IMG/VR virus record: IMGVR_UViG_3300021178_000018
Span: 1 to 47,371 of that record
Strand: one strand, 5' to 3'
DNA: 47,371 bases
From: a virus
Shown: piece by piece, positions 1-47,371 of the stretch
Layout: every line of letters begins with the position of its first letter
Numbering within the stretch: position 1 is the stretch's first letter
The notes under the pieces: model-generated
Seen by the model: the letters and a program-made list of their open reading frames with translations, nothing else
What the model was told of the DNA's origin: nothing
Databases searched by the model: none
Made by a program: the position numbers and the translations under genes

Positions 1-201
1 GTGCAGGACATCAAGCAAAGCCTCGGAGGGCTGAGTCTTGCGCTTGCGGCTTTCCAGGCCGAACTGACTCCGGTCGCATCTCTGCCGCTCGGGCAGCAGA
101 AGAAAGCTCTGGCCAAGATGACCGTTCCCGATCTCGTTGCTTTCAAAAAGTCTTGGAACCAGATCCAGATAACGCATAATCACCCGGAGAAACAACTGTA
201 G
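1..201 (+). CDS. C-terminal part of a small lipoprotein (cut by window edge)
   Basis: Reading frame entering from the left edge. Its 66 residues are nearly identical to the last 66 residues of the complete lipoprotein at 46406-46966. Differences between the two DNA copies are few and partly at third codon positions, for example in the KKSWNQIQ stretch; one protein change is K-M-T to K-I-A near residue 40. It is therefore the same gene seen a second time across a circular or redundant genome end, not a separate short gene. The GTG at position 1 is internal to the full protein and not a start. The function is unknown; the full version carries a lipobox. Confidence 0.8.
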   Translation: MQDIKQSLGGLSLALAAFQAELTPVASLPLGQQKKALAKMTVPDLVAFKKSWNQIQITHNHPEKQL

Positions 202-461
202 TGGAAGCTCGCTGGCAACCGGCGCGGATCAGGCCGCGGAAGGATTGGGAAATGGAACATGCCCAACTATCAAGCGCCCCTAAACGCGCAGACCGCCTAA
301 CCGGGGAAATTATTCGTATCACGCCATATTACGGCCCATGTGCTGATCCCTGTCCGTTGGGTGGTCGCTTATTTTCGATCAAGCGAGAGGATATGAACCG
401 ACTCGCTCCAGAAGTACCCAATAGCTGGGTAATTTGTGAGCACCAAATCTGGACCGACTAA
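201..461 (+). CDS. Small hypothetical protein, exchangeable cassette
   Basis: An 86-residue protein of unrecognised family, without a signal peptide or membrane segment. The GTG at 201 overlaps the upstream TAG (TAGTG), so it is probably translated by coupling to the lipoprotein gene. An ATG at 252 is an alternative start that would drop a basic N-terminal stretch. The C-terminal part (GRLFSIKREDMNRLAPEV, then NSWVICEHQ) looks like a compact folded domain. It ends one base before the nuclease ATG at 462. In the other copy of this locus the same slot holds a different, membrane-spanning gene (46966-47142), so this gene belongs to a swapped cassette. Confidence 0.6.
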   Translation: MEARWQPARIRPRKDWEMEHAQLSSAPKRADRLTGEIIRITPYYGPCADPCPLGGRLFSIKREDMNRLAPEVPNSWVICEHQIWTD

Positions 462-1100
462 ATGCTCCCTCTCTGGCTCATCGTTTTGCAGTGCGTGTTC
501 GCGGGCCTCACTGTCGCCCAGAATTACCGGGGCGTCAAAACGGTTGTGGTCAGTGCTGCGCAGACGACCGAGCACACGGCAGTCAAGATTGCCGGGAAGA
601 AACCCCCGGCCCAGCCTCACTCTTTGGTTTATCCAGATCCGGTTCTCACGCCTTGCGCCACAGAGTTAGAGAAATGCCTCAATCCTTTAATCCACGCCAA
701 CATGGACCCGAAGGACCCGCACAACATCTGCTCGAAGAAATTCAAGACGGGCGACTATCGGGACACCACGCCAGCGATGAAGGCCGAAGCCTACCGTCGC
801 TATGGAGTGGAAAAAGGCAAAAGGGATTGCGCGTATGGCTGTGAGGTAGATCACGATATTCCGCTGGTCGCCGGTGGTGCCGACGTCATCCTGAACCTAT
901 GGCCCGAGCCAGCAGAACCCCGGCCTGGCTTTCACGAAAAGGATCATCTTGAGGACCACGTGAAGGTTATCGTTTGCGCGCTCCACACAACGCAACAGCG
1001 TCAAGCTGCCCTCGATGACTTCCGGCAGGACATCGCAACCGACTGGCTGGCCGCGTGCGTTAAATATAAGGTCAAGTGTGTGCCGCCGCCTGTCAATTAG
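462..1100 (+). CDS. Exported HNH-type nuclease
   Basis: A 212-residue protein. Residues 1-20 form a signal peptide or N-terminal anchor (LPLWLIVLQCVFAGLTVAQ). After a Pro-rich linker come several Cys residues and, from about residue 126, an HNH-like core: VDHDIPLVAGG, then NLWPE, then KDHLEDH. The His-Asp-His with Gly-Gly and Asn-Leu-Trp-Pro signature is known from small HNH endonucleases of phages and bacteria. It would act outside the cytoplasm, perhaps degrading DNA in the periplasm or blocking competing phage DNA; that role is inference. It follows 201-461 without a gap, and its end overlaps the next lipoprotein gene. A second, truncated copy lies at 47143-47371. Confidence 0.75.
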   Translation: MLPLWLIVLQCVFAGLTVAQNYRGVKTVVVSAAQTTEHTAVKIAGKKPPAQPHSLVYPDPVLTPCATELEKCLNPLIHANMDPKDPHNICSKKFKTGDYRDTTPAMKAEAYRRYGVEKGKRDCAYGCEVDHDIPLVAGGADVILNLWPEPAEPRPGFHEKDHLEDHVKVIVCALHTTQQRQAALDDFRQDIATDWLAACVKYKVKCVPPPVN

Positions 1101-1404
1101 CCTTCTACTGTTATCGCTCTCAGGCTGCGCTGGCCATCATTCCCCGTGGAAGGCGCCGGCGCCGATCATTGGCAGTCACTATGGATGCACGGTTAGGCCA
1201 ACGGATGTAAAGCAAACCGAGTTTCCCATTCGACAAGCTCAGGGCCATTCAGAAGTCGAATGGCAGGCAGAGGGCTGGACCGGCCATGGCGAGACGCGAG
1301 ATTGGAAAGAAGTGCTGTCCCGGCGCATCGGGCGACATGCCAGGCGGAAGAGTCTTTTAGACTGCGACCAGTTCATGGAAACGAACGAGCCTAGCCGCCG
1401 TTGA
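1078..1404 (+). CDS. Small lipoprotein
   Basis: A 108-residue protein starting at a GTG that overlaps the end of the nuclease gene by 23 bases in another frame. The N-terminus is basic, followed by a Leu/Ser-rich stretch and a lipobox (L-S-G-C, Cys17), so it should be an envelope lipoprotein. It lies between an exported nuclease and the lysis genes, so an outer-membrane spanin-like role is possible, but it is not Pro-rich like classical Rz1 proteins. A REP-like inverted repeat (1226-1263) lies inside the frame and encodes the segment around IRQAQGHSEVEW, which looks inserted. Its 3' end converges with the minus-strand gene 1391-1642 over 14 bases. Confidence 0.6.
   Translation: MCRRLSISLLLLSLSGCAGHHSPWKAPAPIIGSHYGCTVRPTDVKQTEFPIRQAQGHSEVEWQAEGWTGHGETRDWKEVLSRRIGRHARRKSLLDCDQFMETNEPSRR
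1226..1263. repeat. REP-like inverted repeat
   Basis: Perfect 9-base arms CCATTCGAC and GTCGAATGG flank a centre containing AAGCTCAGGG. The TTCGAC..GCTCAGGG core is shared with 9536-9560 and, as reverse complement, with 40531-40552. It lies inside the lipoprotein reading frame. Confidence 0.65.
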
Positions 1405-1642
1405 AGGCGATGGCCGAAACCGCAGTCATGCAGCCTTCGCGTATCTGCTGGATGGCCCTGACCTGATCGTCTCCCGGATTCACGACGTTGAGAATCTCAT
1501 TCGCCAGCTCCTGCCCCTTAAGCCCGATGGCGTCGATTCTCTTCTGCTGAGATGGCGTTAGCTGGTGATTGAAGCTGAACCAATTCCTGAGCGTGTCCTT
1601 CTGGCCTGATCCTGTTGCAGTTCCTGCTCCCGCTGGTGGCAT
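1391..1642 (-). CDS. acb2: Acb2/Tad1-type cyclic-nucleotide sponge (anti-defence)
   Basis: An 83-residue minus-strand gene with a strong ribosome site (AGGGGG) just before the ATG at 1642. After a disordered N-terminus it reads LRNWFSFNHQLTPSQQKR, then a helical hairpin, ending EGCMTAVSAIA. This pattern (Asn-Trp-Phe, Thr-Pro-x-Gln, a helix, then a helix ending with Met-x-Ala-x-x-Ala-Ile) matches the small phage Acb2 (Vs.4-like) family. Members of that family bind cyclic di- and trinucleotides and block CBASS or Thoeris immunity. It is transcribed away from the lysis genes and ends convergently with the lipoprotein gene, so it probably has its own promoter and is expressed early. Family recognition is by eye; ligand range is unknown. 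Confidence 0.65.
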   Translation of the reverse strand: MPPAGAGTATGSGQKDTLRNWFSFNHQLTPSQQKRIDAIGLKGQELANEILNVVNPGDDQVRAIQQIREGCMTAVSAIAFNGG

Positions 1643-1673
1643 TGTCGCCCCCTTTCGCGCGAGATTCTAACAC

Positions 1674-1871
1674 ATGAACGACCTTAGCTGGCCGCACCTC
1701 AAGAACGGCAGTCCCACGGCAGATGAGAGAGCCCTCCGAGTGCTAAACCTGATCTTTGGAAATGTTGAACACTCACCTTTTGCAGTGGACGCCATTGCGA
1801 AAGAGATACGCGATGCGATGCGTGAGACAGCCGAAGCTGCCGACGCCTTCATAAAAGGCTGCATGGTCTGA
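1674..1871 (+). CDS. Small hypothetical protein
   Basis: A 65-residue, mostly helical and acidic protein with no signal peptide and no recognised family. It starts at an ATG 31 bases from the start of the divergent acb2-like gene. Its TGA shares bases with the ATG of the protease gene at 1871 (TGATG), so it is probably the first gene of the lysis-region operon. The spacing leaves little room for two independent promoters between the divergent genes. Confidence 0.6.
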   Translation: MNDLSWPHLKNGSPTADERALRVLNLIFGNVEHSPFAVDAIAKEIRDAMRETAEAADAFIKGCMV

Positions 1872-2629
1872 TGAACCCAACCCTTAAATTCGGAAAGAAC
1901 CCGCCAAAAGCCCACCACTCCACCCTCGCGCTCGACAAGTACATTTTGCCGGGCGCGCTCCCGCCTCCTGAGGAAAAGAGGGCATGGGAATATTCAGTGA
2001 AAGATGACGCCTGGGACCTTTTGGGAAATGACCTGCTCGGCGATTGCGTAATCGCGGCTACTTTGCATTGGATTGAAGCCGCGACTGCGATAAACAAAAA
2101 ACCGGCTACGTTCACGACGGAGCAGGCAATCGCCCTCTATTCCGCTGTCACCGGCTACGATCCATCTAATCCGGACTCCGACCAGGGAACGGCCTGGACC
2201 GACATGCTGGCCTACTGGCAGCAGCACGGAGTGTACGGCCACAAGATCACCGCCTGGGCCTCGATCGATCACACCGACCTGAACGCATTGCGGCAGGGAA
2301 TTGATCTCTTCGGCGGGATCCTGATCGGAACCCAAGTCACCGGATCCATGCAGAAGCAATTCGCCGCCGGCAAGCCCTGGAACAAACCCTTCAACAAAGG
2401 CGTCAAGGGCCTGCACGGAATCCCCTGGCTCGGCTATGGAAGAGAGGGCCAAACCTGCATCACCTGGGGCGCGCGTCAGCAAATGGACCTGACCGCGAAC
2501 ACGATCTGTGACGAGGCTTATTGCGTTATCACCGATGATTTTTTGAACTCAGCCTTCACCACCCCGCTCGGAATCAACGCGGCCCAGCTTGCGGCCGATA
2601 TCGAAGCGCTGCGCATAACAAAGTTGTGA
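1871..2629 (+). CDS. Papain-like cysteine peptidase
   Basis: A 252-residue protein. An N-terminal segment is followed by LGNDLLGDCVIAA, which resembles the active-site Cys block of papain-fold peptidases (Gly-x-Cys before a helix, about residue 57). Later comes GLHGIPWLGYG, a candidate His block (usual form Gly-His-Ala), followed by ITWGARQQMD where the family usually has Asn-Ser-Trp-Gly. The Cys-His-(Thr/Asn)-Trp-Gly order supports the fold, with an unusual third position. No signal peptide is present. It sits in front of a membrane protein and a DUF5675 protein, so a role in cell-wall lysis or host-protein processing is likely but unproven. The GTG of the next gene overlaps its stop. Confidence 0.6.
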   Translation: MNPTLKFGKNPPKAHHSTLALDKYILPGALPPPEEKRAWEYSVKDDAWDLLGNDLLGDCVIAATLHWIEAATAINKKPATFTTEQAIALYSAVTGYDPSNPDSDQGTAWTDMLAYWQQHGVYGHKITAWASIDHTDLNALRQGIDLFGGILIGTQVTGSMQKQFAAGKPWNKPFNKGVKGLHGIPWLGYGREGQTCITWGARQQMDLTANTICDEAYCVITDDFLNSAFTTPLGINAAQLAADIEALRITKL

Positions 2630-3069
2630 TCTCCCCCGAAACCTCAACCTTGGCGGCGATTGGCCTGATCGTCGCGCCGGCCATCAATGCCGGAATGCTG
2701 GCCTTGGTCGCGTGGGTTGTGAAGAAGGGCCAAGCGCGCGCCGACGCATCAGCGGAAGCGGCTCGGGTTGCGGCAGTGGACGTGAAGGACGCGGCCCAAC
2801 AGGTGAAGGTAACTCTGGCTGCAACGGGCGCGGCCACACTCGCAAGCCTTACTGCCATCAAGAAGACCGGCGAAGAGACGCACATCCTGGTCAACAACGA
2901 TCACGGGGTCAGCCTGAGACTGGCTGCTTCAGCACTTAGACGTGTGGCTAACCTGACCAAAGAACCGGAAGACGAAGCGGCTGCCACTCATGCGGAAGGC
3001 GCCGCCAAAGAGCACGACGAAAAGCAAAGGACCCTCGACCAGCACAAGGCCGATGTGGACACGAAATGA
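2626..3069 (+). CDS. One-span membrane protein, holin-like candidate
   Basis: A 147-residue protein started by a GTG overlapping the upstream TGA. Residues about 8-32 form one hydrophobic helix, followed by an Ala-rich coiled-coil segment. The C-terminal domain contains ILVNNDHGVSLRLAASALRR, then LT(K/D)EP and EHDEKQ. This Asn-Asn/Ser...Arg-Arg...Glu-His-Glu-Lys-Gln pattern recurs in small phage proteins found beside endolysins. The topology fits a holin or a membrane tether of the lysis complex. Placement between a peptidase and a DUF5675 protein supports this; direct evidence of pore formation is absent. Confidence 0.6.
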   Translation: MISPETSTLAAIGLIVAPAINAGMLALVAWVVKKGQARADASAEAARVAAVDVKDAAQQVKVTLAATGAATLASLTAIKKTGEETHILVNNDHGVSLRLAASALRRVANLTKEPEDEAAATHAEGAAKEHDEKQRTLDQHKADVDTK

Positions 3070-3518
3070 ATCTCGATATTCGAAGAATCTGGCCCTCCGC
3101 TCAGGCCACGGTTGGCGCTCTTTATGTGGATGAAGAATCAGATTGCTACAGCCTTGAGCCTGGTTCGGAAGGAAAAGGCCCCATTCCCGCCGGCACCTAT
3201 GACGTCAAGCTATTGCCGTCAGCCCACTTCCAGGAATCCGAGGATCCCTGGGTGAAGCGCTACGCCTCTCAGATGCCCCACCTGCAGAACGTACCAGGAC
3301 GAACCCACATCATGATCCACTGGGGCGACGACCCGGAAGACACAGAAGGCTGCGTTTTGGTGGGCAATAGAAGGATGAGCGACTTCATGATCGGGGACAG
3401 CCGCAACGCCTTTGCGGCCCTATATATAAAGATCACGAATGCCTTCGCTCACGGGGAGCTGGTCTCCATCTCGATCTCCGATAACGGGCGGGCCGATGAG
3501 GTTTGGCCGAATTCCTAA
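3066..3518 (+). CDS. DUF5675 family protein (lysis-associated)
   Basis: A 150-residue protein overlapping the upstream gene by ATGA. Features of the DUF5675 family are clear: TVGALYVDEESDCYSLEP near the N-terminus, then PIPAGTYDVKL, then VPGRTHIMIHWGD and DTEGCVLVG. The conserved His, Asp and Cys in the IHWGD...TEGC stretch resemble an L,D-transpeptidase-like active site. The family occurs widely in phages and is usually placed with lysis genes, but its biochemical reaction is not established as far as I know. The length is normal for the family and it looks intact. It is the last gene before the terminator at 3781-3812. Confidence 0.75.
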   Translation: MNLDIRRIWPSAQATVGALYVDEESDCYSLEPGSEGKGPIPAGTYDVKLLPSAHFQESEDPWVKRYASQMPHLQNVPGRTHIMIHWGDDPEDTEGCVLVGNRRMSDFMIGDSRNAFAALYIKITNAFAHGELVSISISDNGRADEVWPNS

Positions 3519-3536
3519 CCGACGCTGTACGGACGC

Positions 3537-3683
3537 CTAATGCTTCCCGTGATTTCCATTCATCCACGTAGCCAGGAGTTTGGTGCTCTCGGCTACCGGG
3601 ATCTCCTCAACGCTAAAGGTTTCGCCGTCCCTGAGAATCCTATGCGCCGTCTCTTCGGCCTCTTTTCGGGTGTCGAAAGGCAC
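3537..3683 (-). CDS. Small hypothetical protein, start uncertain
   Basis: The minus-strand frame from 3752 down to the TAG at 3537-3539 is open for 71 codons. It reads like a real protein: KFHIRWTDGCSTKLDLVPF, then DTRKEAEETAHRIL, ending ATWMNGNHGKH. The only usual start is the GTG at 3683 (48 residues). The good sequence upstream of it begins right after an in-frame TAA, with ATC as first codon. Either the 5' end is damaged by a small indel near 3755, where ATG-GTA-TAA precedes it, or an unusual start is used. The function is unknown. Apart from this frame and the terminator, 3519-3810 shows no gene. Confidence 0.45.
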   Translation of the reverse strand: MPFDTRKEAEETAHRILRDGETFSVEEIPVAESTKLLATWMNGNHGKH

Positions 3684-3780
3684 TAGATCGAGCTTGGTGG
3701 AACAGCCGTCAGTCCACCGGATGTGAAACTTGTAAGGGTTTCGGATGTGGATTTATACCATATTTTCAGTAATGGTTAGT

Positions 3781-3812
3781 AGGTAACATTCCCTGCTTCT
3801 GTTACCTTTTTT
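3781..3812 (+). terminator. Rho-independent terminator
   Basis: Perfect 8-base stem AGGTAACA/TGTTACCT with an 11-base loop, followed on the plus strand by a run of T. It would end transcripts of the lysis cluster. The T run overlaps the TTG start proposed for the recombinase, so read-through or a separate leaderless promoter may express that gene. Confidence 0.75.
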
Positions 3813-4356
3813 GATTGTTTTGCGGGAATCAAACCTCACCCAAGACGAGCTCTTGGCCCTCCTGTGCGCGGCGCGCGCGCACCGCGAGCGCGACTGGCTC
3901 ATGATCCTGGTCGCTTACTGGCACGGACTCAGAGCCTCGGAAGTCGTGAACCTCAAAGCACATAGCGTCACGGACGGATTTATCACCGTGCGCCGGCTGA
4001 AGAAATCCTTGAAGACCACGCAGCAACTGATTCGACATCCCAATCCTCTTTTAGACGAGGGGGCGCTTGCGGAGTACGCGCGCAATCAAAGCGGAAATCA
4101 AAGACTGTTTCCGGTGTCCCGGGTCCAGTTTTGGAGGCTCATCCAGAGGTATGCAGGGGCTTCCGGCCTGCCAAAACGGAAGGCTCATCCGCACGCGCTC
4201 AAGCACACGATTGCCATACAAACCATTCATTCTGCGGGCATTGAGAACACCCGCCAGTGGCTCGGACATAAGAGCATGGCCAGCACCGGCGAGTACCTTC
4301 GGGTGAGCGATCAGGACGCTGGGAAGGCAGTTCAGAAGGCTCTTGGTGGCGTTTGA
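3811..4356 (+). CDS. Small tyrosine recombinase (integrase)
   Basis: A 181-residue protein consisting almost only of the catalytic domain; the usual N-terminal DNA-binding (SAM-like) domain is missing, as in FimB/FimE-size recombinases. Catalytic elements in order: Arg in YWHGLRASEVVNL, Lys in the RRLKKSLKT hairpin, HALKHT (box II with Lys where most members have Arg), LGHKSM, and the Tyr nucleophile in STGEYLRV. The start is a TTG at 3811 or at 3820, both inside or just after the terminator T run. It could integrate the phage or resolve dimers. The tRNA-like sequence at 46232-46383 is a candidate attachment target. Its end overlaps terS (GTTTGATT). Confidence 0.8.
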   Translation: MIVLRESNLTQDELLALLCAARAHRERDWLMILVAYWHGLRASEVVNLKAHSVTDGFITVRRLKKSLKTTQQLIRHPNPLLDEGALAEYARNQSGNQRLFPVSRVQFWRLIQRYAGASGLPKRKAHPHALKHTIAIQTIHSAGIENTRQWLGHKSMASTGEYLRVSDQDAGKAVQKALGGV

Positions 4357-4733
4357 TTCCCGACGAAATCAAACCAATCAAAGGCCGCGGCGGCGCCGGC
4401 CGCGGGCAGGGGCGCAAGCCCAGCATTGCCAAGGTCGTTAAGGCCGCGATCGCACAGGCTGTATTTCGCATTTGGGGCGGCGAGGCTCAGGCGTGGGGCG
4501 CGTTAGCCCAAAAGATATCCGAGACCGGCGACCTGCGGCTTCTGTTCGAAGTGCTGCGGTACTGGACCGACCATGAACACGGCAAAGCGGGAATGCGCCT
4601 GGACGTAAGCGGTAAGATTGAGCATGAACACACCACCCTCGACGCCTATACCCCCGAGGAGCTCGAAAGTCTTAGACAGCTTGCGGAGATTGCCATCGCC
4701 CGCGCAAATTCTGGACGAGTGCTGCCGTCGTGA
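4353..4733 (+). CDS. terS: Terminase small subunit
   Basis: A 126-residue protein starting at a TTG that overlaps the stop of the recombinase. The N-terminus is basic and Gly-rich (KGRGGAGRGQGRKPS), as expected for DNA contact. A helical middle (IAQAVFRIWGGEAQAWGAL) and an acidic C-terminal tail (YTPEELESLRQLAEIAIAR) complete the usual small-subunit layout for DNA recognition and recruitment of the large subunit. It is identified by this architecture and by lying directly in front of, and overlapping, the large subunit. The exact family is not recognised. Confidence 0.7.
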   Translation: MIPDEIKPIKGRGGAGRGQGRKPSIAKVVKAAIAQAVFRIWGGEAQAWGALAQKISETGDLRLLFEVLRYWTDHEHGKAGMRLDVSGKIEHEHTTLDAYTPEELESLRQLAEIAIARANSGRVLPS

Positions 4734-5295
4734 TCCCTTATATTGGGCGCAGAACTGGACCAAAACCGAGAATCCGCACTACGTCCAGCAGGGTTTGGAG
4801 TTTCGCGCGCCGTTTCCGCGCAAAAGCTACTTCCGACCATTATTCGATGCCCTGAAAGAGGAAGAACGGCTTTTCATCTGCAAATCACGTGAGATGTTGA
4901 GTTCGTGGGCTGTGATGATATTTGCGGCTCATGAGGCCCAATGGTTCAAAGCTGAGGTTGTGGTTCAGACCGACAGTGAACAGAAGGCCAAAGAGTTGGT
5001 TTCGTATGGCGAATGCTTGTACCGAAACCAAGAAACATGGTTGAAGCAACTGCACCCGTTGAAGTCCGCAGCAAGCGCGCTCTCGATCGAGTGGGAGGAA
5101 GGCGGACGCATTTTCGGGATTCCTCACGGCCAGCACAAGCTACGTTTATTTCACCCAACAATCGTTATTTTTGATGAAGCTAGTTTCCTCCCGGAGTTTG
5201 AGGCTTGCTACAACGTGGCCCAGCCCGTCGCAAAGAAAATTATTGCCGTGAGTAGCGCAGGCCCCGGGGCGTTCGCCGATCAATGCTCAGTCTAG
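4618..5295 (+). CDS. terL: Terminase large subunit, ATPase half (split gene)
   Basis: A 225-residue ATPase domain of a phage large terminase, ending abruptly. Seen in order: DPLYWAQNW near the start, an Arg/Lys-type Walker A-like element (ICKSREMLSSWAVM), Walker B with catalytic Glu (PTIVIFDEASF, about residues 181-189) and the coupling motif IAVSSAGPG, followed by AFADQCSV and a TAG. Large terminases normally continue into an RNase H-like nuclease domain. Here that domain is encoded 4.3 kb downstream at 9561-10502 in another frame. The start is uncertain: TTG 4618 overlaps terS by 115 bases, and TTG codons at 4681 or 4690 would suit better. No frameshift or intein motif is seen at the break. 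Confidence 0.85.
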   Translation: MSMNTPPSTPIPPRSSKVLDSLRRLPSPAQILDECCRRDPLYWAQNWTKTENPHYVQQGLEFRAPFPRKSYFRPLFDALKEEERLFICKSREMLSSWAVMIFAAHEAQWFKAEVVVQTDSEQKAKELVSYGECLYRNQETWLKQLHPLKSAASALSIEWEEGGRIFGIPHGQHKLRLFHPTIVIFDEASFLPEFEACYNVAQPVAKKIIAVSSAGPGAFADQCSV

Positions 5296-5804
5296 CGCCC
5301 ACATTCGATGGTCGCCGAACCGTGCCCTCAAAGGAAGTCACCGACCTGATGCTGGAGCTTTTGCAGTTGACGCCGCAGGACAAGGTGATGGAGATTGGAA
5401 CGGGGTCAGGCTATCAGACCCGCAGGCTGGCCCAGACCGGAGCCGAAATTCACAGTATCGAACTGGAGCCTTATGTTGACCCGACGATCCCTTTTGGCGA
5501 ATGCGTTTACCTCTATCATCGGGATGGCTTTCTGGGGCTGCCGGAAGTTGCTCCCTTCACGGCCATCGTTGCAACCTGTGGGCTCACCGAAATTCCCGCC
5601 GCCTGGGTGGATCAGCTACGGCCCGAGGGACGTATCGTCGTGCCTATCGGACGAGCAGATGCACAACGTTTGGCGCTTTTCACAAAGTTACAAGGCCACG
5701 TTTCACCCAAGCGCATAGCCGCCTACGTCCGTTTCCAGATGATGCGCGCGCCCGACGAGCGCAAACCCCTTAAGCCCGTCTACAAAGACCGACCCGAAGA
5801 ATAA
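5283..5804 (+). CDS. Protein-L-isoaspartate O-methyltransferase-like protein
   Basis: A 173-residue class I SAM methyltransferase, shorter than the usual 200-220 residues. The repair-methyltransferase pattern is visible: SKEVTDLMLELLQLTPQDKV, the SAM motif MEIGTGSGYQTRRLAQ, then RDGFLGLPEVAPFTAIVATC, IPAAWVDQLRPEGRIVVPIG. The N-terminal segment before the TVPSKEV region is nearly absent and the loop after motif I is short. The family repairs isoaspartate in aged proteins; in a phage it might modify virion or host proteins. Its ATG lies inside the last codons of the terL ATPase half in another frame, so it begins exactly at the point where terL is interrupted. Confidence 0.75.
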   Translation: MLSLAPTFDGRRTVPSKEVTDLMLELLQLTPQDKVMEIGTGSGYQTRRLAQTGAEIHSIELEPYVDPTIPFGECVYLYHRDGFLGLPEVAPFTAIVATCGLTEIPAAWVDQLRPEGRIVVPIGRADAQRLALFTKLQGHVSPKRIAAYVRFQMMRAPDERKPLKPVYKDRPEE

Positions 5805-5827
5805 ACCAAAAAGAGAACCGAACCCTT

Positions 5828-7609
5828 ATGCGCAAACTAAGCGTATTCGCGCTGGTGTGCCTGTGCGTCATTACCGCGCGGGCTCAAACGCCGCCCCAGA
5901 ACTTCGGTGCAAGCAACGGCCCTCCGTCAGCGACTCTGCCCAACTCCGGCGTGGGAACACACTGGTTCGATACCGTGACCAACACGGAGTATGTCTGCAG
6001 CGCCGTGACGCTCGTTAACTCTCAGCCTACCTGCAGCTGGACAACAATCGGAGGCGCAACTTCCAATCCCTCCTCCCTCAACAACATCAAGTTTGCGAGC
6101 CAGTTTGCGGGTGGAGACTGCGGGGCAAAGATTAATGCCGCGGATACTGTTTTGGGTATCAAGGGCGGCCAGATTTGGGTGGATCATACCTGCGGAACGA
6201 CCTGGACAACCCAACCGGTGCTCCACAACTCTCTTGTCTTCGTTGATGATTTTCGCGCGAACCTTTCCGGATTGGCTTGTCCTCTCCTGGTCTCTGCTGG
6301 TGGGATTATCCTTCAAGGTTTGGGCCTTGATAATTCCAATGGCTCACAGATCGCCACTTGGATTGACGGCACAAATTGTACGGCTGGACTTGATGTCGTC
6401 TCCGTTCTGGGAACCACACCGAACCGTCTCGCAGGTGTCATCATCAAGGACATCTTTATTACCGGCGCAAACAACGCCCGCTATTGCCTCCGATTTGAAA
6501 AAGTGGACCTGCTCGACGTAGAACAGACCGAGATGAATAACTGCGCCACGGCAAATGTCTATGGGGTGGACAGCACCGGAGACTTTTTCAAGAACGATCG
6601 CTTCGCCACAATACCCGCGAATGGCTTGGTGCTGGACTGGGGTACGGGACAATTCACTGGCTCTGGTCTGATCTTTGAAAGCCAGGTCTGCGAGACGGGA
6701 CCGCAATTAACGATTCAGGGATCGGGATCGGGACAGAGTTTCTATGGAACGACCATGCAGGCGGACGGCTGCGGCGCCGGAACGTGGGCGGGATTCGTGC
6801 GCGTATCGGGATTCGATACCAACTCCGCTTTCGCGGGCGCGCCAACCGGCGGCGCTGGCGCTCCGGTAGGTCCGGGCTTTTACAATCTGAACGTGAACGT
6901 GGTGAATGGCGGAAATCCTACGCAGGGAGCAGATTTTCTATGTAATGGAACAGCGACGAATCCACCCCAAGATGTGACCCTTGTTCAGCCGCAAGACTTC
7001 GGAAGTTCGGTATCCAACATCGCCTTCAAGTCGGATAACTGCAAAGGCCTCAAGATCATCAGCGGGTTTTCCAATGGACACAGCGTAGCCACACTTAACG
7101 TCACAAATAATTCTTATTTCGCGCAAATGTTCGCGGTCACCTCTCTCGATACTGCGCGAACATCCGGCACAACCACCGGCATGGTTGACATTTACGAAGC
7201 GGTCAGCGGACAGGAACAACATTCCAACTCCATCCAATCCACGCTGATGCTGGCCAATCAAGGCACACCCTGCGCCAACGGCAACATCGCTCTGTCTGGT
7301 GGATGGGGAACCACGGCAGCCCCAACGGCAGCGGCGGGTACCGGCCAAACCTGTCAGTGGACGATTACCTCTAGCGGTACAGGTCAAGCGACGAACGCCA
7401 CGATTACTTGGACGCTACCTAATCCTCTGCCTGCTGCGACCACTGTTTGCAACGCGCACTTTCAAGGCGGCACTGGAATGGCAGCGTTATCTGGCGCTGG
7501 CCTGTTCATAAATCAGACCACACTGTCGGCTACTGCGCCCGTCTTCACGTGGGCCGGACTGCCGGTTGCAGGATCAACTTATCTCGTGCAATTACAATGT
7601 GGACCTTAG
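5828..7609 (+). CDS. Secreted beta-helix / tail-spike-like protein
   Basis: A 593-residue protein with a clear signal peptide (MRKLSVFALVCLCVITARA followed by Q). Next is a WFDTVTNTEYVC-type head, seen in phage fibre proteins that describe a product sheet. A Gly/Asn/Thr-rich body with alternating hydrophobic residues follows, typical of a right-handed beta helix, and the C-terminal domain is rich in beta strands. Cys residues are frequent, which fits an exported protein with disulphides. It could be a depolymerase or adhesin. As a virion fibre it would have to be assembled in the cytoplasm, which conflicts with a functional signal peptide. It lies within the 4.3-kb segment that splits terL. 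Confidence 0.6.
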   Translation: MRKLSVFALVCLCVITARAQTPPQNFGASNGPPSATLPNSGVGTHWFDTVTNTEYVCSAVTLVNSQPTCSWTTIGGATSNPSSLNNIKFASQFAGGDCGAKINAADTVLGIKGGQIWVDHTCGTTWTTQPVLHNSLVFVDDFRANLSGLACPLLVSAGGIILQGLGLDNSNGSQIATWIDGTNCTAGLDVVSVLGTTPNRLAGVIIKDIFITGANNARYCLRFEKVDLLDVEQTEMNNCATANVYGVDSTGDFFKNDRFATIPANGLVLDWGTGQFTGSGLIFESQVCETGPQLTIQGSGSGQSFYGTTMQADGCGAGTWAGFVRVSGFDTNSAFAGAPTGGAGAPVGPGFYNLNVNVVNGGNPTQGADFLCNGTATNPPQDVTLVQPQDFGSSVSNIAFKSDNCKGLKIISGFSNGHSVATLNVTNNSYFAQMFAVTSLDTARTSGTTTGMVDIYEAVSGQEQHSNSIQSTLMLANQGTPCANGNIALSGGWGTTAAPTAAAGTGQTCQWTITSSGTGQATNATITWTLPNPLPAATTVCNAHFQGGTGMAALSGAGLFINQTTLSATAPVFTWAGLPVAGSTYLVQLQCGP

Positions 7610-7611
7610 TT

Positions 7612-7794
7612 TTAGTTTAACGCCGCAGGTCTGGCCTTTGAAAACTGAGCGCAATCGCAGCGCGAGCAGGATTCCACGTCTTCGCCGATGCGGTGAAGTT
7701 CCCGAGCGTGCCCGCAGGTGCATTTGTCCTGGGTCCAGATCTTGTACAGTTTTGCTTTCCTCAGGAATTGCCACCATTTCAATTGTTCGCTCAC
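7612..7794 (-). CDS. Small zinc-binding protein
   Basis: A 60-residue minus-strand protein from a GTG at 7794 with a GGAG about ten bases upstream. The Cys/His arrangement CTCGHARELH, then SCSRCDCAQF gives a compact zinc site of the kind often seen in small phage proteins. The same arrangement (C.CGH....H...C, then C.C..F) is present at 40126-40341, so the two are probably related. The function is unknown; single-site zinc proteins of this type may bind nucleic acid or host proteins. It is oriented against its neighbours, and its 3' end abuts the end of the beta-helix gene within two bases. Confidence 0.6.
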   Translation of the reverse strand: MSEQLKWWQFLRKAKLYKIWTQDKCTCGHARELHRIGEDVESCSRCDCAQFSKARPAALN

Positions 7795-7981
7795 GGTAAG
7801 TGACTCCAGTGGTTCCGGGGCGAGCCTAACACAAATGCTTCCCTTCGCCGAAAGAACCGACTGAGCAGGCGCAGGCGGCGGACGCGGGAATTCATACCCG
7901 CATCAGAGAAGAACATCTGATCTTCCTAAGCCCCTAGTTCGGGGTGCAGAAGCGCGCGGCGAGCGGGAACGCCTGCATAAC
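7795..7981. other. Noncoding gap with three adjacent hairpins
   Basis: No supported reading frame. Three short inverted repeats follow each other: GCGGG/CCCGC (7884-7888 with 7897-7901), ATCAGA/TCTGAT (7902-7907 with 7916-7921) and CCCC/GGGG (7931-7934 with 7941-7944). On the minus strand the first two faintly recall the T and anticodon arms of a tRNA, but their loops have eight bases and no matching acceptor stem is found. It lies upstream of both flanking genes. Confidence 0.35.
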
Positions 7982-8506
7982 ATGAAACGAGCTTTCCTCA
8001 TCACCCACACCGAAACCGCCATGGACAAACAGGGCCGAGTCCACGGCCATCTCGATCCGCCGCTGTCGTCTTCCGGCCGGGTCAAAGCGAAGCAGATCGC
8101 CAAGAGCATGAGGAACAAAGGCATCAAGCGGATTCATTCCTCCCCACTCGCAAGAGCCAGAGAACTAGCGGCAATGCTGGCTAAGGAAACCGGCGCGCCC
8201 GTGATTGTGGCCCTTCAACTGACGCCGTGGGATTTGGGCAATATGTCGGGAGCGAAACTCAGCGCCATCAAACCCGTTATGGATTTCTTCAGCGCGCGTC
8301 CCAATCGACCGATACCCGGGGGCGAGTCCAAGGGAACATTTCTCGGCCGCTATAAAGACTTCGCGCGAAAGATCGAGCCGGGCGATGCAGTTGTGGCCCA
8401 TTCCCAACACAACCTGACCTGGGACTATGTGCAGAACGGCGGCGATGCCTCGAAGGTGCCGATGACCGGCACCAAGCCCGGAACCGTGAAGGAGCTAAAG
8501 ATATGA
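7982..8506 (+). CDS. Histidine phosphatase (phosphoglycerate mutase-like) protein
   Basis: A 174-residue protein of the histidine-phosphatase superfamily: FLITHTETAMDKQGRVHGH at the N-terminus, then PLSSSGRVKAKQIA, IHSSPLARARELA, GESKGTFLGRY and VVAHSQHN near the C-terminus. The usual phospho-acceptor motif Arg-His-Gly is Thr-His-Thr here; the His is kept, but the Arg that binds phosphate is lost. Other expected residues (Arg in the HSSPLARAR block, Glu in GGES, His in VAHSQHN) are present. Activity may be altered or the protein may be structural. It heads a run of overlapping genes leading to the second half of terL. Confidence 0.7.
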   Translation: MKRAFLITHTETAMDKQGRVHGHLDPPLSSSGRVKAKQIAKSMRNKGIKRIHSSPLARARELAAMLAKETGAPVIVALQLTPWDLGNMSGAKLSAIKPVMDFFSARPNRPIPGGESKGTFLGRYKDFARKIEPGDAVVAHSQHNLTWDYVQNGGDASKVPMTGTKPGTVKELKI

Positions 8507-8901
8507 TTTACAAGAAGAAAATGCCCATCACCGGGACCAACACGGCGATGAAGTCCAAGCCTCCGGTGAAATCCAGCCCCTTCACGTCGCGGGATGCGCA
8601 AAAACAGGTCAACCAGCCCCCGCAGCCCTTCGCCAATCCTCAAGGTGCTATGCAGACATCGACCTCCAGCGGCCCTCCGGGCGGCGTGTCGACAATGGAA
8701 CCAAAGATCGCCTCGGGCTTGAGGCACACAAATCCAGGCGCCAAGGCTCTGCCATCCGGAGGTGCTGTGGGCTACAAGAAGCTGCCCAACCAATCCAAAC
8801 AAATCGGCGGTCGGCTCGGCGTGAAACCAACTCCGCGCAAGGCCGGCAACAACACCAGCGGCCAGCCCAACAACCGAAATGCGAGGTTCTATGGCGAATA
8901 A
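8503..8901 (+). CDS. Disordered basic protein with C-terminal FYGE
   Basis: A 132-residue protein overlapping the upstream gene by ATGA. It is rich in Lys, Pro, Gly, Ser, Gln and Asn, with almost no hydrophobic core, so it should be intrinsically disordered. The last residues are ARFYGE; the next gene ends AAFYGEF and the gene at 24420-24650 ends NPFYG. A shared C-terminal tag on otherwise unrelated low-complexity proteins suggests a docking or packaging signal, which is inference. The function is unrecognised. Confidence 0.6.
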   Translation: MIYKKKMPITGTNTAMKSKPPVKSSPFTSRDAQKQVNQPPQPFANPQGAMQTSTSSGPPGGVSTMEPKIASGLRHTNPGAKALPSGGAVGYKKLPNQSKQIGGRLGVKPTPRKAGNNTSGQPNNRNARFYGE

Positions 8902-9349
8902 ACGCACTCAGAAAGCGGTTCCAGCGGCCGAACATGGAGCAGTTCCGGGTGACGGCTCAGGATCTCGACCTTACATGCAGATGCCCACCAAGGGCGGACG
9001 CAACGCCACCACCAACGAATCCCGCAGGGGGGCCGGAGGCATGGCCCCCAAACCCTCGGGGGGCGCGGCATTGCCCGGGAACGATCGCCCGTCGATGCCC
9101 GTCCAAGCCGGCCTAGCCCGGGTCAAGCCCTTCGGAGGGGCCCCCTCTGCGGGCAGCCATTTGCCTGTGCAGAACAACGCCATGCGCAATCAATCTGGTG
9201 GGGCCGTCGGGCAGCAGGAACAGGTTGCGCCCGGTCCCGGTACGAGCTTCAGTCCCATGACCCGCACTTCACCTGTGAAGAATCCGGTCGCCACCAACAA
9301 ATCGGCCACGCGCAAGACCAAAGGCGCGGCCTTCTATGGGGAGTTCTGA
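8891..9349 (+). CDS. Disordered Gly/Pro-rich protein with C-terminal FYGEF
   Basis: A 152-residue protein from the ATG at 8891, overlapping the end of the previous gene by 11 bases. Its composition is Gly, Ala, Pro, Asn, Arg and Lys, with repeated GGA/GGR segments and no predicted fold. It resembles the preceding gene in composition and in its end (KTKGAAFYGEF), so the pair may have arisen by duplication. The function is unknown; a minor virion or DNA-associated protein is possible. Confidence 0.6.
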   Translation: MANKRTQKAVPAAEHGAVPGDGSGSRPYMQMPTKGGRNATTNESRRGAGGMAPKPSGGAALPGNDRPSMPVQAGLARVKPFGGAPSAGSHLPVQNNAMRNQSGGAVGQQEQVAPGPGTSFSPMTRTSPVKNPVATNKSATRKTKGAAFYGEF

Positions 9350-9537
9350 TGGCTAACATCTATCGCGTGCTCTACTCAACCAAGAACGGCCCGCAACACG
9401 CGCAAGCGGTTCTCGTCAGCGCAACGACCGTTGCCAATGCCGCGGCCGCAGTCATGGCGGCTGACGGCAAGTTCACCGACATCACCAGCATCACGCAAGT
9501 TCCGGTTCCGGGCGGCAACATCATCGTTGGCAGCTGA
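9349..9537 (+). CDS. Small hypothetical protein
   Basis: A 62-residue protein whose ATG overlaps the upstream stop (TGATGG). The N-terminus MANIYRVLYSTKNG forms likely beta strands, followed by an Ala/Val-rich helix and ITQVPVPGGNIIVGS. The gene at 31389-31667 begins similarly (FRVNYYIGGNSVTAYV) and shares an Ala-rich helix, suggesting distant kinship. The function is unknown. Its stop codon lies in the first bases of the REP-like hairpin at 9536-9560. Confidence 0.55.
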   Translation: MANIYRVLYSTKNGPQHAQAVLVSATTVANAAAAVMAADGKFTDITSITQVPVPGGNIIVGS

Positions 9538-9560
9538 CCCGTTCGACTGCGCTCAGGGTC
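9536..9560. repeat. REP-like hairpin at the edge of the terL interruption
   Basis: GACCC and GGGTC arms enclose the core GTTCGACTGCGCTCA. It fills the gap exactly between the stop of 9349-9537 and the ATG of the terminase nuclease half at 9561. The same core occurs at 1226-1263 and 40531-40552. Confidence 0.7.
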
Positions 9561-10502
9561 ATGGAAGTCACATTTCCCCACCCGGGGATGAGTTCCTGGA
9601 AGAACCCGCACGGCATCCGCATTCTGCGTCTTCACTACTCAGCCGATCCCGAGAAAACACCAGAATGGGCCGCCAAGCAAAAAGCGGAGATGACCAATCC
9701 CGCCGACTACGAGCAGGAATACGAGATCAACTTCTCGGCCAAACTCGGCACGCTGATCTATCAGCTTCACGATGAAGCCACGCTTGAACACTCATTCCCC
9801 ATCCCGGAAACCTGGACCCGGTACTTCGCGCTCGATCCCCATCCAGTTGTGCCTCACGCTGCCCTGTGGATCGCCGTTGATAAGTGGGGCGACGCCTGGA
9901 CCTATCGGGAACTATGGCCTAGCAAGATTTACGGACAAAGAGGCTCTATACCGGAGGATGACAACCGATTCTCGATCAAGCAGTTCGTCGAAACAATCCG
10001 ATGGCTCGAATCGAGAGAGAACCCGGAAAACGAAGGCCGCGACGAAGATATATACAAGCGAGTGATTGATTATGCAGCGCGGGCCATGGGCCAGGGATTC
10101 TTCGACGACAAGCCCGAGTACAACTTTCAGGAGCGCTTCGAAGAGTTAGGCCGCTGGCACTTCGACGATTCGATCAAGGATCACCAGGCCGGTTACGAGG
10201 CTGTGAACGAATGGCTGAAGCCACGCGATGTCGAACAGCCTGACGGCAGTTTCAAACCCAAATCGAGAGAGCACATCTTCCAAGATAAGTGCCCTGAGTA
10301 TGTCTACGAACTCAAGACTAATCGCTTTCAGCAACTCACGCCCTTGATGTCAGAGCGCTCAGACCCCACGGGAAAGCCTATGGCCAAACGGAATCACCTA
10401 ACCGACTGCCGCAGATATCTAGCCATGGCCGGGCTTGAATACATTCCCCATCGCAGATTGCAAAGCACCTGGAAACCAATCGCCAAAGGAGTGAACTACT
10501 AA
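9561..10502 (+). CDS. terL: Terminase large subunit, nuclease half (split gene)
   Basis: A 313-residue protein matching the C-terminal part of a large terminase. It has the linker ILRLHYSADPEKTPEW, the block YEQEYEINFSAKLGTLIYQ, then the RNase H-like nuclease strand YFALDPHPVVPHAALW with its first Asp, further acidic residues in the middle, and the C-terminal NHLTDCRRYLAMAG. The linker block normally follows the SSAGPG motif by a few tens of residues, so this is the missing part of 4618-5295. The ATG at 9561 directly follows a REP-like hairpin. No strong ribosome site is seen; GAGG-like bases are absent and only AGGG lies in the hairpin. Both halves look intact, so function in trans is plausible. 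Confidence 0.85.
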   Translation: MEVTFPHPGMSSWKNPHGIRILRLHYSADPEKTPEWAAKQKAEMTNPADYEQEYEINFSAKLGTLIYQLHDEATLEHSFPIPETWTRYFALDPHPVVPHAALWIAVDKWGDAWTYRELWPSKIYGQRGSIPEDDNRFSIKQFVETIRWLESRENPENEGRDEDIYKRVIDYAARAMGQGFFDDKPEYNFQERFEELGRWHFDDSIKDHQAGYEAVNEWLKPRDVEQPDGSFKPKSREHIFQDKCPEYVYELKTNRFQQLTPLMSERSDPTGKPMAKRNHLTDCRRYLAMAGLEYIPHRRLQSTWKPIAKGVNY

Positions 10503-10823
10503 ATGGACCACAAAGAGCCAGCACATAAGAACGAACCCGTCGCGGAGAAACCCAAGCCGCGCCACGTGAAGGAACTGACCTGCGTTCCGCATAACCACAC
10601 GATCACGGTTGACGCCGAGACTCACCCTCACGACAACTATCAGCTTCGCTGCCCGATCACCAAGGAATTCGAGCGCTTCGAGGAAGTGGCCAAGCACGAG
10701 CACGCCGCGCCTAAGATCGAGCAGGAAGAAGAACCCGGCAAGTCACGCCCCGAACCAAAGCACGAGCCAGTGCATCACGCTCCGTCGCATCATCCTTCGC
10801 ATCCCGAGCACCACAAGAAATAA
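10503..10823 (+). CDS. His-rich hypothetical protein
   Basis: A 106-residue protein beginning directly after the terminase stop. The middle (HVKELTCVPHNHTITVDAE, LRCPITKEFERF) has two Cys and several His and could form a small metal site. The N-terminus and especially the C-terminus (HHAPSHHPSHPEHHKK) are charged and His/Pro-rich, probably disordered. The function is unknown. The position between terL and portal suggests a head-associated or packaging accessory protein. Confidence 0.55.
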   Translation: MDHKEPAHKNEPVAEKPKPRHVKELTCVPHNHTITVDAETHPHDNYQLRCPITKEFERFEEVAKHEHAAPKIEQEEEPGKSRPEPKHEPVHHAPSHHPSHPEHHKK

Positions 10824-10826
10824 CTC

Positions 10827-13100
10827 ATGGCCTCCAGTACCGGCGGTATCCCTGGCGCAAGCCAGTCCGCCCCAGGCGGACCGCCTACAAATCCCTCCGC
10901 ACAAGGCGGACCGGAAGCGGGCAGGAAGCGCAAATCCAAGCGCACGCCCGAGAACGTTGCGGATATTCTCGACCGCCGCAACGAAAGCCGTCGTTACGCT
11001 CAGGTGAACTTTTGGGATGCCTGGGAGGACGTCTATCGGGCCTCGAAATGCCGCACCAAGCCCATCATGGTGACGGATAAGAACGGCGCTCAGGTCGAGG
11101 ACAAGACCAGAACCAACGTGGCGATGCCGGAATTGAGTCTGATTATCCGGCGCAAGACGGCGAGGCTTACGGCGAATCCTCCGCAGATCAATTACACGGT
11201 CCCGGCGGGAGGCGATACCGACTTAGGCGAAAAGCTTACGGCCTGGGCCTATCAGCAATTCGACAGGTCTGGTGAATCCCGCGAACACCGCAAGACGGTG
11301 CAATCCTCGCAGACCTTCGGCTGGGCGGTCTCCAAGCTCTATTGGGACACGGTAGAGGTCGAGAGGAAGCTGTTTCGTTCCTTCGACAAAGACAGCCCGC
11401 AATCCGCTACTCGTTCCGATTTGCGGCAGCTTGATCCCAATACTCCTGACGGCGATGAAGCACTGACCGACGACGAACGCACCAGCGCCATCGCTCAATA
11501 CGGAAACACAACTCAGGTTCCGCAGAAGACCAAGCAGTTCGAAGGCCCGGTTTGCAAGAACGTCTTCATTGGCGATTTCTTCATGGAGCCCGGCGCCGCT
11601 TACCTCGACGTTTCCGGCTGGTGCGTCGAGAACTACTTCGAGTCCGATGTATGGCTCAAGAAGTACGCCCAGAAGACCTACATCGACCCCGACACGCAGC
11701 AGGAAGTTCCGCTGTTCGATCCCAAGGCGATTCAGGAACTCGCCGACATGCCTTCCTGGCAGCCGCAGTTTCAACAGCAGCCCTTCGATTTGCGCGCCCG
11801 ATTGCGCACGAACGCTCTGGGCCAAACTCAACCGCTGTGGCCGACCAAGCTGCTGAAAGGCAAGCGCTACGATATTCTCGAATGCCACACCAAGGACAAG
11901 GACGGGCAATTCTGGATCGAGTGGGTGGGCAATGAAAAAGTCTATCTCGGCAAAATGCCATATCCCTGGGACCTCTACGGAAAGTACTGCTACACGGAAA
12001 TGGTGCCGATGTTTGATCTTCTATCCGCTTACGGAGACTCATCTCCACTGCTGTTTCGGCATCTCTGGCTCCTCCACAACGCTATTGTTGGTTCACGGCG
12101 CGATCTGGTGGCGAACATCCTACGGCCCTTGATGAAGGCCATGCCGAATCTGGACATTGCCGACGAACAGGTCGACCGCGCGCTTTTCCGCATCATCACC
12201 ATGCACGATCCCAATGGGTTGCAACCTTTGATCGAGGACATGTCCGGTATCGCGGGAGCTATTCAAGCTGCCGGCGAAGAGGAAGCGCAGAACATGCGCA
12301 TGATGGCTCTGGCCGAGCCGAACCTTACCAATGTCGAGACGGGCACTGACTCGAATCCCCAAGCGGGAAAGACAGCAACGACTGCGGTACTCGCTGCAAA
12401 AAGCGCCGACGCCCTCACGCAATTCGAACTCGATTCGCTCAACTGGTACTTCAAGGATACCGGCGAAAAGAAGCTGGCCATGCTCCAGCAGGTCGAGCCC
12501 GAACAAGGCGAAGACGGTAATTATCAGCCTTACGAGATCAGTGGCAAATATACCGGACAAGTTGAAGGACTGACCGAGCGTTACGGAAAAGCCAGTGTCG
12601 CCAAGCTAGATTTCATGGAGTTGCAGCAAGAGATTCAGGTCGAACCAGCGGCCATGTCCATGCTGTCGATCGACGACGATATCAGACAGGCAGGCGCATT
12701 GAAGCTCGTGGAGATGGCTGGCCAGATGCCGGGAATCGTAGACCCGCACTATGCCGCGCATTTCTACGCCACGACCATCAGAGGCATCGATCCCGATAAA
12801 GCCGTGCCGCCCCCGAAGCCTCAACCACCGCCGCCACCGAAGATCACCATGACGGTTGCCGCGAAGGTCGACGCGCCCGCAGACGTACAGGCGGCTTTGT
12901 GGCAATCGGTCACAGGCCAACCGCTTTCACCGCAGGATCAGCAAGAGATCGCGCACGACACGACTTTGCGCGGAGTTGTAAAGCTCTCTCAGGCCGGAGA
13001 TGCCGCGGACAACCTCATGTCCACCAAGTCGGTGGACGACGAACCAAGCACGCCGATGTCGAAGGGTGTCGGCAACTCTAATCCCTCTAGCAAGAAATGA
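10827..13100 (+). CDS. Portal protein (P22-like)
   Basis: A 757-residue protein, the right size for a P22-type portal. After a Pro/Gly-rich N-terminal tail come RRNESRRYAQVNFWDAWEDV, then IIRRKTARLTANPP and the beta-rich body. Also present are IDPDTQQEVPLFDP, WPTKLLKGKRYDIL and a long stem/crown region. The C-terminus has a Pro run (PPPPKITM) and a helical tail. The portal forms the dodecameric DNA channel at the capsid vertex and docks terminase. Its place between terL and the scaffold/capsid genes is standard. The next gene overlaps its stop codon. Confidence 0.8.
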   Translation: MASSTGGIPGASQSAPGGPPTNPSAQGGPEAGRKRKSKRTPENVADILDRRNESRRYAQVNFWDAWEDVYRASKCRTKPIMVTDKNGAQVEDKTRTNVAMPELSLIIRRKTARLTANPPQINYTVPAGGDTDLGEKLTAWAYQQFDRSGESREHRKTVQSSQTFGWAVSKLYWDTVEVERKLFRSFDKDSPQSATRSDLRQLDPNTPDGDEALTDDERTSAIAQYGNTTQVPQKTKQFEGPVCKNVFIGDFFMEPGAAYLDVSGWCVENYFESDVWLKKYAQKTYIDPDTQQEVPLFDPKAIQELADMPSWQPQFQQQPFDLRARLRTNALGQTQPLWPTKLLKGKRYDILECHTKDKDGQFWIEWVGNEKVYLGKMPYPWDLYGKYCYTEMVPMFDLLSAYGDSSPLLFRHLWLLHNAIVGSRRDLVANILRPLMKAMPNLDIADEQVDRALFRIITMHDPNGLQPLIEDMSGIAGAIQAAGEEEAQNMRMMALAEPNLTNVETGTDSNPQAGKTATTAVLAAKSADALTQFELDSLNWYFKDTGEKKLAMLQQVEPEQGEDGNYQPYEISGKYTGQVEGLTERYGKASVAKLDFMELQQEIQVEPAAMSMLSIDDDIRQAGALKLVEMAGQMPGIVDPHYAAHFYATTIRGIDPDKAVPPPKPQPPPPPKITMTVAAKVDAPADVQAALWQSVTGQPLSPQDQQEIAHDTTLRGVVKLSQAGDAADNLMSTKSVDDEPSTPMSKGVGNSNPSSKK

Positions 13101-13360
13101 CGCTTAGGCTCACCGAAGCCCAGCAACTTCACGAAGCCCTGAACGACGCGCTGCTTCGTCCCGCCCTGATTGCGTTCTTCGAGGAACAGCAGGCGGTCGC
13201 AATGTCCATGCTCGTTCGCGCCGTGCGCCAGCCGTCCCGCGACACCATGAGAGAGGCGCGCTTTGCCGGCCAAGTCGAAGCCTACGAGAACGCCCTTGCG
13301 GATTTGGAACACTTCGCCAAAGAGCAACTGAAGACGGCGAGTTCGCCTAGCTACGGCTAA
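13097..13360 (+). CDS. Small helical hypothetical protein
   Basis: An 87-residue protein overlapping the portal stop by ATGA. It is mostly alpha-helical and charged (TEAQQLHEALNDALLRPAL, YENALADLEHFAKEQL) and ends in SSPSYG, a weak echo of the FYG ends of other proteins here. The family is unrecognised. Small proteins between portal and scaffold in related phages are often head-assembly accessories, which is the best guess. Confidence 0.6.
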   Translation: MTLRLTEAQQLHEALNDALLRPALIAFFEEQQAVAMSMLVRAVRQPSRDTMREARFAGQVEAYENALADLEHFAKEQLKTASSPSYG

Positions 13361-13362
13361 AT

Positions 13363-13441
13363 GCGGCGAATCCGCCGTGGCGGACCAATAAGTTTCTCCG
13401 AGACCCACTCGGATGCAGCCGGACCCACCGGCAAAGGAGAA
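13363..13441 (+). promoter_or_regulatory. Hairpin-rich leader of the scaffold gene
   Basis: Three successive inverted repeats precede the scaffold start: GCGG/CCGC (13363-13366 with 13372-13375), TCCGA/TCGGA (13397-13401 with 13409-13413) and the perfect GCCGG/CCGGC (13418-13422 with 13428-13432). They are followed by a strong ribosome site AAAGGAGA. This could tune scaffold and capsid synthesis or terminate part of the upstream transcript. Confidence 0.45.
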
Positions 13442-13445
13442 GTAA

Positions 13446-14549
13446 ATGCCTAGCGATATAACCGACGCTCCCACACAGGACGCGATAGCCGAATCGCTTC
13501 TTGGACCCGAAGAACAGCCTGTTGAGCAACCCGTAGCCGAGCAACAGCCTGAGACTCCGGTTGAGGAGCAACCCGTTGAACAAGAGCAGCCACAAGAGCA
13601 GCCGGAAGCGGTCGAGAACTGGCTCCCTAGCGAGCAGGACAAGACGTTCTCCGAGGAAGCTCTGTCGCGCTACGCCCAGCGGTACGGCTTCGATGAGCAA
13701 AGCCTGACTAACCCACAGTTGCGGCAGCTTATCGTAGACAAGATCAACTCTGACATCTTCATTCATCAGCAGCAGCAACTAGAAGCGGAACAATTCGTCG
13801 AGCCCGAGCCCCAGCCGGAACCCACCCGGACACAGCCCGAGCTAACGAGAGAGCAGTATTTCCAGCAACTCGATCAACTGGTTTCACAGCGGACAGACCC
13901 CAATGTGGCCAAGGATTTCTATACCGGCTTCATGAAGGTCTTCGGCGTTCCCGATCAGGAAATCGCCAAGAACGCCGCACAGGCTGTGCCGTTCACGCAG
14001 TTGATGACCAAATACGCTCTCAACATGGTCAATTCGTTCCTGCCCGATTTCCTGCAGGCGCAACTGGCCACCCAGATCAGCCAAGCTTTTCCCGGCTTCG
14101 GTGAGATGTACGAACGAAGTTCCTACGCGATGGCCTGGGACCGCGTTCGCAATTCGAATCCCGTCTATGCGGACCTTCCCGCCTATGGCTCCAAGCAATT
14201 CAGCCAGCAGCTCAGGGAAGCGGCCGCCAAGATACCGGGGTTCGATGAGATGCAGTTCACCGACGGGCAAGGAAGACCTTTATCGCCCATGGAAAACTCC
14301 ACGCGCAAGTACGGAATGCTGGCGCAGGCGATCAAGGGGCAGATCACTCCCGAACTGTTAAATCAAGCTGTTGCTGCAAAGACGAAAAGTATACGGAGAG
14401 CCGAAGTCCGGCGATCCGCAGGCCAACTCGGCTCCGGGCAATCCACAAGAGCGTCAGGCGGTTCAGGCTCGGGAAGGTTCCAATCGAACTCCGATCTGTT
14501 CGACGAGGAGACGATGGAACGCTATCAGAACGAGCACGGACGGCTCTGA
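13446..14549 (+). CDS. Scaffolding-like protein
   Basis: A 367-residue acidic protein directly before the major capsid gene. The N-terminal part is a low-complexity Glu/Pro/Gln/Val region (residues about 20-60), followed by LPSEQDKTFSEEALSRYAQ and a second Gln/Pro region. A helical core includes YTGFMKVFGVPDQEI, and the Ser/Gly-rich C-terminus ends ETMERYQNEHGRL. Acidic, helical, low-complexity proteins in this position are typically scaffolds that guide procapsid assembly. A strong ribosome site (AAAGGAGAAGTAA) precedes the ATG. The assignment is by position and composition rather than by a recognised domain. Confidence 0.65.
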   Translation: MPSDITDAPTQDAIAESLLGPEEQPVEQPVAEQQPETPVEEQPVEQEQPQEQPEAVENWLPSEQDKTFSEEALSRYAQRYGFDEQSLTNPQLRQLIVDKINSDIFIHQQQQLEAEQFVEPEPQPEPTRTQPELTREQYFQQLDQLVSQRTDPNVAKDFYTGFMKVFGVPDQEIAKNAAQAVPFTQLMTKYALNMVNSFLPDFLQAQLATQISQAFPGFGEMYERSSYAMAWDRVRNSNPVYADLPAYGSKQFSQQLREAAAKIPGFDEMQFTDGQGRPLSPMENSTRKYGMLAQAIKGQITPELLNQAVAAKTKSIRRAEVRRSAGQLGSGQSTRASGGSGSGRFQSNSDLFDEETMERYQNEHGRL

Positions 14550-14567
14550 TTCTCATTTTAGGAGCCT

Positions 14568-15785
14568 ATGACACTTCAAGTCTCACGCAGTTTCGATCAG
14601 ATGGTCACGGACACGACCAACGTCCGCGACGTGTCCGAGCAGATGGTCTTGCTCGAACCCGATGCGGCTCCGCTGTTCGTTCTGACCAATGCGGCCAAGC
14701 GAAAGCAGCCGACGATTGGGCCCCGCTTCGAATGGGTGGAAGACACCGAAGTCAGTCTTTGGGGACAGTCCTCGGCAGCGGCCGATTGGTCAAGCGTGGC
14801 CACGTCAATTCTCGTGGTGGACGGAACTCTATTCGGGGTCGGCGATATCGTTGCCGTGCCCAAGATTCAGAGTTCCAACGCGGCCCCGGAAGTCTTTCTC
14901 GTGACCGCCATCTCCACCAACACCCTAACCATCACCCGCGCTATCGGAGGCTCCGGCGCCGACACCATCGGCATGACCGCCTCACTACGTATTCTCGCCA
15001 GCGCGTTCAAGGAAGACGACAACATCGGCCAACAGCGCTACACCTCGAAGACCGCCCAGATCAGCTATGCGCAGATCTTCAAGACGCCGGTCAAGGTGAC
15101 ACACACCGCGGCCTCAACCAAGCAGTACGGCGCTCCGCAAGGTGAACGAAAGTTTCAACTTGTGAAGGCGCTCATCCGTCACCGCTCGGAAATCGAAGCG
15201 GCCGGCCTGTGGTCCCGCGCTTCGGAGTCTCTGGCTCTGCCCTCTTCGCGCTGGACGACAATGGGCTGGCTGCCTCGCATCGCCACCAACAAAACCGATG
15301 CGGCCACAACCGCGACGATCACCACTTGGAACACATTCAGCGAGACTGCCTTCCGCTACGGCGAAAAGCAGAAACTACTGCTCTGCGCTCCCAAGGTGAT
15401 CTCGGCGCTCAACTTCTATTCGCAAAACAAGCTATTGACGCGAGTGGGAGATACCGTGTTCGGGGTCAAGATCGCCCGCTTCGAGATGGCTCTGGGGGAA
15501 TTCCTGCTGGCCAACGATTACCGCTTGGGGACCGGCGATATCGGCTATCCCGGCGGCAATACCTACAACTTCGCCACGCACGCCTACTCGATCGATCTGC
15601 CTTCAGTGGCGATTCGCTACCTGAACGGCGGGGGCGACAACCTCATCGGAGACACCAAGCTGTTCGAGAACGTGCTGCCTGACGGCTCGACAACTAGGAC
15701 CGACGAGTACCGCAGTCAATTAGGATGGGAGCATCGCCACGAGAAGAAGCACGCGTGGCTATTCGATTTGAGCGCCTATCAGTAG
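14568..15785 (+). CDS. Major capsid protein (SU10/DUF5309-like)
   Basis: A 405-residue protein with features of the DUF5309/SU10 major-head family: MVLLEPDAAPLFVLTNA near the start, RFEWVEDTEVSLWGQ, a beta-rich insert, and KTAQISYAQIFKTPVKVT. These are followed by RKFQLVKALIRHRSEIEAAG with WSRAS, and LLCAPKVISALNFY. The HK97-like fold is inferred from family knowledge. A good ribosome site (TTAGGAG) precedes the ATG. It is the last gene before a strong terminator, consistent with the high expression expected of a capsid gene. Confidence 0.85.
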   Translation: MTLQVSRSFDQMVTDTTNVRDVSEQMVLLEPDAAPLFVLTNAAKRKQPTIGPRFEWVEDTEVSLWGQSSAAADWSSVATSILVVDGTLFGVGDIVAVPKIQSSNAAPEVFLVTAISTNTLTITRAIGGSGADTIGMTASLRILASAFKEDDNIGQQRYTSKTAQISYAQIFKTPVKVTHTAASTKQYGAPQGERKFQLVKALIRHRSEIEAAGLWSRASESLALPSSRWTTMGWLPRIATNKTDAATTATITTWNTFSETAFRYGEKQKLLLCAPKVISALNFYSQNKLLTRVGDTVFGVKIARFEMALGEFLLANDYRLGTGDIGYPGGNTYNFATHAYSIDLPSVAIRYLNGGGDNLIGDTKLFENVLPDGSTTRTDEYRSQLGWEHRHEKKHAWLFDLSAYQ

Positions 15786-15793
15786 AACCAATC

Positions 15794-15822
15794 GGGGGCT
15801 TCTTAACCGGAGGCCCCCTTTC
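15794..15822 (+). terminator. Rho-independent terminator after the capsid gene
   Basis: A nine-pair stem GGGGGCTTC/GAGGCCCCC (one G-U pair) with a seven-base loop, followed by TTTCT. It begins nine bases after the capsid stop codon. Confidence 0.8.
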
Positions 15823-15835
15823 TCGAAGGAGCAAT

Positions 15836-16336
15836 ATGCCCACAATCAAGAGAACCTGGACCTGTACGGAATGCGGCAAGGAGTTTGGCGTTGGTGAATG
15901 GACCTGCGCCGATGGAACCAGCAATCACAAGGTCGAACTCAAGACTTATCGCTCGCTCGACGTTCCCACGGCTGAAGGAACGACACCTCCGGGTATTCTG
16001 CCTCCGGTAATCCGCAGCCGAACGATGGTCTGTAATGTCCCGCCCCCGCATAAGATCATGGATGGCGGCGACGCCAAGATGGTGGGCGAAGGCTCGGTTG
16101 AATTCATCAACGGCGTCTTTCTGACCACCGACCCCGAGCAGCAATACTGGCTCGACAAAAAGCCCGGCTATCAGGCCACCAAGGAACAGTACGACTCTGT
16201 GTGGCTCTCGGCCGAAGCGCGCAACGCCAACAAGGAAATCGAACTCAAGGCCCGCGAAGAGCGCCTCGAAAACGACCGCAACGACTTGCTGGGTCAGACC
16301 CAAGCCAAGGTCAAACGAGAAACCGCAAGGCCCTAA
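15836..16336 (+). CDS. Zinc-finger-containing hypothetical protein
   Basis: A 166-residue protein; the ATG at 15836 has an AAGGAG ribosome site just after the terminator. The N-terminus RTWTCTECGKEFGVGEWTC contains a Cys-x2-Cys pair and a third Cys, suggesting a zinc ribbon. The middle has VNGVFLTTDPEQQYWLDKK-like text typical of small phage proteins that report position limits. The C-terminus is a charged helix (KEIELKAREERLENDRNDL), probably coiled coil. The function is unknown; it may be a head decoration or an assembly factor, judging from position. Confidence 0.65.
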   Translation: MPTIKRTWTCTECGKEFGVGEWTCADGTSNHKVELKTYRSLDVPTAEGTTPPGILPPVIRSRTMVCNVPPPHKIMDGGDAKMVGEGSVEFINGVFLTTDPEQQYWLDKKPGYQATKEQYDSVWLSAEARNANKEIELKAREERLENDRNDLLGQTQAKVKRETARP

Positions 16337-16762
16337 ATGGCTCTTTGCTCCAACTGCGGCTCGGAGGGAACGCGCGTCCGCTCCCGCTGGAATGCCGAAG
16401 GCGTGCAACTGCCCGATCAGTGTCCGATCTGTGACCCCGGCAGCTTCGAGAAGTTCACCGCCCCATCCGACAAGAAGATTTGGATGGGCTTCGAGGCCAA
16501 TCCCAACGAATACGAGAAGCGCTACGACGCGAACGGCGTCTATTACGTGCGCAAGCCTGAGTACGTCGCCGAGCAGGAACAGCGGCTCATGCAAGCGACC
16601 GAAGAGGAACTGGAAAAGCAGCAAAGGGCGGTAGCCCAGAAACGCGCCACACGCAGAACGACGCCGATGGATTCAGCGGAACAAGCCGCAGCTTTGCGAA
16701 AAGCCGAACAGATCGCCGACTGGATACTGGCATCGGCGGCACGGGGAAGAGATGTCAACTAA
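16337..16762 (+). CDS. Zinc-ribbon hypothetical protein
   Basis: A 141-residue protein starting directly after the previous stop. The N-terminal Cys pairs LCSNCGSEG and CPICDPGSF form a likely zinc ribbon; a middle segment reads KKIWMGFEANPNEYEKRY. A long charged helix (EQEQRLMQATEEELEKQQR) and C-terminal helix follow. It shares the order zinc ribbon then coiled coil with the gene before it. The function is unknown. Its 3' end overlaps the end of the minus-strand gene 16759-17355 by four bases. Confidence 0.65.
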   Translation: MALCSNCGSEGTRVRSRWNAEGVQLPDQCPICDPGSFEKFTAPSDKKIWMGFEANPNEYEKRYDANGVYYVRKPEYVAEQEQRLMQATEEELEKQQRAVAQKRATRRTTPMDSAEQAAALRKAEQIADWILASAARGRDVN

Positions 16763-17355
16763 ACGCTGCGGCGACCCTCGAACTTCGGCTCATCCCATAC
16801 GTCGATGTAATAGCGGATTCCGCCGTAGACCATGACGAGGAACGGATCGGGATTGGCTTGCAGAAAATCAACCTCAAAGGTGGCGTGCGGCAATTCCTCT
16901 TTCAGTTCTATGGCCCGAGACAGCGCAAATTCTGGAATTGGACTCGCGTATTTCTCGATACGGCTGCTAACCCACTGGTGACCCCACGGACAGTTGGCAA
17001 ATTTGTATTTCGCAACCTTGGTGGCATCCAGAGGATCAAAGCCTAGTTTGGCAAACGCCTGCGCTGCTTCCCACGCACATCTTTCATCGGATTCTTTCTT
17101 GTCGATCACGTCAGAAAAATGCTTATAGCCAAGAACTTTCGCAGCGCGAGAGGCAAGCGAGCGACGCTCCCTGCTAATCGACTCTTGGGGTTCGACAGCG
17201 ACAAGTTGCGTTCTAACTAAAGTGTCCTTTGCGACTGGCTCTTTTGGCGGGGGCGCGTTCTGGAGTTGCTGAATCATCTGTGTGTAGGGATTAACCGCAG
17301 CTTGAGCTTGACCGATCAACCCTTGAAACTGCGCAGCCCCGAGCATTCCACTCAT
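16759..17355 (-). CDS. Hypothetical protein encoded antisense in the structural operon
   Basis: A 198-residue minus-strand gene with an excellent ribosome site (AAAGGAG, eight bases before the ATG at 17355), so it is expressed. The N-terminus is Gln/Ala/Pro-rich; the C-terminal two thirds look folded (CAWEAAQAFAKLGFDPLDA, ANCPWGHQWVSSRIEKYA, DPFLVMVYGGIRYYIDVWDEP). No family is recognised. It faces two plus-strand structural genes and is divergent from the glycosyltransferase gene starting 33 bases away. An independently regulated accessory gene, or one exchanged between phages, is likely. Confidence 0.7.
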   Translation of the reverse strand: MSGMLGAAQFQGLIGQAQAAVNPYTQMIQQLQNAPPPKEPVAKDTLVRTQLVAVEPQESISRERRSLASRAAKVLGYKHFSDVIDKKESDERCAWEAAQAFAKLGFDPLDATKVAKYKFANCPWGHQWVSSRIEKYASPIPEFALSRAIELKEELPHATFEVDFLQANPDPFLVMVYGGIRYYIDVWDEPKFEGRRSV

Positions 17356-17387
17356 GGCGTTCTCCTTTGTGCGGAGTGTAACACGTA

Positions 17388-18350
17388 ATGCCGAATAGCT
17401 GGGACAAGCTAGCCAAGAAACTGCTTCTCAATCCTCATGGCCGCGAGGCTTTGAAGCAATTCGGGATCGAAGTCGAGATTGCCGACCCGAAGAAACAGGA
17501 GAATAAGCCCATTGTCGTGGTTCTCTGTCCCACCTACCGATCTCCCGAACCTCAAATGCAAGATGCCCTGGGTGTGATGGTTCGCTACACGCGCGAGAAG
17601 GATTTCGCCACGGTCTACAGCGGCCCTCCCTGTGCCGCTTCTGTAGTCCACTGGTCGCGCAACTGGATGCTGGCCGAGCATCTCAAATCCGGCAAGCCTT
17701 GGACTCACGCTCTTTTCATTGACGACGATATCGTGGTGGAACCCGATGCGCTCGAAAGGCTTCTATCTCACAATAAGCACATCGTCGCGGGGCTTTGCAC
17801 CAGGAGACAAGACCCTCCGGTCCCCAATATTCGCCTCTTCGACGAAGAGACCGGCAAGTACCGGCAAATCTGGGAGTGGCCCGAGAATCAGCTGATCGGC
17901 GACAACAAACGGATAGGCGCCGGCACCGGCTTGATGCTCGTTTCGCAATGGGCGCTCGAGCAGATAGCCCAGGTCTACTTTGACTGCCTTTGGGAGCAGG
18001 AGACTTACGGACTCTCGGGCGACAAGCTCGAAACTATGAAAAAGCAACGCCTTGCAACCTTCGATAGCGACAGGCTCTGCTACTGGTTCCGTTTCCTGCA
18101 AGCCCCCAAGAACTCCGTGGAGATGGGCGAAGACGTGAGTTTCTGCCACTTGGCCACGAGGTATTGCGATATCTCGGTGTACGTCGATACCAGCGTCCAG
18201 CCCGGCCATCTTGGGTCGTATCCGTTCGGAATCCGCGACTTCCTGCCCTACAGAGCCGCCTGCGTTGAAAACTCCAAAGGCGGAGGCACGAAGATCGAAG
18301 GCGACCCGGCGCAATCGTTCCACATGACTTACGAGACCGCCCGAGCATAA
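17388..18350 (+). CDS. Glycosyltransferase (GT-A fold)
   Basis: A 320-residue protein. A Rossmann-like start (PIVVVLCPTYRSPEP) is followed by SRNWMLAEHL and the metal-binding triad FIDDDIVVEPDAL, where GT-A enzymes bind Mn or Mg and the sugar nucleotide. GTGLMLVS and a late PGHLGSYPFG, which may supply the third metal ligand, follow. It would transfer a sugar to a protein or lipid acceptor in the cytoplasm. It precedes a methyltransferase-glycosyltransferase fusion by three bases inside the structural region, suggesting virion glycosylation or alteration of the host surface. No membrane segment is present. Confidence 0.75.
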   Translation: MPNSWDKLAKKLLLNPHGREALKQFGIEVEIADPKKQENKPIVVVLCPTYRSPEPQMQDALGVMVRYTREKDFATVYSGPPCAASVVHWSRNWMLAEHLKSGKPWTHALFIDDDIVVEPDALERLLSHNKHIVAGLCTRRQDPPVPNIRLFDEETGKYRQIWEWPENQLIGDNKRIGAGTGLMLVSQWALEQIAQVYFDCLWEQETYGLSGDKLETMKKQRLATFDSDRLCYWFRFLQAPKNSVEMGEDVSFCHLATRYCDISVYVDTSVQPGHLGSYPFGIRDFLPYRAACVENSKGGGTKIEGDPAQSFHMTYETARA

Positions 18351-18353
18351 TCC

Positions 18354-19538
18354 ATGACCCCTCAATGCCAGGAGTGGATTGCCTTCTGCGTCAAGAAATA
18401 TCCCTGCAAGGGAGACGTGCTGGAAGTGGGCAGCTTCGACGTGAACGGCAACCCGCGAGATCACTTCAAGGACCGCGAAAGATTCCAGACCTATACCGGC
18501 ATCGACATGCGGGAAGGGCCTTGCGTGGACCAGGTGATGAATACGCAGGCGATGGAGTTTCCCGACAACGCTTTCGATGTGATCGTGGACGCCGAGCGCA
18601 TGGAGCACGACTCGCGCTTCTGGCTGACCATCAAGGAACTGTTCCGCGTCTGCCGGCCCGGGGGACACCTGATCGTAACGACCCGAAGCTGGGGAGCATT
18701 TCCGCCTCACGACTACCCCTCCGATTACTGGCGCTTCATGGACAACGGGCTCAGGGACCTCTTGGAATACGGCGGCTTCGAATGTCTCGCCACGGCTTAC
18801 GGCGAGCGCTGGCAAGCGGGAGACAGGGCCGTGTTTGCCATTGGAAGAAAGCCGATTACAAACGGCAAGAGCAAGGACTTCTCCATCGTGATTTTGTCCA
18901 GGAATGCAGCGAACCTCGTTCCGTGCGTGCAGGCCATTCAGAAGAACGAGCCTGATTTCCCGATGGAGCGGATTGTCGTCGTGGATGACGGTGCCAGAAA
19001 AGAAGCCGAGCGGCACTTGCCTGAAGAAATCACCTGGGTCAGTGGTTCAAAGCCTTTTGTGTTCGCGCGCAACGCAAACATCGGAATAGCCAAAGCCAAT
19101 TCGGACGTGATCCTGCTCAACGACGATGCGCTGCTTCTGAACAAGAATGGCTTGACCAAACTTTCGAAGTGCGGCCCTGGAATCGTTTCCGCTGCGATTC
19201 ATGGTCTCGTGGGCAACCGTAATCAAGCACCTCAATGCGTCGGCGTCCGCCCTGAGTACAAAATGCTCTGCTTTATCTGTGTCTTCATTCCAAAGTCAGT
19301 GCAAGAAAAACTTGGCCCTCTAGACGAGCGGTTTACCGGCTACGGATTCGACGATGACGATTACTCAAAGCGAGCCGTGGAGGCCGGGATTCCGCTTTCG
19401 GTCTTCGATGGCTGCCTTGTCGATCACTCCGGAACGCCAACCTTTAGAAGTCGTGATGGCTGGGTCGATCTGATGCGCCAGAACGAAAGTCTCTTCAAGG
19501 AGAAATACCCATCGTCCGCACAGAGATCATCGAGTTAG
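18354..19538 (+). CDS. SAM methyltransferase fused to a GT2-like glycosyltransferase
   Basis: A 394-residue two-domain protein. Residues about 1-165 are a class I SAM methyltransferase (GDVLEVGSFDVNGN motif I, FDVIVDAERMEHD, RPGGHLIVTTRSWG). From about residue 175 a family-2-like glycosyltransferase begins (FSIVILSRNAANLV, RIVVVDDGAR, FARNANIGIAKANSDVILLN with DD, ERFTGYGFDDDDY). The fusion suggests that a sugar is both attached and methylated. It follows another glycosyltransferase and lies between capsid and tail genes. Targets are unknown: capsid, tail or a phage-made glycan are all possible. Confidence 0.8.
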   Translation: MTPQCQEWIAFCVKKYPCKGDVLEVGSFDVNGNPRDHFKDRERFQTYTGIDMREGPCVDQVMNTQAMEFPDNAFDVIVDAERMEHDSRFWLTIKELFRVCRPGGHLIVTTRSWGAFPPHDYPSDYWRFMDNGLRDLLEYGGFECLATAYGERWQAGDRAVFAIGRKPITNGKSKDFSIVILSRNAANLVPCVQAIQKNEPDFPMERIVVVDDGARKEAERHLPEEITWVSGSKPFVFARNANIGIAKANSDVILLNDDALLLNKNGLTKLSKCGPGIVSAAIHGLVGNRNQAPQCVGVRPEYKMLCFICVFIPKSVQEKLGPLDERFTGYGFDDDDYSKRAVEAGIPLSVFDGCLVDHSGTPTFRSRDGWVDLMRQNESLFKEKYPSSAQRSSS

Positions 19539-19579
19539 CCCACAAGCTGTCCGAGCGCAAGGGCGAGAAGGTTCTGGAC

Positions 19580-20233
19580 ATGCCCGGAATCTATCGCATC
19601 GTGTTGCAGGATATCTGCAAGCGGCAGCGGTTCTGGTGGAGGCGCGTGCAATTCACTTTTCCACTGGTTATCAACCAGCCGACCTACGATCTCAGCGTCA
19701 TCATGCCGGCGGCGAATCCGAATCTAGCCGAAGTGGCTCTCGATGAAGTGACCAAGTTCAGCCTAGTGCTGACTCCGAATCCGCTTCAGATGGCGACCAT
19801 GACGGCGATCTTCGATCCCGAAGCCATCGTGGAAATGATTCTGAACACTAGTCCGACGTCGCCGAGTTCCGGCAATCCCAATGCACCGGGAGGACGATAC
19901 ACCATCGGCGCAGATAACGACTACCACACGCTCAGAATCGATCCGCCCGACATGGCCTACACCGCTTTCATGGTGGGCTGGGGGATGCCCAATCCTGCGA
20001 CCGACTCAGCCAACGACAAAGTTCCCCTGATTCCACCGTGGGGCCACAACACCATCGTGGACGGAATCTGCCGGGAGATATTCGCCTTCGCCTACGGGGA
20101 AGATCACCCGCGAACCCTGTACCGCGAGAAGAAATACGAGCTTGGCCTGCAAGACCTGATGATGCGCAAGCAGTTCGACCCCAACTACCGAAGCCAGCTT
20201 TCACTCAGCGAGTCCGCAATTCAGTCCACATAA
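19580..20233 (+). CDS. Head-tail adaptor-like structural protein
   Basis: 217 residues from the ATG at 19580 (AGAAGG at good spacing). The protein reads QDICKRQRFWWRRVQFTF, then LDEVTKFSLVLTPNPLQ and a beta-rich C-terminal half, PPDMAYTAFMVGWG and EIFAFAYGEDHPR. Position before the large tail protein suggests a connector or adaptor. The frame is open further upstream with protein-like sequence (VRTEIIELAHKLSERKGEK) back to an ATC at 19511 that has AAGGAG eight bases before it. The family N-terminal helix may therefore be translated from a non-standard start, giving about 240 residues. Confidence 0.65.
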   Translation: MPGIYRIVLQDICKRQRFWWRRVQFTFPLVINQPTYDLSVIMPAANPNLAEVALDEVTKFSLVLTPNPLQMATMTAIFDPEAIVEMILNTSPTSPSSGNPNAPGGRYTIGADNDYHTLRIDPPDMAYTAFMVGWGMPNPATDSANDKVPLIPPWGHNTIVDGICREIFAFAYGEDHPRTLYREKKYELGLQDLMMRKQFDPNYRSQLSLSESAIQST

Positions 20234-22792
20234 ATGCCCAAGGTCAATCCGTTTGAACAGATCGACGCTGGCGGCGTCGATTCGAGATCAAATCCGCTCG
20301 GCCTGCCCAAGAACCGCGCGCTTCGCTGCCTTAATTGGGTTCCGCGAAACGCCGGTTTCTGGGAGCAGCGCTGGGGCTATTCGACCGTGACCATGAACGT
20401 CGTGAGTAATTCCCCGATCCACAGCATATTTCCGTACAGGACCTGGGACGGCCACAAGTACGTTCTCTTCATGTCCAACGACAAAACCCTCAAGGCCCTG
20501 GATACGTTCATCGGAGCGGTCACGACGCCAACGGTGAAAGGGACTGCGATCGCATCTTCAGCCAAAGGCTCGGGCTACTTCGCGGCCAATCGCTTCCACT
20601 ACGGCAACGGAACCGATCAGAAATACTTCGATGGAACCAACTGGCGGGACAACGGGCTGCCGGCGCTGACGGCGGCACAGGTTCTGAACGTGACGATTGG
20701 CGAGGGTACGCGCGAAATTCTTCCAGCCGAGGCTTCCGCGGTTACGCTGACCCCCGCTGGGGGTGGGTCTTTCGTAGGAGACACCATCGGCCGGCTAATT
20801 TATGTAGCGATCTTCGATCCGAACACCCTGCTCCAGCAGGATGTCGGTCCAGCGACGATATCGGTAGGTCCCGGGCGCGTGAAGGTCGGCGCGAGCCAAA
20901 AACTTACCGTTACCGTGCTGCCTAACCTTTCCAGCTGGAATCCGAACTGGATAAAACTGATTGCGGGAACCTTAGACGGCGGCGCAGGCGCTTATTTCTT
21001 TACCAATACTTCGACCAACCTGAACAGTTGCAGCCGGTCAGTAAGGACGCTCACCGTTTCCGCGACTGGCCACGGTCTTTCCACCGGGGATGTGGTCATC
21101 CTCGCCGGAACCGTCAATTTCGACGCCGTTTATCAAGTGACCGTGGTCGATGCCAACACCTTCACGGTGACCGTGAGCATTGTCAACACGAACGCCAATA
21201 CCGGAGCGGTCGGCACGGTGAAAAGAATTGTCAGCGCTGGGAATGCGGTCACTTCCGTGGATGTTCTAGCCCAAACTCAAGACACCAGCTACCAGGTCAA
21301 TCAGAATCGCGGACTCGCGGCTTCGACAATCGGAGGCCCCAACGCTGGCTATCAGCTCTATGCCTCGATCTATAACCCGAACGGCGGGGGACATGTCGGC
21401 AACCGGATTGCCATCGGTCCGAGATTCGCGGAAACCGCCTATCGGTGCAACGTCTACATTTATTTTTTACCTCTTCTTTCCGACCCCGAGCAAACAATCT
21501 TAATAGGTCGCACGGTTGATGGCGGCTCAACGCCTTATGTGGCTACCGATACGAGCGGTAATTGGGCTGTGGTACAGAACGGCCAAGGAGCCATTCTTCT
21601 AAGCCAAGGAAATACCGACGGCAATCACGAAATGCCCACACGCAACGGAATCATCCCTCCGCAGTGCAATATGTACGCTGTCGCGGGAGATTTCGTCTAT
21701 GCGGCAGATCCGAATTCCCCTTATTTGAGACGCTCGGGCGATATGTCCACCAACACCGAAAGAGGAAATACCTTCACTGGCAGAGCCGAGCAATCCTGGG
21801 CGCCCAACGACATCGACACGTTCCCAACTGGAGAGGCCACTACGGGCATCTTCGAAGTCGATCAAGAAATTCTCCAGGGCACGCTGCACGATACCGCCAT
21901 ATCGGTGAACCTGGCGGGGATTCAGCAGTGGGTGGGGCCTTGGGCCATCGGTATCGCGGGAATGAGAGCGGGGACCAAATGCGGCTCATGGGGATTTTAC
22001 TGGCTTACCGCCGACAAGCAACTGGCCACGCTGTCTCAAGGCGTTCCGGTTGTGGTCTCCGAAGAATACGAAGCCGCTGAACTCTCCCAGATCGGGACTG
22101 CGTTTATTTCGACCGTCGAGCTTGTCTATGTGCGCGATGCCTCAAAGCAAAAAGACGAGCTGCGCATCGAGGCGCAGAAAACAGACGGAACACCCTACAC
22201 CATCATTCACGACTTTAAGCTGCGCGAGATATTCACCCCTCCCGGCTCGGTCTACGGCCAAGGCTATGGGTCTCAGTTCCTCGGACCGCTTGGAACCGCC
22301 TTCACTTCCGCGATGGTCCGGGACACGAACGGCCTTCAGGTCTATGCGGGTTCTAGTACCGGCCAGCTTTACAAGGTCAACTCGGGAGCCAATGACGCCG
22401 GAACGGAATTCAACTCCGATCTGATCCTTCTGGTCAATGGAGGACCGGAGCGCCCCAACGTCCCCTTTGTCGATTTCTTTGGCGACGGCAATATCAAGAT
22501 GACGGTGGGCCGCAACCTGAGCACTTCTCTTGCGCCTGGCGCCGAATGGGGCTTCGACCCGCCGAATAGTGATGCCAACGTGGCTCAGGCAGTCCAGGGG
22601 GCCGAGCAGGACTTCGAATTCCGGGTGTGCCTGGATCCGCCGGAAGTACAGAGGCTTTACGTCCGCTTCCAGCTTCAGAGCCATTCCGCCGACGGGACTC
22701 TGGCGCTAAACAATCCTCCTCACGTGCCTCTCGAAAGCTACGGAAGGCTTTACGAACTGATCCCCGCGATGGGCGAACCGCGCGACAGATAA
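20234..22792 (+). CDS. Large tail hub / nozzle-like protein
   Basis: An 852-residue beta-rich protein starting directly after the previous stop. The N-terminus (VDSRSNPLGLPKNRALRCLN, then RNAGFWEQRWGYS) resembles podovirus tail hub or P22 gp10-type proteins, which begin with a segment of the form NP..LP....N and a Gly-rich strand. Repeating beta-blade-like segments follow (KYVLFMSNDKTLKAL, NGTDQKYFDGTNWRDNG). There is an inserted Ig-like segment around residue 265 (RTLTVSATGHGLSTGDVV). It likely forms the lower tail tube or hub below the adaptor. The assignment is by position, size and fold impression. Confidence 0.6.
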   Translation: MPKVNPFEQIDAGGVDSRSNPLGLPKNRALRCLNWVPRNAGFWEQRWGYSTVTMNVVSNSPIHSIFPYRTWDGHKYVLFMSNDKTLKALDTFIGAVTTPTVKGTAIASSAKGSGYFAANRFHYGNGTDQKYFDGTNWRDNGLPALTAAQVLNVTIGEGTREILPAEASAVTLTPAGGGSFVGDTIGRLIYVAIFDPNTLLQQDVGPATISVGPGRVKVGASQKLTVTVLPNLSSWNPNWIKLIAGTLDGGAGAYFFTNTSTNLNSCSRSVRTLTVSATGHGLSTGDVVILAGTVNFDAVYQVTVVDANTFTVTVSIVNTNANTGAVGTVKRIVSAGNAVTSVDVLAQTQDTSYQVNQNRGLAASTIGGPNAGYQLYASIYNPNGGGHVGNRIAIGPRFAETAYRCNVYIYFLPLLSDPEQTILIGRTVDGGSTPYVATDTSGNWAVVQNGQGAILLSQGNTDGNHEMPTRNGIIPPQCNMYAVAGDFVYAADPNSPYLRRSGDMSTNTERGNTFTGRAEQSWAPNDIDTFPTGEATTGIFEVDQEILQGTLHDTAISVNLAGIQQWVGPWAIGIAGMRAGTKCGSWGFYWLTADKQLATLSQGVPVVVSEEYEAAELSQIGTAFISTVELVYVRDASKQKDELRIEAQKTDGTPYTIIHDFKLREIFTPPGSVYGQGYGSQFLGPLGTAFTSAMVRDTNGLQVYAGSSTGQLYKVNSGANDAGTEFNSDLILLVNGGPERPNVPFVDFFGDGNIKMTVGRNLSTSLAPGAEWGFDPPNSDANVAQAVQGAEQDFEFRVCLDPPEVQRLYVRFQLQSHSADGTLALNNPPHVPLESYGRLYELIPAMGEPRDR

Positions 22793-22805
22793 AGCCGTAA
22801 AGCCA

Positions 22806-23333
22806 ATGAAAGTAATCTTGAGGGGCTACGGAATTGGGATGACCACGCAAGAGCGGCAGAACGCCCGGGCGCAGGCTGCCGACATGACACGGGTTCGGGG
22901 AACATCTCAACGTCCGCAACCGCCGCGCGATGTGGTCTGCCAGCCGGCGCCCCGTGGAATCCTGGTCACCTGGAACTTCCCCTTAATCAATTCCGACATC
23001 CAGAAATGGCGTGTTTATAAAGGCGACGAGAACACGCTGTTCGCGGATATCGGCGATCGCGGTACCCGGCAATGCTTTGTGGATTCGACTGCCGGCACCA
23101 CGCCACCCCCGGTCAACATCTTCGTTTCTTCCATGAATGCCGGCGGCGTGGAATCGGTGAAGGCGCATGGGCTGGGACAGGCCATAGCGGAAGCCTCTTC
23201 CCCGGCCATGCCCAACGTCCCGCCGCAATACACCACGATCGCCTCGGGTGGCGGGGACACAACTTCTGGATTCGTCGGAATCTCCGGCCGCCCTTCTGGC
23301 GGCGGATCGCTCAATGGCCGTAATTCAAATTAA
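22806..23333 (+). CDS. Fibronectin-III-like phage protein
   Basis: 175 residues from the ATG at 22806; an ATG at 22839 is an alternative start. After a charged N-terminus comes one FN3-like domain: PPRDVVCQPAPRGILVTW, a WRVYKGDEN strand and CFVDSTAG. The pattern ends with IFVSSMNAGGVES. The C-terminal tail is Gly/Ser-rich. Such domains are common on phage surfaces and in tails, where they bind carbohydrates weakly. It follows the hub gene, so a tail accessory role is likely. Its end overlaps the next gene by 20 bases in another frame. Confidence 0.6.
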   Translation: MKVILRGYGIGMTTQERQNARAQAADMTRVRGTSQRPQPPRDVVCQPAPRGILVTWNFPLINSDIQKWRVYKGDENTLFADIGDRGTRQCFVDSTAGTTPPPVNIFVSSMNAGGVESVKAHGLGQAIAEASSPAMPNVPPQYTTIASGGGDTTSGFVGISGRPSGGGSLNGRNSN

Positions 23334-23733
23334 ACCTCTCGATTTCCTGGGCCAGCAGGGCGCGCTCCTCGAACCGGCGGACCCCAAGCTCCACGATGCT
23401 GCCGTCGAGTTCTGCGCACGCAATCTCCGCGACCAGGTAAACCTCTCGAAATTCGCAAAGGTCTGGGTGGGGCTAAAAGATGAATACGTTTTTGGTATCG
23501 CTGGATACGTACTACGCCCGGATATTCCGTTATTCCGGGCAACCGACGCGGACGTACTTCGAGCGCTTGGGTATCGACTCAACTCCTTCTTCTCCGACAA
23601 CGGCTGTCGAGGCACACAAGTCTTTATCCACATCGGCAACGAATCCCCCGACCAGCGCTGCCCCGAGTGGAGACAAGTCTTGAAAGAGTTCGGGGCGCAA
23701 TCGGGACGAAGAGTTTTGGTGGAGGTGCGATAG
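23314..23733 (+). CDS. GNAT-like hypothetical protein
   Basis: 139 residues from the ATG at 23314. Segments LHDAAVEFCARNLRDQ, KVWVGLKDEYVFGIAGYV, DADVLRALGYRLNSFF and TQVFIHIGNES suggest the alternating beta-alpha order of a GNAT acyltransferase-like fold, but the acetyl-CoA loop (Arg/Gln-x-x-Gly-x-Gly) is not clear, so it may be inactive. It lies between tail genes and the internal Gln-rich protein, overlapping both. The role is unknown. Confidence 0.5.
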   Translation: MAVIQIKPLDFLGQQGALLEPADPKLHDAAVEFCARNLRDQVNLSKFAKVWVGLKDEYVFGIAGYVLRPDIPLFRATDADVLRALGYRLNSFFSDNGCRGTQVFIHIGNESPDQRCPEWRQVLKEFGAQSGRRVLVEVR

Positions 23734-24410
23734 TGGGGGGAGGACCATCCGCGCAGCAGAACGCCGCGGCGCAATCACAGGCGAATTTAACCAATCAGCT
23801 CGCCCCGATGTTCGGGCAGCAGTTCGGTTTCCAGCAGCAACAGCAGCAATCCGCCAATCCTTTCTACAAGAACCTTATGCAGAACGGCTCGCCGTTCTAC
23901 CAGAACCAGATGCAGAACGGCAACCCTCTTTACGCGCAGGTCGCGCAGCAGGGAATGCCGAATTACAACAACATGGTGGATGCGGCCTCGGGCAATACCG
24001 CGCAGGCTTTTGCTCCAGCCAAGGCGGGCCTCGAGCAGCAACTCGGCCAAAGTGCGAATGCGTTGCCTTCCGGTTTCGCGCAGCAAGCCAGAACCGATTT
24101 GGCTTCGCAGCAAGGACGAGCTTTCGATCAGCAGTTGCAGGGCGCGCAGCAACAGAACTTCCAGGCCAAGATGGGCGCGACAGGCGCGCAGTTGGGGGCG
24201 CAACAAGCCGGCGCCGCTGGTCAGTACGGATTGCAGCAAGCCGGAGCGGGCGGATTGTTGGGGCAAGCGCAGATTGCTAACCCGCTCGGCTATGCTGGCG
24301 CGGCGCAGCAGGGCAACAACTCGATCATGCAAGCCCCGCTGGCATCTCCAGGACTCGCAGGCTTGCTGGGCGGAATTGGCGGGGGACTGGCTTCCGCTCT
24401 GCCGTTCTAG
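23733..24410 (+). CDS. Gln/Ala-rich internal or ejection-type protein
   Basis: 225 residues from a GTG at 23733 that overlaps the upstream TAG, with GGAGG nine bases before it. It is Gln, Ala, Asn and Gly-rich with short repeated phrases (KNLMQNGSPFYQNQMQNG) and helical stretches (RTDLASQQGRAFDQQLQ). It ends with a Gly-rich hydrophobic tail (LAGLLGGIGGGLASALPF) that may insert in membranes. Proteins of this type after the tail hub in podoviruses are often ejected with the DNA, which is the best inference; no family is recognised. Confidence 0.6.
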   Translation: MGGGPSAQQNAAAQSQANLTNQLAPMFGQQFGFQQQQQQSANPFYKNLMQNGSPFYQNQMQNGNPLYAQVAQQGMPNYNNMVDAASGNTAQAFAPAKAGLEQQLGQSANALPSGFAQQARTDLASQQGRAFDQQLQGAQQQNFQAKMGATGAQLGAQQAGAAGQYGLQQAGAGGLLGQAQIANPLGYAGAAQQGNNSIMQAPLASPGLAGLLGGIGGGLASALPF

Positions 24411-24419
24411 GAGACGAAT

Positions 24420-24650
24420 ATGGGAGCACTGGCCCCAAACGCGATGAAGGTAAACGGGACGAACGGCCTCAGTGCCGGTGACGCTCAGAATATGGGCTGG
24501 AACCAAGGCGACATCCAGCGCGCCGGCACAACTCCGAACATGTGGCAGAACCTTGTGAAAGGCGGCGCGACAGGATTAGGCCAGGGATTGCAAACCATCG
24601 GTCAGCAACAAAACCGGATACAAGGACCAAGGAACCCGTTCTATGGGTAG
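24420..24650 (+). CDS. Small disordered protein with C-terminal FYG
   Basis: A 76-residue protein with ribosome site GGAG before the ATG. It is Asn, Gly and Gln-rich without a hydrophobic core and ends PRNPFYG. This end is shared in form with 8503-8901 and 8891-9349. Its stop overlaps the next gene (ATGGGTAG). The function is unknown; it probably accompanies the ejection-type proteins around it. Confidence 0.55.
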   Translation: MGALAPNAMKVNGTNGLSAGDAQNMGWNQGDIQRAGTTPNMWQNLVKGGATGLGQGLQTIGQQQNRIQGPRNPFYG

Positions 24651-26187
24651 TCTTCTCGGCAGCATGACAAATCCCGGCGTCCAGTCGCCCGGCGGCGGTT
24701 CGCAATTCTTCGATCCGTCGCAGGTCCAGTCTGGAGCCATGGCCAAAGCCCTCACTCCGCAGCCGGGGAGTCTCCAGCCGCAGGGGACCAACAATCCCCA
24801 AGGCGCGCCTCCTCCGATGCCGCAAGCGGTACACCCATCGTTTCTGCAAGCGACCCAGATGGGCGAATCGACTCCTGGAGCGGTAAATGCCATGTCTCCA
24901 GGCCTATCGAAGGCCGGAAAACTGGTCACGCTTCTGACCGGCGGCCTCAAGGGAGCCATGGCGGGAGAGGCGGCAAGCGCACAAGCCGTGCAACAGAGCG
25001 GCGGTCGCCGCGGCGGAAACGTCGGCAGCGGATTCCAGGCCGGGTATCAGGAACCAATCCAAGAGGCCATGCGCGGCCAGCAGTTGAAACAGGCCGAGGC
25101 TCAGACTCAGTTAACGCAAGCACAAGGCCAAATGGTCCCCACGCCCTACGGCATGATGCCGGCGGCGCTCGCGCGGTTTATCCTGCCAGCTTCGATTAAA
25201 GAACAGGGAGCGGAAAAAGTTCAGGGCATGAAAGGCGGGACGGCGGAAGCGGTTCAGGGCGAGAAGGGCCAAACGGCATTGCAGGTCGCCGGAATCAATA
25301 AGCGCTTCATGACTGTTCCGAACGTGGGATTAATCGACACGGCGACTCGGCAAGTAGTTCCCGGAAGCGAGCAGGGCATCCCGGTGAGTCCCGAGATCGC
25401 AAATGATTATGGATTGCCCAAGGAATATATCGGCAAGCCGTTGCCTCTCAGCGTATTTTCCGGCCTGGAACGTGGTCAGGATTTCCAAAACAAGACCGTC
25501 GAGGGAGCCGGCGGTCCGGCAGTAGTGAATACCAGAACGAAGGAAGTTACACCGCTCAATCTTGGCAATCCCAGCCAGGGACGCCCGACGCAGGTTGCCG
25601 ACCCGGATAACCCGGGAAACACGAAGTTCGTAACCGGCGGACAGGCCATCCAGAGCGGCGCGGCCGGCCCGCAATCGGCCGCGGTCCAGGTTCCGCGAGC
25701 CGCCGAGAAAGCCGCGATTCCGACCAAGATTGGCGATCAGAAGGTCGCATTCAATACGGCCATGGCCCATGCGGACCTGTTAAAGCAGGCCATGACCGCC
25801 CTAAACAACGGCGACGTGCGCACCTTGAACTCTCTGAAGAATCGCTTCAAGACGGAGTTCGGCTCTCCCGACGTGACCAACGCTCAGGCGATAACCAACG
25901 CCTATTCCCGTGAAATCACCAAGATGCTGTCAGCCGGGCACATGACCGATGCGGAGATCGGCTCATCCGGCGCCACGATGCCCACCAACGCCAGCCCGCA
26001 GCAAATGCTGGGAGTGCTCGACGCTTACAAGAATCTGGCCGCCTCCAAGATGAAGAATTTGCAGGGCCAGGTCGATACAGCGGTGAGCGCATCGCAACCG
26101 AAGAAGGAGGGGCAGCAGCCTAGCGGTCCGATTCCGCAGGGCGCGACACACATCTGGACGCCGCAAGGATTGCAGCCAACCCGATGA
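24643..26187 (+). CDS. Internal virion / ejection-like protein
   Basis: A 514-residue protein beginning inside the end of the previous gene. The first 150 residues are Pro/Gly/Gln-rich. The middle is Gly/Val-rich with likely beta structure (YGLPKEYIGKPLPLSVF). The last third is helical (KVAFNTAMAHADLLKQAM, YSREITKMLSAGHMTDAEI). It ends SGPIPQGATHIWTPQGLQP, a WxP-type tail seen in several phage internal proteins. Position between tail hub and fibre genes fits an ejection protein. No enzymatic motif is seen. Confidence 0.6.
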   Translation: MGSLLGSMTNPGVQSPGGGSQFFDPSQVQSGAMAKALTPQPGSLQPQGTNNPQGAPPPMPQAVHPSFLQATQMGESTPGAVNAMSPGLSKAGKLVTLLTGGLKGAMAGEAASAQAVQQSGGRRGGNVGSGFQAGYQEPIQEAMRGQQLKQAEAQTQLTQAQGQMVPTPYGMMPAALARFILPASIKEQGAEKVQGMKGGTAEAVQGEKGQTALQVAGINKRFMTVPNVGLIDTATRQVVPGSEQGIPVSPEIANDYGLPKEYIGKPLPLSVFSGLERGQDFQNKTVEGAGGPAVVNTRTKEVTPLNLGNPSQGRPTQVADPDNPGNTKFVTGGQAIQSGAAGPQSAAVQVPRAAEKAAIPTKIGDQKVAFNTAMAHADLLKQAMTALNNGDVRTLNSLKNRFKTEFGSPDVTNAQAITNAYSREITKMLSAGHMTDAEIGSSGATMPTNASPQQMLGVLDAYKNLAASKMKNLQGQVDTAVSASQPKKEGQQPSGPIPQGATHIWTPQGLQPTR

Positions 26188-27212
26188 GCACGCAGCCGCT
26201 TCCAATTCAGGGCCAGCAACCGGCATCTCCCAAATGGCTCGTCCAAGCCCCGGATAGCAAGGTCATTCAGTTTCCCGACGAGTTCACCGATGCTGACGTC
26301 ACGCGCGAGATGTCGAAGATGTACCCCACTCCCACCACCGCCAACAATCCGGTTGAGAACGCGGCCCCAAAGCCTTACTACGGATTCGGCGCAAGCAATC
26401 TCGCCGGGCAGGCATGGCAGGGAGTCAAGGACGTTGCGGGCGGCGCGTATCAGATGGGCAAGGACGTTCTCTTTCCTCAAGGGAACACCGAAGGCCAGCG
26501 TCTCAGCTTCCTGGCTCACAAATACGTCACCGATCCGCTAAAGCAACAGCAGCAAGAGGCTCAAGCATCTCCGACGACGTCCGAAAGGCTAGGCCATACA
26601 GCGGCATCCTATCTGCCCTTCATTGGCCCGATGGCCGCGAACCTCGGACAGCAGGCCGGTAGCGGAGATGTAGGCGGGATGTTCGCGCGCGGCGCCGGAC
26701 AAGTCGGAACTGCGATGGCGGGAAGTGCCGCACTCCAAGGCGCTGGGGATGCCGTCGGCGCTGGGCGAGCGGCCTTGGGCAAAGCATCGTACACGCCCGA
26801 GGGAGTGTTGAAACCGCTGCCAAAGGTTGTGAGCAAGGCCGGGGGAGCGGCAATCGGCTCGGCAGTCCATCCTGGAGCCGGCCTGTTAGGCTATGTCCTC
26901 GGCCCCGAAGCCTACAAAGCAATATTCCCGAATCCGATTGCCGACGATCTCGCGCAAGCCAAATTCATGAATCAGGGATACAGGCCCGCTGAGCCGTCCA
27001 TACTCTCCCGCACGACACCGCCGCTTCTGGGCACCGGAGAAGATGCCGCGCCGTTACGCCCGACTGTCGGCACGCCGGAAGAGTGGGCCGCTTACGATCA
27101 GAGAATGGGAAACCTTAAAGCTGAAGCAAGCGATGCCGGAACCTATTCGGCGGCTCGCGGTAAGGCCGGGAAGAAATTGAACTACCAGCAGAGGATCGGG
27201 AAAACTTACTGA
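26184..27212 (+). CDS. Internal virion-like protein with FPDEFTDADV motif
   Basis: 342 residues overlapping the upstream stop (ATGA). The N-terminus has IQFPDEFTDADVTREMSKM, a short motif common near the start of phage internal or transglycosylase-type virion proteins (form: I.FPd.mtdaei). The rest is Gly/Ala-rich with several hydrophobic stretches (MFARGAGQVGTAMAGSAAL, GAAIGSAVHPGAGLLGYVL) that could span a membrane during ejection. No catalytic residues of a lysozyme are recognised. It closes the cluster of ejection-like genes. Confidence 0.6.
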   Translation: MSTQPLPIQGQQPASPKWLVQAPDSKVIQFPDEFTDADVTREMSKMYPTPTTANNPVENAAPKPYYGFGASNLAGQAWQGVKDVAGGAYQMGKDVLFPQGNTEGQRLSFLAHKYVTDPLKQQQQEAQASPTTSERLGHTAASYLPFIGPMAANLGQQAGSGDVGGMFARGAGQVGTAMAGSAALQGAGDAVGAGRAALGKASYTPEGVLKPLPKVVSKAGGAAIGSAVHPGAGLLGYVLGPEAYKAIFPNPIADDLAQAKFMNQGYRPAEPSILSRTTPPLLGTGEDAAPLRPTVGTPEEWAAYDQRMGNLKAEASDAGTYSAARGKAGKKLNYQQRIGKTY

Positions 27213-27345
27213 GCGCCCAGCAATACGCCGCAGCGAAGAAAGCTCCCGCCGAACGAATCACCAGGTAAGCGAACCATTTCGCGGCACCGCTGAAAAGAAA
27301 TAGCAGGAAGAGAACCACGCACACCGATTTGATCCACAGAATCAC
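27115..27345 (-). CDS. Possible small membrane protein (antisense)
   Basis: A minus-strand frame from a GTG at 27345, 76 residues, with two hydrophobic stretches (KSVCVVLFLLFLFSGAAKW and YLVIRSAGAFFAAAYCWAL). It fills the 150-base gap between two plus-strand genes and overlaps the upstream one antisense by 98 bases. No good ribosome site is seen. The hydrophobic part lies in the gap, which is why I list it. The C-terminal part overlapping the other gene may be chance. Confidence 0.35.
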   Translation of the reverse strand: MILWIKSVCVVLFLLFLFSGAAKWFAYLVIRSAGAFFAAAYCWALSKFSRSSAGSSISSRPYREPPNRFRHRLLQL

Positions 27346-27363
27346 GCACGGACTATAACACCG

Positions 27364-29892
27364 ATGGGCCAAACACCTCCTAAATACTTTATGCCCCCGT
27401 CTCCCTACGGAGCCTCGCAGGGAACCAACGTCGTCAATCCCGCGCAGTCGGCGCCCACAACTCCGCAATCCGCCACTCTTAATGGCGGACTATTGCCGAC
27501 GAACTTCGGGCAGTCCGCCAATCTGAATGGCGGACCGCAGAGTCCCGTCCCGCAGCCGCCGCAAGCCCCACAGCCCTTGCAAAGTCCAATGCAGCCAAAC
27601 CCCCAGTCGCAACTTATGAGGACCAGGGGGTTCTTTGGCGGCCTGTTTGTCCTGGTTCTGCTGTTTACTCCTGGCGCTTTTGCCACAACATCGGTCACGG
27701 GACGCATTCAAAACTTAGGAACCGGCAATGTCACCAGCGCTGCCTTCGTTCGGTTCTGGCTGCGAGGCTGTGCAGGCAATCAGCCGCGGGTGAATGGGAC
27801 CTCGATCATCGGCCCCACGGCCGGAGGCGTGTTTTTCTTCGATATCAGCGCGGACTCGAGCGGCAACATCTCCGGCACGCTCTATTCGACGCGCGACAGT
27901 ACGGGCTTACTTGGCGGGGATATCGAATGCGGAGGCTCCAAGCTGGGAGTCTGGTATGGGATGCAGGCATTTGTGGGCGGCAAGGGAGGCCCGGAAGTTG
28001 CTGTTCATGCCAAGAACGGCGTTGTTCTGGACATCACTAGCGTCACGCCTATTACCACCAATCCCGTCAACCCGGCCCCGACCGGAGACTCGACTTACTG
28101 TCGCTTGGATGGCGGCAATGGGCCTTGCGGAACTGGCGCGCCCGCGGGTATCAGATTGACCCCGCAGAGTTATACCGGCGCCGGCGTCAACATCCCTTTT
28201 TCGAGAGCCTATCGCAATATCGCTTATGCCGGACAAGTGCAGGCCAGCGGAGGAATCGGACCGTACACATTCTCGATATCTTCGGGTTCATTGCCTGCCG
28301 GAGTATCGCTCGGGTCTTGCACCGCCGTTGCCAGCACTTGCCCTCTCACGGGCACTCCATCGGCGTCTTCGGTGTTTGGGGTCATCAACAGCTTTGTGAT
28401 GCGGGTGGTCGATTCGGTCTCCAACGTGTTTACGATGCCTCTGACGATCACCGTCTATCAGACCAATACCGTTGTGGGCAGTCCCGCCTCGCAAAGCATC
28501 GCCCCCTTGGCAACCTTGCAGATGGCGGCCATGGCCAACGAAACAGACGGCGCTGCGCTCCCCGTAACCACGATGGCAGCTTGGGCCTCTACTGCAGGTG
28601 CCACGGTTGGAGCGAGTACGGGCCTCGTGACGGCTGGCGGGGGAGCTGCCACACCCTCGATCACAGCTGCCTTTGACGGCATCACCTCCGCGGGAGTGAC
28701 CGTCACAGTGACGGGCGCATCGACGACCTTCGCTTGTTCTGGCGTGGTGACGGCAACTTTACAGACGGCCCTCAATACCGCTGCGGGTCTCGGCAAGACT
28801 CTGGAGATCACCGCAGGCAGTTGCACGACCGGCCCTCTGACCATTCCTGCAAATACCAGCCTGCTGATCGATACCGGAGTGACCATCTCGGACATCGCCG
28901 GTTACGGGATAACCGACAACATGCTGGAGATCAATACCGGACCCGTCACCATCTCGTGCACGGGAGCGGCTTCAACCTGCGTGTTCAAGATGCCGCTGTC
29001 TCAAGCACAAAGCATCGTGGACGGCAGTCAGTACCGGCATTGCCTGGCGATCGGCTATAACGCGCATGGCGCCGCGGCCTCAAATGTCACGATTTCCGGG
29101 ATCTCCTGCAATCAGTCGGGCGGCGATGGAGTTCTGATCGACTCGGCAACCAACGTCACCATCCAAAACTCGCTGTTCGATTCCAATTACCGCAACGGCG
29201 GGAGCATTGTGGGGACTGTGAACCACATCAATATCACCGGGAACCACTTCACCAACTCGAACGGCACGCTGCCCAAAAGCGGGTTCGACATCGAGCCGAA
29301 CCTGGCGACGAACTCGATCCAGGATGTGAACCTGACCAACAACTTCACCGACACCAATGGCGGCGACGGCCTGAACATCAGCCTGCAAAACCTCACCTCT
29401 GCGTCTGCGGCAGTGGCCATCACGGTTTCCGGGCACCACAGTGACGGGAATGGGCGCTACGGATATGTGGCCATCAACAACGATCCCACCAATCCCATGG
29501 GCACGGTTCTGATTCAAAACTCGTTTAGCTCGGGCGATGGAAGTTTCGGAGCCATCGGGCGTTTCTGGCAGGACGGGGGAGAGTTTCTGCACTTCGACAA
29601 GCTGACCGTCGCCAACTCTCACGCCCTCGGTCCCGATCCGGCTTACTCCTCGAGCGCGGCAGTGGGAGCGATTCGCGGCGGGGGCGTCACGGCGAACATG
29701 GGCAATATCTCGTTCACCGGGACGATCATTACAAGTTCCAACGGCATGATGGATCACTACTTCGATTTCGAGGACTACGCCCACATTGGAATCGCGCATG
29801 ACACCTTCGATCTTGCGGGGACAAGAAGCGGAGCCACCGCGGCACCGCCCAATGGCTTGCTGAACGGCGTGGGAGTCTCACAACTGCCTTAA
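27364..29892 (+). CDS. Tail-spike-like protein: Ig domains and beta helix, buried signal peptide
   Basis: 842 residues. Residues 1-83 are Pro/Gln/Asn-rich. A signal-peptide-like segment then starts at Met84 (RTRGFFGGLFVLVLLFTPG followed by AFA-TTS). After it come a beta domain, a putative-Ig (He_PIG) domain (YAGQVQASGGIGPYTFSI), a second Ig-like domain, and a right-handed beta helix with DGVLIDSATNVTIQNS and FDIEPN repeats of the pectate-lyase type. The helix is paralogous to that of 29902-30996. It may bind or cleave a surface polysaccharide. An internal signal peptide suggests either a fusion of two genes or initiation at Met84. Confidence 0.7.
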   Translation: MGQTPPKYFMPPSPYGASQGTNVVNPAQSAPTTPQSATLNGGLLPTNFGQSANLNGGPQSPVPQPPQAPQPLQSPMQPNPQSQLMRTRGFFGGLFVLVLLFTPGAFATTSVTGRIQNLGTGNVTSAAFVRFWLRGCAGNQPRVNGTSIIGPTAGGVFFFDISADSSGNISGTLYSTRDSTGLLGGDIECGGSKLGVWYGMQAFVGGKGGPEVAVHAKNGVVLDITSVTPITTNPVNPAPTGDSTYCRLDGGNGPCGTGAPAGIRLTPQSYTGAGVNIPFSRAYRNIAYAGQVQASGGIGPYTFSISSGSLPAGVSLGSCTAVASTCPLTGTPSASSVFGVINSFVMRVVDSVSNVFTMPLTITVYQTNTVVGSPASQSIAPLATLQMAAMANETDGAALPVTTMAAWASTAGATVGASTGLVTAGGGAATPSITAAFDGITSAGVTVTVTGASTTFACSGVVTATLQTALNTAAGLGKTLEITAGSCTTGPLTIPANTSLLIDTGVTISDIAGYGITDNMLEINTGPVTISCTGAASTCVFKMPLSQAQSIVDGSQYRHCLAIGYNAHGAAASNVTISGISCNQSGGDGVLIDSATNVTIQNSLFDSNYRNGGSIVGTVNHINITGNHFTNSNGTLPKSGFDIEPNLATNSIQDVNLTNNFTDTNGGDGLNISLQNLTSASAAVAITVSGHHSDGNGRYGYVAINNDPTNPMGTVLIQNSFSSGDGSFGAIGRFWQDGGEFLHFDKLTVANSHALGPDPAYSSSAAVGAIRGGGVTANMGNISFTGTIITSSNGMMDHYFDFEDYAHIGIAHDTFDLAGTRSGATAAPPNGLLNGVGVSQLP

Positions 29893-29901
29893 AGGAGCAA
29901 A

Positions 29902-30996
29902 ATGAAAACAGCTCGCTATACCACAGTCAATGCAGCGAGTCCGCTGTGGCGGACATTCCTATTTGCGATTCTGGCGGCTGTACCCGCCTTCGCCCAGCAC
30001 TCGGTGACAGTGCCATATCAAGGTAACTCAACCACGACTACCGCGACGGCCCCTGGAAGCGTGACCATCACTATTCCCGCAGGATGCACGTTCGCTAATT
30101 TGACCGTGACGTGCCCGACGATTCCTCCGACCCCGCCGACTCCGCCTCCCGGCCCCGCCCGCACCAAGTTCGCTCCCACTGGCGGGAACGATCAGCCTGC
30201 GCTCTATGGCTTGGCGGCCAAAGGTCCGGTCGAAGTGACGCCGGGAATCCTCAAGCTGTCTACGTCGACGCTGCCCAATGGCGCGGATATTTACTTTGAC
30301 GATGGCGTGACCGTCACAGACTTCGCGGCCTATCAGGGCTGGTCGCATGGGTTCGCCATTGACGGAAACCAGAACATCACTTTGGCCGGAAGCGGATCGC
30401 CAACGGCTGCTGTATTTCAAATGCCCCTGACCTTCGCTCAAGGGAACATCCAGAATAACTGTGTGTGGATCGAGAACTCTTCGAACGTCCTGATCTCCGG
30501 TTTGCGATTTACGAAGTGCGGCGAGGACGGCATTTATATCGGTAATGGCGCGGCGCACGTCCACGTCACCAAGGTCCATTCGACCAACAATTTGCGCAAC
30601 GGGTTAAGCATCACCGATAAAGTGACGGACATTCTGGTCGATTACAGCTTTTTCAACGGAGCGCAGAATCTCGCCGGCGGAATTGCGGATGGCGTAGATA
30701 TCGAGCCGAACGGCCCGAGCGAAGGCAATCCGATTCCGGGCCAGTTCTCGAAGCAAGTCGTCCTCGATCACAACGATTTCAGCGGGAACGCGGGAGACGG
30801 TTTGTGTTCGTGCCTGTACTTCACTGCTCCCAATACGCCGCGCGACTTCACCTACACCAACAACACCTCGACCGGCAACGGCCTGAACAACTTCAACGCG
30901 AACGGCCCGCAGGGCGGCGTGAAGCAAAGCGGGAATAGCTGGCAGACTTCGCTGAAGGCCAAAGCCAAAGTGACGAAGCCCATTCCCTTGCACTAA
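29902..30996 (+). CDS. Secreted pectate-lyase-like beta-helix protein
   Basis: 364 residues with AGGAG before the ATG. The signal peptide has a longer N-region (WRTFLFAILAAVPAFAQ cleaved near residue 32). A Thr-rich strand region and a Pro linker (PPTPPTPPPGP) follow, then a beta helix: NCVWIENSSNVLISGLRF, CGEDGIYIGNGAAHVHV, GVDIEPNGPS, DHNDFSGNAGDGL. Blocks such as VFQMPL and VDIEPN are shared with 27364-29892, so the two are paralogues. It could be an exported polysaccharide lyase. Whether it is in the virion or released from the host is open. Confidence 0.65.
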   Translation: MKTARYTTVNAASPLWRTFLFAILAAVPAFAQHSVTVPYQGNSTTTTATAPGSVTITIPAGCTFANLTVTCPTIPPTPPTPPPGPARTKFAPTGGNDQPALYGLAAKGPVEVTPGILKLSTSTLPNGADIYFDDGVTVTDFAAYQGWSHGFAIDGNQNITLAGSGSPTAAVFQMPLTFAQGNIQNNCVWIENSSNVLISGLRFTKCGEDGIYIGNGAAHVHVTKVHSTNNLRNGLSITDKVTDILVDYSFFNGAQNLAGGIADGVDIEPNGPSEGNPIPGQFSKQVVLDHNDFSGNAGDGLCSCLYFTAPNTPRDFTYTNNTSTGNGLNNFNANGPQGGVKQSGNSWQTSLKAKAKVTKPIPLH

Positions 30997-31006
30997 AATA
31001 GGGCTA

Positions 31007-31348
31007 ATGTTCTCGCTCACACAGGCCCTGGTAACGCGCTATGCCAAGCTCAGCGCGCTCAAGAACCTCATCGACAAATGGCTTGAGGATAAGAAGCCGC
31101 TGATCCTGGAAGCGCTCGAATCCGAAGCCTGCCCAGACAAGGGACCTTATCTCTTGGAGCGCAAGCAGGTCGCGCAAGGGCCGAACTACAAAGAGCTTCT
31201 TTATGCGCGCCTGCGCAGCGACGGCATGAACGAACAAGAGATAGTCCTGTGGGTGGTTGGGCAGAATTCCGAAAAGACTATCCTGCGCCTCGAAAAGAAA
31301 ATCAACCCGAATTACCGCAAGACGTTCACGATAAAACTGCCAGCCTAG
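31007..31348 (+). CDS. Hypothetical helical protein
   Basis: A 113-residue, charged, mostly helical protein (LVTRYAKLSALKNLIDKWLE, YKELLYARLRSDGMNEQEI) with a C-terminal beta strand (YRKTFTIKLPA). No signal peptide or known family. The ATG follows the secreted beta-helix gene by ten bases with poor ribosome-site match. Its plain cytoplasmic character contrasts with the exported neighbours; a chaperone or regulator for them is conceivable but unsupported. Confidence 0.55.
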   Translation: MFSLTQALVTRYAKLSALKNLIDKWLEDKKPLILEALESEACPDKGPYLLERKQVAQGPNYKELLYARLRSDGMNEQEIVLWVVGQNSEKTILRLEKKINPNYRKTFTIKLPA

Positions 31349-31388
31349 TCCTTCAGCAATTCCTCGCATTCCCTAAAAGGAGAACCAC

Positions 31389-31667
31389 ATGAAGCGCTCA
31401 GTCTTTCGTGTCAACTATTACATTGGAGGGAACTCCGTCACCGCTTACGTCTGCGCGCAGAGCGAAGGCGAAGCTGCGGCTTTCCTGGGGGTCAGGGACG
31501 GATCGGCGCAGGTTTCGACCGTGGCCTCTCCGGTCGAAGTGGTGGGTGTAGACACTGCGCATCCGGCACAGATACCCCCGCCGCCGTTTGTCGCTCCACC
31601 GCAACCGCCGCGCCAGTTCACCGATGCGGAACTTATCGCCCTGCGGAAGCTTCTCGCCGAGCAGTAG
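31389..31667 (+). CDS. Small hypothetical protein
   Basis: 92 residues with a strong AAAGGAG before the ATG. N-terminal strands FRVNYYIGGNSVTAYVCAQ, an Ala-rich helix, a Pro-rich linker (IPPPPFVAPPQPPRQ) and a C-terminal helix (DAELIALRKLLAEQ). It resembles 9349-9537 in its first half. The function is unknown; its position suggests a small virion or fibre-accessory protein. The next gene starts directly after its stop. Confidence 0.55.
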   Translation: MKRSVFRVNYYIGGNSVTAYVCAQSEGEAAAFLGVRDGSAQVSTVASPVEVVGVDTAHPAQIPPPPFVAPPQPPRQFTDAELIALRKLLAEQ

Positions 31668-31973
31668 ATGGCCTTCGGCAAATACAGCTACTCGCCCATT
31701 GCGATCATGCGGTTCATTCCCGGGCCGCTGACTCTCGCAATCAGTGCGGCGAGCGCGAAGATTCAGTTAGCGCCGAATACCTTCTATCGGTTCTGGTCGA
31801 GTGTCGATTGCTTCTTTGACATCGGACCAACGAATTCCATAGCGGCCACGACTTCCAGTCATCCCCTGGCGGCAAAAGTGGATTATCTGGTGTTCATCGA
31901 CAGCGCGAACTTCTGGCTTGCGGCCATCGCGGCAAGTTCGGGAACCCTCTATATCAGTCAGGTGGACCCATAA
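31668..31973 (+). CDS. Small beta-rich structural protein
   Basis: 101 residues starting at the first base after the previous stop. Alternating hydrophobic strands and Ser/Ala-rich turns (NTFYRFWSSVDCFFDIG, LYISQVDP at the end) suggest a compact beta sandwich. It carries no signal peptide. Length and position near tail-fibre genes fit a small virion decoration protein. The family is unrecognised. Confidence 0.55.
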   Translation: MAFGKYSYSPIAIMRFIPGPLTLAISAASAKIQLAPNTFYRFWSSVDCFFDIGPTNSIAATTSSHPLAAKVDYLVFIDSANFWLAAIAASSGTLYISQVDP

Positions 31974-31983
31974 GGAGCTGTAA

Positions 31984-32424
31984 ATGGCCGGCGAAAAGGG
32001 CAACACAAACAGCATCAATTATCTGAAGCTCGTGTTTCAGGCGGTCGCCTGGTCGAAGGTGGCCGACAATGCCGCGACCACGCCCTACACGAACCTTTAC
32101 GTCAGCCTGCACACCGCCGATCCCGGCGCAACTGGCCTGCAAACCACGTCCGAAGCCGCCTATACCGGCTATGCGCGCGTTGCGGTAGCGAGAACTTCCG
32201 GTGGCTGGTCGATATCGGGAGAAACCATCTCGAACGTGGCTGCGATCACCTTTCCCGCAAGTACGAGCGGACCTGAAGTCGAAACCTTTGTGGGCGTAGG
32301 CACCGACAGCAGCGGCGGTGCTGGAACCCTTTTGTGGGCCGGCCCTTTGAGCTCTTCGCTCACCGTCAACAACGGCATCACGCCCTCGTTTGCCATCGGC
32401 GCTCTGACGATCACCGAGGGATAG
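31984..32424 (+). CDS. Phage tail-fibre-type protein
   Basis: 146 residues. The pattern YTNLYVSLHTADPG, then SEAAYTGYARVAVARTS, W.ISG, NVAAITFPAST and VGVGTDSSGG is typical of a conserved phage tail-fibre protein family of about 130-150 residues (sometimes called gp80-like). It probably forms part of the tail tip or a fibre base. Ribosome site AAGGAG precedes the ATG. The TAG stop overlaps the GTG of the next gene. Confidence 0.7.
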   Translation: MAGEKGNTNSINYLKLVFQAVAWSKVADNAATTPYTNLYVSLHTADPGATGLQTTSEAAYTGYARVAVARTSGGWSISGETISNVAAITFPASTSGPEVETFVGVGTDSSGGAGTLLWAGPLSSSLTVNNGITPSFAIGALTITEG

Positions 32425-33434
32425 TGAAGCGATTTGCTCTGACCCTCGGATTGCTCTTCTGTGCCGGCCCAGCCTTCGCCGCCACTTGCAGCAATACCAC
32501 TTTCACGAGCACGGTCATTAAGTGTATTCAGTCCACCTCGACCGATTGCACGGCGTTGCTTGATTGCTCCATCGCCTATCCGGCGAGCCCGGGGATCGGG
32601 CACACCCTTCTAGTCGTCTGCGGCGCATATCAGTACACGAGCAATGCCAATGCGATCGCGGCTACTGAGGCGGTCAATGACAGCGCGACACAAGCAAACA
32701 CCTGGACCACCGCTTTAACTCCGGGCCTCTGGGCCAGTGGAGGGGCGCTGGGAAGCACCGTCCAGGACTCAAAAGAAGGCGCGTTCGTAGCCACGGCCAA
32801 AGCAACCGCCGCCGATACACCTCATTGTGTAACCGCAAGCGGCGGCACTCCAGCCACGTTGTTCATGGTGATTTACGAGCTATCGAGCGTAAACGGAACC
32901 ATCGCGGTAGATGCTTCGGCAGCTATGGTCGATGGGGCTGGGGTCGGAACGACAACCTGTCCATCAGGGAACATGACCCCAGCCAAGAACGGCGACATGC
33001 TATTCGGATATTGCAATTACGGGGATGGAGGCATCACCACGGCGGGCAGCGGCTGGACTGAGATTGATACCGGCGTGGTTGGCCAGGGTAAGGGACAACT
33101 CACCGCTGCGACCGTAAATTCCGTGTGGGTAGCGGCCTCCATGTCGCATTGGGTAGCCGGAGCGATAGCCTTCAGCGATGGAACCGCCGTCTCTTCGACC
33201 GTTCCCGGATGGCCTGGCCGCACTACAGGTCCGTCTTTCGCTATCTCTATTCTGATCGGGATTCTGATTGGAGTGGGCTATGGGCAATCTTTGGACCGTT
33301 ATTTGCGTGGCGCTGGGAGCGTGGCTTGGAATTACCCTGGTCAAGATCAACCCGCTCTTGGCTCGCCTGTTATCGACCTTGTTCCATCGGCTGATGGAAG
33401 CTATCAGGCAGTCGTTCGCGCGGAAAGATCGTAA
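32424..33434 (+). CDS. Secreted beta-rich protein with C-terminal hydrophobic helix
   Basis: 336 residues from a GTG overlapping the upstream TAG. The signal peptide KRFALTLGLLFCAGPAFA is followed by a Cys/Thr-rich beta domain (TLLVVCGAYQYTSNANAI, PATLFMVIYELSSVNGTI, VAGAIAFSDGTAV) reminiscent of exported adhesin-like proteins. Near the end is a hydrophobic stretch (SFAISILIGILIGVGYG), possibly a membrane anchor. The last 150 bases overlap another apparent gene (33280-33453) in a different frame. The role is unknown. Confidence 0.55.
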   Translation: MKRFALTLGLLFCAGPAFAATCSNTTFTSTVIKCIQSTSTDCTALLDCSIAYPASPGIGHTLLVVCGAYQYTSNANAIAATEAVNDSATQANTWTTALTPGLWASGGALGSTVQDSKEGAFVATAKATAADTPHCVTASGGTPATLFMVIYELSSVNGTIAVDASAAMVDGAGVGTTTCPSGNMTPAKNGDMLFGYCNYGDGGITTAGSGWTEIDTGVVGQGKGQLTAATVNSVWVAASMSHWVAGAIAFSDGTAVSSTVPGWPGRTTGPSFAISILIGILIGVGYGQSLDRYLRGAGSVAWNYPGQDQPALGSPVIDLVPSADGSYQAVVRAERS

Positions 33435-33453
33435 GCTGCTCAGGAGAGTGTGA
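33280..33453 (+). CDS. Small membrane protein overlapping the previous gene
   Basis: 57 residues from the ATG at 33280: a hydrophobic helix (LWTVICVALGAWLGITLV) followed by an amphipathic basic helix (LLARLLSTLFHRLMEAIRQS) and a basic end. The frame has C/G-rich third positions like other genes here and its stop shares bases with the ATG of the next gene (TGATGG). It lies inside the end of 32424-33434 in another frame. Either that gene ends by a recent frameshift or the DNA codes twice. Confidence 0.55.
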   Translation: MGNLWTVICVALGAWLGITLVKINPLLARLLSTLFHRLMEAIRQSFARKDRKLLRRV

Positions 33454-34133
33454 TGGATAAGTCATTTCTAACGCCCGATTACCGGCACTTCGACCGCTGG
33501 CTATTGAAGCAGGCGCGCAATCTCCCGGTCCCGATGAATGCGCGGCAATACTTCAACAGCCAGGTAGCGGATTCACTGATCGTCGCATCTTCGGTCGCTC
33601 CGACGACAACCGAGACTTCCATCTTCACGCCCTACACGCTCTGTAACCAGGCGTTCCCGGTGGGGTACGGACTCTCCGCACCGTTCGCCGGACAGGTCTA
33701 CAAATTCGCTTGTGGCGGGATCATCACCACTCCAGCGACCGGCACGCTCGTGATTAAGCCCTATTACGGGCCGGGGGCTTCCGCGATTTCGTTTACCGGA
33801 GCCGTGGCAATGGGCGCTTCGCCTGCCCAAACCGTCACGGCCAGCCTTTCGAGCATTCCCTGGGAGATGTCCGGGCGCCTGGTATTCCGTTCGATAGCTT
33901 CCGCGGCCACAACCTCAACCGCGTGGCTTACCGGAACCTTCAGGAGCCAGGGGACCTTGGCCACCGCCGGCGGCGGATGGACCATTCCTTTCGGCAGTAC
34001 CGCGGCAGTAAGTGTGGACACAACCGGACTTGCGGCGGCTGGAGGGTTCGGCTCGATTACGTTCTCGGTCACTTTCTCCGTTACCGGCGCAACAATCGTG
34101 ACGGATTGGACCGAGATGCTGACGCGCAACTAG
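33453..34133 (+). CDS. Beta-rich structural protein
   Basis: 226 residues from the ATG at 33453 with AGGAG before it. The N-terminal helix (YRHFDRWLLKQARNLPVP) is followed by beta strands (SIFTPYTLCNQAFPVGYG, TGTLVIKPYYGPGASAI, TVTASLSSIPWEMSGRLVF) that resemble small capsid- or tail-associated proteins coded near fibre genes. No signal peptide. The family is not recognised. It abuts the repeat protein gene after its stop. Confidence 0.55.
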   Translation: MDKSFLTPDYRHFDRWLLKQARNLPVPMNARQYFNSQVADSLIVASSVAPTTTETSIFTPYTLCNQAFPVGYGLSAPFAGQVYKFACGGIITTPATGTLVIKPYYGPGASAISFTGAVAMGASPAQTVTASLSSIPWEMSGRLVFRSIASAATTSTAWLTGTFRSQGTLATAGGGWTIPFGSTAAVSVDTTGLAAAGGFGSITFSVTFSVTGATIVTDWTEMLTRN

Positions 34134-34694
34134 ATGCCTCCGGTAGTCTCGCAATCGAAGTTCTTTCAGCCTGCGCTTGTACAGCAGCCGATCGGCACGC
34201 TGTCGCAGATCGCTGCGACGATCACCGGACACGCTACCGCAGCGGGAACCCTGAAAGGGGCTGGGGCGCTTCTTGGCTCCGCGACCGGGCACGCTTCGTT
34301 CACCGATACGCTTACCGGCAAGGGCGCTCTTGCTGGGGCCTCTTCTGGACATGCCTCGGTCACGGGAACACTTCTCGGCCGCGGCGCTCTTGCGACCACC
34401 ACAACCGGCCATGCCAGCGTAGCGGGGACGGTCAAGGGCAGCGGGAAGTTACTAAGCGCAGTTGTAGGGCACACCACAGATTCAGGCTTGCTGCTGGGAG
34501 CTGGAGCCCTCAACGGCTCATCGACAGGACACGCGACCGTTGCTCTGCTCAATTCGGTGCTGTCGCAGATATCGGCATCGAGTTCGGGCCATGCGTCGGT
34601 TTCTGGTGGGCTGACGGGTAAAGGCGCCCTGGCAAGCGCGATCTCTTCGGCTCAGGCCGGCACGAGTTCTGGCGGACACGGAGCGAGTTACTAG
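34134..34694 (+). CDS. Tandem 20-residue repeat protein
   Basis: 186 residues starting directly after the upstream stop. After about 31 residues there are seven units of 20 residues, each beginning Gly-His and following the form GHAsv.gtL.GkGAL, with only the last by one residue longer. The regular His, Gly and Leu positions suggest a beta-solenoid or fibrous trimer with a column of His residues that could bind metal. Repeats of this general form occur in phage tail proteins. It is placed among fibre genes. Confidence 0.7.
   Translation: MPPVVSQSKFFQPALVQQPIGTLSQIAATITGHATAAGTLKGAGALLGSATGHASFTDTLTGKGALAGASSGHASVTGTLLGRGALATTTTGHASVAGTVKGSGKLLSAVVGHTTDSGLLLGAGALNGSSTGHATVALLNSVLSQISASSSGHASVSGGLTGKGALASAISSAQAGTSSGGHGASY
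34227..34646 (+). repeat. Seven 60-base coding repeats
   Basis: Seven tandem 60-base units encode the 20-residue repeats beginning Gly-His. The DNA copies have diverged at many positions while Gly-His and the GkGAL end are mostly kept, so they are under protein-level selection rather than newly expanded. The sixth unit is the most divergent. Confidence 0.7.
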
Positions 34695-34702
34695 GGAGCG
34701 AA

Positions 34703-35098
34703 ATGAAAAAACTGATCGTCTTATTCGCAATGATCGCGGCCTTTTCGGCCTCGTCCTTCGCCCAGATTCCTCAAGGCTCGGCTCATCACGAAGCGACCTT
34801 GACCTGGAATCAGGATGTGGGAGCGACCGGGTTTAATGTCTACAGATCGCTTCTGCCTGGGGGGCCGTTTGCGGTGATCAGCACGGCGCCGGTTCCCGAA
34901 CCGCCCTCGACTAGCACGACTCTTCCCAGCTTCATTGATGTGAATGTGGTGCAGGGGACGACTTACTCCTGGTGCGTGACGGCTCTGGCTACGATCAGCA
35001 CGGGAGTTTTCGAGACGGCTTGCAGCAATGTGGTGACGGTGAAGGTCCCAAACGACCCTATCGGCCCCCCTGGTGGCCTTTCCGTAGTCGCGCAGTGA
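34703..35098 (+). CDS. Secreted fibronectin-III domain protein
   Basis: 131 residues with GGAG upstream of the ATG. Signal peptide KKLIVLFAMIAAFSASSFA followed by Q. One FN3 domain: HHEATLTWNQDVGATGFNV, YRSLLPGGPFAVI, then FIDVNVVQGTTYSWCVTAL and SNVVTVKVPN. Exported FN3 proteins bind polysaccharide or protein partners; the Acidobacteriota-like signal peptide supports export by the host. It is the last gene of the long plus-strand structural operon and converges with a minus-strand gene five bases away. Confidence 0.65.
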   Translation: MKKLIVLFAMIAAFSASSFAQIPQGSAHHEATLTWNQDVGATGFNVYRSLLPGGPFAVISTAPVPEPPSTSTTLPSFIDVNVVQGTTYSWCVTALATISTGVFETACSNVVTVKVPNDPIGPPGGLSVVAQ

Positions 35099-35103
35099 AA
35101 GCC

Positions 35104-35322
35104 TTAACCATCCCTCATTAGCCTTGTAAGGAAATCGTTTATCGCCGCAATTAGTAAAAGCGCCACGGCCAGCAGATATATCCTTGCGGCCCATTTCGCC
35201 CAGAGGGGAGCTATCGTGTCGCTGCCTTGGAGCAAGGCCGCGGCGTAGAGGGTCCACAGTAAAATTAGCCCTATGGCCAGTTGCACGAGCAGGCCGCCGA
35301 CATATTTGGCGAACTTAATCAC
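35104..35322 (-). CDS. Two-span small membrane protein
   Basis: 72 residues from a GTG at 35322. Two hydrophobic helices (VGGLLVQLAIGLILLWTLY and ARIYLLAVALLLIAAINDF) are separated by a short polar loop with LQGSDTIAPLWAKW. The size fits small phage membrane proteins such as holins or superinfection-exclusion proteins, but no family is recognised. It converges with the structural operon and is divergent from, or overlaps, the plus-strand zinc gene 35273-35545. Confidence 0.6.
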   Translation of the reverse strand: MIKFAKYVGGLLVQLAIGLILLWTLYAAALLQGSDTIAPLWAKWAARIYLLAVALLLIAAINDFLTRLMRDG

Positions 35323-35545
35323 GTGTCCCCTGAAGAAAATTCCCCCTCAAGTCACCTACCGCTGTCTCTTCTGCCGAAAGATGAAGAGCGAGCCGCGCGG
35401 CCAAGGACAAGCCCCGTCCCTGAAATGGGCCATCTGTCCGGGTTGCGCGGTGGATTCATTGCGGGAGTTCTTCTCCGAGGGCTATGCGCCGAGTTGGTAC
35501 AGTCGCTTATTCCCGAAGATGCTTGGGAAGAAGAAAGCGGCCTAG
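35273..35545 (+). CDS. Zinc-ribbon protein, start uncertain
   Basis: 90 residues if started at the ATG at 35273, which would overlap the minus-strand gene by 50 bases. The coding signal is clear from about codon 25: VTYRCLFCRKMK, then WAICPGCAVDSLREFF gives a four-Cys zinc ribbon, and the end is basic (LFPKMLGKKKAA). A CTG at 35330 may be the real start. It sits among minus-strand genes as an isolated plus-strand gene and overlaps the end of 35542-35736 by four bases. It probably binds nucleic acid; the function is unknown. Confidence 0.5.
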   Translation: MASCTSRPPTYLANLITCPLKKIPPQVTYRCLFCRKMKSEPRGQGQAPSLKWAICPGCAVDSLREFFSEGYAPSWYSRLFPKMLGKKKAA

Positions 35546-35736
35546 CGTCCTTCCTCGATGTATCGCACCACGGCTTCGGCTCGCCGGATCAATTCTTCCG
35601 CATTGTCCGCGTCGGTGAATTGCACTGCCTGAATCGCGGTAACCCGCAACGCCTTCCGCTTCTCGTTGTCCTGCTCTAACTTCTTGAACGCGCGGCGCTC
35701 GGCTCGCTTGGCCTTCCAGTTGTCGAGAAGCTTCAT
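35542..35736 (-). CDS. Small charged helical protein
   Basis: 64 residues, highly charged and helical (NWKAKRAERRAFKKLEQDN, EKRKALRVTAIQAVQF, EELIRRAEAVVRYIEEG). It follows 35740-35982 by three bases in the same direction, so the two are one operon. It may be a DNA-binding or coiled-coil regulator. The family is unrecognised. Confidence 0.55.
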   Translation of the reverse strand: MKLLDNWKAKRAERRAFKKLEQDNEKRKALRVTAIQAVQFTDADNAEELIRRAEAVVRYIEEGR

Positions 35737-35739
35737 CCC

Positions 35740-35982
35740 CTAGCCCCGCTTCCCGCCCTTCGTAGTCTCGTGAAACTTCTTCCACCGCGCTAGAACTGCC
35801 TTCCTGGCCGCTTCAGAGCGCTGCTCCTTTGTTCTTTTGTCCGCAGTAGCCTTTCCGCCCTTGGCTCCGCCTTTCTTCCCGCCCTTGCGCCCCATACGCA
35901 CGAAATAGTCCCGATTTAGTCGTTTCAAGTCTCGCTCCAGCCTTTTCGTCACTCCCGGAGCCTGCGCAGAAGTAAAGTTCAT
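35740..35982 (-). CDS. KGG-motif basic protein, leaderless start
   Basis: 80 residues from the ATG at 35982. The middle has MGRKGGKKGGAKGGKATAD, a Lys-Gly-Gly repeat, followed by the basic helix RSEAARKAVLARWKKF; the KGG form is known from small stress-induced and DNA-binding proteins. A -10-like TACAAT (minus strand, 35995-35990) lies about seven bases before this ATG, so the transcript would start at the start codon; the in-frame ATG at 35991 lies inside the -10 and is unlikely to be used. It is divergent from 36120-36425. Confidence 0.55.
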   Translation of the reverse strand: MNFTSAQAPGVTKRLERDLKRLNRDYFVRMGRKGGKKGGAKGGKATADKRTKEQRSEAARKAVLARWKKFHETTKGGKRG

Positions 35983-35989
35983 ACCCCGC

Positions 35990-36029
35990 ATTGTACACAG
36001 AGGGGCTGTGGATAACTATCAAAATAGTT
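35990..36029 (-). promoter_or_regulatory. Minus-strand promoter -10 and nearby operator-like repeat
   Basis: TACAAT at 35995-35990 (minus) with poor -35 matches (TAGTTA at 17-base spacing). A perfect inverted repeat AACTAT-CAAA-ATAGTT lies at 36014-36029, overlapping the -35 zone, and may be an operator. Confidence 0.45.
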
Positions 36030-36050
36030 GCATTTTTCTGTCTTGGCCTA

Positions 36051-36092
36051 TTGACACAGGGGGTGTGCGTATGCGAATATCCGCTTGTTCGC
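36051..36092 (+). promoter_or_regulatory. Plus-strand promoter with operator-like repeat
   Basis: A perfect -35 TTGACA (36051-36056) is followed after 18 bases by GAATAT (36075-36080). An inverted repeat GCGAA..TTCGC (36073-36077 with 36088-36092) covers the -10 and the likely start point. It would drive the operon beginning at 36120. Confidence 0.6.
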
Positions 36093-36119
36093 AATCCTCA
36101 CCAATAGGAGAACAAAGCC

Positions 36120-36425
36120 ATGAAATGCAAGAACTGCGGTCTACCGATAGCGGAACTGCTCGACCCCTGGGGCGGCCAGCACGGCTGGTATCACCCGACC
36201 ATCGAGCGGGAAGTGAACATCGACGGCGCCGACGTGATGACCTACGCCACGTCCTGCCCCGATGATCTGGGAGAAGCGGAACCCGAGGACCTCGAAGCCA
36301 AGCTCACCGACCTCTCCGACGAAGCCATCAAGGCCATGGATCTGTACTGGGAGCCGGATATCGAGCGCATCAAGCACTACCTGGCCGTGGCTTATGAGCG
36401 CGGAGCGAAGGAAGTGCGGCCGTGA
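36120..36425 (+). CDS. Small zinc-binding protein
   Basis: 101 residues with AGGAG ten bases before the ATG and about 30 bases of leader from the TTGACA promoter. The N-terminus KCKNCGLPIAELLDPWGG has a Cys pair; with HGWYHPTIE and TSCPDD it could bind zinc. The C-terminal half is acidic and helical (DLSDEAIKAMDLYWEPDIE). It is the first gene of the operon with an exonuclease, so an early regulatory or replication role is plausible. The family is unrecognised. Confidence 0.6.
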   Translation: MKCKNCGLPIAELLDPWGGQHGWYHPTIEREVNIDGADVMTYATSCPDDLGEAEPEDLEAKLTDLSDEAIKAMDLYWEPDIERIKHYLAVAYERGAKEVRP

Positions 36426-37423
36426 GCTACGACAAAGACCAGAAGTCCCGCATTGTGGTAGTGGACATCGAGACGGTATCCGAGACCGCGGACCCGCGGG
36501 ACTGCTTCGACGCCATGACCGGGCGGATCGTATCGATCGCCATGGTGATCGATAACGGTTTCGAGCTTAAACCCGTGGTGATCTGCGACCAGGACGAAAC
36601 CAAGATCCTCGAAACCTTCTGGGCTAACCTCACTCGGGACGACCTCATTGTCGGCCACAACTGCCTCGATTTCGACATCAAGTATTTGAAGCAACGCTCC
36701 TGGATCAAGAACGTGAAGCCAACGGTGGACATCAGCCAGCGCAAATACTGGATCGATGACGTGTTCGACATCATGGCCGTGTGGACCAACTGGGGTTATA
36801 AGAACCAGCTAAAAGGCTCTGGGCTCGACAACATCGCCAAGGCTCTGGGCCTGGGCGGTAAGACCGGCCATGGCTCGGAAGTGGCTGCCCTCTGGGCCAA
36901 CAAAGAGTATGTCAAGCTCATGGACTACAACCTCTCGGACGTGCTGCTGAGTTATCAGGTCTACTGCAGGATGACCTATCGGGCGCCGCTGCCGTTCACG
37001 TTCCTGGGGAGCGCACTGCCGACGTTCCTTCCCGGCGACACGCGGGAGAAGGTGCCGGTCCCACAAAAAAAGGAGCTCCAAGCGCCCTTAACGCTCGAAG
37101 CCCCTGTCGCTCCATCTAATCAGCCATGCAATGCACCAAGCGTACCACCCCCGTCAAGCCGGAACGGCAAATCTCATGAGCCGATCTTCTATCGCCAGGC
37201 CGGCGGCGAAGTGATCCTCTCGGGCAAGGGCACCTTCCAGGTCAAGCGGGCCATCAAGGAGATCTACGGCGGGTTCGGCAAGAAGATCAGCGAGCGACCC
37301 GCGCTCTACGAATGGCACATGCGCCCGGAGAGGTTCGAGCCCTTCGCTGATTTCTGCCGGGGCATCGGGGTACCCTTGCAAGCGATGGGGAATGGGACGA
37401 TGACGGTAAGAAGGGAGGCGTGA
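36422..37423 (+). CDS. DEDD 3'-5' exonuclease (PolB-like proofreading fold)
   Basis: 333 residues from a GTG overlapping the upstream stop (GTGA). DEDDy-type exonuclease motifs: RIVVVDIETVS (Exo I Asp-x-Glu), VGHNCLDFDIKYL (Exo II), and LSDVLLSYQVY (Exo III Asp, with Tyr), plus SGLDNIAKALGLGGKTG typical of PolB-like predicted exonucleases. A Pro-rich linker follows, and then a C-terminal domain (RQAGGEVILSGKGTFQVKR, RFEPFADFCRGIGVP) of unknown type. It would trim single-stranded DNA during recombination or repair. No polymerase partner is coded nearby. Confidence 0.8.
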   Translation: MSYDKDQKSRIVVVDIETVSETADPRDCFDAMTGRIVSIAMVIDNGFELKPVVICDQDETKILETFWANLTRDDLIVGHNCLDFDIKYLKQRSWIKNVKPTVDISQRKYWIDDVFDIMAVWTNWGYKNQLKGSGLDNIAKALGLGGKTGHGSEVAALWANKEYVKLMDYNLSDVLLSYQVYCRMTYRAPLPFTFLGSALPTFLPGDTREKVPVPQKKELQAPLTLEAPVAPSNQPCNAPSVPPPSSRNGKSHEPIFYRQAGGEVILSGKGTFQVKRAIKEIYGGFGKKISERPALYEWHMRPERFEPFADFCRGIGVPLQAMGNGTMTVRREA

Positions 37424-37626
37424 TGGAGAAGAGAAATGAATATGTGTCGGAGTTGGGCAGGTTCTATCGGCATACACCCAAGGCTGTTTTCGCGGCCATT
37501 GCATTCTCATTTGCAAATCGTCTCTTCGCAAAGACCATCGGGACCGAAGTAGAAGACGTTTTGCGCGCGGAATGGAAGACGCTTCACGAAAACGGGATCG
37601 TTCCACAAAAGCCGAAGGGGGCGTGA
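37423..37626 (+). CDS. Small hypothetical protein
   Basis: 67 residues from the ATG sharing a base with the exonuclease stop (TGATGG). Helical (SELGRFYRHTPKAVFAAI, VEDVLRAEWKTLHENGIV) and cytoplasmic. The family is unrecognised. It is translationally coupled to the exonuclease and to the microprotein behind it. Confidence 0.55.
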   Translation: MEKRNEYVSELGRFYRHTPKAVFAAIAFSFANRLFAKTIGTEVEDVLRAEWKTLHENGIVPQKPKGA

Positions 37627-37700
37627 TGTTCGTCCTTTACGTAATCCTGCTCGCCCTGACTTGCTGGGCGGTTTACGCGATCTGGGATTACTTCACATGA
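37626..37700 (+). CDS. 24-residue membrane microprotein
   Basis: The ATG shares its A with the upstream TGA and the stop shares bases with the ATG of the HNH gene, a tight ATGA chain that supports real translation. The peptide is almost only one hydrophobic helix (FVLYVILLALTCWAVYAI then WDYFT). The role is unknown; single-helix peptides may modulate host membrane complexes. Confidence 0.55.
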   Translation: MFVLYVILLALTCWAVYAIWDYFT

Positions 37701-38089
37701 GCCCAAGGGGTAGTCATCTCGACGTAGAGGCGACGGCTTCCGCAAGGCTTACGCGGGTCTTGCGGGACCGCCGCAGCTTCATTGCCACCGATGGGCGGGT
37801 GTTCCTCGAGGGGAAGGACGTTCGCAGGGCCAGAGCGCGGGTGTTTGGCCGTGACGAGGGGATGTGCGTGGATTGCGGGGCAGAGGTTCGCTTCGATAAT
37901 TCGGGATTCTGGAGTGCGGCCGAACTAACCGACATGGGCTATGGGTGCGGGGTGGACTTCGGCGTGATGGAGCTCTCCCACGAGAAGCCCAAGAGCCTGG
38001 GCGGGGACGATTCGGATGAGAACCTTCGGACGCGCTGCCGGCGGTGCCACAGGAAGAAAGACGGCCACGGACAGGATCTACATTTCTGA
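37697..38089 (+). CDS. HNH endonuclease
   Basis: 130 residues from the ATG at 37697. The basic N-terminal half carries LEGKDVRRARARVFGRD and CVDCGAEV, then the HNH core MELSHEKPKSLGGDDSDEN and RTRCRRCHRKKDG, with His, Asn and a His close to the second Cys pair. It is a free-standing HNH nuclease of the type found near terminase or as homing enzymes. Here it follows the exonuclease operon, far from terS. It could be homing, packaging-related or aimed at competing DNA. Confidence 0.75.
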   Translation: MSPRGSHLDVEATASARLTRVLRDRRSFIATDGRVFLEGKDVRRARARVFGRDEGMCVDCGAEVRFDNSGFWSAAELTDMGYGCGVDFGVMELSHEKPKSLGGDDSDENLRTRCRRCHRKKDGHGQDLHF

Positions 38090-38099
38090 GGAGGCGGAT

Positions 38100-38171
38100 A
38101 TGTGCTTACTGTTTTTCTTCGGTGGGTTTGCAGGCGGGATCGTTGCGACGTTGATGTGGTTGTACCCATAA
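38100..38171 (+). CDS. 23-residue membrane microprotein
   Basis: A strong ribosome site GAGGAGG six bases before the ATG supports this very short gene. The peptide CLLFFFGGFAGGIVATLMW plus LYP is one membrane helix with Gly motifs. Only four bases after the stop a hairpin terminator begins. The function is unknown. Confidence 0.55.
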   Translation: MCLLFFFGGFAGGIVATLMWLYP

Positions 38172-38178
38172 ATCAAAA

Positions 38179-38206
38179 AGGGGCTCGCCTTCCCAAACGA
38201 GCCCCT
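38179..38206 (-). terminator. Hairpin terminator between converging operons
   Basis: Perfect nine-base stem AGGGGCTCG/CGAGCCCCT. On the minus strand it is followed by CTTTTTGAT (a T run), so it ends minus-strand transcription coming from 38730-39032. On the plus strand it may also block the operon ending at 38171. Confidence 0.7.
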
Positions 38207-38459
38207 CATACCTGCTAGATTGTTCGCCGTTACCGGATAGGATGCGCGGAGAGAAGGGGATGGTCAAGGCGCGAGCGCAACATCTTGCGCCCCAGAATGG
38301 GCATACCCAATTTGTGCGGTTTGGATTTCTGCAAACGGGAATGGAAAAGTAAATAGAAGCTAAGTGCTTTGGAATCTAGAAAAGGACCCGCTGATAATTT
38401 GTCATATGTTGCCTCTACGCTCAGATGGAAGTTTTGCACAACGCGCCACAAGAATCTTC
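38207..38459. other. Noncoding region upstream of the repressor promoter
   Basis: About 250 bases without a believable gene; a 91-codon minus-strand frame crosses it, but has no ribosome site and an unlikely composition. It is AT-richer than the surroundings in 38330-38420. It may hold regulatory sites or a replication origin; I see no iterons. Confidence 0.4.
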
Positions 38460-38489
38460 TTGACAGCGTGTATACAGCGACGTATACAC
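38460..38489 (+). promoter_or_regulatory. Promoter overlapped by a perfect palindromic operator
   Basis: -35 TTGACA (38460-38465), 17-base spacer, -10 TATACA (38483-38488). GTGTATAC and GTATACAC (38468-38475 and 38482-38489) form a perfect 8-base inverted repeat with a six-base centre, covering the spacer and -10. The repressor gene begins eight bases further on. Confidence 0.8.
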
Positions 38490-38496
38490 ATGGGCC

Positions 38497-38670
38497 ATGG
38501 CGCACGTAATTGCGCCGGACGATATGAAGGACTCCTCAATTCAAATCCGGGTTCCCAAGAAGGTCCGCGACCGCTATCACCGCCTTGCGGATGCCATGAA
38601 CGAGGACCTGAGCGAATTGGTTCGGAAGTACCTCGATCGTCTGGCAGAGAAGAAGGGGATCGCCGCCTGA
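38497..38670 (+). CDS. Ribbon-helix-helix repressor, leaderless
   Basis: 57 residues. The core SSIQIRVPKKVRDRYHRLA, then MNEDLSELVRKYLDRLAEKK is the strand-helix-helix of the CopG/Arc/MetJ fold; the alternating polar strand residues would contact DNA. The ATG at 38497 is nine bases after the -10 ends, so the mRNA should begin at or within a few bases of the start codon (leaderless). An in-frame ATG at 38524 is an alternative start. The palindrome over the promoter is the obvious autoregulatory operator. It may be the phage master repressor or a copy-control regulator. Confidence 0.75.
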   Translation: MAHVIAPDDMKDSSIQIRVPKKVRDRYHRLADAMNEDLSELVRKYLDRLAEKKGIAA

Positions 38671-38729
38671 AGCGGGTATGCCAAGATGCGCCAAACGTGT
38701 AGCCCTCAAACGCAACATAATATACAACG

Positions 38730-39032
38730 TTACAGGCGTTCGTTAACCTTTCGAGCAACTTTTAGTACCTTCTCGGCACCGTCGGCTTTCACCGGCTCGA
38801 AGGGCAAGCTCGGCTGCCTGTATCCGATGATCCGGTCCCTGTGCCTGATAATCCATCGGATATTCAGGGCTTCCGACATCAGCCGGTCGATTTCGTTTTG
38901 CAACTCCTCGCGGTCGCGCAATAGCTGGCAGACCAGCTCCCATCGTTTCAACTGGGCGTCTTCCAGTATTTCCGCCGAGTGTTCGAGCAAGTCGTCGAGT
39001 TCCGGCTCTGGTGGAGTTCTTCTTACAGACAC
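38730..39032 (-). CDS. Coiled-coil hypothetical protein
   Basis: 100 residues from the GTG at 39032, preferred over the GTG at 39077 because GAGGGGG lies five bases before it. The body is charged and helical (LLEHSAEILEDAQLKRWEL, LLRDREELQNEIDRLMSEA), ending FEPVKADGAEKVLKVARK. Likely a coiled-coil dimer. It is divergent from the ribbon-helix-helix gene 39144-39383 and its transcript would run to the terminator at 38206-38179, antisense through the repressor gene. Confidence 0.6.
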   Translation of the reverse strand: MSVRRTPPEPELDDLLEHSAEILEDAQLKRWELVCQLLRDREELQNEIDRLMSEALNIRWIIRHRDRIIGYRQPSLPFEPVKADGAEKVLKVARKVNERL

Positions 39033-39143
39033 AAGCGCCCCCTCTCTTCCAGAGGGGACGGCTCCGGGGGCCAGCACACCGTTCGGGAGTGTTTACCACA
39101 ACAGCATATACCGTGCAAGTCAACAGATTGTCGGGAATTGGTA

Positions 39144-39383
39144 ATGGGCGAAGGCAAGAAGACGGAGCGAACCGACATGCCCAAGCAGTTGCGCACCGAT
39201 TCCGAGCTGGCCGAGGACATTCGTTTTATCGCCCGCATGAATCGCCGCCAGATCACGGAGCAAGTGTTGGTGTGGATCGAGGAAGGCGTAAAGGAAGATA
39301 AGCGCAGATTCAGTCAGGCCGCGTCAGGTGCAGAGCCCATCGCAGTCAGATCAAGTCAGGAAGCGTCAAGGAAAATGGCATGA
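39144..39383 (+). CDS. Second ribbon-helix-helix-like protein
   Basis: 79 residues from the ATG at 39144; ribosome site weak. TDMPKQLRTDSELAEDIRF and ARMNRRQITEQVLVWIEEG match the helix-helix part of the Arc-like fold, preceded by a possible strand; the tail is Ser/Ala-rich. It heads the string of tiny overlapping genes at 39380-41071. It could regulate those genes or antagonise the first repressor. Confidence 0.55.
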   Translation: MGEGKKTERTDMPKQLRTDSELAEDIRFIARMNRRQITEQVLVWIEEGVKEDKRRFSQAASGAEPIAVRSSQEASRKMA

Positions 39384-39586
39384 CCAGGAATTCCTACATA
39401 CACAAAACAGGTGAGGGCGCCTTGCTAGGGGGGCAGGGAAGGGCAAGCCGTGTAGACGGCCCTGCTCCTCTGGCACCAACCTCCATGCTCGCCACCTGGA
39501 ACCGCTGTTCCTGGCGCGAGAAGGTCTGGATCGTGGTCCTGGGGGCGCTGATTCTGGAGGGGCTGTTTGTGGTGATGGCGATATGA
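39380..39586 (+). CDS. Small membrane protein, copy 1
   Basis: Open from an ATG overlapping the upstream stop (ATGA), 68 residues. The conserved part, shared with 40338-40589, starts only at the ATWNRCSWREKV block, so the ATG at 39485 (33 residues) is an alternative start. The end is one membrane helix (VWIVVLGALILEGLFVVMA). First member of the duplicated string of genes; overlaps the next by ATGA. Confidence 0.55.
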   Translation: MTRNSYIHKTGEGALLGGQGRASRVDGPAPLAPTSMLATWNRCSWREKVWIVVLGALILEGLFVVMAI

Positions 39587-39873
39587 CATATCAAGAATTC
39601 CTCGACGCCCTGCGAAATACGCCGCGAGATTGGTGCTTAACTTCCGATGGAAGAATACGCAGGGCCAACACCAAACGCTCAGCCCAATGCCCAATTTCCT
39701 CGCTCTGCGGATTAGGCTCCGGAGACTTTGAAGAGGCGGCGAAGAGAATCGGATTGGACAGTGAACTAGCGTGGACGTTTGTGTGCGCGGCCGACGATCC
39801 TGACCGGGATGCGCCAACTAATTTAATTCGCCGCGATCTGCTGGAAGCGTGCGGATTAAAGGACATCGCATGA
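39583..39873 (+). CDS. Hypothetical protein (cassette B1)
   Basis: 96 residues overlapping its neighbours by ATGA at both ends. MTYQEFLDALRNTPRDWCL, then SDGRIRRANTKRSAQCPIS and LAWTFVCAADDPDRDAP; the L(R/K).TPRDW...G.IR form recurs in short phage proteins of unknown role. It occupies the slot that in copy 2 of the duplication is taken by the unrelated gene 40586-40810. Confidence 0.6.
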   Translation: MTYQEFLDALRNTPRDWCLTSDGRIRRANTKRSAQCPISSLCGLGSGDFEEAAKRIGLDSELAWTFVCAADDPDRDAPTNLIRRDLLEACGLKDIA

Positions 39874-39944
39874 CCGACCTCATGCTATCGGTCCTGATGG
39901 CCGCTTGGTTCCTGCGGGAGTTGTGGAGGGAGTTTTGGGGATAA
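39870..39944 (+). CDS. 24-residue microprotein, copy 1
   Basis: ATGA overlap with the preceding gene. Peptide TDLMLSVLMAAWFLRELWR then EFWG: a short amphipathic to hydrophobic helix with Trp and Arg at the end. The copy at 40807-40881 has the same length and differs at only two residues (L-M to L-I and L-M to F-M), so the peptide sequence is under selection. Confidence 0.6.
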   Translation: MTDLMLSVLMAAWFLRELWREFWG

Positions 39945-40129
39945 GGCGAGCGAAGCCGAAGTTTCGAGTGGGGCAGGTGGTGGTATGGAAGCACAGCCCT
40001 TTGGGTGACCCGGAGTTCATGCTTATTAAGTTGGCTCGATGGTTACAGGATGAATGGAGATATATGGGCCATAGGGAAATTAGCGAAAGAAACCTGCGCC
40101 CCCTCACCGCACGCGAGCGCGGCAAATGA
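39935..40129 (+). CDS. SH3-like small protein
   Basis: 64 residues from TTG 39935, with GGAGGG a few bases before it, inside the end of the microprotein gene. KFRVGQVVVWKHSPLGD, then IKLARWLQDEWRYMG and ERNLRPLTARE resembles small SH3-like beta-barrel proteins of phages with an LRPLT end. The GTG at 39923 is an alternative start. Overlaps the next gene by ATGA. Confidence 0.6.
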   Translation: MGIRRAKPKFRVGQVVVWKHSPLGDPEFMLIKLARWLQDEWRYMGHREISERNLRPLTARERGK

Positions 40130-40341
40130 CCCACGTCCAGATACCCAAGAGGCCCCGAGGGTCGCCGCGGGCGACGAAGAGTTTCCCGACCGCCGGCGCT
40201 CTCACGAAATGCGCGACTCCTGGCTGTGGCCATCCCTGGAACAAGCATCACGGGGAATGTACGGTGTGGGTAGTCGATAAGCTCGATCGGGGCAAGAAAG
40301 GCCGTTTCTGCCGCTGCCAGCAGTTCCGTGAGGCGAAATGA
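40126..40341 (+). CDS. Small zinc-binding protein, copy 1
   Basis: 71 residues: a basic N-terminus (THVQIPKRPRGSPRATKSF), then CATPGCGHPWNKHHGEC and GRFCRCQQF. The Cys/His order C...CGH....H...C...C.C..F is shared with 7612-7794. Copy 2 (40994-41071) has lost this zinc part. Its stop overlaps the ATG of the next gene. Confidence 0.6.
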   Translation: MTHVQIPKRPRGSPRATKSFPTAGALTKCATPGCGHPWNKHHGECTVWVVDKLDRGKKGRFCRCQQFREAK

Positions 40342-40589
40342 TTTCTCTGCGCGATTGGGCCATCGGAATTTTACAGGCGCTTATGTTCTTTGCAATCGGC
40401 GAACAGCGCGTTGCCAATGAAAGCGAAAACGGCATGACCTCCTTACTCTGGGCCACCTGGAACCGCTGTTCCTGGCGCGAGAAGGTCTGGATCGTGGTCC
40501 TGGGGGCGCTCCCCTCGACATTGCTCGGGGACGGTGAGCGAAGTCGAACCGTGATCCTGGAGGGGCTGTTTGTGGTGATGGCGATATGA
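40338..40589 (+). CDS. Small membrane protein, copy 2 with in-frame REP insertion
   Basis: 83 residues from the ATG at 40338; the N-terminal part (SLRDWAIGILQALMFFAIG) is a separate hydrophobic helix absent from copy 1. From WATWNRCSWREKVWIVVLG it matches copy 1 almost exactly, then 14 extra residues (PSTLLGDGERSRTV) interrupt the membrane helix before ILEGLFVVMAI. The extra 42 bases are a REP-like element. The insertion keeps the frame and the overlaps with both neighbours. Confidence 0.6.
   Translation: MISLRDWAIGILQALMFFAIGEQRVANESENGMTSLLWATWNRCSWREKVWIVVLGALPSTLLGDGERSRTVILEGLFVVMAI
40511..40552. repeat. REP-like element inserted in frame
   Basis: Exactly 42 bases absent from the otherwise matching copy 1. 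Two hairpin modules: CCCC..CGGGG (40511-40530) and ACGGT..ACCGT (40531-40552), the second enclosing the reverse complement of the TTCGACTTCGCTC core found at 9541 and, diverged, at 1228. Confidence 0.75.
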
Positions 40590-40810
40590 GCCGAGGAAAA
40601 CTTAGGCCGCGCGGGCCGCTTACCATCAATGCCATCAGCGACACGCTGTTGCTGATCGGCGAAGATACGACGGATGAAGTCATCCGCACCTGGAACGCTA
40701 AACAGCGGCTCCAGGTCTACGATTGGGCGATCCGCACGCATCTGCGGGCCAGCGACAACATCATCGCCGTGCCAAGCAAGCCAGCATGTCTGCGTAAGGC
40801 TACTCCATGA
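40586..40810 (+). CDS. Hypothetical protein (cassette B2)
   Basis: 74 residues with ATGA overlaps. GPLTINAISDTLLLIGEDT, then EVIRTWNAKQRLQVYDWAI and THLRASDNIIAVPSKP; the R.W...QR....DWA...HLRASDN form is a pattern I associate with small conserved phage proteins. It sits in the slot of 39583-39873 but is unrelated to it. Confidence 0.6.
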   Translation: MSRGKLRPRGPLTINAISDTLLLIGEDTTDEVIRTWNAKQRLQVYDWAIRTHLRASDNIIAVPSKPACLRKATP

Positions 40811-40881
40811 CCGACCTCATCCTCTCGGTCTTCATGGCCGCTTGGTTCCTGAGAGAGCTGTGGAGGGAGTTTTGGGGATAA
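40807..40881 (+). CDS. 24-residue microprotein, copy 2
   Basis: Same length and nearly the same peptide as 39870-39944 (TDLILSVFMAAWFLRELWR then EFWG), with ATGA overlap to the preceding gene. Conservation between diverged duplicates supports that it is translated and useful. Confidence 0.55.
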   Translation: MTDLILSVFMAAWFLRELWREFWG

Positions 40882-40997
40882 GGCGAGCGAAGCCCAAGTT
40901 TCGGCCAACTAGATACATTTCTAACGTCCCGAGGTTGAATCCAAAAGGGCTTTCAGGTAACTCGCGCGACAGGCGTAGAGCTAGGCGTAAGAAATGA
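40872..40997 (+). CDS. Shortened relative of the SH3-like gene
   Basis: 41 residues from TTG 40872. The first 11 residues match copy 1 (GIRRAKPKFR); thereafter the sequence differs and becomes strongly basic (NSRDRRRARRKK). It appears to be a recombinant remnant whose new end may bind nucleic acid. Overlaps the next start by ATGA. Confidence 0.45.
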   Translation: MGIRRAKPKFRPTRYISNVPRLNPKGLSGNSRDRRRARRKK

Positions 40998-41071
40998 CCC
41001 ACGTCCAGATACCCAAGAGGCCCCGAGGCATGAGGAAGCGATTCCCGGCTGCCGGCGCTCTCACTCTCTGA
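40994..41071 (+). pseudogene. Truncated zinc protein, copy 2
   Basis: The first 12 codons match 40126-40341 (THVQIPKRPRG), then an altered RKRFPAAGALTL and a TGA. The zinc site is lost. The DNA continues to match copy 1 up to the GGCGCTCTCAC stretch, after which sequences differ, which marks the end of the duplication. Confidence 0.6.
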
Positions 41072-41261
41072 AGTAATTCAGACCGAGAAAGGTATCGCTG
41101 TCAAGTTTGGGGAGCAGGATGCGACTTTTGAACTTGTGCCGGATGGCGATCATATGAGGCTAATTATTATTTGCCCGCCCGTGAAGTTAACGATTGGCGT
41201 GAACCGTGAAGAGGTTGCGGGGTTGGGGCGCTATCTCACGGAAACAGCGGAATCCAAGTAG
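41070..41261 (+). pseudogene. Headless fragment of a small gene
   Basis: An open frame reads EVIQTEKGIAVKFGEQDAT, then FELVPDGDHMRLIIICPP and ends GRYLTETAESK at the TAG 41259-41261. It looks like a genuine beta-rich protein but has no ATG, GTG or TTG in a sensible place; only a CTG at 41049 lies upstream. Its 5' end was probably lost at the duplication junction at about 41070. Confidence 0.5.
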
Positions 41262-41722
41262 CGACTTTCGAGGCGGGTAGGGAGCGGCAGCAGGGTATAG
41301 ATATAGCTCTGGGGACATTTCGAGCCTAGTGCATCCGACTATCCCTGACTGCTGCGACCGCCTCGGATTCATCTTCCCAGCGCTGCTAATCGGGGAAAGG
41401 TTAGCAGCTTCGGCCCATCAGCGGTTCGGGCAGCGGCTGAAAGTGGGGCTGGCCGTAGACGGTTCTGCTTTTGGCGATGATGGGTAACCGGGATGGCCCG
41501 GCGCGCACAGCCCCGATGCGAGAGGAGATCAGGCAAACCAGGGCGCGCCTGGGATGCGGGTGGAAGCCCCGCACAAGTTCAGAGCGCACGTACGGGCGCT
41601 GTGTGACAGAAGAATAGAGCGAGAGACTCCCGCATCACGCGGGACGATGAGGATTTGTGTCTGTGTGTGTGTGCGCGGCCGAATGGCTTCTGAAATGCAG
41701 TAACTATTGTTGAGAGGTGGTT
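41262..41722. ncRNA. Candidate large structured noncoding RNA
   Basis: About 380 bases without a gene contain a dense series of near-perfect helices. A long-range pair GAGGCGG/CCGCCTC (41270-41276 with 41358-41364) encloses GCAGCAG/CTGCTGC (41287-41293 with 41349-41355). Then come GCTGCTAA/TTAGCAGC (41382-41389 with 41401-41408), CCAGG/CCTGG (41538-41552), TGCGGG/CCCGCA (41555-41573), AGCGC/GCGCT (41583-41600) and TCCCGC/GCGGGA (41628-41644). A GT-rich stretch follows (41655-41682). It precedes an HNH gene. It could be an intron-like or omega-type RNA, or a new phage RNA; the family and strand are not recognised. Confidence 0.5.
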
Positions 41723-41779
41723 GTGACTAACTAACTCACCTTTCAATTTTGATTGATAGCTTGTGAGTGAGTTAGTTAC
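41723..41779. promoter_or_regulatory. Long inverted repeat in front of the HNH gene
   Basis: Seventeen-base arms at 41723-41739 and 41763-41779 (GTGACTAACTAACTCAC and GTGAGTGAGTTAGTTAC) pair at 15 of 17 positions around a 23-base AT-rich loop. The right arm ends 15 bases before the ATG at 41795. Built of ACTA/ACTC short repeats, it may be an operator or an RNA hairpin controlling the nuclease. Confidence 0.6.
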
Positions 41780-41794
41780 TTGGGCTTGCTGCGC

Positions 41795-42328
41795 ATGAAT
41801 TATTACCTATATCTCGAATCTGACGTCTGGCGACGACGCAGAGCGCGTTTTTTAAGGTGCCATTTCTTATGCCATAAGTGCGGCTGCGACTTGCGCCGTT
41901 GGATGGGGAATCGGTTGCCATCGCACGTCCATCATATCAGCTACGCCAATTTTGGACACGAGCCCGACACGGACCTAATGGCGCTCTGCGAGCCCTGTCA
42001 TTGGCTGATCGAGTCTGGCAAGGGAAATCAATTTTGGGTTCGAGGGGCAAATACAACACCCCTGAAGGCCACAAGCCTAGCTTCCGTCCTTGCAATCGTC
42101 ACCGAATCCATCCGACCGGAGCATCGGCTGGGAATGAACGTAGCCGAGGAGATTTATAAGCGCTGTGGACTCCCAGCCGATCACGACAGGCTTATACGGG
42201 CGATTCAAACCATCATTACCGAATCTGTGGAGCGGAAGGTCCGTTACCCCACGATTGTATTTATGAGGTTGCGGCAGCTACAGCGCCATGAATGGGCGCC
42301 AGATCCCAAGTCCGTTCAGGCGTGTTAG
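41795..42328 (+). CDS. HNH endonuclease with C-terminal accessory domain
   Basis: 177 residues from the ATG at 41795 (no clear ribosome site; TTG 41780 is an alternative). N-terminal HNH: LESDVWRRRRARFLR, CHKCGCDLR, HVHHISYANFGHEPDTD, LMALCEPCHWLIE, with two Cys pairs and the His-His core. The C-terminal domain (SLASVLAIVTESIRP, EEIYKRCGLPAD, RYPTIVFMRLRQLQ, EWAP) is shared with the separate gene 43368-43691. It overlaps the DNA methyltransferase region by a short gap. A nuclease beside a methyltransferase suggests a modification-dependent or protective pair. Confidence 0.75.
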   Translation: MNYYLYLESDVWRRRRARFLRCHFLCHKCGCDLRRWMGNRLPSHVHHISYANFGHEPDTDLMALCEPCHWLIESGKGNQFWVRGANTTPLKATSLASVLAIVTESIRPEHRLGMNVAEEIYKRCGLPADHDRLIRAIQTIITESVERKVRYPTIVFMRLRQLQRHEWAPDPKSVQAC

Positions 42329-42354
42329 TGAAAGACTTTTCCGAGGGGTGCGCG

Positions 42355-43371
42355 ATGAAGCCTTACTACAGCGAGGACGGCATCACCATCTACCACGGAG
42401 ATTGCAGGGACATTTTGCTTTACCTGCCGCCGCGCACTCTTCATTGCTGCGTGACGTCGCCGCCATATTGGGGCTTGCGGTTTTACGAGGGCGCCTCAGA
42501 CCTCGGCCTCGAATCCAGCCCACAAGAGTACATCTCGAGAATGTCTTGGATTTTCAGGCAGGTCTATCGCTCCCTGGTCGACGGCTCAACTCTCTGGCTG
42601 AACCTTGGCGATAGCTACGGCTCTGGAACGCACGCCTTTCGGCCGCCAAGCAAATGCTCGGCAGTTGGTGGATGGCGGTCGACGGCTAATCAGCTAAACC
42701 GTAATGGCTATCCGGCGAAGCAGTTGGTAGGAGTGCCGTGGCGTCTCGCTTTTGCGCTGCAGGAGCGAGGCTGGTTTCTGCGTCAAGACATCATCTGGGC
42801 AAAGCCTAACCCGATGCCTGAGTCTGTTACCGATCGCTGCACGAAAGCCCATGAATACATTTTCCTGTTGGCTAAGGGGCGCAAGTATTTCTACGACCAA
42901 GAAGCCATTCTTGAGCCGGTAAGCCCGAATACCCACATGCGCCTTAGCCAAAACCTAGCTGCACAGATCGGCAGCTACCGGGCTAATGGCGGCGGAAAAA
43001 CCAATGGGCCGATGAAGGCAGTAGGGCGCAAGGCAAAAAACGGCGCCGTCGGAGTCGAGAAGCACAATGCCAGCTTTGACGCATCGGTTTGTATGCCAGT
43101 TGTCGAACGGAACAAACGATCCGTCTGGACGATTGGGACAGGCGAAGGGTTGGAGATGCACACGGCCACGTTCCCGGAAGAGTTAGTCAAGCCGTGCGTT
43201 TTGGCTGGCTGTCCCGTCGACGGCGCCGTTTTGGATCCATTCTGCGGAACGGGCACAACCCTCAAAGTGGCTAAGGAACTCGGCCGTCGCGCAGTAGGCA
43301 TCGAGATCGAGGAAAAGTATTGCGAGATCGCTGCCAAGAGACTGGGGCAGAAAGTGCTGGAGTTTACATGA
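42355..43371 (+). CDS. DNA methyltransferase (beta class, TSPPYW)
   Basis: 338 residues from the ATG at 42355 (GAGGGG before it). Catalytic motif IV is VTSPPYWGLRFY near the N-terminus, target region in the middle (PYPAKQLVGVPWRLAFALQ-like block), and the SAM motif I VLDPFCGTGTTLKVAKELG lies near the C-terminus, the beta order of N4-cytosine or N6-adenine enzymes. TSPPYW is common in both. It would protect phage DNA from host restriction or mark it for the neighbouring HNH enzyme. It overlaps the accessory gene 43368 by ATGA. Confidence 0.85.
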   Translation: MKPYYSEDGITIYHGDCRDILLYLPPRTLHCCVTSPPYWGLRFYEGASDLGLESSPQEYISRMSWIFRQVYRSLVDGSTLWLNLGDSYGSGTHAFRPPSKCSAVGGWRSTANQLNRNGYPAKQLVGVPWRLAFALQERGWFLRQDIIWAKPNPMPESVTDRCTKAHEYIFLLAKGRKYFYDQEAILEPVSPNTHMRLSQNLAAQIGSYRANGGGKTNGPMKAVGRKAKNGAVGVEKHNASFDASVCMPVVERNKRSVWTIGTGEGLEMHTATFPEELVKPCVLAGCPVDGAVLDPFCGTGTTLKVAKELGRRAVGIEIEEKYCEIAAKRLGQKVLEFT

Positions 43372-43691
43372 GCCTCCAATCCATTCTCGAGATCTTCACC
43401 GAGCTTCTCACCGACGAGGAGCGCAATTGGTTTCCGTTTGGCAACGAGGTCTACAAGTGCTGCGGCTCGCCGAGTGAAAGGCAGCAAATCGCTCAAGCCC
43501 TCGAAACCATGATGGCCGAATCCATCCGGCGCAAGAAACGCTACCCGCGGATCATCTTCAAGCGCCTGAAGCAGCTTCAGAAAGGCGAATGGGCTCCCGC
43601 AGTTCAACTCCAGCCACGGCCAGAACCTCAGATGAACCCCGCAGCCGTAGAGCGCTACTGGGAGCGGAGAAGGAAGAGGGTGGCAGGGTGA
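43368..43691 (+). CDS. Stand-alone accessory domain (paralogue of HNH C-terminus)
   Basis: 107 residues overlapping the methyltransferase stop. SLQSILEIFTELLTD, NEVYKCCGSPSERQQ, SIRRKKRYPRIIFKRLKQL, EWAP aligns with the C-terminal half of the HNH protein at 41795-42328. The C-terminus is basic (RYWERRRKRVAG). Both copies have the same order of conserved Tyr-Lys-x-Cys-Gly and Arg-Tyr-Pro-x-Ile. It may be a DNA- or partner-binding module. The GTG of the next gene overlaps its stop. Confidence 0.7.
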   Translation: MSLQSILEIFTELLTDEERNWFPFGNEVYKCCGSPSERQQIAQALETMMAESIRRKKRYPRIIFKRLKQLQKGEWAPAVQLQPRPEPQMNPAAVERYWERRRKRVAG

Positions 43692-44536
43692 AGCTGGCGC
43701 GAGTATTTCCGAGACGTACCAAGGCTACTCCTAATGATGAAATGGCCTTTTTCGGGGCGCCCGATATGTTTGTCCAGGCCGACGAGGTCCACATCGATGT
43801 CACTTTCACGGCAGACAAGCCAAAAGCGGAGCGTTTAGCGGAGGAATGGCAGCGGATCGCTCCAGTAAAAGTTGGCGGCGTCGCTTATGGCGATCCGGGT
43901 CAAGAATTCGTTCCGGGGCGCTACGTCAAAGAAGGCTACACCTTCACCTCGCGCGGCTGTCCCGAACGATGCTGGTACTGCTCAGTGTGGAAGCGAGACC
44001 CGGCGATTCGGCTCCTACCGATTCAAGATGGCTGGAATATCCTCGATGACAACTTACTCGCTTGCCCTGAGGCCCATTTCCGCTCCGTGATTGCCATGCT
44101 GTCTAGGCAAAGGCGCCGCGTTGAGTTCACTGGCGGATTGCAGGCGTCACGATTGCAGGACTGGCATGTGGAGCTTTTTGCGAGCCTCACACCGCGACCA
44201 GTATTCTTTTTTGCTTACGATGACCCAGACAAATGCAAGAAAAGTTCTTTCGACGGGATGCGAGTCGCCGCCGAGAAAATGCTTGCCGCCGGATTCACTC
44301 GCGCCGCCCATAATCTACGCACGTTCGTTTTCATCGGCTTCCCACAAGACACTTTCGACAAGGCCGAGGCGCGATTGCGCGAAATGCTGGATATCGGCTT
44401 CACGCCTTACGCGATGCTTTGGCAACCTGAGACGCCAAGCGCAGAGAAATACAGGCCAGCGCCAGAATGGAAGCGCTTTCAAAGATCATGGGCAAGGCCG
44501 GCAGCGATTCACGCTGTTAACAGAGTGCCAGCATGA
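43688..44536 (+). CDS. Radical SAM protein
   Basis: 282 residues from the GTG at 43688. The iron-sulphur motif is FTSRGCPERCWYCSVW (Cys-x3-Cys-x2-Cys, about residues 94-101), followed by DDNLLACPEAHFRSVIAML, EFTGGLQASRL and HNLRTFVFIGFPQDT, the usual barrel segments. The N-terminal part carries GAPDMFVQADEVHIDVTF. Radical SAM enzymes in phages may modify nucleotides, RNA or proteins; the substrate is not evident. It is coupled to the methyltransferase cassette by overlapping starts and stops. Confidence 0.8.
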   Translation: MKLARVFPRRTKATPNDEMAFFGAPDMFVQADEVHIDVTFTADKPKAERLAEEWQRIAPVKVGGVAYGDPGQEFVPGRYVKEGYTFTSRGCPERCWYCSVWKRDPAIRLLPIQDGWNILDDNLLACPEAHFRSVIAMLSRQRRRVEFTGGLQASRLQDWHVELFASLTPRPVFFFAYDDPDKCKKSSFDGMRVAAEKMLAAGFTRAAHNLRTFVFIGFPQDTFDKAEARLREMLDIGFTPYAMLWQPETPSAEKYRPAPEWKRFQRSWARPAAIHAVNRVPA

Positions 44537-44736
44537 CCTCCCCCGGTTTACCCCCGTTAGGGGGCGCCACCTTCGTCTCCCGCGAATATGCAGATAAGGC
44601 CGTCAAACTCTGGGCCGACTTCGGGATTGTGTCGGAGGTGGTAGCGGATGGCAGGTACTTCAGAGTGATAATTTATCGGCGGGAAGAGCCGCCCTCAGCT
44701 CCTCGGCAGAATGCGCGGTTATGCGCTCCTCGGTAG
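44533..44736 (+). CDS. Small hypothetical protein
   Basis: 67 residues overlapping the radical SAM stop (ATGA). ATFVSREYADKAVKLWADF, then IVSEVVADGRYFRVIIYRR suggests a small alpha-beta fold; the Arg/Pro-rich end overlaps the minus-strand zinc gene by 77 bases. The family is not recognised. Confidence 0.55.
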   Translation: MTSPGLPPLGGATFVSREYADKAVKLWADFGIVSEVVADGRYFRVIIYRREEPPSAPRQNARLCAPR

Positions 44737-44863
44737 TAAATCGGCGGCCACATTGCGGGCAATCCCGGTTCTGGCACTCGTGCCTTCTGGTTGCGGTCAA
44801 ACCGGCTTCGTCTTCGTATTTATCGACAATTTTCGTCGGGAGGTGGCAGATTTGACACCTCAT
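44660..44863 (-). CDS. NrdR-like zinc-ribbon protein
   Basis: 67 residues on the minus strand from the ATG at 44863. MRCQICHLPTKIVDKYEDE, then TRRHECQNRDCPQCGRRF and TTEERI closely follow the N-terminal zinc ribbon of the ribonucleotide-reductase repressor NrdR (Cys pair, Val-Asp, Arg-Arg-x-Glu-Cys, Cys-Gly-x-Arg-Phe-Thr-Thr-x-Glu). The ATP-cone domain of NrdR is absent. It could bind NrdR boxes and derepress host nucleotide synthesis; that is inference. It is antisense to the end of 44533-44736. Confidence 0.6.
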   Translation of the reverse strand: MRCQICHLPTKIVDKYEDEAGLTATRRHECQNRDCPQCGRRFTTEERITAHSAEELRAALPADKLSL

Positions 44864-45079
44864 ACTGCGGAATTATTTCACAGGAAAGGAGATAACTTGT
44901 CCTGTTTAGTACAGCGACCCGCATATGTGGCGGGTAATATTCTGGCGCAACCGAAAAACCTCGCAAAACTGCCTTCCGCGGTAGAGCATCAGTGTGCTCA
45001 TTCGATCCGCCTTCCCCTTTGTACCGGCCTGCGCCAGCGGCAGAAATATCTGGGGCAAGAATCATCGCTAGTCCTTCCT
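44864..45079. other. Noncoding gap with structured element
   Basis: About 215 bases without a supported gene. ACCCGC/GCGGGT forms a hairpin near 44915-44935. Inside lies the larger structure 44942-45037 listed separately. TTGTCC at about 44898 is a weak -35 candidate for 45080-45418. Confidence 0.4.
44942..45037. ncRNA. Possible small structured RNA
   Basis: A perfect closing stem CTGGCGCA/TGCGCCAG (44942-44949 with 45030-45037) encloses about 80 bases with an inner hairpin GAGCA/TGCTC. It is like a multibranched leader or a decayed tRNA, but no tRNA arms can be completed. It lies 40 bases before the GTG of 45080-45418 and might control it. Confidence 0.35.
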
Positions 45080-45418
45080 GTGTCAAAACACTTCACCATC
45101 AACTATCCAGACGGCAGTAAGGGCAACATCAGCGGCCCTGTGAAGACGGACATGTTGCTTGCGCGTGAGATCGAAGAATCCATTGACGGCACGTTCAACT
45201 ATATCGGTCACGACGGCGGCGTTCTCGTGATGCACTCGATGGCCGATCTCGGAAAGCTAAAGAAGGCGCGGCGGGGCATCGACACAAACCTACTCAGGCG
45301 CTTCTACGACGGCCTGTTTGCGGATCATGTCGTGGGCTTTGTTTTCGAGGAAAGACGTGCAAGCGTCGAGATGCTGGAGAGCCCCGAAGCCATGGCGCTG
45401 AGATTGGAGCTGCTGTGA
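45080..45418 (+). CDS. Hypothetical protein
   Basis: 112 residues from a GTG at 45080 (no clear ribosome site; frame remains open upstream without good coding quality). SKHFTINYPDGSKGNISGP, then AREIEESIDGTFNYIGHDG, VLVMHSMADLGKLKKARRG, NLLRRFYDGLF. A mixed alpha-beta protein of unknown family. It overlaps the Dam-like gene by GTGA, so a link to DNA modification is possible. Confidence 0.55.
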   Translation: MSKHFTINYPDGSKGNISGPVKTDMLLAREIEESIDGTFNYIGHDGGVLVMHSMADLGKLKKARRGIDTNLLRRFYDGLFADHVVGFVFEERRASVEMLESPEAMALRLELL

Positions 45419-45843
45419 AGGCGAAGCCAAAGTGGTGGACCTCCGACGAATGGAGTACTCCCCCTAGTCTTGTGGCGAGCCTTGAATCCGAGTTTGGCCA
45501 TTTCGATCTAGATCCGGCCTGCCGTCCCGAGACTGCAAAGGCCGCGAAGTTCTACGACCGCGACGTCGACGGCCTCACGCAGCCCTGGACTGGAAAAGTG
45601 TTCTTGAATCCGCCTTACAGCAAACCGGCTCCGTGGCTCCAGAAGGCCATAGACGAGACGTCGACGGGCAGGGCATCGCTCGTTGTCGCGCTGCTTCCGG
45701 CTTCGACGGACACGGAATGGTTCCATAAGTTAGTCAAAGACCACGCCGAGATCCGTTTTATTAAGGGCCGCGTCAGATTCCACGGTTGGCTTGGAACTCC
45801 AATAGGCACCCCGCGACAAGGCAATCTGTTCGCTATCTACTGA
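45415..45843 (+). CDS. Phage DNA N6-adenine methyltransferase (Dam-like)
   Basis: 142 residues from a GTG overlapping the upstream TGA. The phage Dam (N-6-adenine-methyltransferase, short form) pattern is complete: W.TP (STPPSLVASLESEFGHFD), LDPACRPETAKAAKF, GLTQPWTGKVFLNPPYS with catalytic NPPY, then APWLQKAIDE, LLPASTDTEWFHKLV and IKGRVRF. It methylates adenine, probably for protection against restriction. With 42355-43371 the phage has two methyltransferases. Confidence 0.85.
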   Translation: MKAKPKWWTSDEWSTPPSLVASLESEFGHFDLDPACRPETAKAAKFYDRDVDGLTQPWTGKVFLNPPYSKPAPWLQKAIDETSTGRASLVVALLPASTDTEWFHKLVKDHAEIRFIKGRVRFHGWLGTPIGTPRQGNLFAIY

Positions 45844-45851
45844 GGCGCGCC

Positions 45852-46010
45852 ATGATCCTTCTCCTCATCATCCTGTTTCTCCTGTTTGCTGGCACTGGTG
45901 GCGGCTATTACGGCTATCACCATTGGGGACCGACGGGCGGCTTAGGCGGGGGAGTGGGCCTGGTCCTGTTGATTATCGTGATCTGGTTATTGTTCCGAGG
46001 AGGATTCTGA
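45852..46010 (+). CDS. DUF3309-like small membrane protein
   Basis: 52 residues from the ATG at 45852. Two hydrophobic helices (ILLLIILFLLFAGTG and VGLVLLIIVIWLLF) around a Gly/Tyr/His-rich hinge (YYGYHHWGPTGGLGG). This layout is that of DUF3309-type proteins, common in Proteobacteria and some phages, of unknown role. The next gene has a strong ribosome site within its end. Confidence 0.65.
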   Translation: MILLLIILFLLFAGTGGGYYGYHHWGPTGGLGGGVGLVLLIIVIWLLFRGGF

Positions 46011-46011
46011 A

Positions 46012-46218
46012 ATGTTCACCGCAGTCGAAAAGCTGGCGGTCAATCTGGCCATGGCCCTTTTGCAGCACTTCGTCACCAACCCGGCCTCGGTCAAGCAGGA
46101 AGGCACGATCATCCACCAGATTGCCCTTTTGGCCACACAGGCCGACTCGCAGGTTAACGCGGGCTTCACATGGAGCTATGGTTCATCGCCCGTGCCATCG
46201 ACAAAAACGGGGAAATAA
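46012..46218 (+). CDS. Small hypothetical protein
   Basis: 68 residues with AGGAGG upstream of the ATG. FTAVEKLAVNLAMALLQHF then VKQEGTIIHQIALLATQAD: helical, possibly membrane-adjacent. The family is unrecognised. It ends 13 bases before the interrupted tRNA-like gene. Confidence 0.55.
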   Translation: MFTAVEKLAVNLAMALLQHFVTNPASVKQEGTIIHQIALLATQADSQVNAGFTWSYGSSPVPSTKTGK

Positions 46219-46231
46219 GTGACGCGATTTT

Positions 46232-46383
46232 GCTCGGGTAGCTCAGACGGGATCGTGCGCTCGGTGACTATATGCGACTGACGACGAAAGTTGGCGGCAC
46301 GCAACGGAGGTTGCCGGAACCTGTGACAGAGCGTCGGCTCTTTAAGCCGAAAGTCGGTGGTTCAATTCCATCCCCGCGCGCCA
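46232..46383 (+). tRNA. tRNA-Lys(UUU)-like gene with D-loop insertion
   Basis: Acceptor GCTCGGG (46232-46238) pairs with CCCGCGC (46373-46379) at six of seven positions, followed by G and an encoded CCA. D-stem GCTC (46241-46244) pairs with GAGC (46329-46332). Anticodon stem TCGGC/GCCGA with loop TCTTTAA gives anticodon TTT; position 33 is C instead of the usual T. T-arm GGTGG-TTCAATT-CCATC is normal. About 76 extra bases (46251-46326) lie in the D loop. It could be a real gene needing removal of the insert, or a remnant used as an attachment site. Confidence 0.6.
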
Positions 46384-46405
46384 TTTTCATAAACACGGAG
46401 GCGAA

Positions 46406-46966
46406 GTGAAGAATAAGAAATTTCTAGCAGTTGCATTGTGCTGCACGCTCGGAATCGGCGGCTGTACGACCGCCAGCGTCATCTCCAAGATCGAGCAGTG
46501 GGAACCCGTCATCGCCAAGGGTTTCAACTACATCGTGGCGATTCTGCAGCAAGACGGAGTAATCACCAACGGAGCGAGCCTGACCACCGACGCCGCCAAG
46601 GTCAGCGCAGGGATTGGCGACCTGACGAGCGATATCACCGCAGCGCAGGCTTCAAGCTCGGCCGCAACAGGAGCGCTGAACAAGATCATTGCGGTTCTGG
46701 GCTCATTGCAGAATGATCTCGGCCAGCTTCAGACCGACATCCCCGGAGGCGTTCCCGCCAACGACGTGCAGGACATCAAGCAAAGCCTCGGAGGGCTGAG
46801 TCTTGCGCTTGCGGCTTTCCAGGCCGAACTGACTCCGGTCGCATCTCTGCCGCTCGGGCAGCAGAAGAAAGCCCTGGCCAAGATCGCCGTACCCGATCTC
46901 GTTGCTTTCAAAAAGTCCTGGAATCAGATTCAGATAACGCATAATCACCCGGAGAAACAACTCTGA
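46406..46966 (+). CDS. Small lipoprotein, complete copy
   Basis: 186 residues from a GTG at 46406 with GGAGG before it. Signal peptide KNKKFLAVALCCTLGIGG and lipobox I-G-G-C give an envelope lipoprotein. The mature part is Ala/Ser-rich and helical (IAKGFNYIVAILQQDGV, DVQDIKQSLGGLSLALAAF). Its C-terminal 66 residues recur at 1-201. It may sit in the outer membrane and affect infection by other phages, or belong to lysis. The next gene overlaps its stop. Confidence 0.7.
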   Translation: MKNKKFLAVALCCTLGIGGCTTASVISKIEQWEPVIAKGFNYIVAILQQDGVITNGASLTTDAAKVSAGIGDLTSDITAAQASSSAATGALNKIIAVLGSLQNDLGQLQTDIPGGVPANDVQDIKQSLGGLSLALAAFQAELTPVASLPLGQQKKALAKIAVPDLVAFKKSWNQIQITHNHPEKQL

Positions 46967-47142
46967 TGTTTGGGCTGTGGTTGTCCATCACGCTCTTTAA
47001 CTTATTCTCCGTACTGTTCAATTTCTGCGTGTTTGAGTACAACCGTAGAACGCACGCTCCATTCGCTCTTCGCGCCGTAAACCTCGGCTGCGTTATGTTT
47101 TCAGGTTACATGTTCATTCTCATGCTGGCAGTAGGACCCTAA
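46966..47142 (+). CDS. Small membrane protein, exchangeable cassette
   Basis: 58 residues; the ATG shares its A with the upstream TGA, and the stop is followed at once by the ATG of the nuclease copy. Two hydrophobic stretches (FGLWLSITLFNLFSVLF and LGCVMFSGYMFILMLAV) around YNRRTHAP. It takes the place of the soluble gene 201-461 in the other copy. Confidence 0.6.
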   Translation: MFGLWLSITLFNLFSVLFNFCVFEYNRRTHAPFALRAVNLGCVMFSGYMFILMLAVGP

Positions 47143-47371
47143 ATGCTCCCTCTGTGGCTCATCATTTTGCAGCTCGTTTTCGCGGGCCTCACTGTCGCCC
47201 AGAATTACCGGGGCGTGAAAACGGTGGTGGTCAGTGCGGCGCAAACGACCGAGCACACGGCAGTCAAGATTGCCGGGAAGAAACCCCCGGCCCAGCCTCA
47301 CTCTTTGGTTTATCCAGATCCGGTTCTCACGCCTTGCGCCACAGAGTTAGAGAAATGCCTCAATCCTTTAA
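47143..47371 (+). CDS. Exported HNH-type nuclease, N-terminal part (cut by window edge)
   Basis: 76 codons matching the first 76 residues of 462-1100 (LPLWLIILQLVFAGLTVAQ, then NYRGVKTVVVSAAQTTEHT). The signal-peptide region carries a few amino-acid changes (V-L-Q-C to I-L-Q-L), the rest is nearly identical. The HNH core would lie beyond the edge, that is, within the left end of the window if circular. Confidence 0.75.
   Translation, partial: MLPLWLIILQLVFAGLTVAQNYRGVKTVVVSAAQTTEHTAVKIAGKKPPAQPHSLVYPDPVLTPCATELEKCLNPL

Follow-up and report, generated by a model that had tools for sequence, protein, structure and literature searches.

Large terminases (TerL) encoded on two consecutive genes have been described in viable, cultured phages, the Arthrobacter cluster AY phages (BillyTP, PP978841) (PMC11920828, PMC12820723). 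In other phages terL is interrupted, as in the Jug phages (PMC12363816), Campylobacter phage IBB_35 (PMC3322345) and cyanophage Mic1 (PMC7156551). Two short peptide signals are also of relevance here: the capsid targeting sequence of T4 internal proteins, which is N-terminal and cleaved (PMC9026906), and the encapsulin cargo loading peptide, which is short, usually C-terminal and found on unrelated proteins whose genes lie near the gene for an HK97-fold shell (PMC7355545). In the literature searched, which took in few subscription journals, no cargo-separated two-gene terL was described.

The locus analysed here lies in viral DNA from IMG/VR record IMGVR_UViG_3300021178_000018 (positions 1 to 47,371), and this whole stretch of 47,371 nucleotides is referred to as the window. 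As the first-pass annotation had proposed, its large terminase consists of two separate intact genes, for an ATPase and a nuclease, with an interval of 4,265 bp between them (Table 1). That annotation had the ATPase half ending directly past the coupling motif and the nuclease half restarting at the linker, and both statements held: the ATPase ORF stops eight residues after SSAGPG, ending in AVSSAGPGAFADQCSV, and the linker sequence LRLHYSADPEKTPEWA lies about 20 residues downstream of the nuclease ATG. The ATPase boundary at 4618 fared less well, as the ORF is there but its TTG start overlaps the putative TerS gene by 116 nt and clear conservation begins only at about 4708, so the start is uncertain. 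For the putative TerS itself no family match was found in Pfam or PHROG; the gene at the same place in a relative (L023, 4891-5358) matches the PHROG terminase small subunit.

Table 1. Features of the window that bear on the split terminase, its cargo and the C-terminal tag.
Feature	Coordinates	Strand	Evidence or remark
Putative TerS	4353..4733	+	Adjoins ATPase on its 5' side; counterpart in relative L023 matches PHROG
Large terminase, ATPase chain	4618..5295	+	T4 gp17 profile and fold; PHROG 5989; conserved in relatives
Cargo PCMT, protein-L-isoaspartate methyltransferase, untagged	5283..5804	+	PF01135, E 2e-24
Cargo 593-aa protein	5828..7609	+	Signal-like start; no family (Pfam, PHROG)
Cargo histidine phosphatase, untagged	7982..8506	+	PF00300, E 1e-22
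Cargo 132-aa basic low-complexity protein, tagged	8503..8901	+	C-terminus NARFYGE
Cargo 156-aa basic low-complexity protein, tagged	8879..9349	+	C-terminus GAAFYGEF
Cargo 62-aa ORF	9349..9537	+	No family; similar ORFs in 7 loci
Large terminase, nuclease chain	9561..10502	+	P22 nuclease fold; conserved in relatives
Putative portal protein	10827..13100	+	Next conserved gene downstream; position and size; PHROG match absent
Scaffold-like protein, candidate tag partner	13446..14549	+	Between putative portal and major capsid protein
Major capsid protein	14568..15785	+	PHROG 1328, E 2e-13
p247 protein, NPFY-type repeats, candidate tag partner	23667..24410	+	Tail/internal block; co-occurs with tag
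76-aa protein ending PRNPFYG	24420..24650	+	The window's one tagged protein outside the gap

The ATPase chain matched T4 gp17 in profile comparison (E 5e-11), and its AF2 model (pLDDT 91) had the same protein as top PDB match (E 5e-12, TMq 0.80). Judged by its motifs it is a predicted ASCE ATPase with Walker B DE, a coupling motif and a P-loop of deviant form. The nuclease model (pLDDT 80) had the nuclease domain of the P22 large terminase as its top PDB match (E 2e-7), with the three acidic residues of an RNase H-fold nuclease (D92, D170 and D282 in window numbering) invariant in 32 sequences. These residues, together with KSRE(M), DEAxFLPE (within FDEASFLPE) and SSAGPG, vary little or not at all among close relatives, in agreement with the first-pass view that all motifs are intact. 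A second complete terL, the presence of which would have spoken against the split, was absent from the window in profile searches with both halves and among four Pfam families (Terminase_6N, TerL_ATPase, Terminase_3 and GpA_ATPase). Moreover, ATPase and nuclease profiles gave one match each per record in 18 of 18 records.

The same break point was found in 54 IMG/VR records, window included, and in all 12 of the nearest contigs. A typical TerL carries both domains on one polypeptide, whereas in these 54 records they occupy separate ORFs, and the split TerL described here is a variant architecture. It is a trait of a large and broad uncultivated group of soil viruses of bacteria. The interval between the genes holds up to 5.3 kb of cargo, although in 12 of the 54 records the two genes overlap or lie no more than 701 bp apart. 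In L075, L077, L080, L081 and L082 there is no cargo and the two genes overlap by 4 nt, in L074 the gap is only 39 nt, and in L083 the order is reversed, with the nuclease upstream of the ATPase. In several loci the gene that follows the ATPase overlaps its stop or directly adjoins it, and the distance to the nuclease varies. A search of relatives for an uninterrupted terL, as suggested earlier, yielded one single-chain sequence (two contigs); such relatives may be under-sampled, because the searches were seeded from split sequences. Cultured phages gave distant matches only, to TerLs that are single-chain where annotated, and no prophage relatives were detected among 84,980 species genomes with the nuclease profile. 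An assembly chimera, also raised in the first-pass annotation, is unlikely because the same split occurs in 53 other contigs from many metagenomes.

In both halves, codon position 3 changes most (51-67% vs 11-35% at positions 1 and 2), and by this sequence measure both are under purifying selection. Of the two alternatives put forward at first, a two-chain motor or a mobile insertion, the second did not hold up (see below). A motor made of two chains has good support, if not proof, since the break is kept across the records, the halves are under purifying selection, the gene order is reversed in L083, and searches for introns, inteins and a second terminase were negative.

The repair methyltransferase and the phosphatase-like protein that had been noticed in the cargo could be assigned to a protein-L-isoaspartate methyltransferase (PCMT; 87.3 bits for PF01135 vs a curated cut-off of 20.3) and to branch 1 of the histidine phosphatase superfamily (80.9 bits for PF00300 vs 21.7). 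The PCMT gene shares 13 nt with the end of the ATPase gene and was found in 12 of the 12 nearest contigs; the phosphatase is present in 13 of 40 loci. The protein described as secreted is the 593-aa ORF, for which a signal-peptide-like start was seen but no family match; of 12 other whole records, G002 alone has a similar protein. As for the reported disordered proteins, what was seen are two basic low-complexity proteins plus the 62-aa ORF. The family of the 132-aa protein occurs in 30 of 40 loci; that of 156 aa occurs in 12 of 40, and its internal start at 8891 falls within the tag of the 132-aa protein.

This earlier account of the cargo proteins missed a tag shared at their C-termini, made of a basic K/R-rich stretch followed by (S/A)F[Y/F]G[E/G/D]. 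It was present in 76 of 373 sense ORFs of the gap vs 4 of 2,003 outside, with related loci counted as independent. The 76 tagged proteins fall into 14 sequence groups, 75 of them are positively charged, and their tags are written in many synonymous codons. A DNA-level repeat was ruled out by the 54 distinct 12-mers among the 76 tags and by the use of all four glycine codons. A blind DNA search for the tag through 2.9 million viral contigs returned clade members only (7/7), and the pattern gave seven scattered matches in 84,980 species genomes, about chance level by a rough estimate. In the window, the only tagged protein encoded elsewhere than in the gap belongs to a tail/internal-protein block, so named from position and composition only, whose proteins had no PHROG or Pfam match. 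A single tagged protein with a similar ending occupies the same position in 9 of 9 tagged whole genomes, and none was found there in four untagged ones. The scaffold-like and p247 genes also co-occur with the tag, the former being present in the 8 other tagged whole records (8/8) and not detected in untagged ones; the putative portal is conserved in the 10 most similar whole records. In the tree, tagged cargo was confined to one 27-row clade, and cargo-poor splits formed a separate clade (support 100/100). The tree favours an order in which fission would have come first and cargo later, but its root is weakly supported (67/39) and long branches meet, so the deep lineages may instead have lost their cargo.

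A model combining a two-chain motor, fission followed by cargo, and a docking tag appears to us likely as a whole. A gp17-like ATPase chain, which stops just past the coupling motif, would form one packaging motor with a P22-like RNase H nuclease chain that starts at the inter-domain linker; the two would associate non-covalently or bind the portal independently of each other. The gene would have been cut in the ancestor of this broad uncultivated phage group into two overlapping, translationally coupled genes, and the junction would then have served as a permissive site for the accumulation of genes. In the lineage of the window, this site carries genes for a set of small, basic proteins of low complexity with a common short linear motif at the C-terminus, through which they would dock on a head-assembly component (the scaffold-like protein, p247 or the motor itself). 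Docked proteins would become part of the particle, probably lying in the head alongside the DNA, and would be delivered together with it. The tag is probably an encapsidation-like label directing proteins to one place in the particle. We propose more tentatively that the junction is a cargo-loading island, whose products could reach the particle by their C-terminal F[Y/F]G[E/G] tag and a dedicated docking site. If true, this would be an evolvable system that delivers proteins to the host by means of a previously undescribed sequence signal.

The tag could also dock its bearers on the terminase, as motor adaptors or DNA-condensing packaging factors, and not mark them for the capsid interior. 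Nearly all tagged genes do lie between the two terminase genes, and the strong basic character of their products fits such a role. However, the extra tagged protein in the tail/internal-protein block of every tagged genome, and the untagged split genomes with homologous motors but no tags, make this rather doubtful. Regarding only the origin of the split, cutting into pieces through a free-standing homing endonuclease is a known route for phage genes, and such an enzyme, later lost, might have acted here in place of a simple stop/start mutation. The HNH gene in the L044 gap would agree with this, but it is the sole endonuclease seen and represents a tip event, deep lineages overlap by 4 nt with no endonuclease between the genes, and none was found among the window cargo (other gaps were scanned for some families); we consider this origin unlikely.

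A by-product of translational coupling, in which TAT GGN or TTT GGN supplies the ATG or TTG of the next gene, is an improbable source of the FYGE motif. Part of the motif may serve translation, because in 33 of the 76 tags an ORF of at least 45 codons that follows has its start codon; the start of the nuclease gene in L037, L040 and L045-L049 is among these. Nevertheless, 43 of the 76 lack such a start, 39 have no start at the second tag codon because TAC or TTC is used, the conserved part takes in the upstream basic stretch and the A/S, and few other genes in these genomes end in the motif.

There is very little to recommend the 4.3 kb as a recent mobile insertion into an intact terL, with the gene left broken or rescued only by chance. 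The gap does gain and lose genes, since the HNH gene of L044 is missing from its near-identical sister L043, and the cargo of the window is partly unlike that of relatives (593-aa ORF). Insertion is unsupported as the cause, because the split occurs without cargo and the cargo varies by lineage while the break stays identical; moreover, the window cargo proteins had no recombinase or transposase match, long repeats were not found at the borders of the window gap, and both halves are conserved and under purifying selection. Rejoining of the halves by splicing (an intron with cargo ORFs, a trans-splicing RNA or a split intein) has precedent in terL genes hit by group I introns or inteins (PMC12363816, PMC3322345, PMC7156551) but is highly improbable here: Rfam gave no match at gathering score, introns included, in the window and four relatives (only a chance-level snoRNA hit in the window region), neither terminase half had a Pfam intein match, the ATPase stops few residues past its conserved end and the nuclease opens at the linker, with no space for intein halves, ATPase stops in several loci overlap or abut the next gene, at variable distances from the nuclease, 4-nt overlaps occur, and cis-splicing is ruled out in L083 because the nuclease gene precedes the ATPase gene.

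In models of T4 gp17 and other terminases, movement between the ATPase and nuclease domains takes part in DNA translocation, and a clade with these domains on separate proteins would offer a natural experiment on the need for a covalent link. Should the tag prove to be a signal for encapsidation or docking, it would provide a testable, possibly portable means of loading phage heads with proteins. Split terL genes may also go unnoticed where annotation looks for a TerL of full length.

Compared by architecture only, the two-chain terminase of the window resembles that of the Arthrobacter AY phages in having its ATPase and nuclease domains on separate genes. In BillyTP the two genes overlap by 17 nt without cargo, and the break apparently lies between the linker and the first nuclease motif, close to the latter, whereas here it falls before the linker, with 4.3 kb (window) up to 5.3 kb of cargo in between; consecutive genes broken between linker and nuclease motif I were not found in the window. 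The coding sequence is in pieces, as in intron- or intein-interrupted terL, but those genes have introns, inteins or endonucleases with splicing shown or inferred, and no splicing element was found at the break in the window (Rfam, Pfam). ATPase fold and motif order are those of T4 gp17, which is one chain, whereas here the nuclease is separate and has a fold closest to the P22 nuclease domain. Like the T4 capsid targeting sequence, the tag is a short peptide shared among phage proteins that are small, basic and variable; the prohead protease cleaves the T4 signal, which is N-terminal, whereas the present motif is C-terminal, differs in sequence and has a presumed function. It also differs in sequence from the encapsulin cargo loading peptide, and binding to a shell is here hypothetical, but the two are alike in being short peptides, C-terminal here and usually so in encapsulin cargo, common to unrelated proteins that are encoded in the neighbourhood of an HK97-fold shell gene.

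In the window, a complete IMG/VR virus record 47,371 bp long, the ATPase and the nuclease of the large terminase occupy two separate open frames with a gap of 4,265 bp, as the first-pass annotation had claimed. The ATPase frame, with its terminase ATPase motifs present, stops eight residues past the coupling motif SSAGPG, and the nuclease frame opens with an ATG at the linker. The TTG at 4618 proposed as the ATPase start is doubtful, because it implies a 116-nt overlap with the putative TerS gene; strong conservation begins near 4708. A profile of the ATPase halves found T4 gp17 (E 5e-11), which was also the best PDB match of the ATPase AF2 model (pLDDT 91; E 5e-12, TMq 0.80). The nuclease profile matched the P22 large-terminase nuclease weakly, and the AF2 model (pLDDT 80) had this nuclease as its top PDB match (4dkw, E 2.2e-7), followed by the D6E terminase. 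The catalytic residues of both halves are kept across relatives. The ATPase P-loop is of the deviant type, with the lysine at its start, as in lambda gpA.

A nuclease search returned 12 contigs, all with the same split (best-segment identity 77-81% in 11 and 53% in one), and profile searches raised the total to 54 records, counting the window and some near-duplicates, in which each half has its own gene. In every case the break comes shortly past the coupling motif; the gap exceeds 1.2 kb in 41 records, is an overlap or at most 701 bp in 12, and one record has the reversed order. Each of 18 records searched, among them the single-chain locus L078 and the reversed locus L083, gave one ATPase and one nuclease match, and four Pfam terminase families revealed no second terL in the window. 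Substitutions peak at the third codon position in both halves (51-67% vs 11-35% at positions 1 and 2). This makes both a dead gene and an assembly chimera, the latter raised earlier as a possible refutation, very unlikely.

No splicing was seen at the break. With Rfam, neither the window nor any of four relatives gave a match reaching the gathering score; in the window region the sole match was a chance-level snoRNA, and none was to an intron. There is no room at the break for intein halves. The window's PCMT gene shares 13 nt with the end of the ATPase gene, and five relatives (L075, L077, L080, L081, L082) show a 4-nt overlap between the ATPase and nuclease genes. L083 has the nuclease gene first, then the ATPase gene and, after both, the putative portal, an order incompatible with an interrupted gene.

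The cargo methyltransferase and phosphatase noted initially were recovered as PCMT (PF01135, E 2e-24) and a histidine phosphatase (PF00300, E 1e-22); the supposed secreted protein is a 593-aa ORF with a signal-like start but no family match. Two basic low-complexity proteins and a 62-aa ORF complete the cargo. Of 40 loci, 30 carry the low-complexity family, the commonest cargo; about 20 carry PCMT (tblastn matches included) and 13 the phosphatase. A radical-SAM gene replaces other cargo in the near-identical sister loci L043 and L044, and L044 alone carries an HNH gene, an apparent recent insertion or loss; genes thus enter and leave the gap.

F-aromatic-G lies a few residues or less from the C-terminus in 76 of 373 sense gap ORFs of at least 40 residues vs 4 of 2,003 sense ORFs outside and 10 of 2,850 minus-strand ORFs (Fisher p 6e-59, with related loci counted as independent). 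In its consensus form, the tag has a K/R-rich stretch before (S/A)F[Y/F]G, and the residue after that is E (49), G (9) or D (8), this fourth residue being the protein's last in 54 of the 76. Given 14 sequence groups among the tagged bodies, net positive charge in 75 of the 76 proteins and 54 different coding 12-mers, the peptide appears to be under selection. Judging from family matches, some bodies belong to known small families (DUF6496, above cut-off) or weakly resemble them (DUF3008 and DUF6582, below cut-offs).

Outside the gap, one extra tagged ORF adjoins the 'MGGG' protein of the tail/internal block in all nine tagged whole records, followed in most by a ~500-aa low-complexity protein; one record (G004) has a further sense-strand match at a different place. 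Four untagged split whole records had no sense-strand tag. When 2.9 million viral contigs were searched blind for DNA encoding KKxAF[YF]GE-stop, seven contigs matched, all members of the window's clade.

Coordinates of the features in the window and its relatives
Feature	Record	Position	Remark
Tyrosine recombinase-like gene, 181 aa	window	3811-4356	PHROG integrase; directly 5' of TerS; relatives also upstream of terminase in L006, L013
Putative TerS	window	4353-4733	
ATPase chain	window	4618-5295 (+)	
Short imperfect palindrome GACCCGTTCGACTGCGCTCAGGGTC	window	9538-9562	between 62-aa ORF and nuclease start; looks like a small repeat insertion; GTGA/ATGA gene overlap here in many relatives
Nuclease chain	window	9561-10502 (+)	
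Putative portal	window	10827-13100	
Scaffold-like gene	window	13446-14549	
MCP	window	14568-15785	
ORF with methyltransferase- and glycosyltransferase-like matches	window	18354-19538	
p247	window	23667-24410	directly before tagged protein; internal NPFY-type repeats (NPFYKN, SPFYQN) similar to that protein's NPFYG end; NPFY also in counterpart of several relatives
Extra tagged ORF	window	24420-24650	
DNA methyltransferase	window	42292-43371	
PHROG 9298 gene	window	43589-44536	away from terminase gap
Radical SAM gap gene, PHROG 9298	L043	1036-1884	
Radical SAM gap gene, PHROG 9298	L044	8582-9430	
HNH endonuclease	L044	9707-10207	in terminase gap
Terminase genes	L083	7956-8831, 9439-10128	another ORF between
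Relative of window's 132-aa cargo protein	L025	6103-6594	ending LLYGD, possibly a weaker tag form
Small tagged protein	L023	4703-4891	ending SPKSFYGEK; just upstream of TerS, outside gap

The concatenated tree held 41 rows, with single-chain L078 and MW202524 as outgroups. In it, the window lineage formed one clade of 27 rows (gaps 1.3-5.3 kb, support 88/74), with tagged cargo in nearly all. A second clade of nine rows (support 100/100) ranged from a 4-nt overlap to a 701-nt gap and included the reversed L083, and L074 (39-nt gap) clustered with L043/L044, whose other cargo spans 1.2-1.7 kb. In L078 the linker reads FRLHYSADPRKTPEWAAKKK and is similar to the beginning of the split nucleases. 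The tree favours fission first and cargo later, on a weak root (67/39) where long branches meet and with sampling that began from split sequences.

As for the role of the tag, the scaffold-like gene and p247 occur in the eight other tagged genomes and were not detected in untagged G010, which has portal and MCP in common with the window. Given this co-occurrence, the tagged internal-block protein and the basic cargo, the tag may be a docking or encapsidation signal. The motif might alternatively supply the start codon of the next gene rather than a protein signal, but this is possible for at most 33 of the 76 tags.

The split terL with cargo is a real, conserved variant, two-gene TerL itself being already known from Arthrobacter cluster AY phages, with the two domains on consecutive genes (PMC11920828, PMC12820723). 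In BillyTP, one of these phages, the cut appears to follow the linker and there is no cargo, whereas the window's nuclease chain starts at the linker and cargo fills the gap. Jug phages (PMC12363816), IBB_35 (PMC3322345) and Mic1 (PMC7156551) have terL genes broken up by introns or inteins. In the literature searched, neither this tag nor a two-gene terL with conserved cargo between its halves is described. The peptide tag was unexpected and deserves experimental work. As a docking or encapsidation signal, it would work like the T4 capsid targeting sequence (PMC9026906), of which it is not a member, the T4 signal being N-terminal, and would act like the encapsulin cargo loading peptide (PMC7355545) while falling outside that class.

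What the first reader, a model, noticed from the sequence alone, without database searches (positions are those of the whole stretch)
5828..7609. Fibre-like proteins carry Sec signal peptides
At least four large or medium proteins in fibre-like positions (5828, 29902, 32424, 34703), plus a buried one in 27364, start with clear signal peptides. Virion fibres assemble in the cytoplasm, so these may instead be exported by the infected cell as enzymes, adhesins or matrix proteins. That would be an unusual phage strategy.
Basis: partly seen in the sequence, partly recalled or inferred. Interest (0 to 1): 0.7.

Follow-up and report, generated by a model that had tools for sequence, protein, structure and literature searches.

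The report
Phage tail fibres with export signals
A group of soil phages, probably infecting Acidobacteriota, makes its tail-fibre-like proteins with bacterial export signals and with paired cysteines, as if the fibres were folded outside the cytoplasm where tailed phages normally assemble.

Summary
Five window genes (5828, 27364, 29902, 32424, 34703) start with Sec signal peptides. The "buried" one in 27364 is a real gene start fused to a small upstream ORF that is separate in relatives. Among genes of at least 300 aa, 17 of 103 carry a signal peptide in eight related or gene-sharing contigs, against 5 of 346 in 80 independently chosen phage loci; 1 of 1707 internal start codons scores as high. 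Mature signal-peptide proteins hold an even number of cysteines in 28 of 30 cases, against 57 of 114 for other large proteins of the same contigs. That is the mark of disulfides, so export is probably real. The proteins nevertheless look like virion fibres. In relative G017 a known tail-protein N-terminal domain begins right after the cleavage site. The C-terminal domain of 5828 is phage-restricted and most resembles tailspike and pyocin-fibre tips, weakly. A homologue lies in a Terriglobales chromosome contig. Best reading: Sec-exported, disulfide-stapled fibres, probably joined to virions at lysis. Export is well supported; virion assembly after export is inferred.

The parts
5828..7609 (+). 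593-aa signal-peptide fibre-like protein; mature part has 16 Cys
5828..5884 (+). signal peptide of 5828 (19 aa, ARA|Q)
7235..7606 (+). C-terminal domain shared with 9 other soil-phage proteins; four Cys, the first two lost as a pair in L014; AF2 pLDDT 79
27364..27615 (+). P/Q-rich upstream small ORF, fused in frame here, separate and coupled in G008, G013, G014
27616..29892 (+). signal-peptide fibre gene proper (from Met85 of the ORF); conserved N-domain, beta-helix hit (below Pfam cut-off), 12 mature Cys
27616..27684 (+). signal peptide of the 27364 gene (23 aa, AFA|T)
29902..30996 (+). 364-aa signal-peptide protein, right-handed beta-helix (PF13229 at cut-off), 6 mature Cys; its relative in G001 also has a signal peptide
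29902..29994 (+). signal peptide of 29902 (31 aa, AFA|Q)
32424..33434 (+). 336-aa signal-peptide protein, 8 mature Cys, hydrophobic stretch near the C-terminus (residues 272-290)
32424..32480 (+). signal peptide of 32424 (19 aa, AFA|A)
34703..35098 (+). 131-aa signal-peptide protein, 2 mature Cys; weak homologue in G001 (29%) also with a signal peptide
34703..34762 (+). signal peptide of 34703 (20 aa, SFA|Q; the caller itself preferred position 15)
31984..32424 (+). Gp80-type fibre I / phrog_240 head protein homologue without signal peptide, inside the fibre cluster; used as the control query
46406..46966 (+). lipoprotein-like protein (GIGG|C), another exported product
1015..1404 (+). lipoprotein-like protein from an internal GTG (SLSG|C), possibly an outer spanin
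   Evidence: function is a guess

Best explanation
These are tail-fibre or tailspike proteins made as Sec preproteins. The host Sec machinery exports them, signal peptidase removes the signal peptide, and the mature chains fold and form disulfides in the oxidising periplasm. When the cell lyses, the finished fibres meet the tails of virions assembled in the cytoplasm and attach to them. The signal peptide thus gives the phage disulfide-stapled fibres that the reducing cytoplasm could not make. Strongly supported from sequence: signal peptides present, conserved and far above background; paired cysteines. Supported: fibre-type domains in the mature chains. Inferred: attachment to virions after export.
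For: Signal-peptide rate 17 of 103 large genes against 5 of 346 in 80 Gp80-chosen loci and 1 of 63 in five named or deposited phage records (Fisher p 4e-8 for the first two). Nine of nine 27364-type proteins have one, and seven of seven C-domain proteins in contigs G015-G021. Even mature Cys in 28 of 30 signal-peptide proteins against 57 of 114 others; all five window proteins are even: 16, 12, 6, 8, 2. In A3 one row lost the first two of four Cys together. G017: the phrog_1640 tail-protein domain begins at profile position 2 directly after the cleavage site, with Cys where the signal-less Acidobacteriota homologue L082 has none. The C-domain's best structural matches are the Dettilon tailspike C-terminus (Z 7.2) and, at rank 4, the R1 pyocin fibre C-terminus (Z 6.5). 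Terriglobales genome G022 has VKOR and DSBA family proteins.
Against: I know of no tailed phage shown to attach exported fibres, and tailed virions assemble in the cytoplasm (recalled). The VIA Z-scores are under 8, which may mean only a common arrangement, and enzymes rank among them. 5828-type genes sit at changing places among head genes, which fits extra cargo genes as well as fibres. 32424 has a second hydrophobic stretch and could stay in the membrane. G017's signal peptide scores only 3.48 with my caller. None of the five window proteins has a PHROG tail-fibre hit.
Confidence: 0.45

Rival explanations
1. Exported but not virion parts: during infection the proteins work at the cell surface or outside it, as polysaccharide-degrading enzymes, adhesins, or copies of the receptor-binding protein that mask receptors and block superinfection.
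For: Same signal-peptide and cysteine evidence; beta-helix matches fit enzymes; 5828-type genes change place among head genes in relatives; 32424 has a second hydrophobic stretch.
Against: The G017 protein keeps a whole virion-type N-terminal domain directly behind the cleavage site, of no obvious use to a free enzyme. G008 and G014 would be left with almost no large fibre candidates. The C-domain was not confirmed in 84,980 bacterial and archaeal genomes, so it is not a common host exoprotein domain.
Confidence: 0.33
2. Lysogenic-conversion cargo (morons): the genes are expressed by a prophage to change the lysogen's surface.
For: The window has a tyrosine-recombinase gene. The 5828-type gene lies at three different places among head genes in relatives. 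A lone 27364-type gene lies in a Terriglobales chromosome contig.
Against: PF00589 was found in only 3 of 15 contigs (G000, G013, G014), yet contigs without it, such as G002, G003 and G008, carry the same kind of signal-peptide genes; fragments could hide an integrase.
Confidence: 0.12
3. The hydrophobic N-terminus is not cleaved and serves as a membrane anchor or as a hydrophobic plug into the tail.
For: In the window, G002, G003 and G009 a conserved P/Q-rich stretch is fused in front of the hydrophobic segment, which would give a type-II membrane topology if the whole ORF is translated.
Against: The segments end in A-x-A-type cleavage sites, mostly before Q or T, and in G008, G013 and G014 the gene starts at the signal peptide itself. 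In G017 the canonical domain begins exactly after the site.
Confidence: 0.07
4. Chance, wrong start choice or an assembly artefact.
For: Starts are predicted, and SignalP was not available.
Against: Internal-start null 1 of 1707; repeated in independent contigs from many samples.
Confidence: 0.03

Closest known systems
T7-like tail fibre / 'tail protein' families phrog_1640, phrog_13893, phrog_38237
   Same: N-terminal domain and order of domains (N-domain, beta-helix, tip); G017 matches from profile position 2. That these are T7-like fibres is my reading; PHROGs calls the first two 'tail protein'
   Different: A signal peptide precedes the domain and it carries a Cys pair that the signal-less Acidobacteriota homologue L082 lacks
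Phage tailspikes with beta-helix and tip (Dettilon gp208; R1/R2 pyocin fibres)
   Same: Among the best structural matches of the 5828 C-domain; PF12708 or PF13229 hits in some family members
   Different: Z under 8; the known ones are assembled in the cytoplasm (recalled); the named phages sampled show 1 signal-peptide call in 63 large genes, not in a gene annotated as fibre
Filamentous-phage virion proteins such as pIII (recalled)
   Same: Virion proteins that pass through Sec and carry disulfides (recalled)
   Different: Those phages assemble at the membrane; here the capsid protein and the terminase are those of a tailed phage
Lambda Lom/Bor-type morons (recalled)
   Same: Phage genes with signal peptides placed among morphogenesis genes
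   Different: Here the genes are large, fibre-like, hypervariable and also fill the fibre position
SP/SAR endolysins (PMC3765740 and PMC8951688, passages seen)
   Same: Phage proteins that use Sec signals for export
   Different: They are lysis enzymes, not fibre-like structural proteins

Membership tests
Sec-exported proteins | Basic n-region, hydrophobic core, A-x-A-type cleavage site at the start | tested here: met
   All five window proteins by a rule-based caller; nulls
Sec-exported proteins | Cleavage and export in a cell | not testable with these tools
   Indirect only: even cysteine counts
Phage tail fibre / tailspike | Recognised virion-attachment N-terminal domain | tested here: inconclusive
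   Met in relative G017 (phrog_1640); no PHROG hit for the five window proteins
Phage tail fibre / tailspike | Beta-helix or fibre body and fibre-type tip | tested here: inconclusive
   29902 at the PF13229 cut-off, 27364 below it, 5828 none; 5828 C-domain like tailspike and pyocin tips at Z 6-7
Phage tail fibre / tailspike | Present in purified virions | not testable with these tools
   Needs proteomics
Phage tail fibre / tailspike | Gene in the fibre position, conserved N-part with variable C-part between close relatives | tested here: met
   27364 family only: N-domain 60-66% identical, total length 245-1472 aa among phages whose capsid proteins are 80-91% identical
Lysogenic-conversion moron | Temperate phage; gene expressed in the lysogen | tested here: inconclusive
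   PF00589 in 3 of 15 contigs; expression not testable
Phage endolysin (SP/SAR) | Muralytic domain behind the signal | tested here: not met
   No muralytic Pfam or PHROG hit in the five proteins

The most novel reading that the evidence does not exclude
A lineage of tailed phages builds its virion in two compartments: heads and tails in the cytoplasm, receptor-binding fibres as cleaved, disulfide-bonded proteins in the periplasm, with the two joined at lysis. Fibre genes have gained Sec signals and cysteine pairs as an adaptation to Acidobacteriota hosts or acidic soil.
Probability: 0.4. Interest if true: 0.9.

Novelty: new variant of a known kind. Interest (0 to 1): 0.75.

Why it matters
Tailed-phage fibres are taken to be made and attached in the cytoplasm. 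A clade that routes them through Sec would change how virion assembly, fibre stability and lysis timing are understood. It also gives a sequence test (signal peptide plus even cysteine count) for finding such fibres in uncultured viruses. Eight searches of the held papers found no description of tailed-phage fibres of this kind.

Tried and rejected
SignalP is not available; a rule-based caller with nulls was used instead. AF2 of the 27364 N-domain (A2) gave pLDDT 52, too low for a fold search, and none was run. PHROGs on the five window proteins gave nothing, and of seven large signal-peptide proteins (or parts) from relatives only G017 hit. tblastn of 5828 and of the G017 N-domain against 50,697 phage records found no match. 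The Foldseek PDB search of the C-domain had no match at E 0.001; BFVD best E 2.8e-3. The C-domain scan of genome contigs gave 43 pattern hits, none confirmed. phrog_1640 in 396 Acidobacteriota genomes: 3 hits, one with the N-domain (L082), without a signal peptide. The window capsid protein in 396 Acidobacteriota genomes: 2 distant hits (28% and 24%); no large signal-peptide fibre was called near either. This speaks against signal-peptide fibres being general in Acidobacteriota phages. Papers: passages only of PMC5723332, PMC3556154, PMC8951688 and PMC3765740; the rest only as search listings. Considered and rejected: host exoproteins captured whole (the C-domain is seen only in viral contigs; the 27364 N-domain in one bacterial contig of 84,980 genomes).

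Full report
What was claimed.

Check of the observation. The window is a 47,371-base virus record with terminase parts, a capsid protein, a Gp80/phrog_240-type protein and homologues of large genes shared with its relatives. All five signal peptides are there. With my rule-based caller 7 of 59 window genes are called at the first start; two of these (37420, 44711) score under 4 and look like noise. At score 4 or more only 1 of 1707 internal start codons in large genes of the related contigs is called. The signal peptide in 27364 is a true gene start. In G008, G013 and G014 the gene starts at the signal peptide, its start codon overlapping the stop of a separate small P/Q-rich ORF; in the window, G002, G003 and G009 the two frames are fused, and G009 has a good ribosome-binding site in front of the internal start.

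More than chance. Relatives were chosen by the capsid protein (80-91% identical), not by signal peptides. In 80 loci chosen by the Gp80-like gene 31984, 5 of 346 do (4 loci), and in five named or deposited phage records 1 of 63 (Fisher p 4e-8 for 17/103 against 5/346). Contigs G015-G021, chosen for the C-domain and so biased, give 13 of 79. In the 27364 family the signal peptides differ in sequence but keep the form K/R, hydrophobic core, A-x-A-type end, while the following domain is 60-66% identical (A2). All nine family members read have one: seven contigs, L077 and the bacterial contig L080.

Do the signals work? Exported proteins with disulfides tend to have even cysteine numbers (general knowledge). 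Mature signal-peptide proteins of at least 300 aa have an even count in 28 of 30 cases, other proteins of the same contigs in 57 of 114 (Fisher p 6e-6). With a looser caller and at least 150 aa the figures are 40 of 46 and 147 of 283. Cys content is a median 2.04% against 0.76% (at least 300 aa; 37 and 151 proteins). Counts depend on the predicted cleavage site; the two exceptions are G001 10533 (13) and G014 934 (19), and G014 934 becomes even if it is cleaved before QQ rather than as a lipoprotein. The five window proteins have 16, 12, 6, 8 and 2, and the three other fused genes 6, 14 and 8. In the C-domain alignment A3, L014 lacks the first two of the four conserved Cys together and keeps the other two, as expected if they form pairs. 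Homologues of VKOR and DSBA, which make disulfides, are in the Terriglobales genome G022.

What the proteins are. 5828 consists of a signal peptide, an unmatched body and a 115-aa C-domain. The C-domain occurs in nine further distinct IMG/VR proteins with unrelated bodies. In the seven of these that lie in contigs G015-G021 the caller finds a signal peptide (G017 at 3.48, below my later threshold); L002 was judged by eye, and L007 is cut at its N-terminus. The domain was not confirmed in 84,980 bacterial and archaeal genomes nor was 5828 matched in 50,697 phage records. Its AF2 model (pLDDT 79) has its best solved-structure matches in the C-terminus of the Dettilon tailspike (Z 7.2, 117 of 124 residues) and, at rank 4, the R1 pyocin fibre (Z 6.5), with enzymes and other fibre heads close by. 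These are weak matches. In G017 the C-domain protein has, from residue 23, a match to phrog_1640 'tail protein' positions 2-115, then PF12708. Two further phages (L071, L072) have the same signal-plus-domain arrangement (L071 scores 3.48, L072 by eye). L082, a hit in an Acidobacteriota genome, has the same domain without signal peptide and without the two Cys. So a known virion-type N-terminus stands directly behind a signal peptide.

Neighbourhood. The 27364-type gene lies after the internal protein genes, where podovirus-like genomes keep fibres. The other type (5828) lies upstream of the terminase C-part in the window and G008, between terminase and portal in G003, and between portal and scaffold in G002, G013 and G014 (portal and scaffold are my reading of size and order). 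This moving position also fits cargo genes. A tyrosine recombinase was found in only 3 of 15 contigs, so lysogeny does not explain the set.

Host. The only bacterial hit of the 27364 N-domain among 84,980 genomes is a MAG contig titled Terriglobales that also encodes MnmE, YidC, DnaA and DnaN. A chimeric contig end is possible, as the gene lies 1.4 kb from the end. One distant Acidobacteriota prophage (G176, capsid protein 28% identical) showed no large signal-peptide fibre, so the trait is not general in that phylum.

How it most likely works. Shown from sequence: signal peptides, conservation, pairing of Cys, fibre-type parts. Inferred: Sec export, cleavage and oxidation in the periplasm; attachment to virions at lysis. 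Lysis would free cytoplasmic proteins anyway, so a signal peptide only pays if the protein must fold in the periplasm or act before lysis. The cysteine evidence favours the first, and the retained N-terminal tail domain favours a virion role.

Literature. Eight searches of the held open-access library found no description of tailed-phage fibres with Sec signals. From passages, PMC5723332 counts signal peptides in two Bacteroides phages, without saying in the passages seen that they are fibres, and PMC8951688 and PMC3765740 describe exported endolysins. Subscription papers and preprint servers were not searched.

Noticed in passing
4618-5295 and 9561-10502: The large terminase seems split into an N-part (PHROG hit) and a C-part (my reading, no PHROG hit) 4.3 kb apart, and the split recurs in relatives (G002 29516-30217 and 25808-26749; G014 39085-39783 and 43153-44139). 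How a working motor is made is unexplained.
   Followed up: partly
27364-27615: A conserved P/Q-rich small ORF (KYFxPxxPYG...) is a separate, translationally coupled gene in G008, G013 and G014 and fused to the signal-peptide fibre in the window, G002, G003 and G009.
   Followed up: partly
L172:1362-3422 (G022 contig 221): A lone 27364-type signal-peptide fibre gene lies beside mnmE, yidC, dnaA and dnaN in a Terriglobales MAG contig: domesticated gene, prophage remnant or chimeric contig end.
   Followed up: partly
1-200 and 46766-46966: About 200 bases are repeated nearly identically at both ends of the window, carrying the C-terminus of the 46406 lipoprotein; beyond that the two stretches differ.
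   Followed up: partly
462-1100: 212-aa protein with a hydrophobic N-terminus lacking basic residues and 8 Cys after it, with a CEVDHDIP motif; no Pfam match. Possibly an exported nuclease.
   Followed up: no
39380-39586 and 40338-40589: Two small ORFs share the stretch ATWNRCSWREKVWIVVLGAL and the end EGLFVVMAI, a partial duplication.
   Followed up: no
16759-17355: A 198-aa ORF on the minus strand inside an otherwise plus-strand structural cluster.
   Followed up: no
32424-33434: A hydrophobic stretch at residues 272-290 could anchor this exported protein in the membrane.
   Followed up: no
L123:1778-4437, L134:5706-7301, L114:3334-6207: Large signal-peptide genes in phages chosen only by the Gp80-like gene; the trait may occur sporadically outside this clade.
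   Followed up: no
5828-7609: The region GTHWFDTVTNTEYVC...CSWT recurs with two Cys in G003 17463 and G008 24651; it resembles a common fibre module (recalled).
   Followed up: no

Follow-up and report, generated by a model that had tools for sequence, protein, structure and literature searches.

In T4-like phages, RNA structures lie upstream of several homing-endonuclease genes (I-TevI, segB, mobE and seg43; PMC2988022); one of the hairpins described there sits just upstream of the ribosome-binding site, which it does not cover. GOLLD and ROOL are large folded non-coding phage RNAs of unknown function, often located near tRNA islands (PMC12286853). HEARO ORFs carry RuvC and HNH domains (PMC9755519).

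The window (the whole stretch of DNA analysed here) is a virus record of 47,371 bases, from a soil phage. Towards its right end is a gene-free stretch, 41262-41780, which is G+C-rich and then A+T-rich and is predicted to form a structured RNA on the + strand. It is followed by a small HNH gene and a DNA methyltransferase gene. The favoured reading, to which we give a probability of roughly one in three, is that 41262-41780 is a structured + strand leader of this gene pair, or an RNA processed from such a leader. An independent orphan RNA or functionless gap DNA is nearly as likely.

The locus resembles the hairpin-controlled endonuclease genes of T4-like phages (PMC2988022) in having a small phage endonuclease gene with a stable hairpin just upstream; a hairpin is indeed found at the start of the endonuclease gene (41723-41779, z -7.0). 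Unlike the T4-like cases, no ribosome-binding site is seen in the hairpin, there is no known late promoter, and the hairpin comes after about 460 nt of additional predicted folded RNA. With GOLLD and ROOL the stretch would share the character of a large, folded, phage-encoded non-coding RNA; however, those RNAs have many members, covariation and nearby tRNA genes, none of which is seen here, and their Rfam models find no match in the window. HEARO (omega RNA), the partner of IscB or IsrB, is likewise a structured RNA beside an HNH-domain ORF, but the neighbouring HNH protein here has 175 aa and Rfam holds no match to the predicted RNA. The covariance models for HEARO and for group I and group II introns do not match the stretch. 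A first, sequence-only reading could not place it among omega RNAs, introns or giant phage RNAs, which holds as far as the Rfam models go.

The gap measures about 520-540 nt, from the end of a small + strand ORF (41070-41261; no relatives in an IMG/VR protein query) to the HNH ORF (ATG at 41801). Only three stretches of at least 150 nt in the window lack an 80-codon open frame in all six frames (1-179, 3516-3786 and 41078-41770), and the last is by far the longest. Neither translation in six frames nor a codon-usage score, for which 14 genes of the window served as training set, gives a coding signal on either strand of the gap, and no hidden protein gene is seen. The sequence-only reading had held that 41262-41644 codes for nothing and had named a hidden gene as the finding that would overturn it; the six frames contain no coding frame, and the non-coding assignment stands. 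Its extent does not, as the gap reaches 41780. The + frame at 41420-41487 slightly resembles what we take to be the start of a universal-stress-protein motif; it was rejected on a codon score below zero and its position within hairpins. The gap has no tandem repeats. Between 40900 and 42400, no + strand promoter-like site of the sigma-70 type (the only type scanned) was found, and terminator-like sites occur at chance level only.

The + strand of 41262-41644 folds at -173.1 kcal/mol (minimum free energy; z -3.0), and none of 100 dinucleotide shuffles is as good. For the whole gap, 41262-41780, the corresponding values are -222.7 kcal/mol, z -4.9 and again 0/100. On the - strand 41262-41644 has a z of only -1.3, and 11 of 100 shuffles fold at least as well. 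By shuffle z, 41262-41644 ranks first of 124 windows, each 383 nt long and on the + strand (41262-41644 itself and 123 from a fixed grid along the phage), a rank which is partly due to selection, since the stretch was picked for looking folded. By composition-corrected energy it ranks fourth of 496 windows covering both strands. In three related phages, for which 256 of 359 windows were scored, six of the 256 match or exceed it on the same scale (-3.33 or below; lowest -5.0), and its stability is therefore not special. By position, one phage has two of the four strongest of these windows within its major capsid gene; the others lie in the gene preceding the major capsid gene in the other two phages, where that gene occupies the scaffold position. 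Strong folding is not rare in coding DNA of the related phages. The earlier claim of a large structured non-coding RNA thus survives as to its folded and non-coding character; the large RNA itself remains a candidate, with coding windows of matching energy, no homologue in the collections searched, and no + strand promoter or terminator above chance at the edges. As it stands, fold energy alone cannot tell such gaps from the coding DNA of phages in the same group.

Unusually stable + strand folds are also found at 13446-15782, in the capsid gene and the gene preceding it, here and in the three related phages. These may possibly be mRNA structure in highly expressed genes.

The 383-nt fold contains at least seven helices, as had been proposed. 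Two of the pairings do not persist: the outer helix 41267-41276/41359-41368 and the arm 41412-41419/41476-41483 re-pair with flanking sequence once 200 nt upstream and 340 nt downstream are added. Mean pairing probabilities of about 0.7 or more are then retained at 41284-41355, 41382-41408, 41440-41471, 41488-41501, 41504-41605 (base only), 41555-41573, 41628-41644 and 41723-41779. The first of these is a long imperfect hairpin with 7+5+4 outer pairs and an inner stem at 41309-41329 (probability about 1.0 with flanks); the second is a 10-pair hairpin with a 7-nt loop (probability 1.0 with flanks). By count in the sequence, seven of the 16 pairs of a hairpin at 41436-41475 are G-U; this hairpin forms in + strand RNA only and is lost on the - strand (z +0.85). 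The G-U pairs and the - strand loss favour RNA over a DNA palindrome. A 5-pair tetraloop hairpin follows at 41488-41501 (14 of 200 shuffles equally stable), then a branched arm at 41504-41605 with eight closing pairs and uncertain inner pairing, and a 6-pair hairpin at 41628-41644. The last hairpin, 41723-41779, is 57 nt long and A+T-rich (-22.9 kcal/mol; 0/200 shuffles as stable). It is a near-palindrome which also folds on the - strand (z -5.6); 21 nt separate its end from the HNH ATG, and no T run follows it. The hairpins within 41380-41410, 41435-41476 and 41723-41779 are each better than 200 of 200 shuffles.

The HNH gene (41801-42328, + strand) encodes 175 aa from ATG 41801; TTG 41780 is also a possible start. 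Its product matches HNH endonucleases weakly in PHROGs (phrog_144, E 3.5e-08), where its other matches are one small-terminase family, two unknown families and otherwise HNH-type families. Pfam gives no family for it at E 0.1, and neither Pfam nor PHROGs shows a RuvC part. The sequence-only reading was therefore correct that an HNH gene follows and that it is too small for IscB. By eye, no ribosome-binding site is seen before ATG 41801, nor is one recognisable inside the hairpin 41723-41779. The next gene (42355-43371, + strand) encodes an N6/N4 DNA methyltransferase (E 3.1e-48). Beyond the methyltransferase gene, a separate ORF at 43371-43691 is paralogous to the C-terminal part of the HNH protein (46% over 76 residues); this looks like fusion or fission of a small domain. 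Further on, 43589-44536 encodes a radical-SAM-like protein (phrog_9298, E 3.4e-14), here carried by a phage.

Relatives of the HNH protein are scarce. A pattern scan of IMG/VR gave one locus (L002, 106 aa), a protein query of GTDB genomes none, and a query of 396 Acidobacteriota genomes one weak match. In L002 the HNH gene begins about 40 nt after another gene, with no comparable gap upstream; the RNA is therefore not a general partner of the HNH protein.

The stretch itself has no relative among phages, plasmids, IMG/VR and the 396 Acidobacteriota genomes by blastn, pattern scans or covariance models. The Rfam covariance search, which had been suggested as a check, brings no family up to its gathering score anywhere in the window, and at E up to 5 over 41000-42000 it gives one chance miRNA match only. 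Matches by blastn span 23-33 nt in phages (10 records) and 26-35 nt in plasmids (5 records); 16 records chosen for a related gene (portal, methylase or HNH) yield one 17-nt match. At E 0.1, 87 of the 396 Acidobacteriota genomes have a blastn match, all of them short, and the 20 best loci each carry one lone piece of 20-48 nt. DNA pattern scans of IMG/VR returned 141 stretches, none of which was confirmed; another pattern gave none, and further scans gave 12 loci with no match past 38 nt and six loci with 17-27 nt. Two covariance models, R1 (41482-41646) and R2 (41282-41475), were built from the single sequence; such models are weak, and distant relatives could escape them. They recover the window itself at 209.8 and 248.4 bits, and no other sequence above chance. 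The best foreign hits of R1 in 99 sources and the 396 genomes are at E 5.8 (loci) and E 0.027 (one genome). R2 reaches E 1.3 at best in 99 + 28 sources, and has no hit at E 0.1 in the 396 genomes. A lack of homologues with compensatory changes had been named as the refuting outcome; the collections searched gave no homologue, which neither proves nor refutes the RNA claim. Nothing found in the literature appears to describe the stretch. As a sequence it is new, having no neighbours in any collection searched, but none of the tests reveals a new kind of RNA.

The capsid, portal and terminase-region proteins of the virus match other IMG/VR phages, and the portal protein has relatives at 14 distinct IMG/VR loci. 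The major capsid protein has an 88% match on a contig (JAFAPG010000045.1) of an Acidobacteriota MAG, and for this reason an acidobacterium is the probable host. The contig is a prophage, or a phage contig binned with its host. The right arm, which holds the stretch, is mostly absent from phages with capsid and portal proteins 70-90% identical. Just upstream of the stretch, 39380-39586 and 40338-40589 are two copies of a small ORF with end pieces 97-100% identical; the second has an extra in-frame insertion of 42 nt at about 40510-40551, with an inverted repeat (gctcgggga...gtgagcgaagtcgaac), of which an exact 21-base piece is not present in 99 Acidobacteriota genomes. Further duplicated pairs are 39869-39966/40806-40903 (92% identical) and 40124-40160/40992-41028 (100% identical). 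Between 39.4 and 41.1 kb, the arm thus has the appearance of a tandem duplication which diverged later.

In the favoured reading, 41262-41780 would be an untranslated + strand RNA between co-directional genes, in a variable arm of a phage of Acidobacteriota. Its transcript would form successive hairpins. The last of them, 41723-41779, directly before the HNH start, would limit HNH translation, in the way that hairpins restrain some homing-endonuclease genes in T4-like phages. The leader is favoured by the lack of coding signal in the longest frame-free stretch, flanked by + strand genes; by the difference between strands (z -3.0 and -4.9 on the + strand against -1.3 on the - strand); by the G-U-dependent hairpin 41436-41475 and the z of -7.0 at 41723-41779; and by the precedent in T4-like phages (PMC2988022). 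Several points argue against a leader. With no relative there is neither covariation nor a conserved association with an HNH gene; L002 has no such stretch, and related phages have coding windows with folds of equal strength. The hairpin 41723-41779 covers no recognisable ribosome-binding site, and a structured leader of 460 nt exceeds the needs of such control.

The stretch may instead be gene-poor filler, that is, recombination-prone DNA of the variable arm which has lost its gene or genes, its fold being a functionless by-product of G+C-richness. This is a tentative but serious possibility: the arm is not common to phages with similar capsid and portal proteins, duplicated gene pieces lie just upstream, six of 256 windows of the three relatives fold as strongly, and there are no relatives, no covariation, and no promoter or terminator above chance. 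However, filler sits poorly with the longest gap of an otherwise packed genome, the first rank among 124 windows by shuffle z, the strand-specific signal, and several separate hairpins each beyond 200 shuffles.

Rather unlikely is a free-standing structured RNA of the phage which belongs to an undescribed class and acts in trans, as may be the case for GOLLD or ROOL. The length of about 380 nt, the many helices, the absence of coding and of an Rfam family, and the strand-specific folding all agree with it, but the collections searched contain no second member, the window has no tRNA genes, no + strand promoter-like site is seen and two helices are unstable with flanks. Little credence is given to an undescribed class with a length of about 380-500 nt, perhaps acting together with the HNH protein, in a lineage too sparsely sampled to show relatives.

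Phage origins and similar sites are often found in long gaps. A DNA element of inverted repeats (a replication origin, or a packaging or recombination site) would suit the position in this one, and the near-palindrome 41723-41779 can fold on either strand (z -7.0 and -5.6); but for the main part good folding is confined to one strand, the 16-pair hairpin needs seven G-U pairs, mismatched in DNA, and tandem repeats are lacking there, making such an element improbable. A guide RNA of an IscB/IsrB-like HNH nuclease, or an intron core with its endonuclease, has the adjoining HNH gene in its favour and is very improbable, as the Rfam library (which presumably includes the HEARO and intron families) gives only the chance miRNA to E 5 over 41000-42000, the 175-aa protein has no RuvC in Pfam or PHROGs, and no gene is split, the upstream ORF stopping at 41261 and the HNH ORF being complete. 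Pieces near 41577 and 41300 which by eye are like the R and S elements of group I introns, respectively, are in reversed order, pair without the bulge and have no Rfam match; they were set aside as chance.

If the stretch is transcribed and functional, it would be a phage RNA without known relatives, from a poorly sampled host phylum. Alternatively, on the same condition, it would place hairpin control of an HNH gene beyond the T4-like phages.
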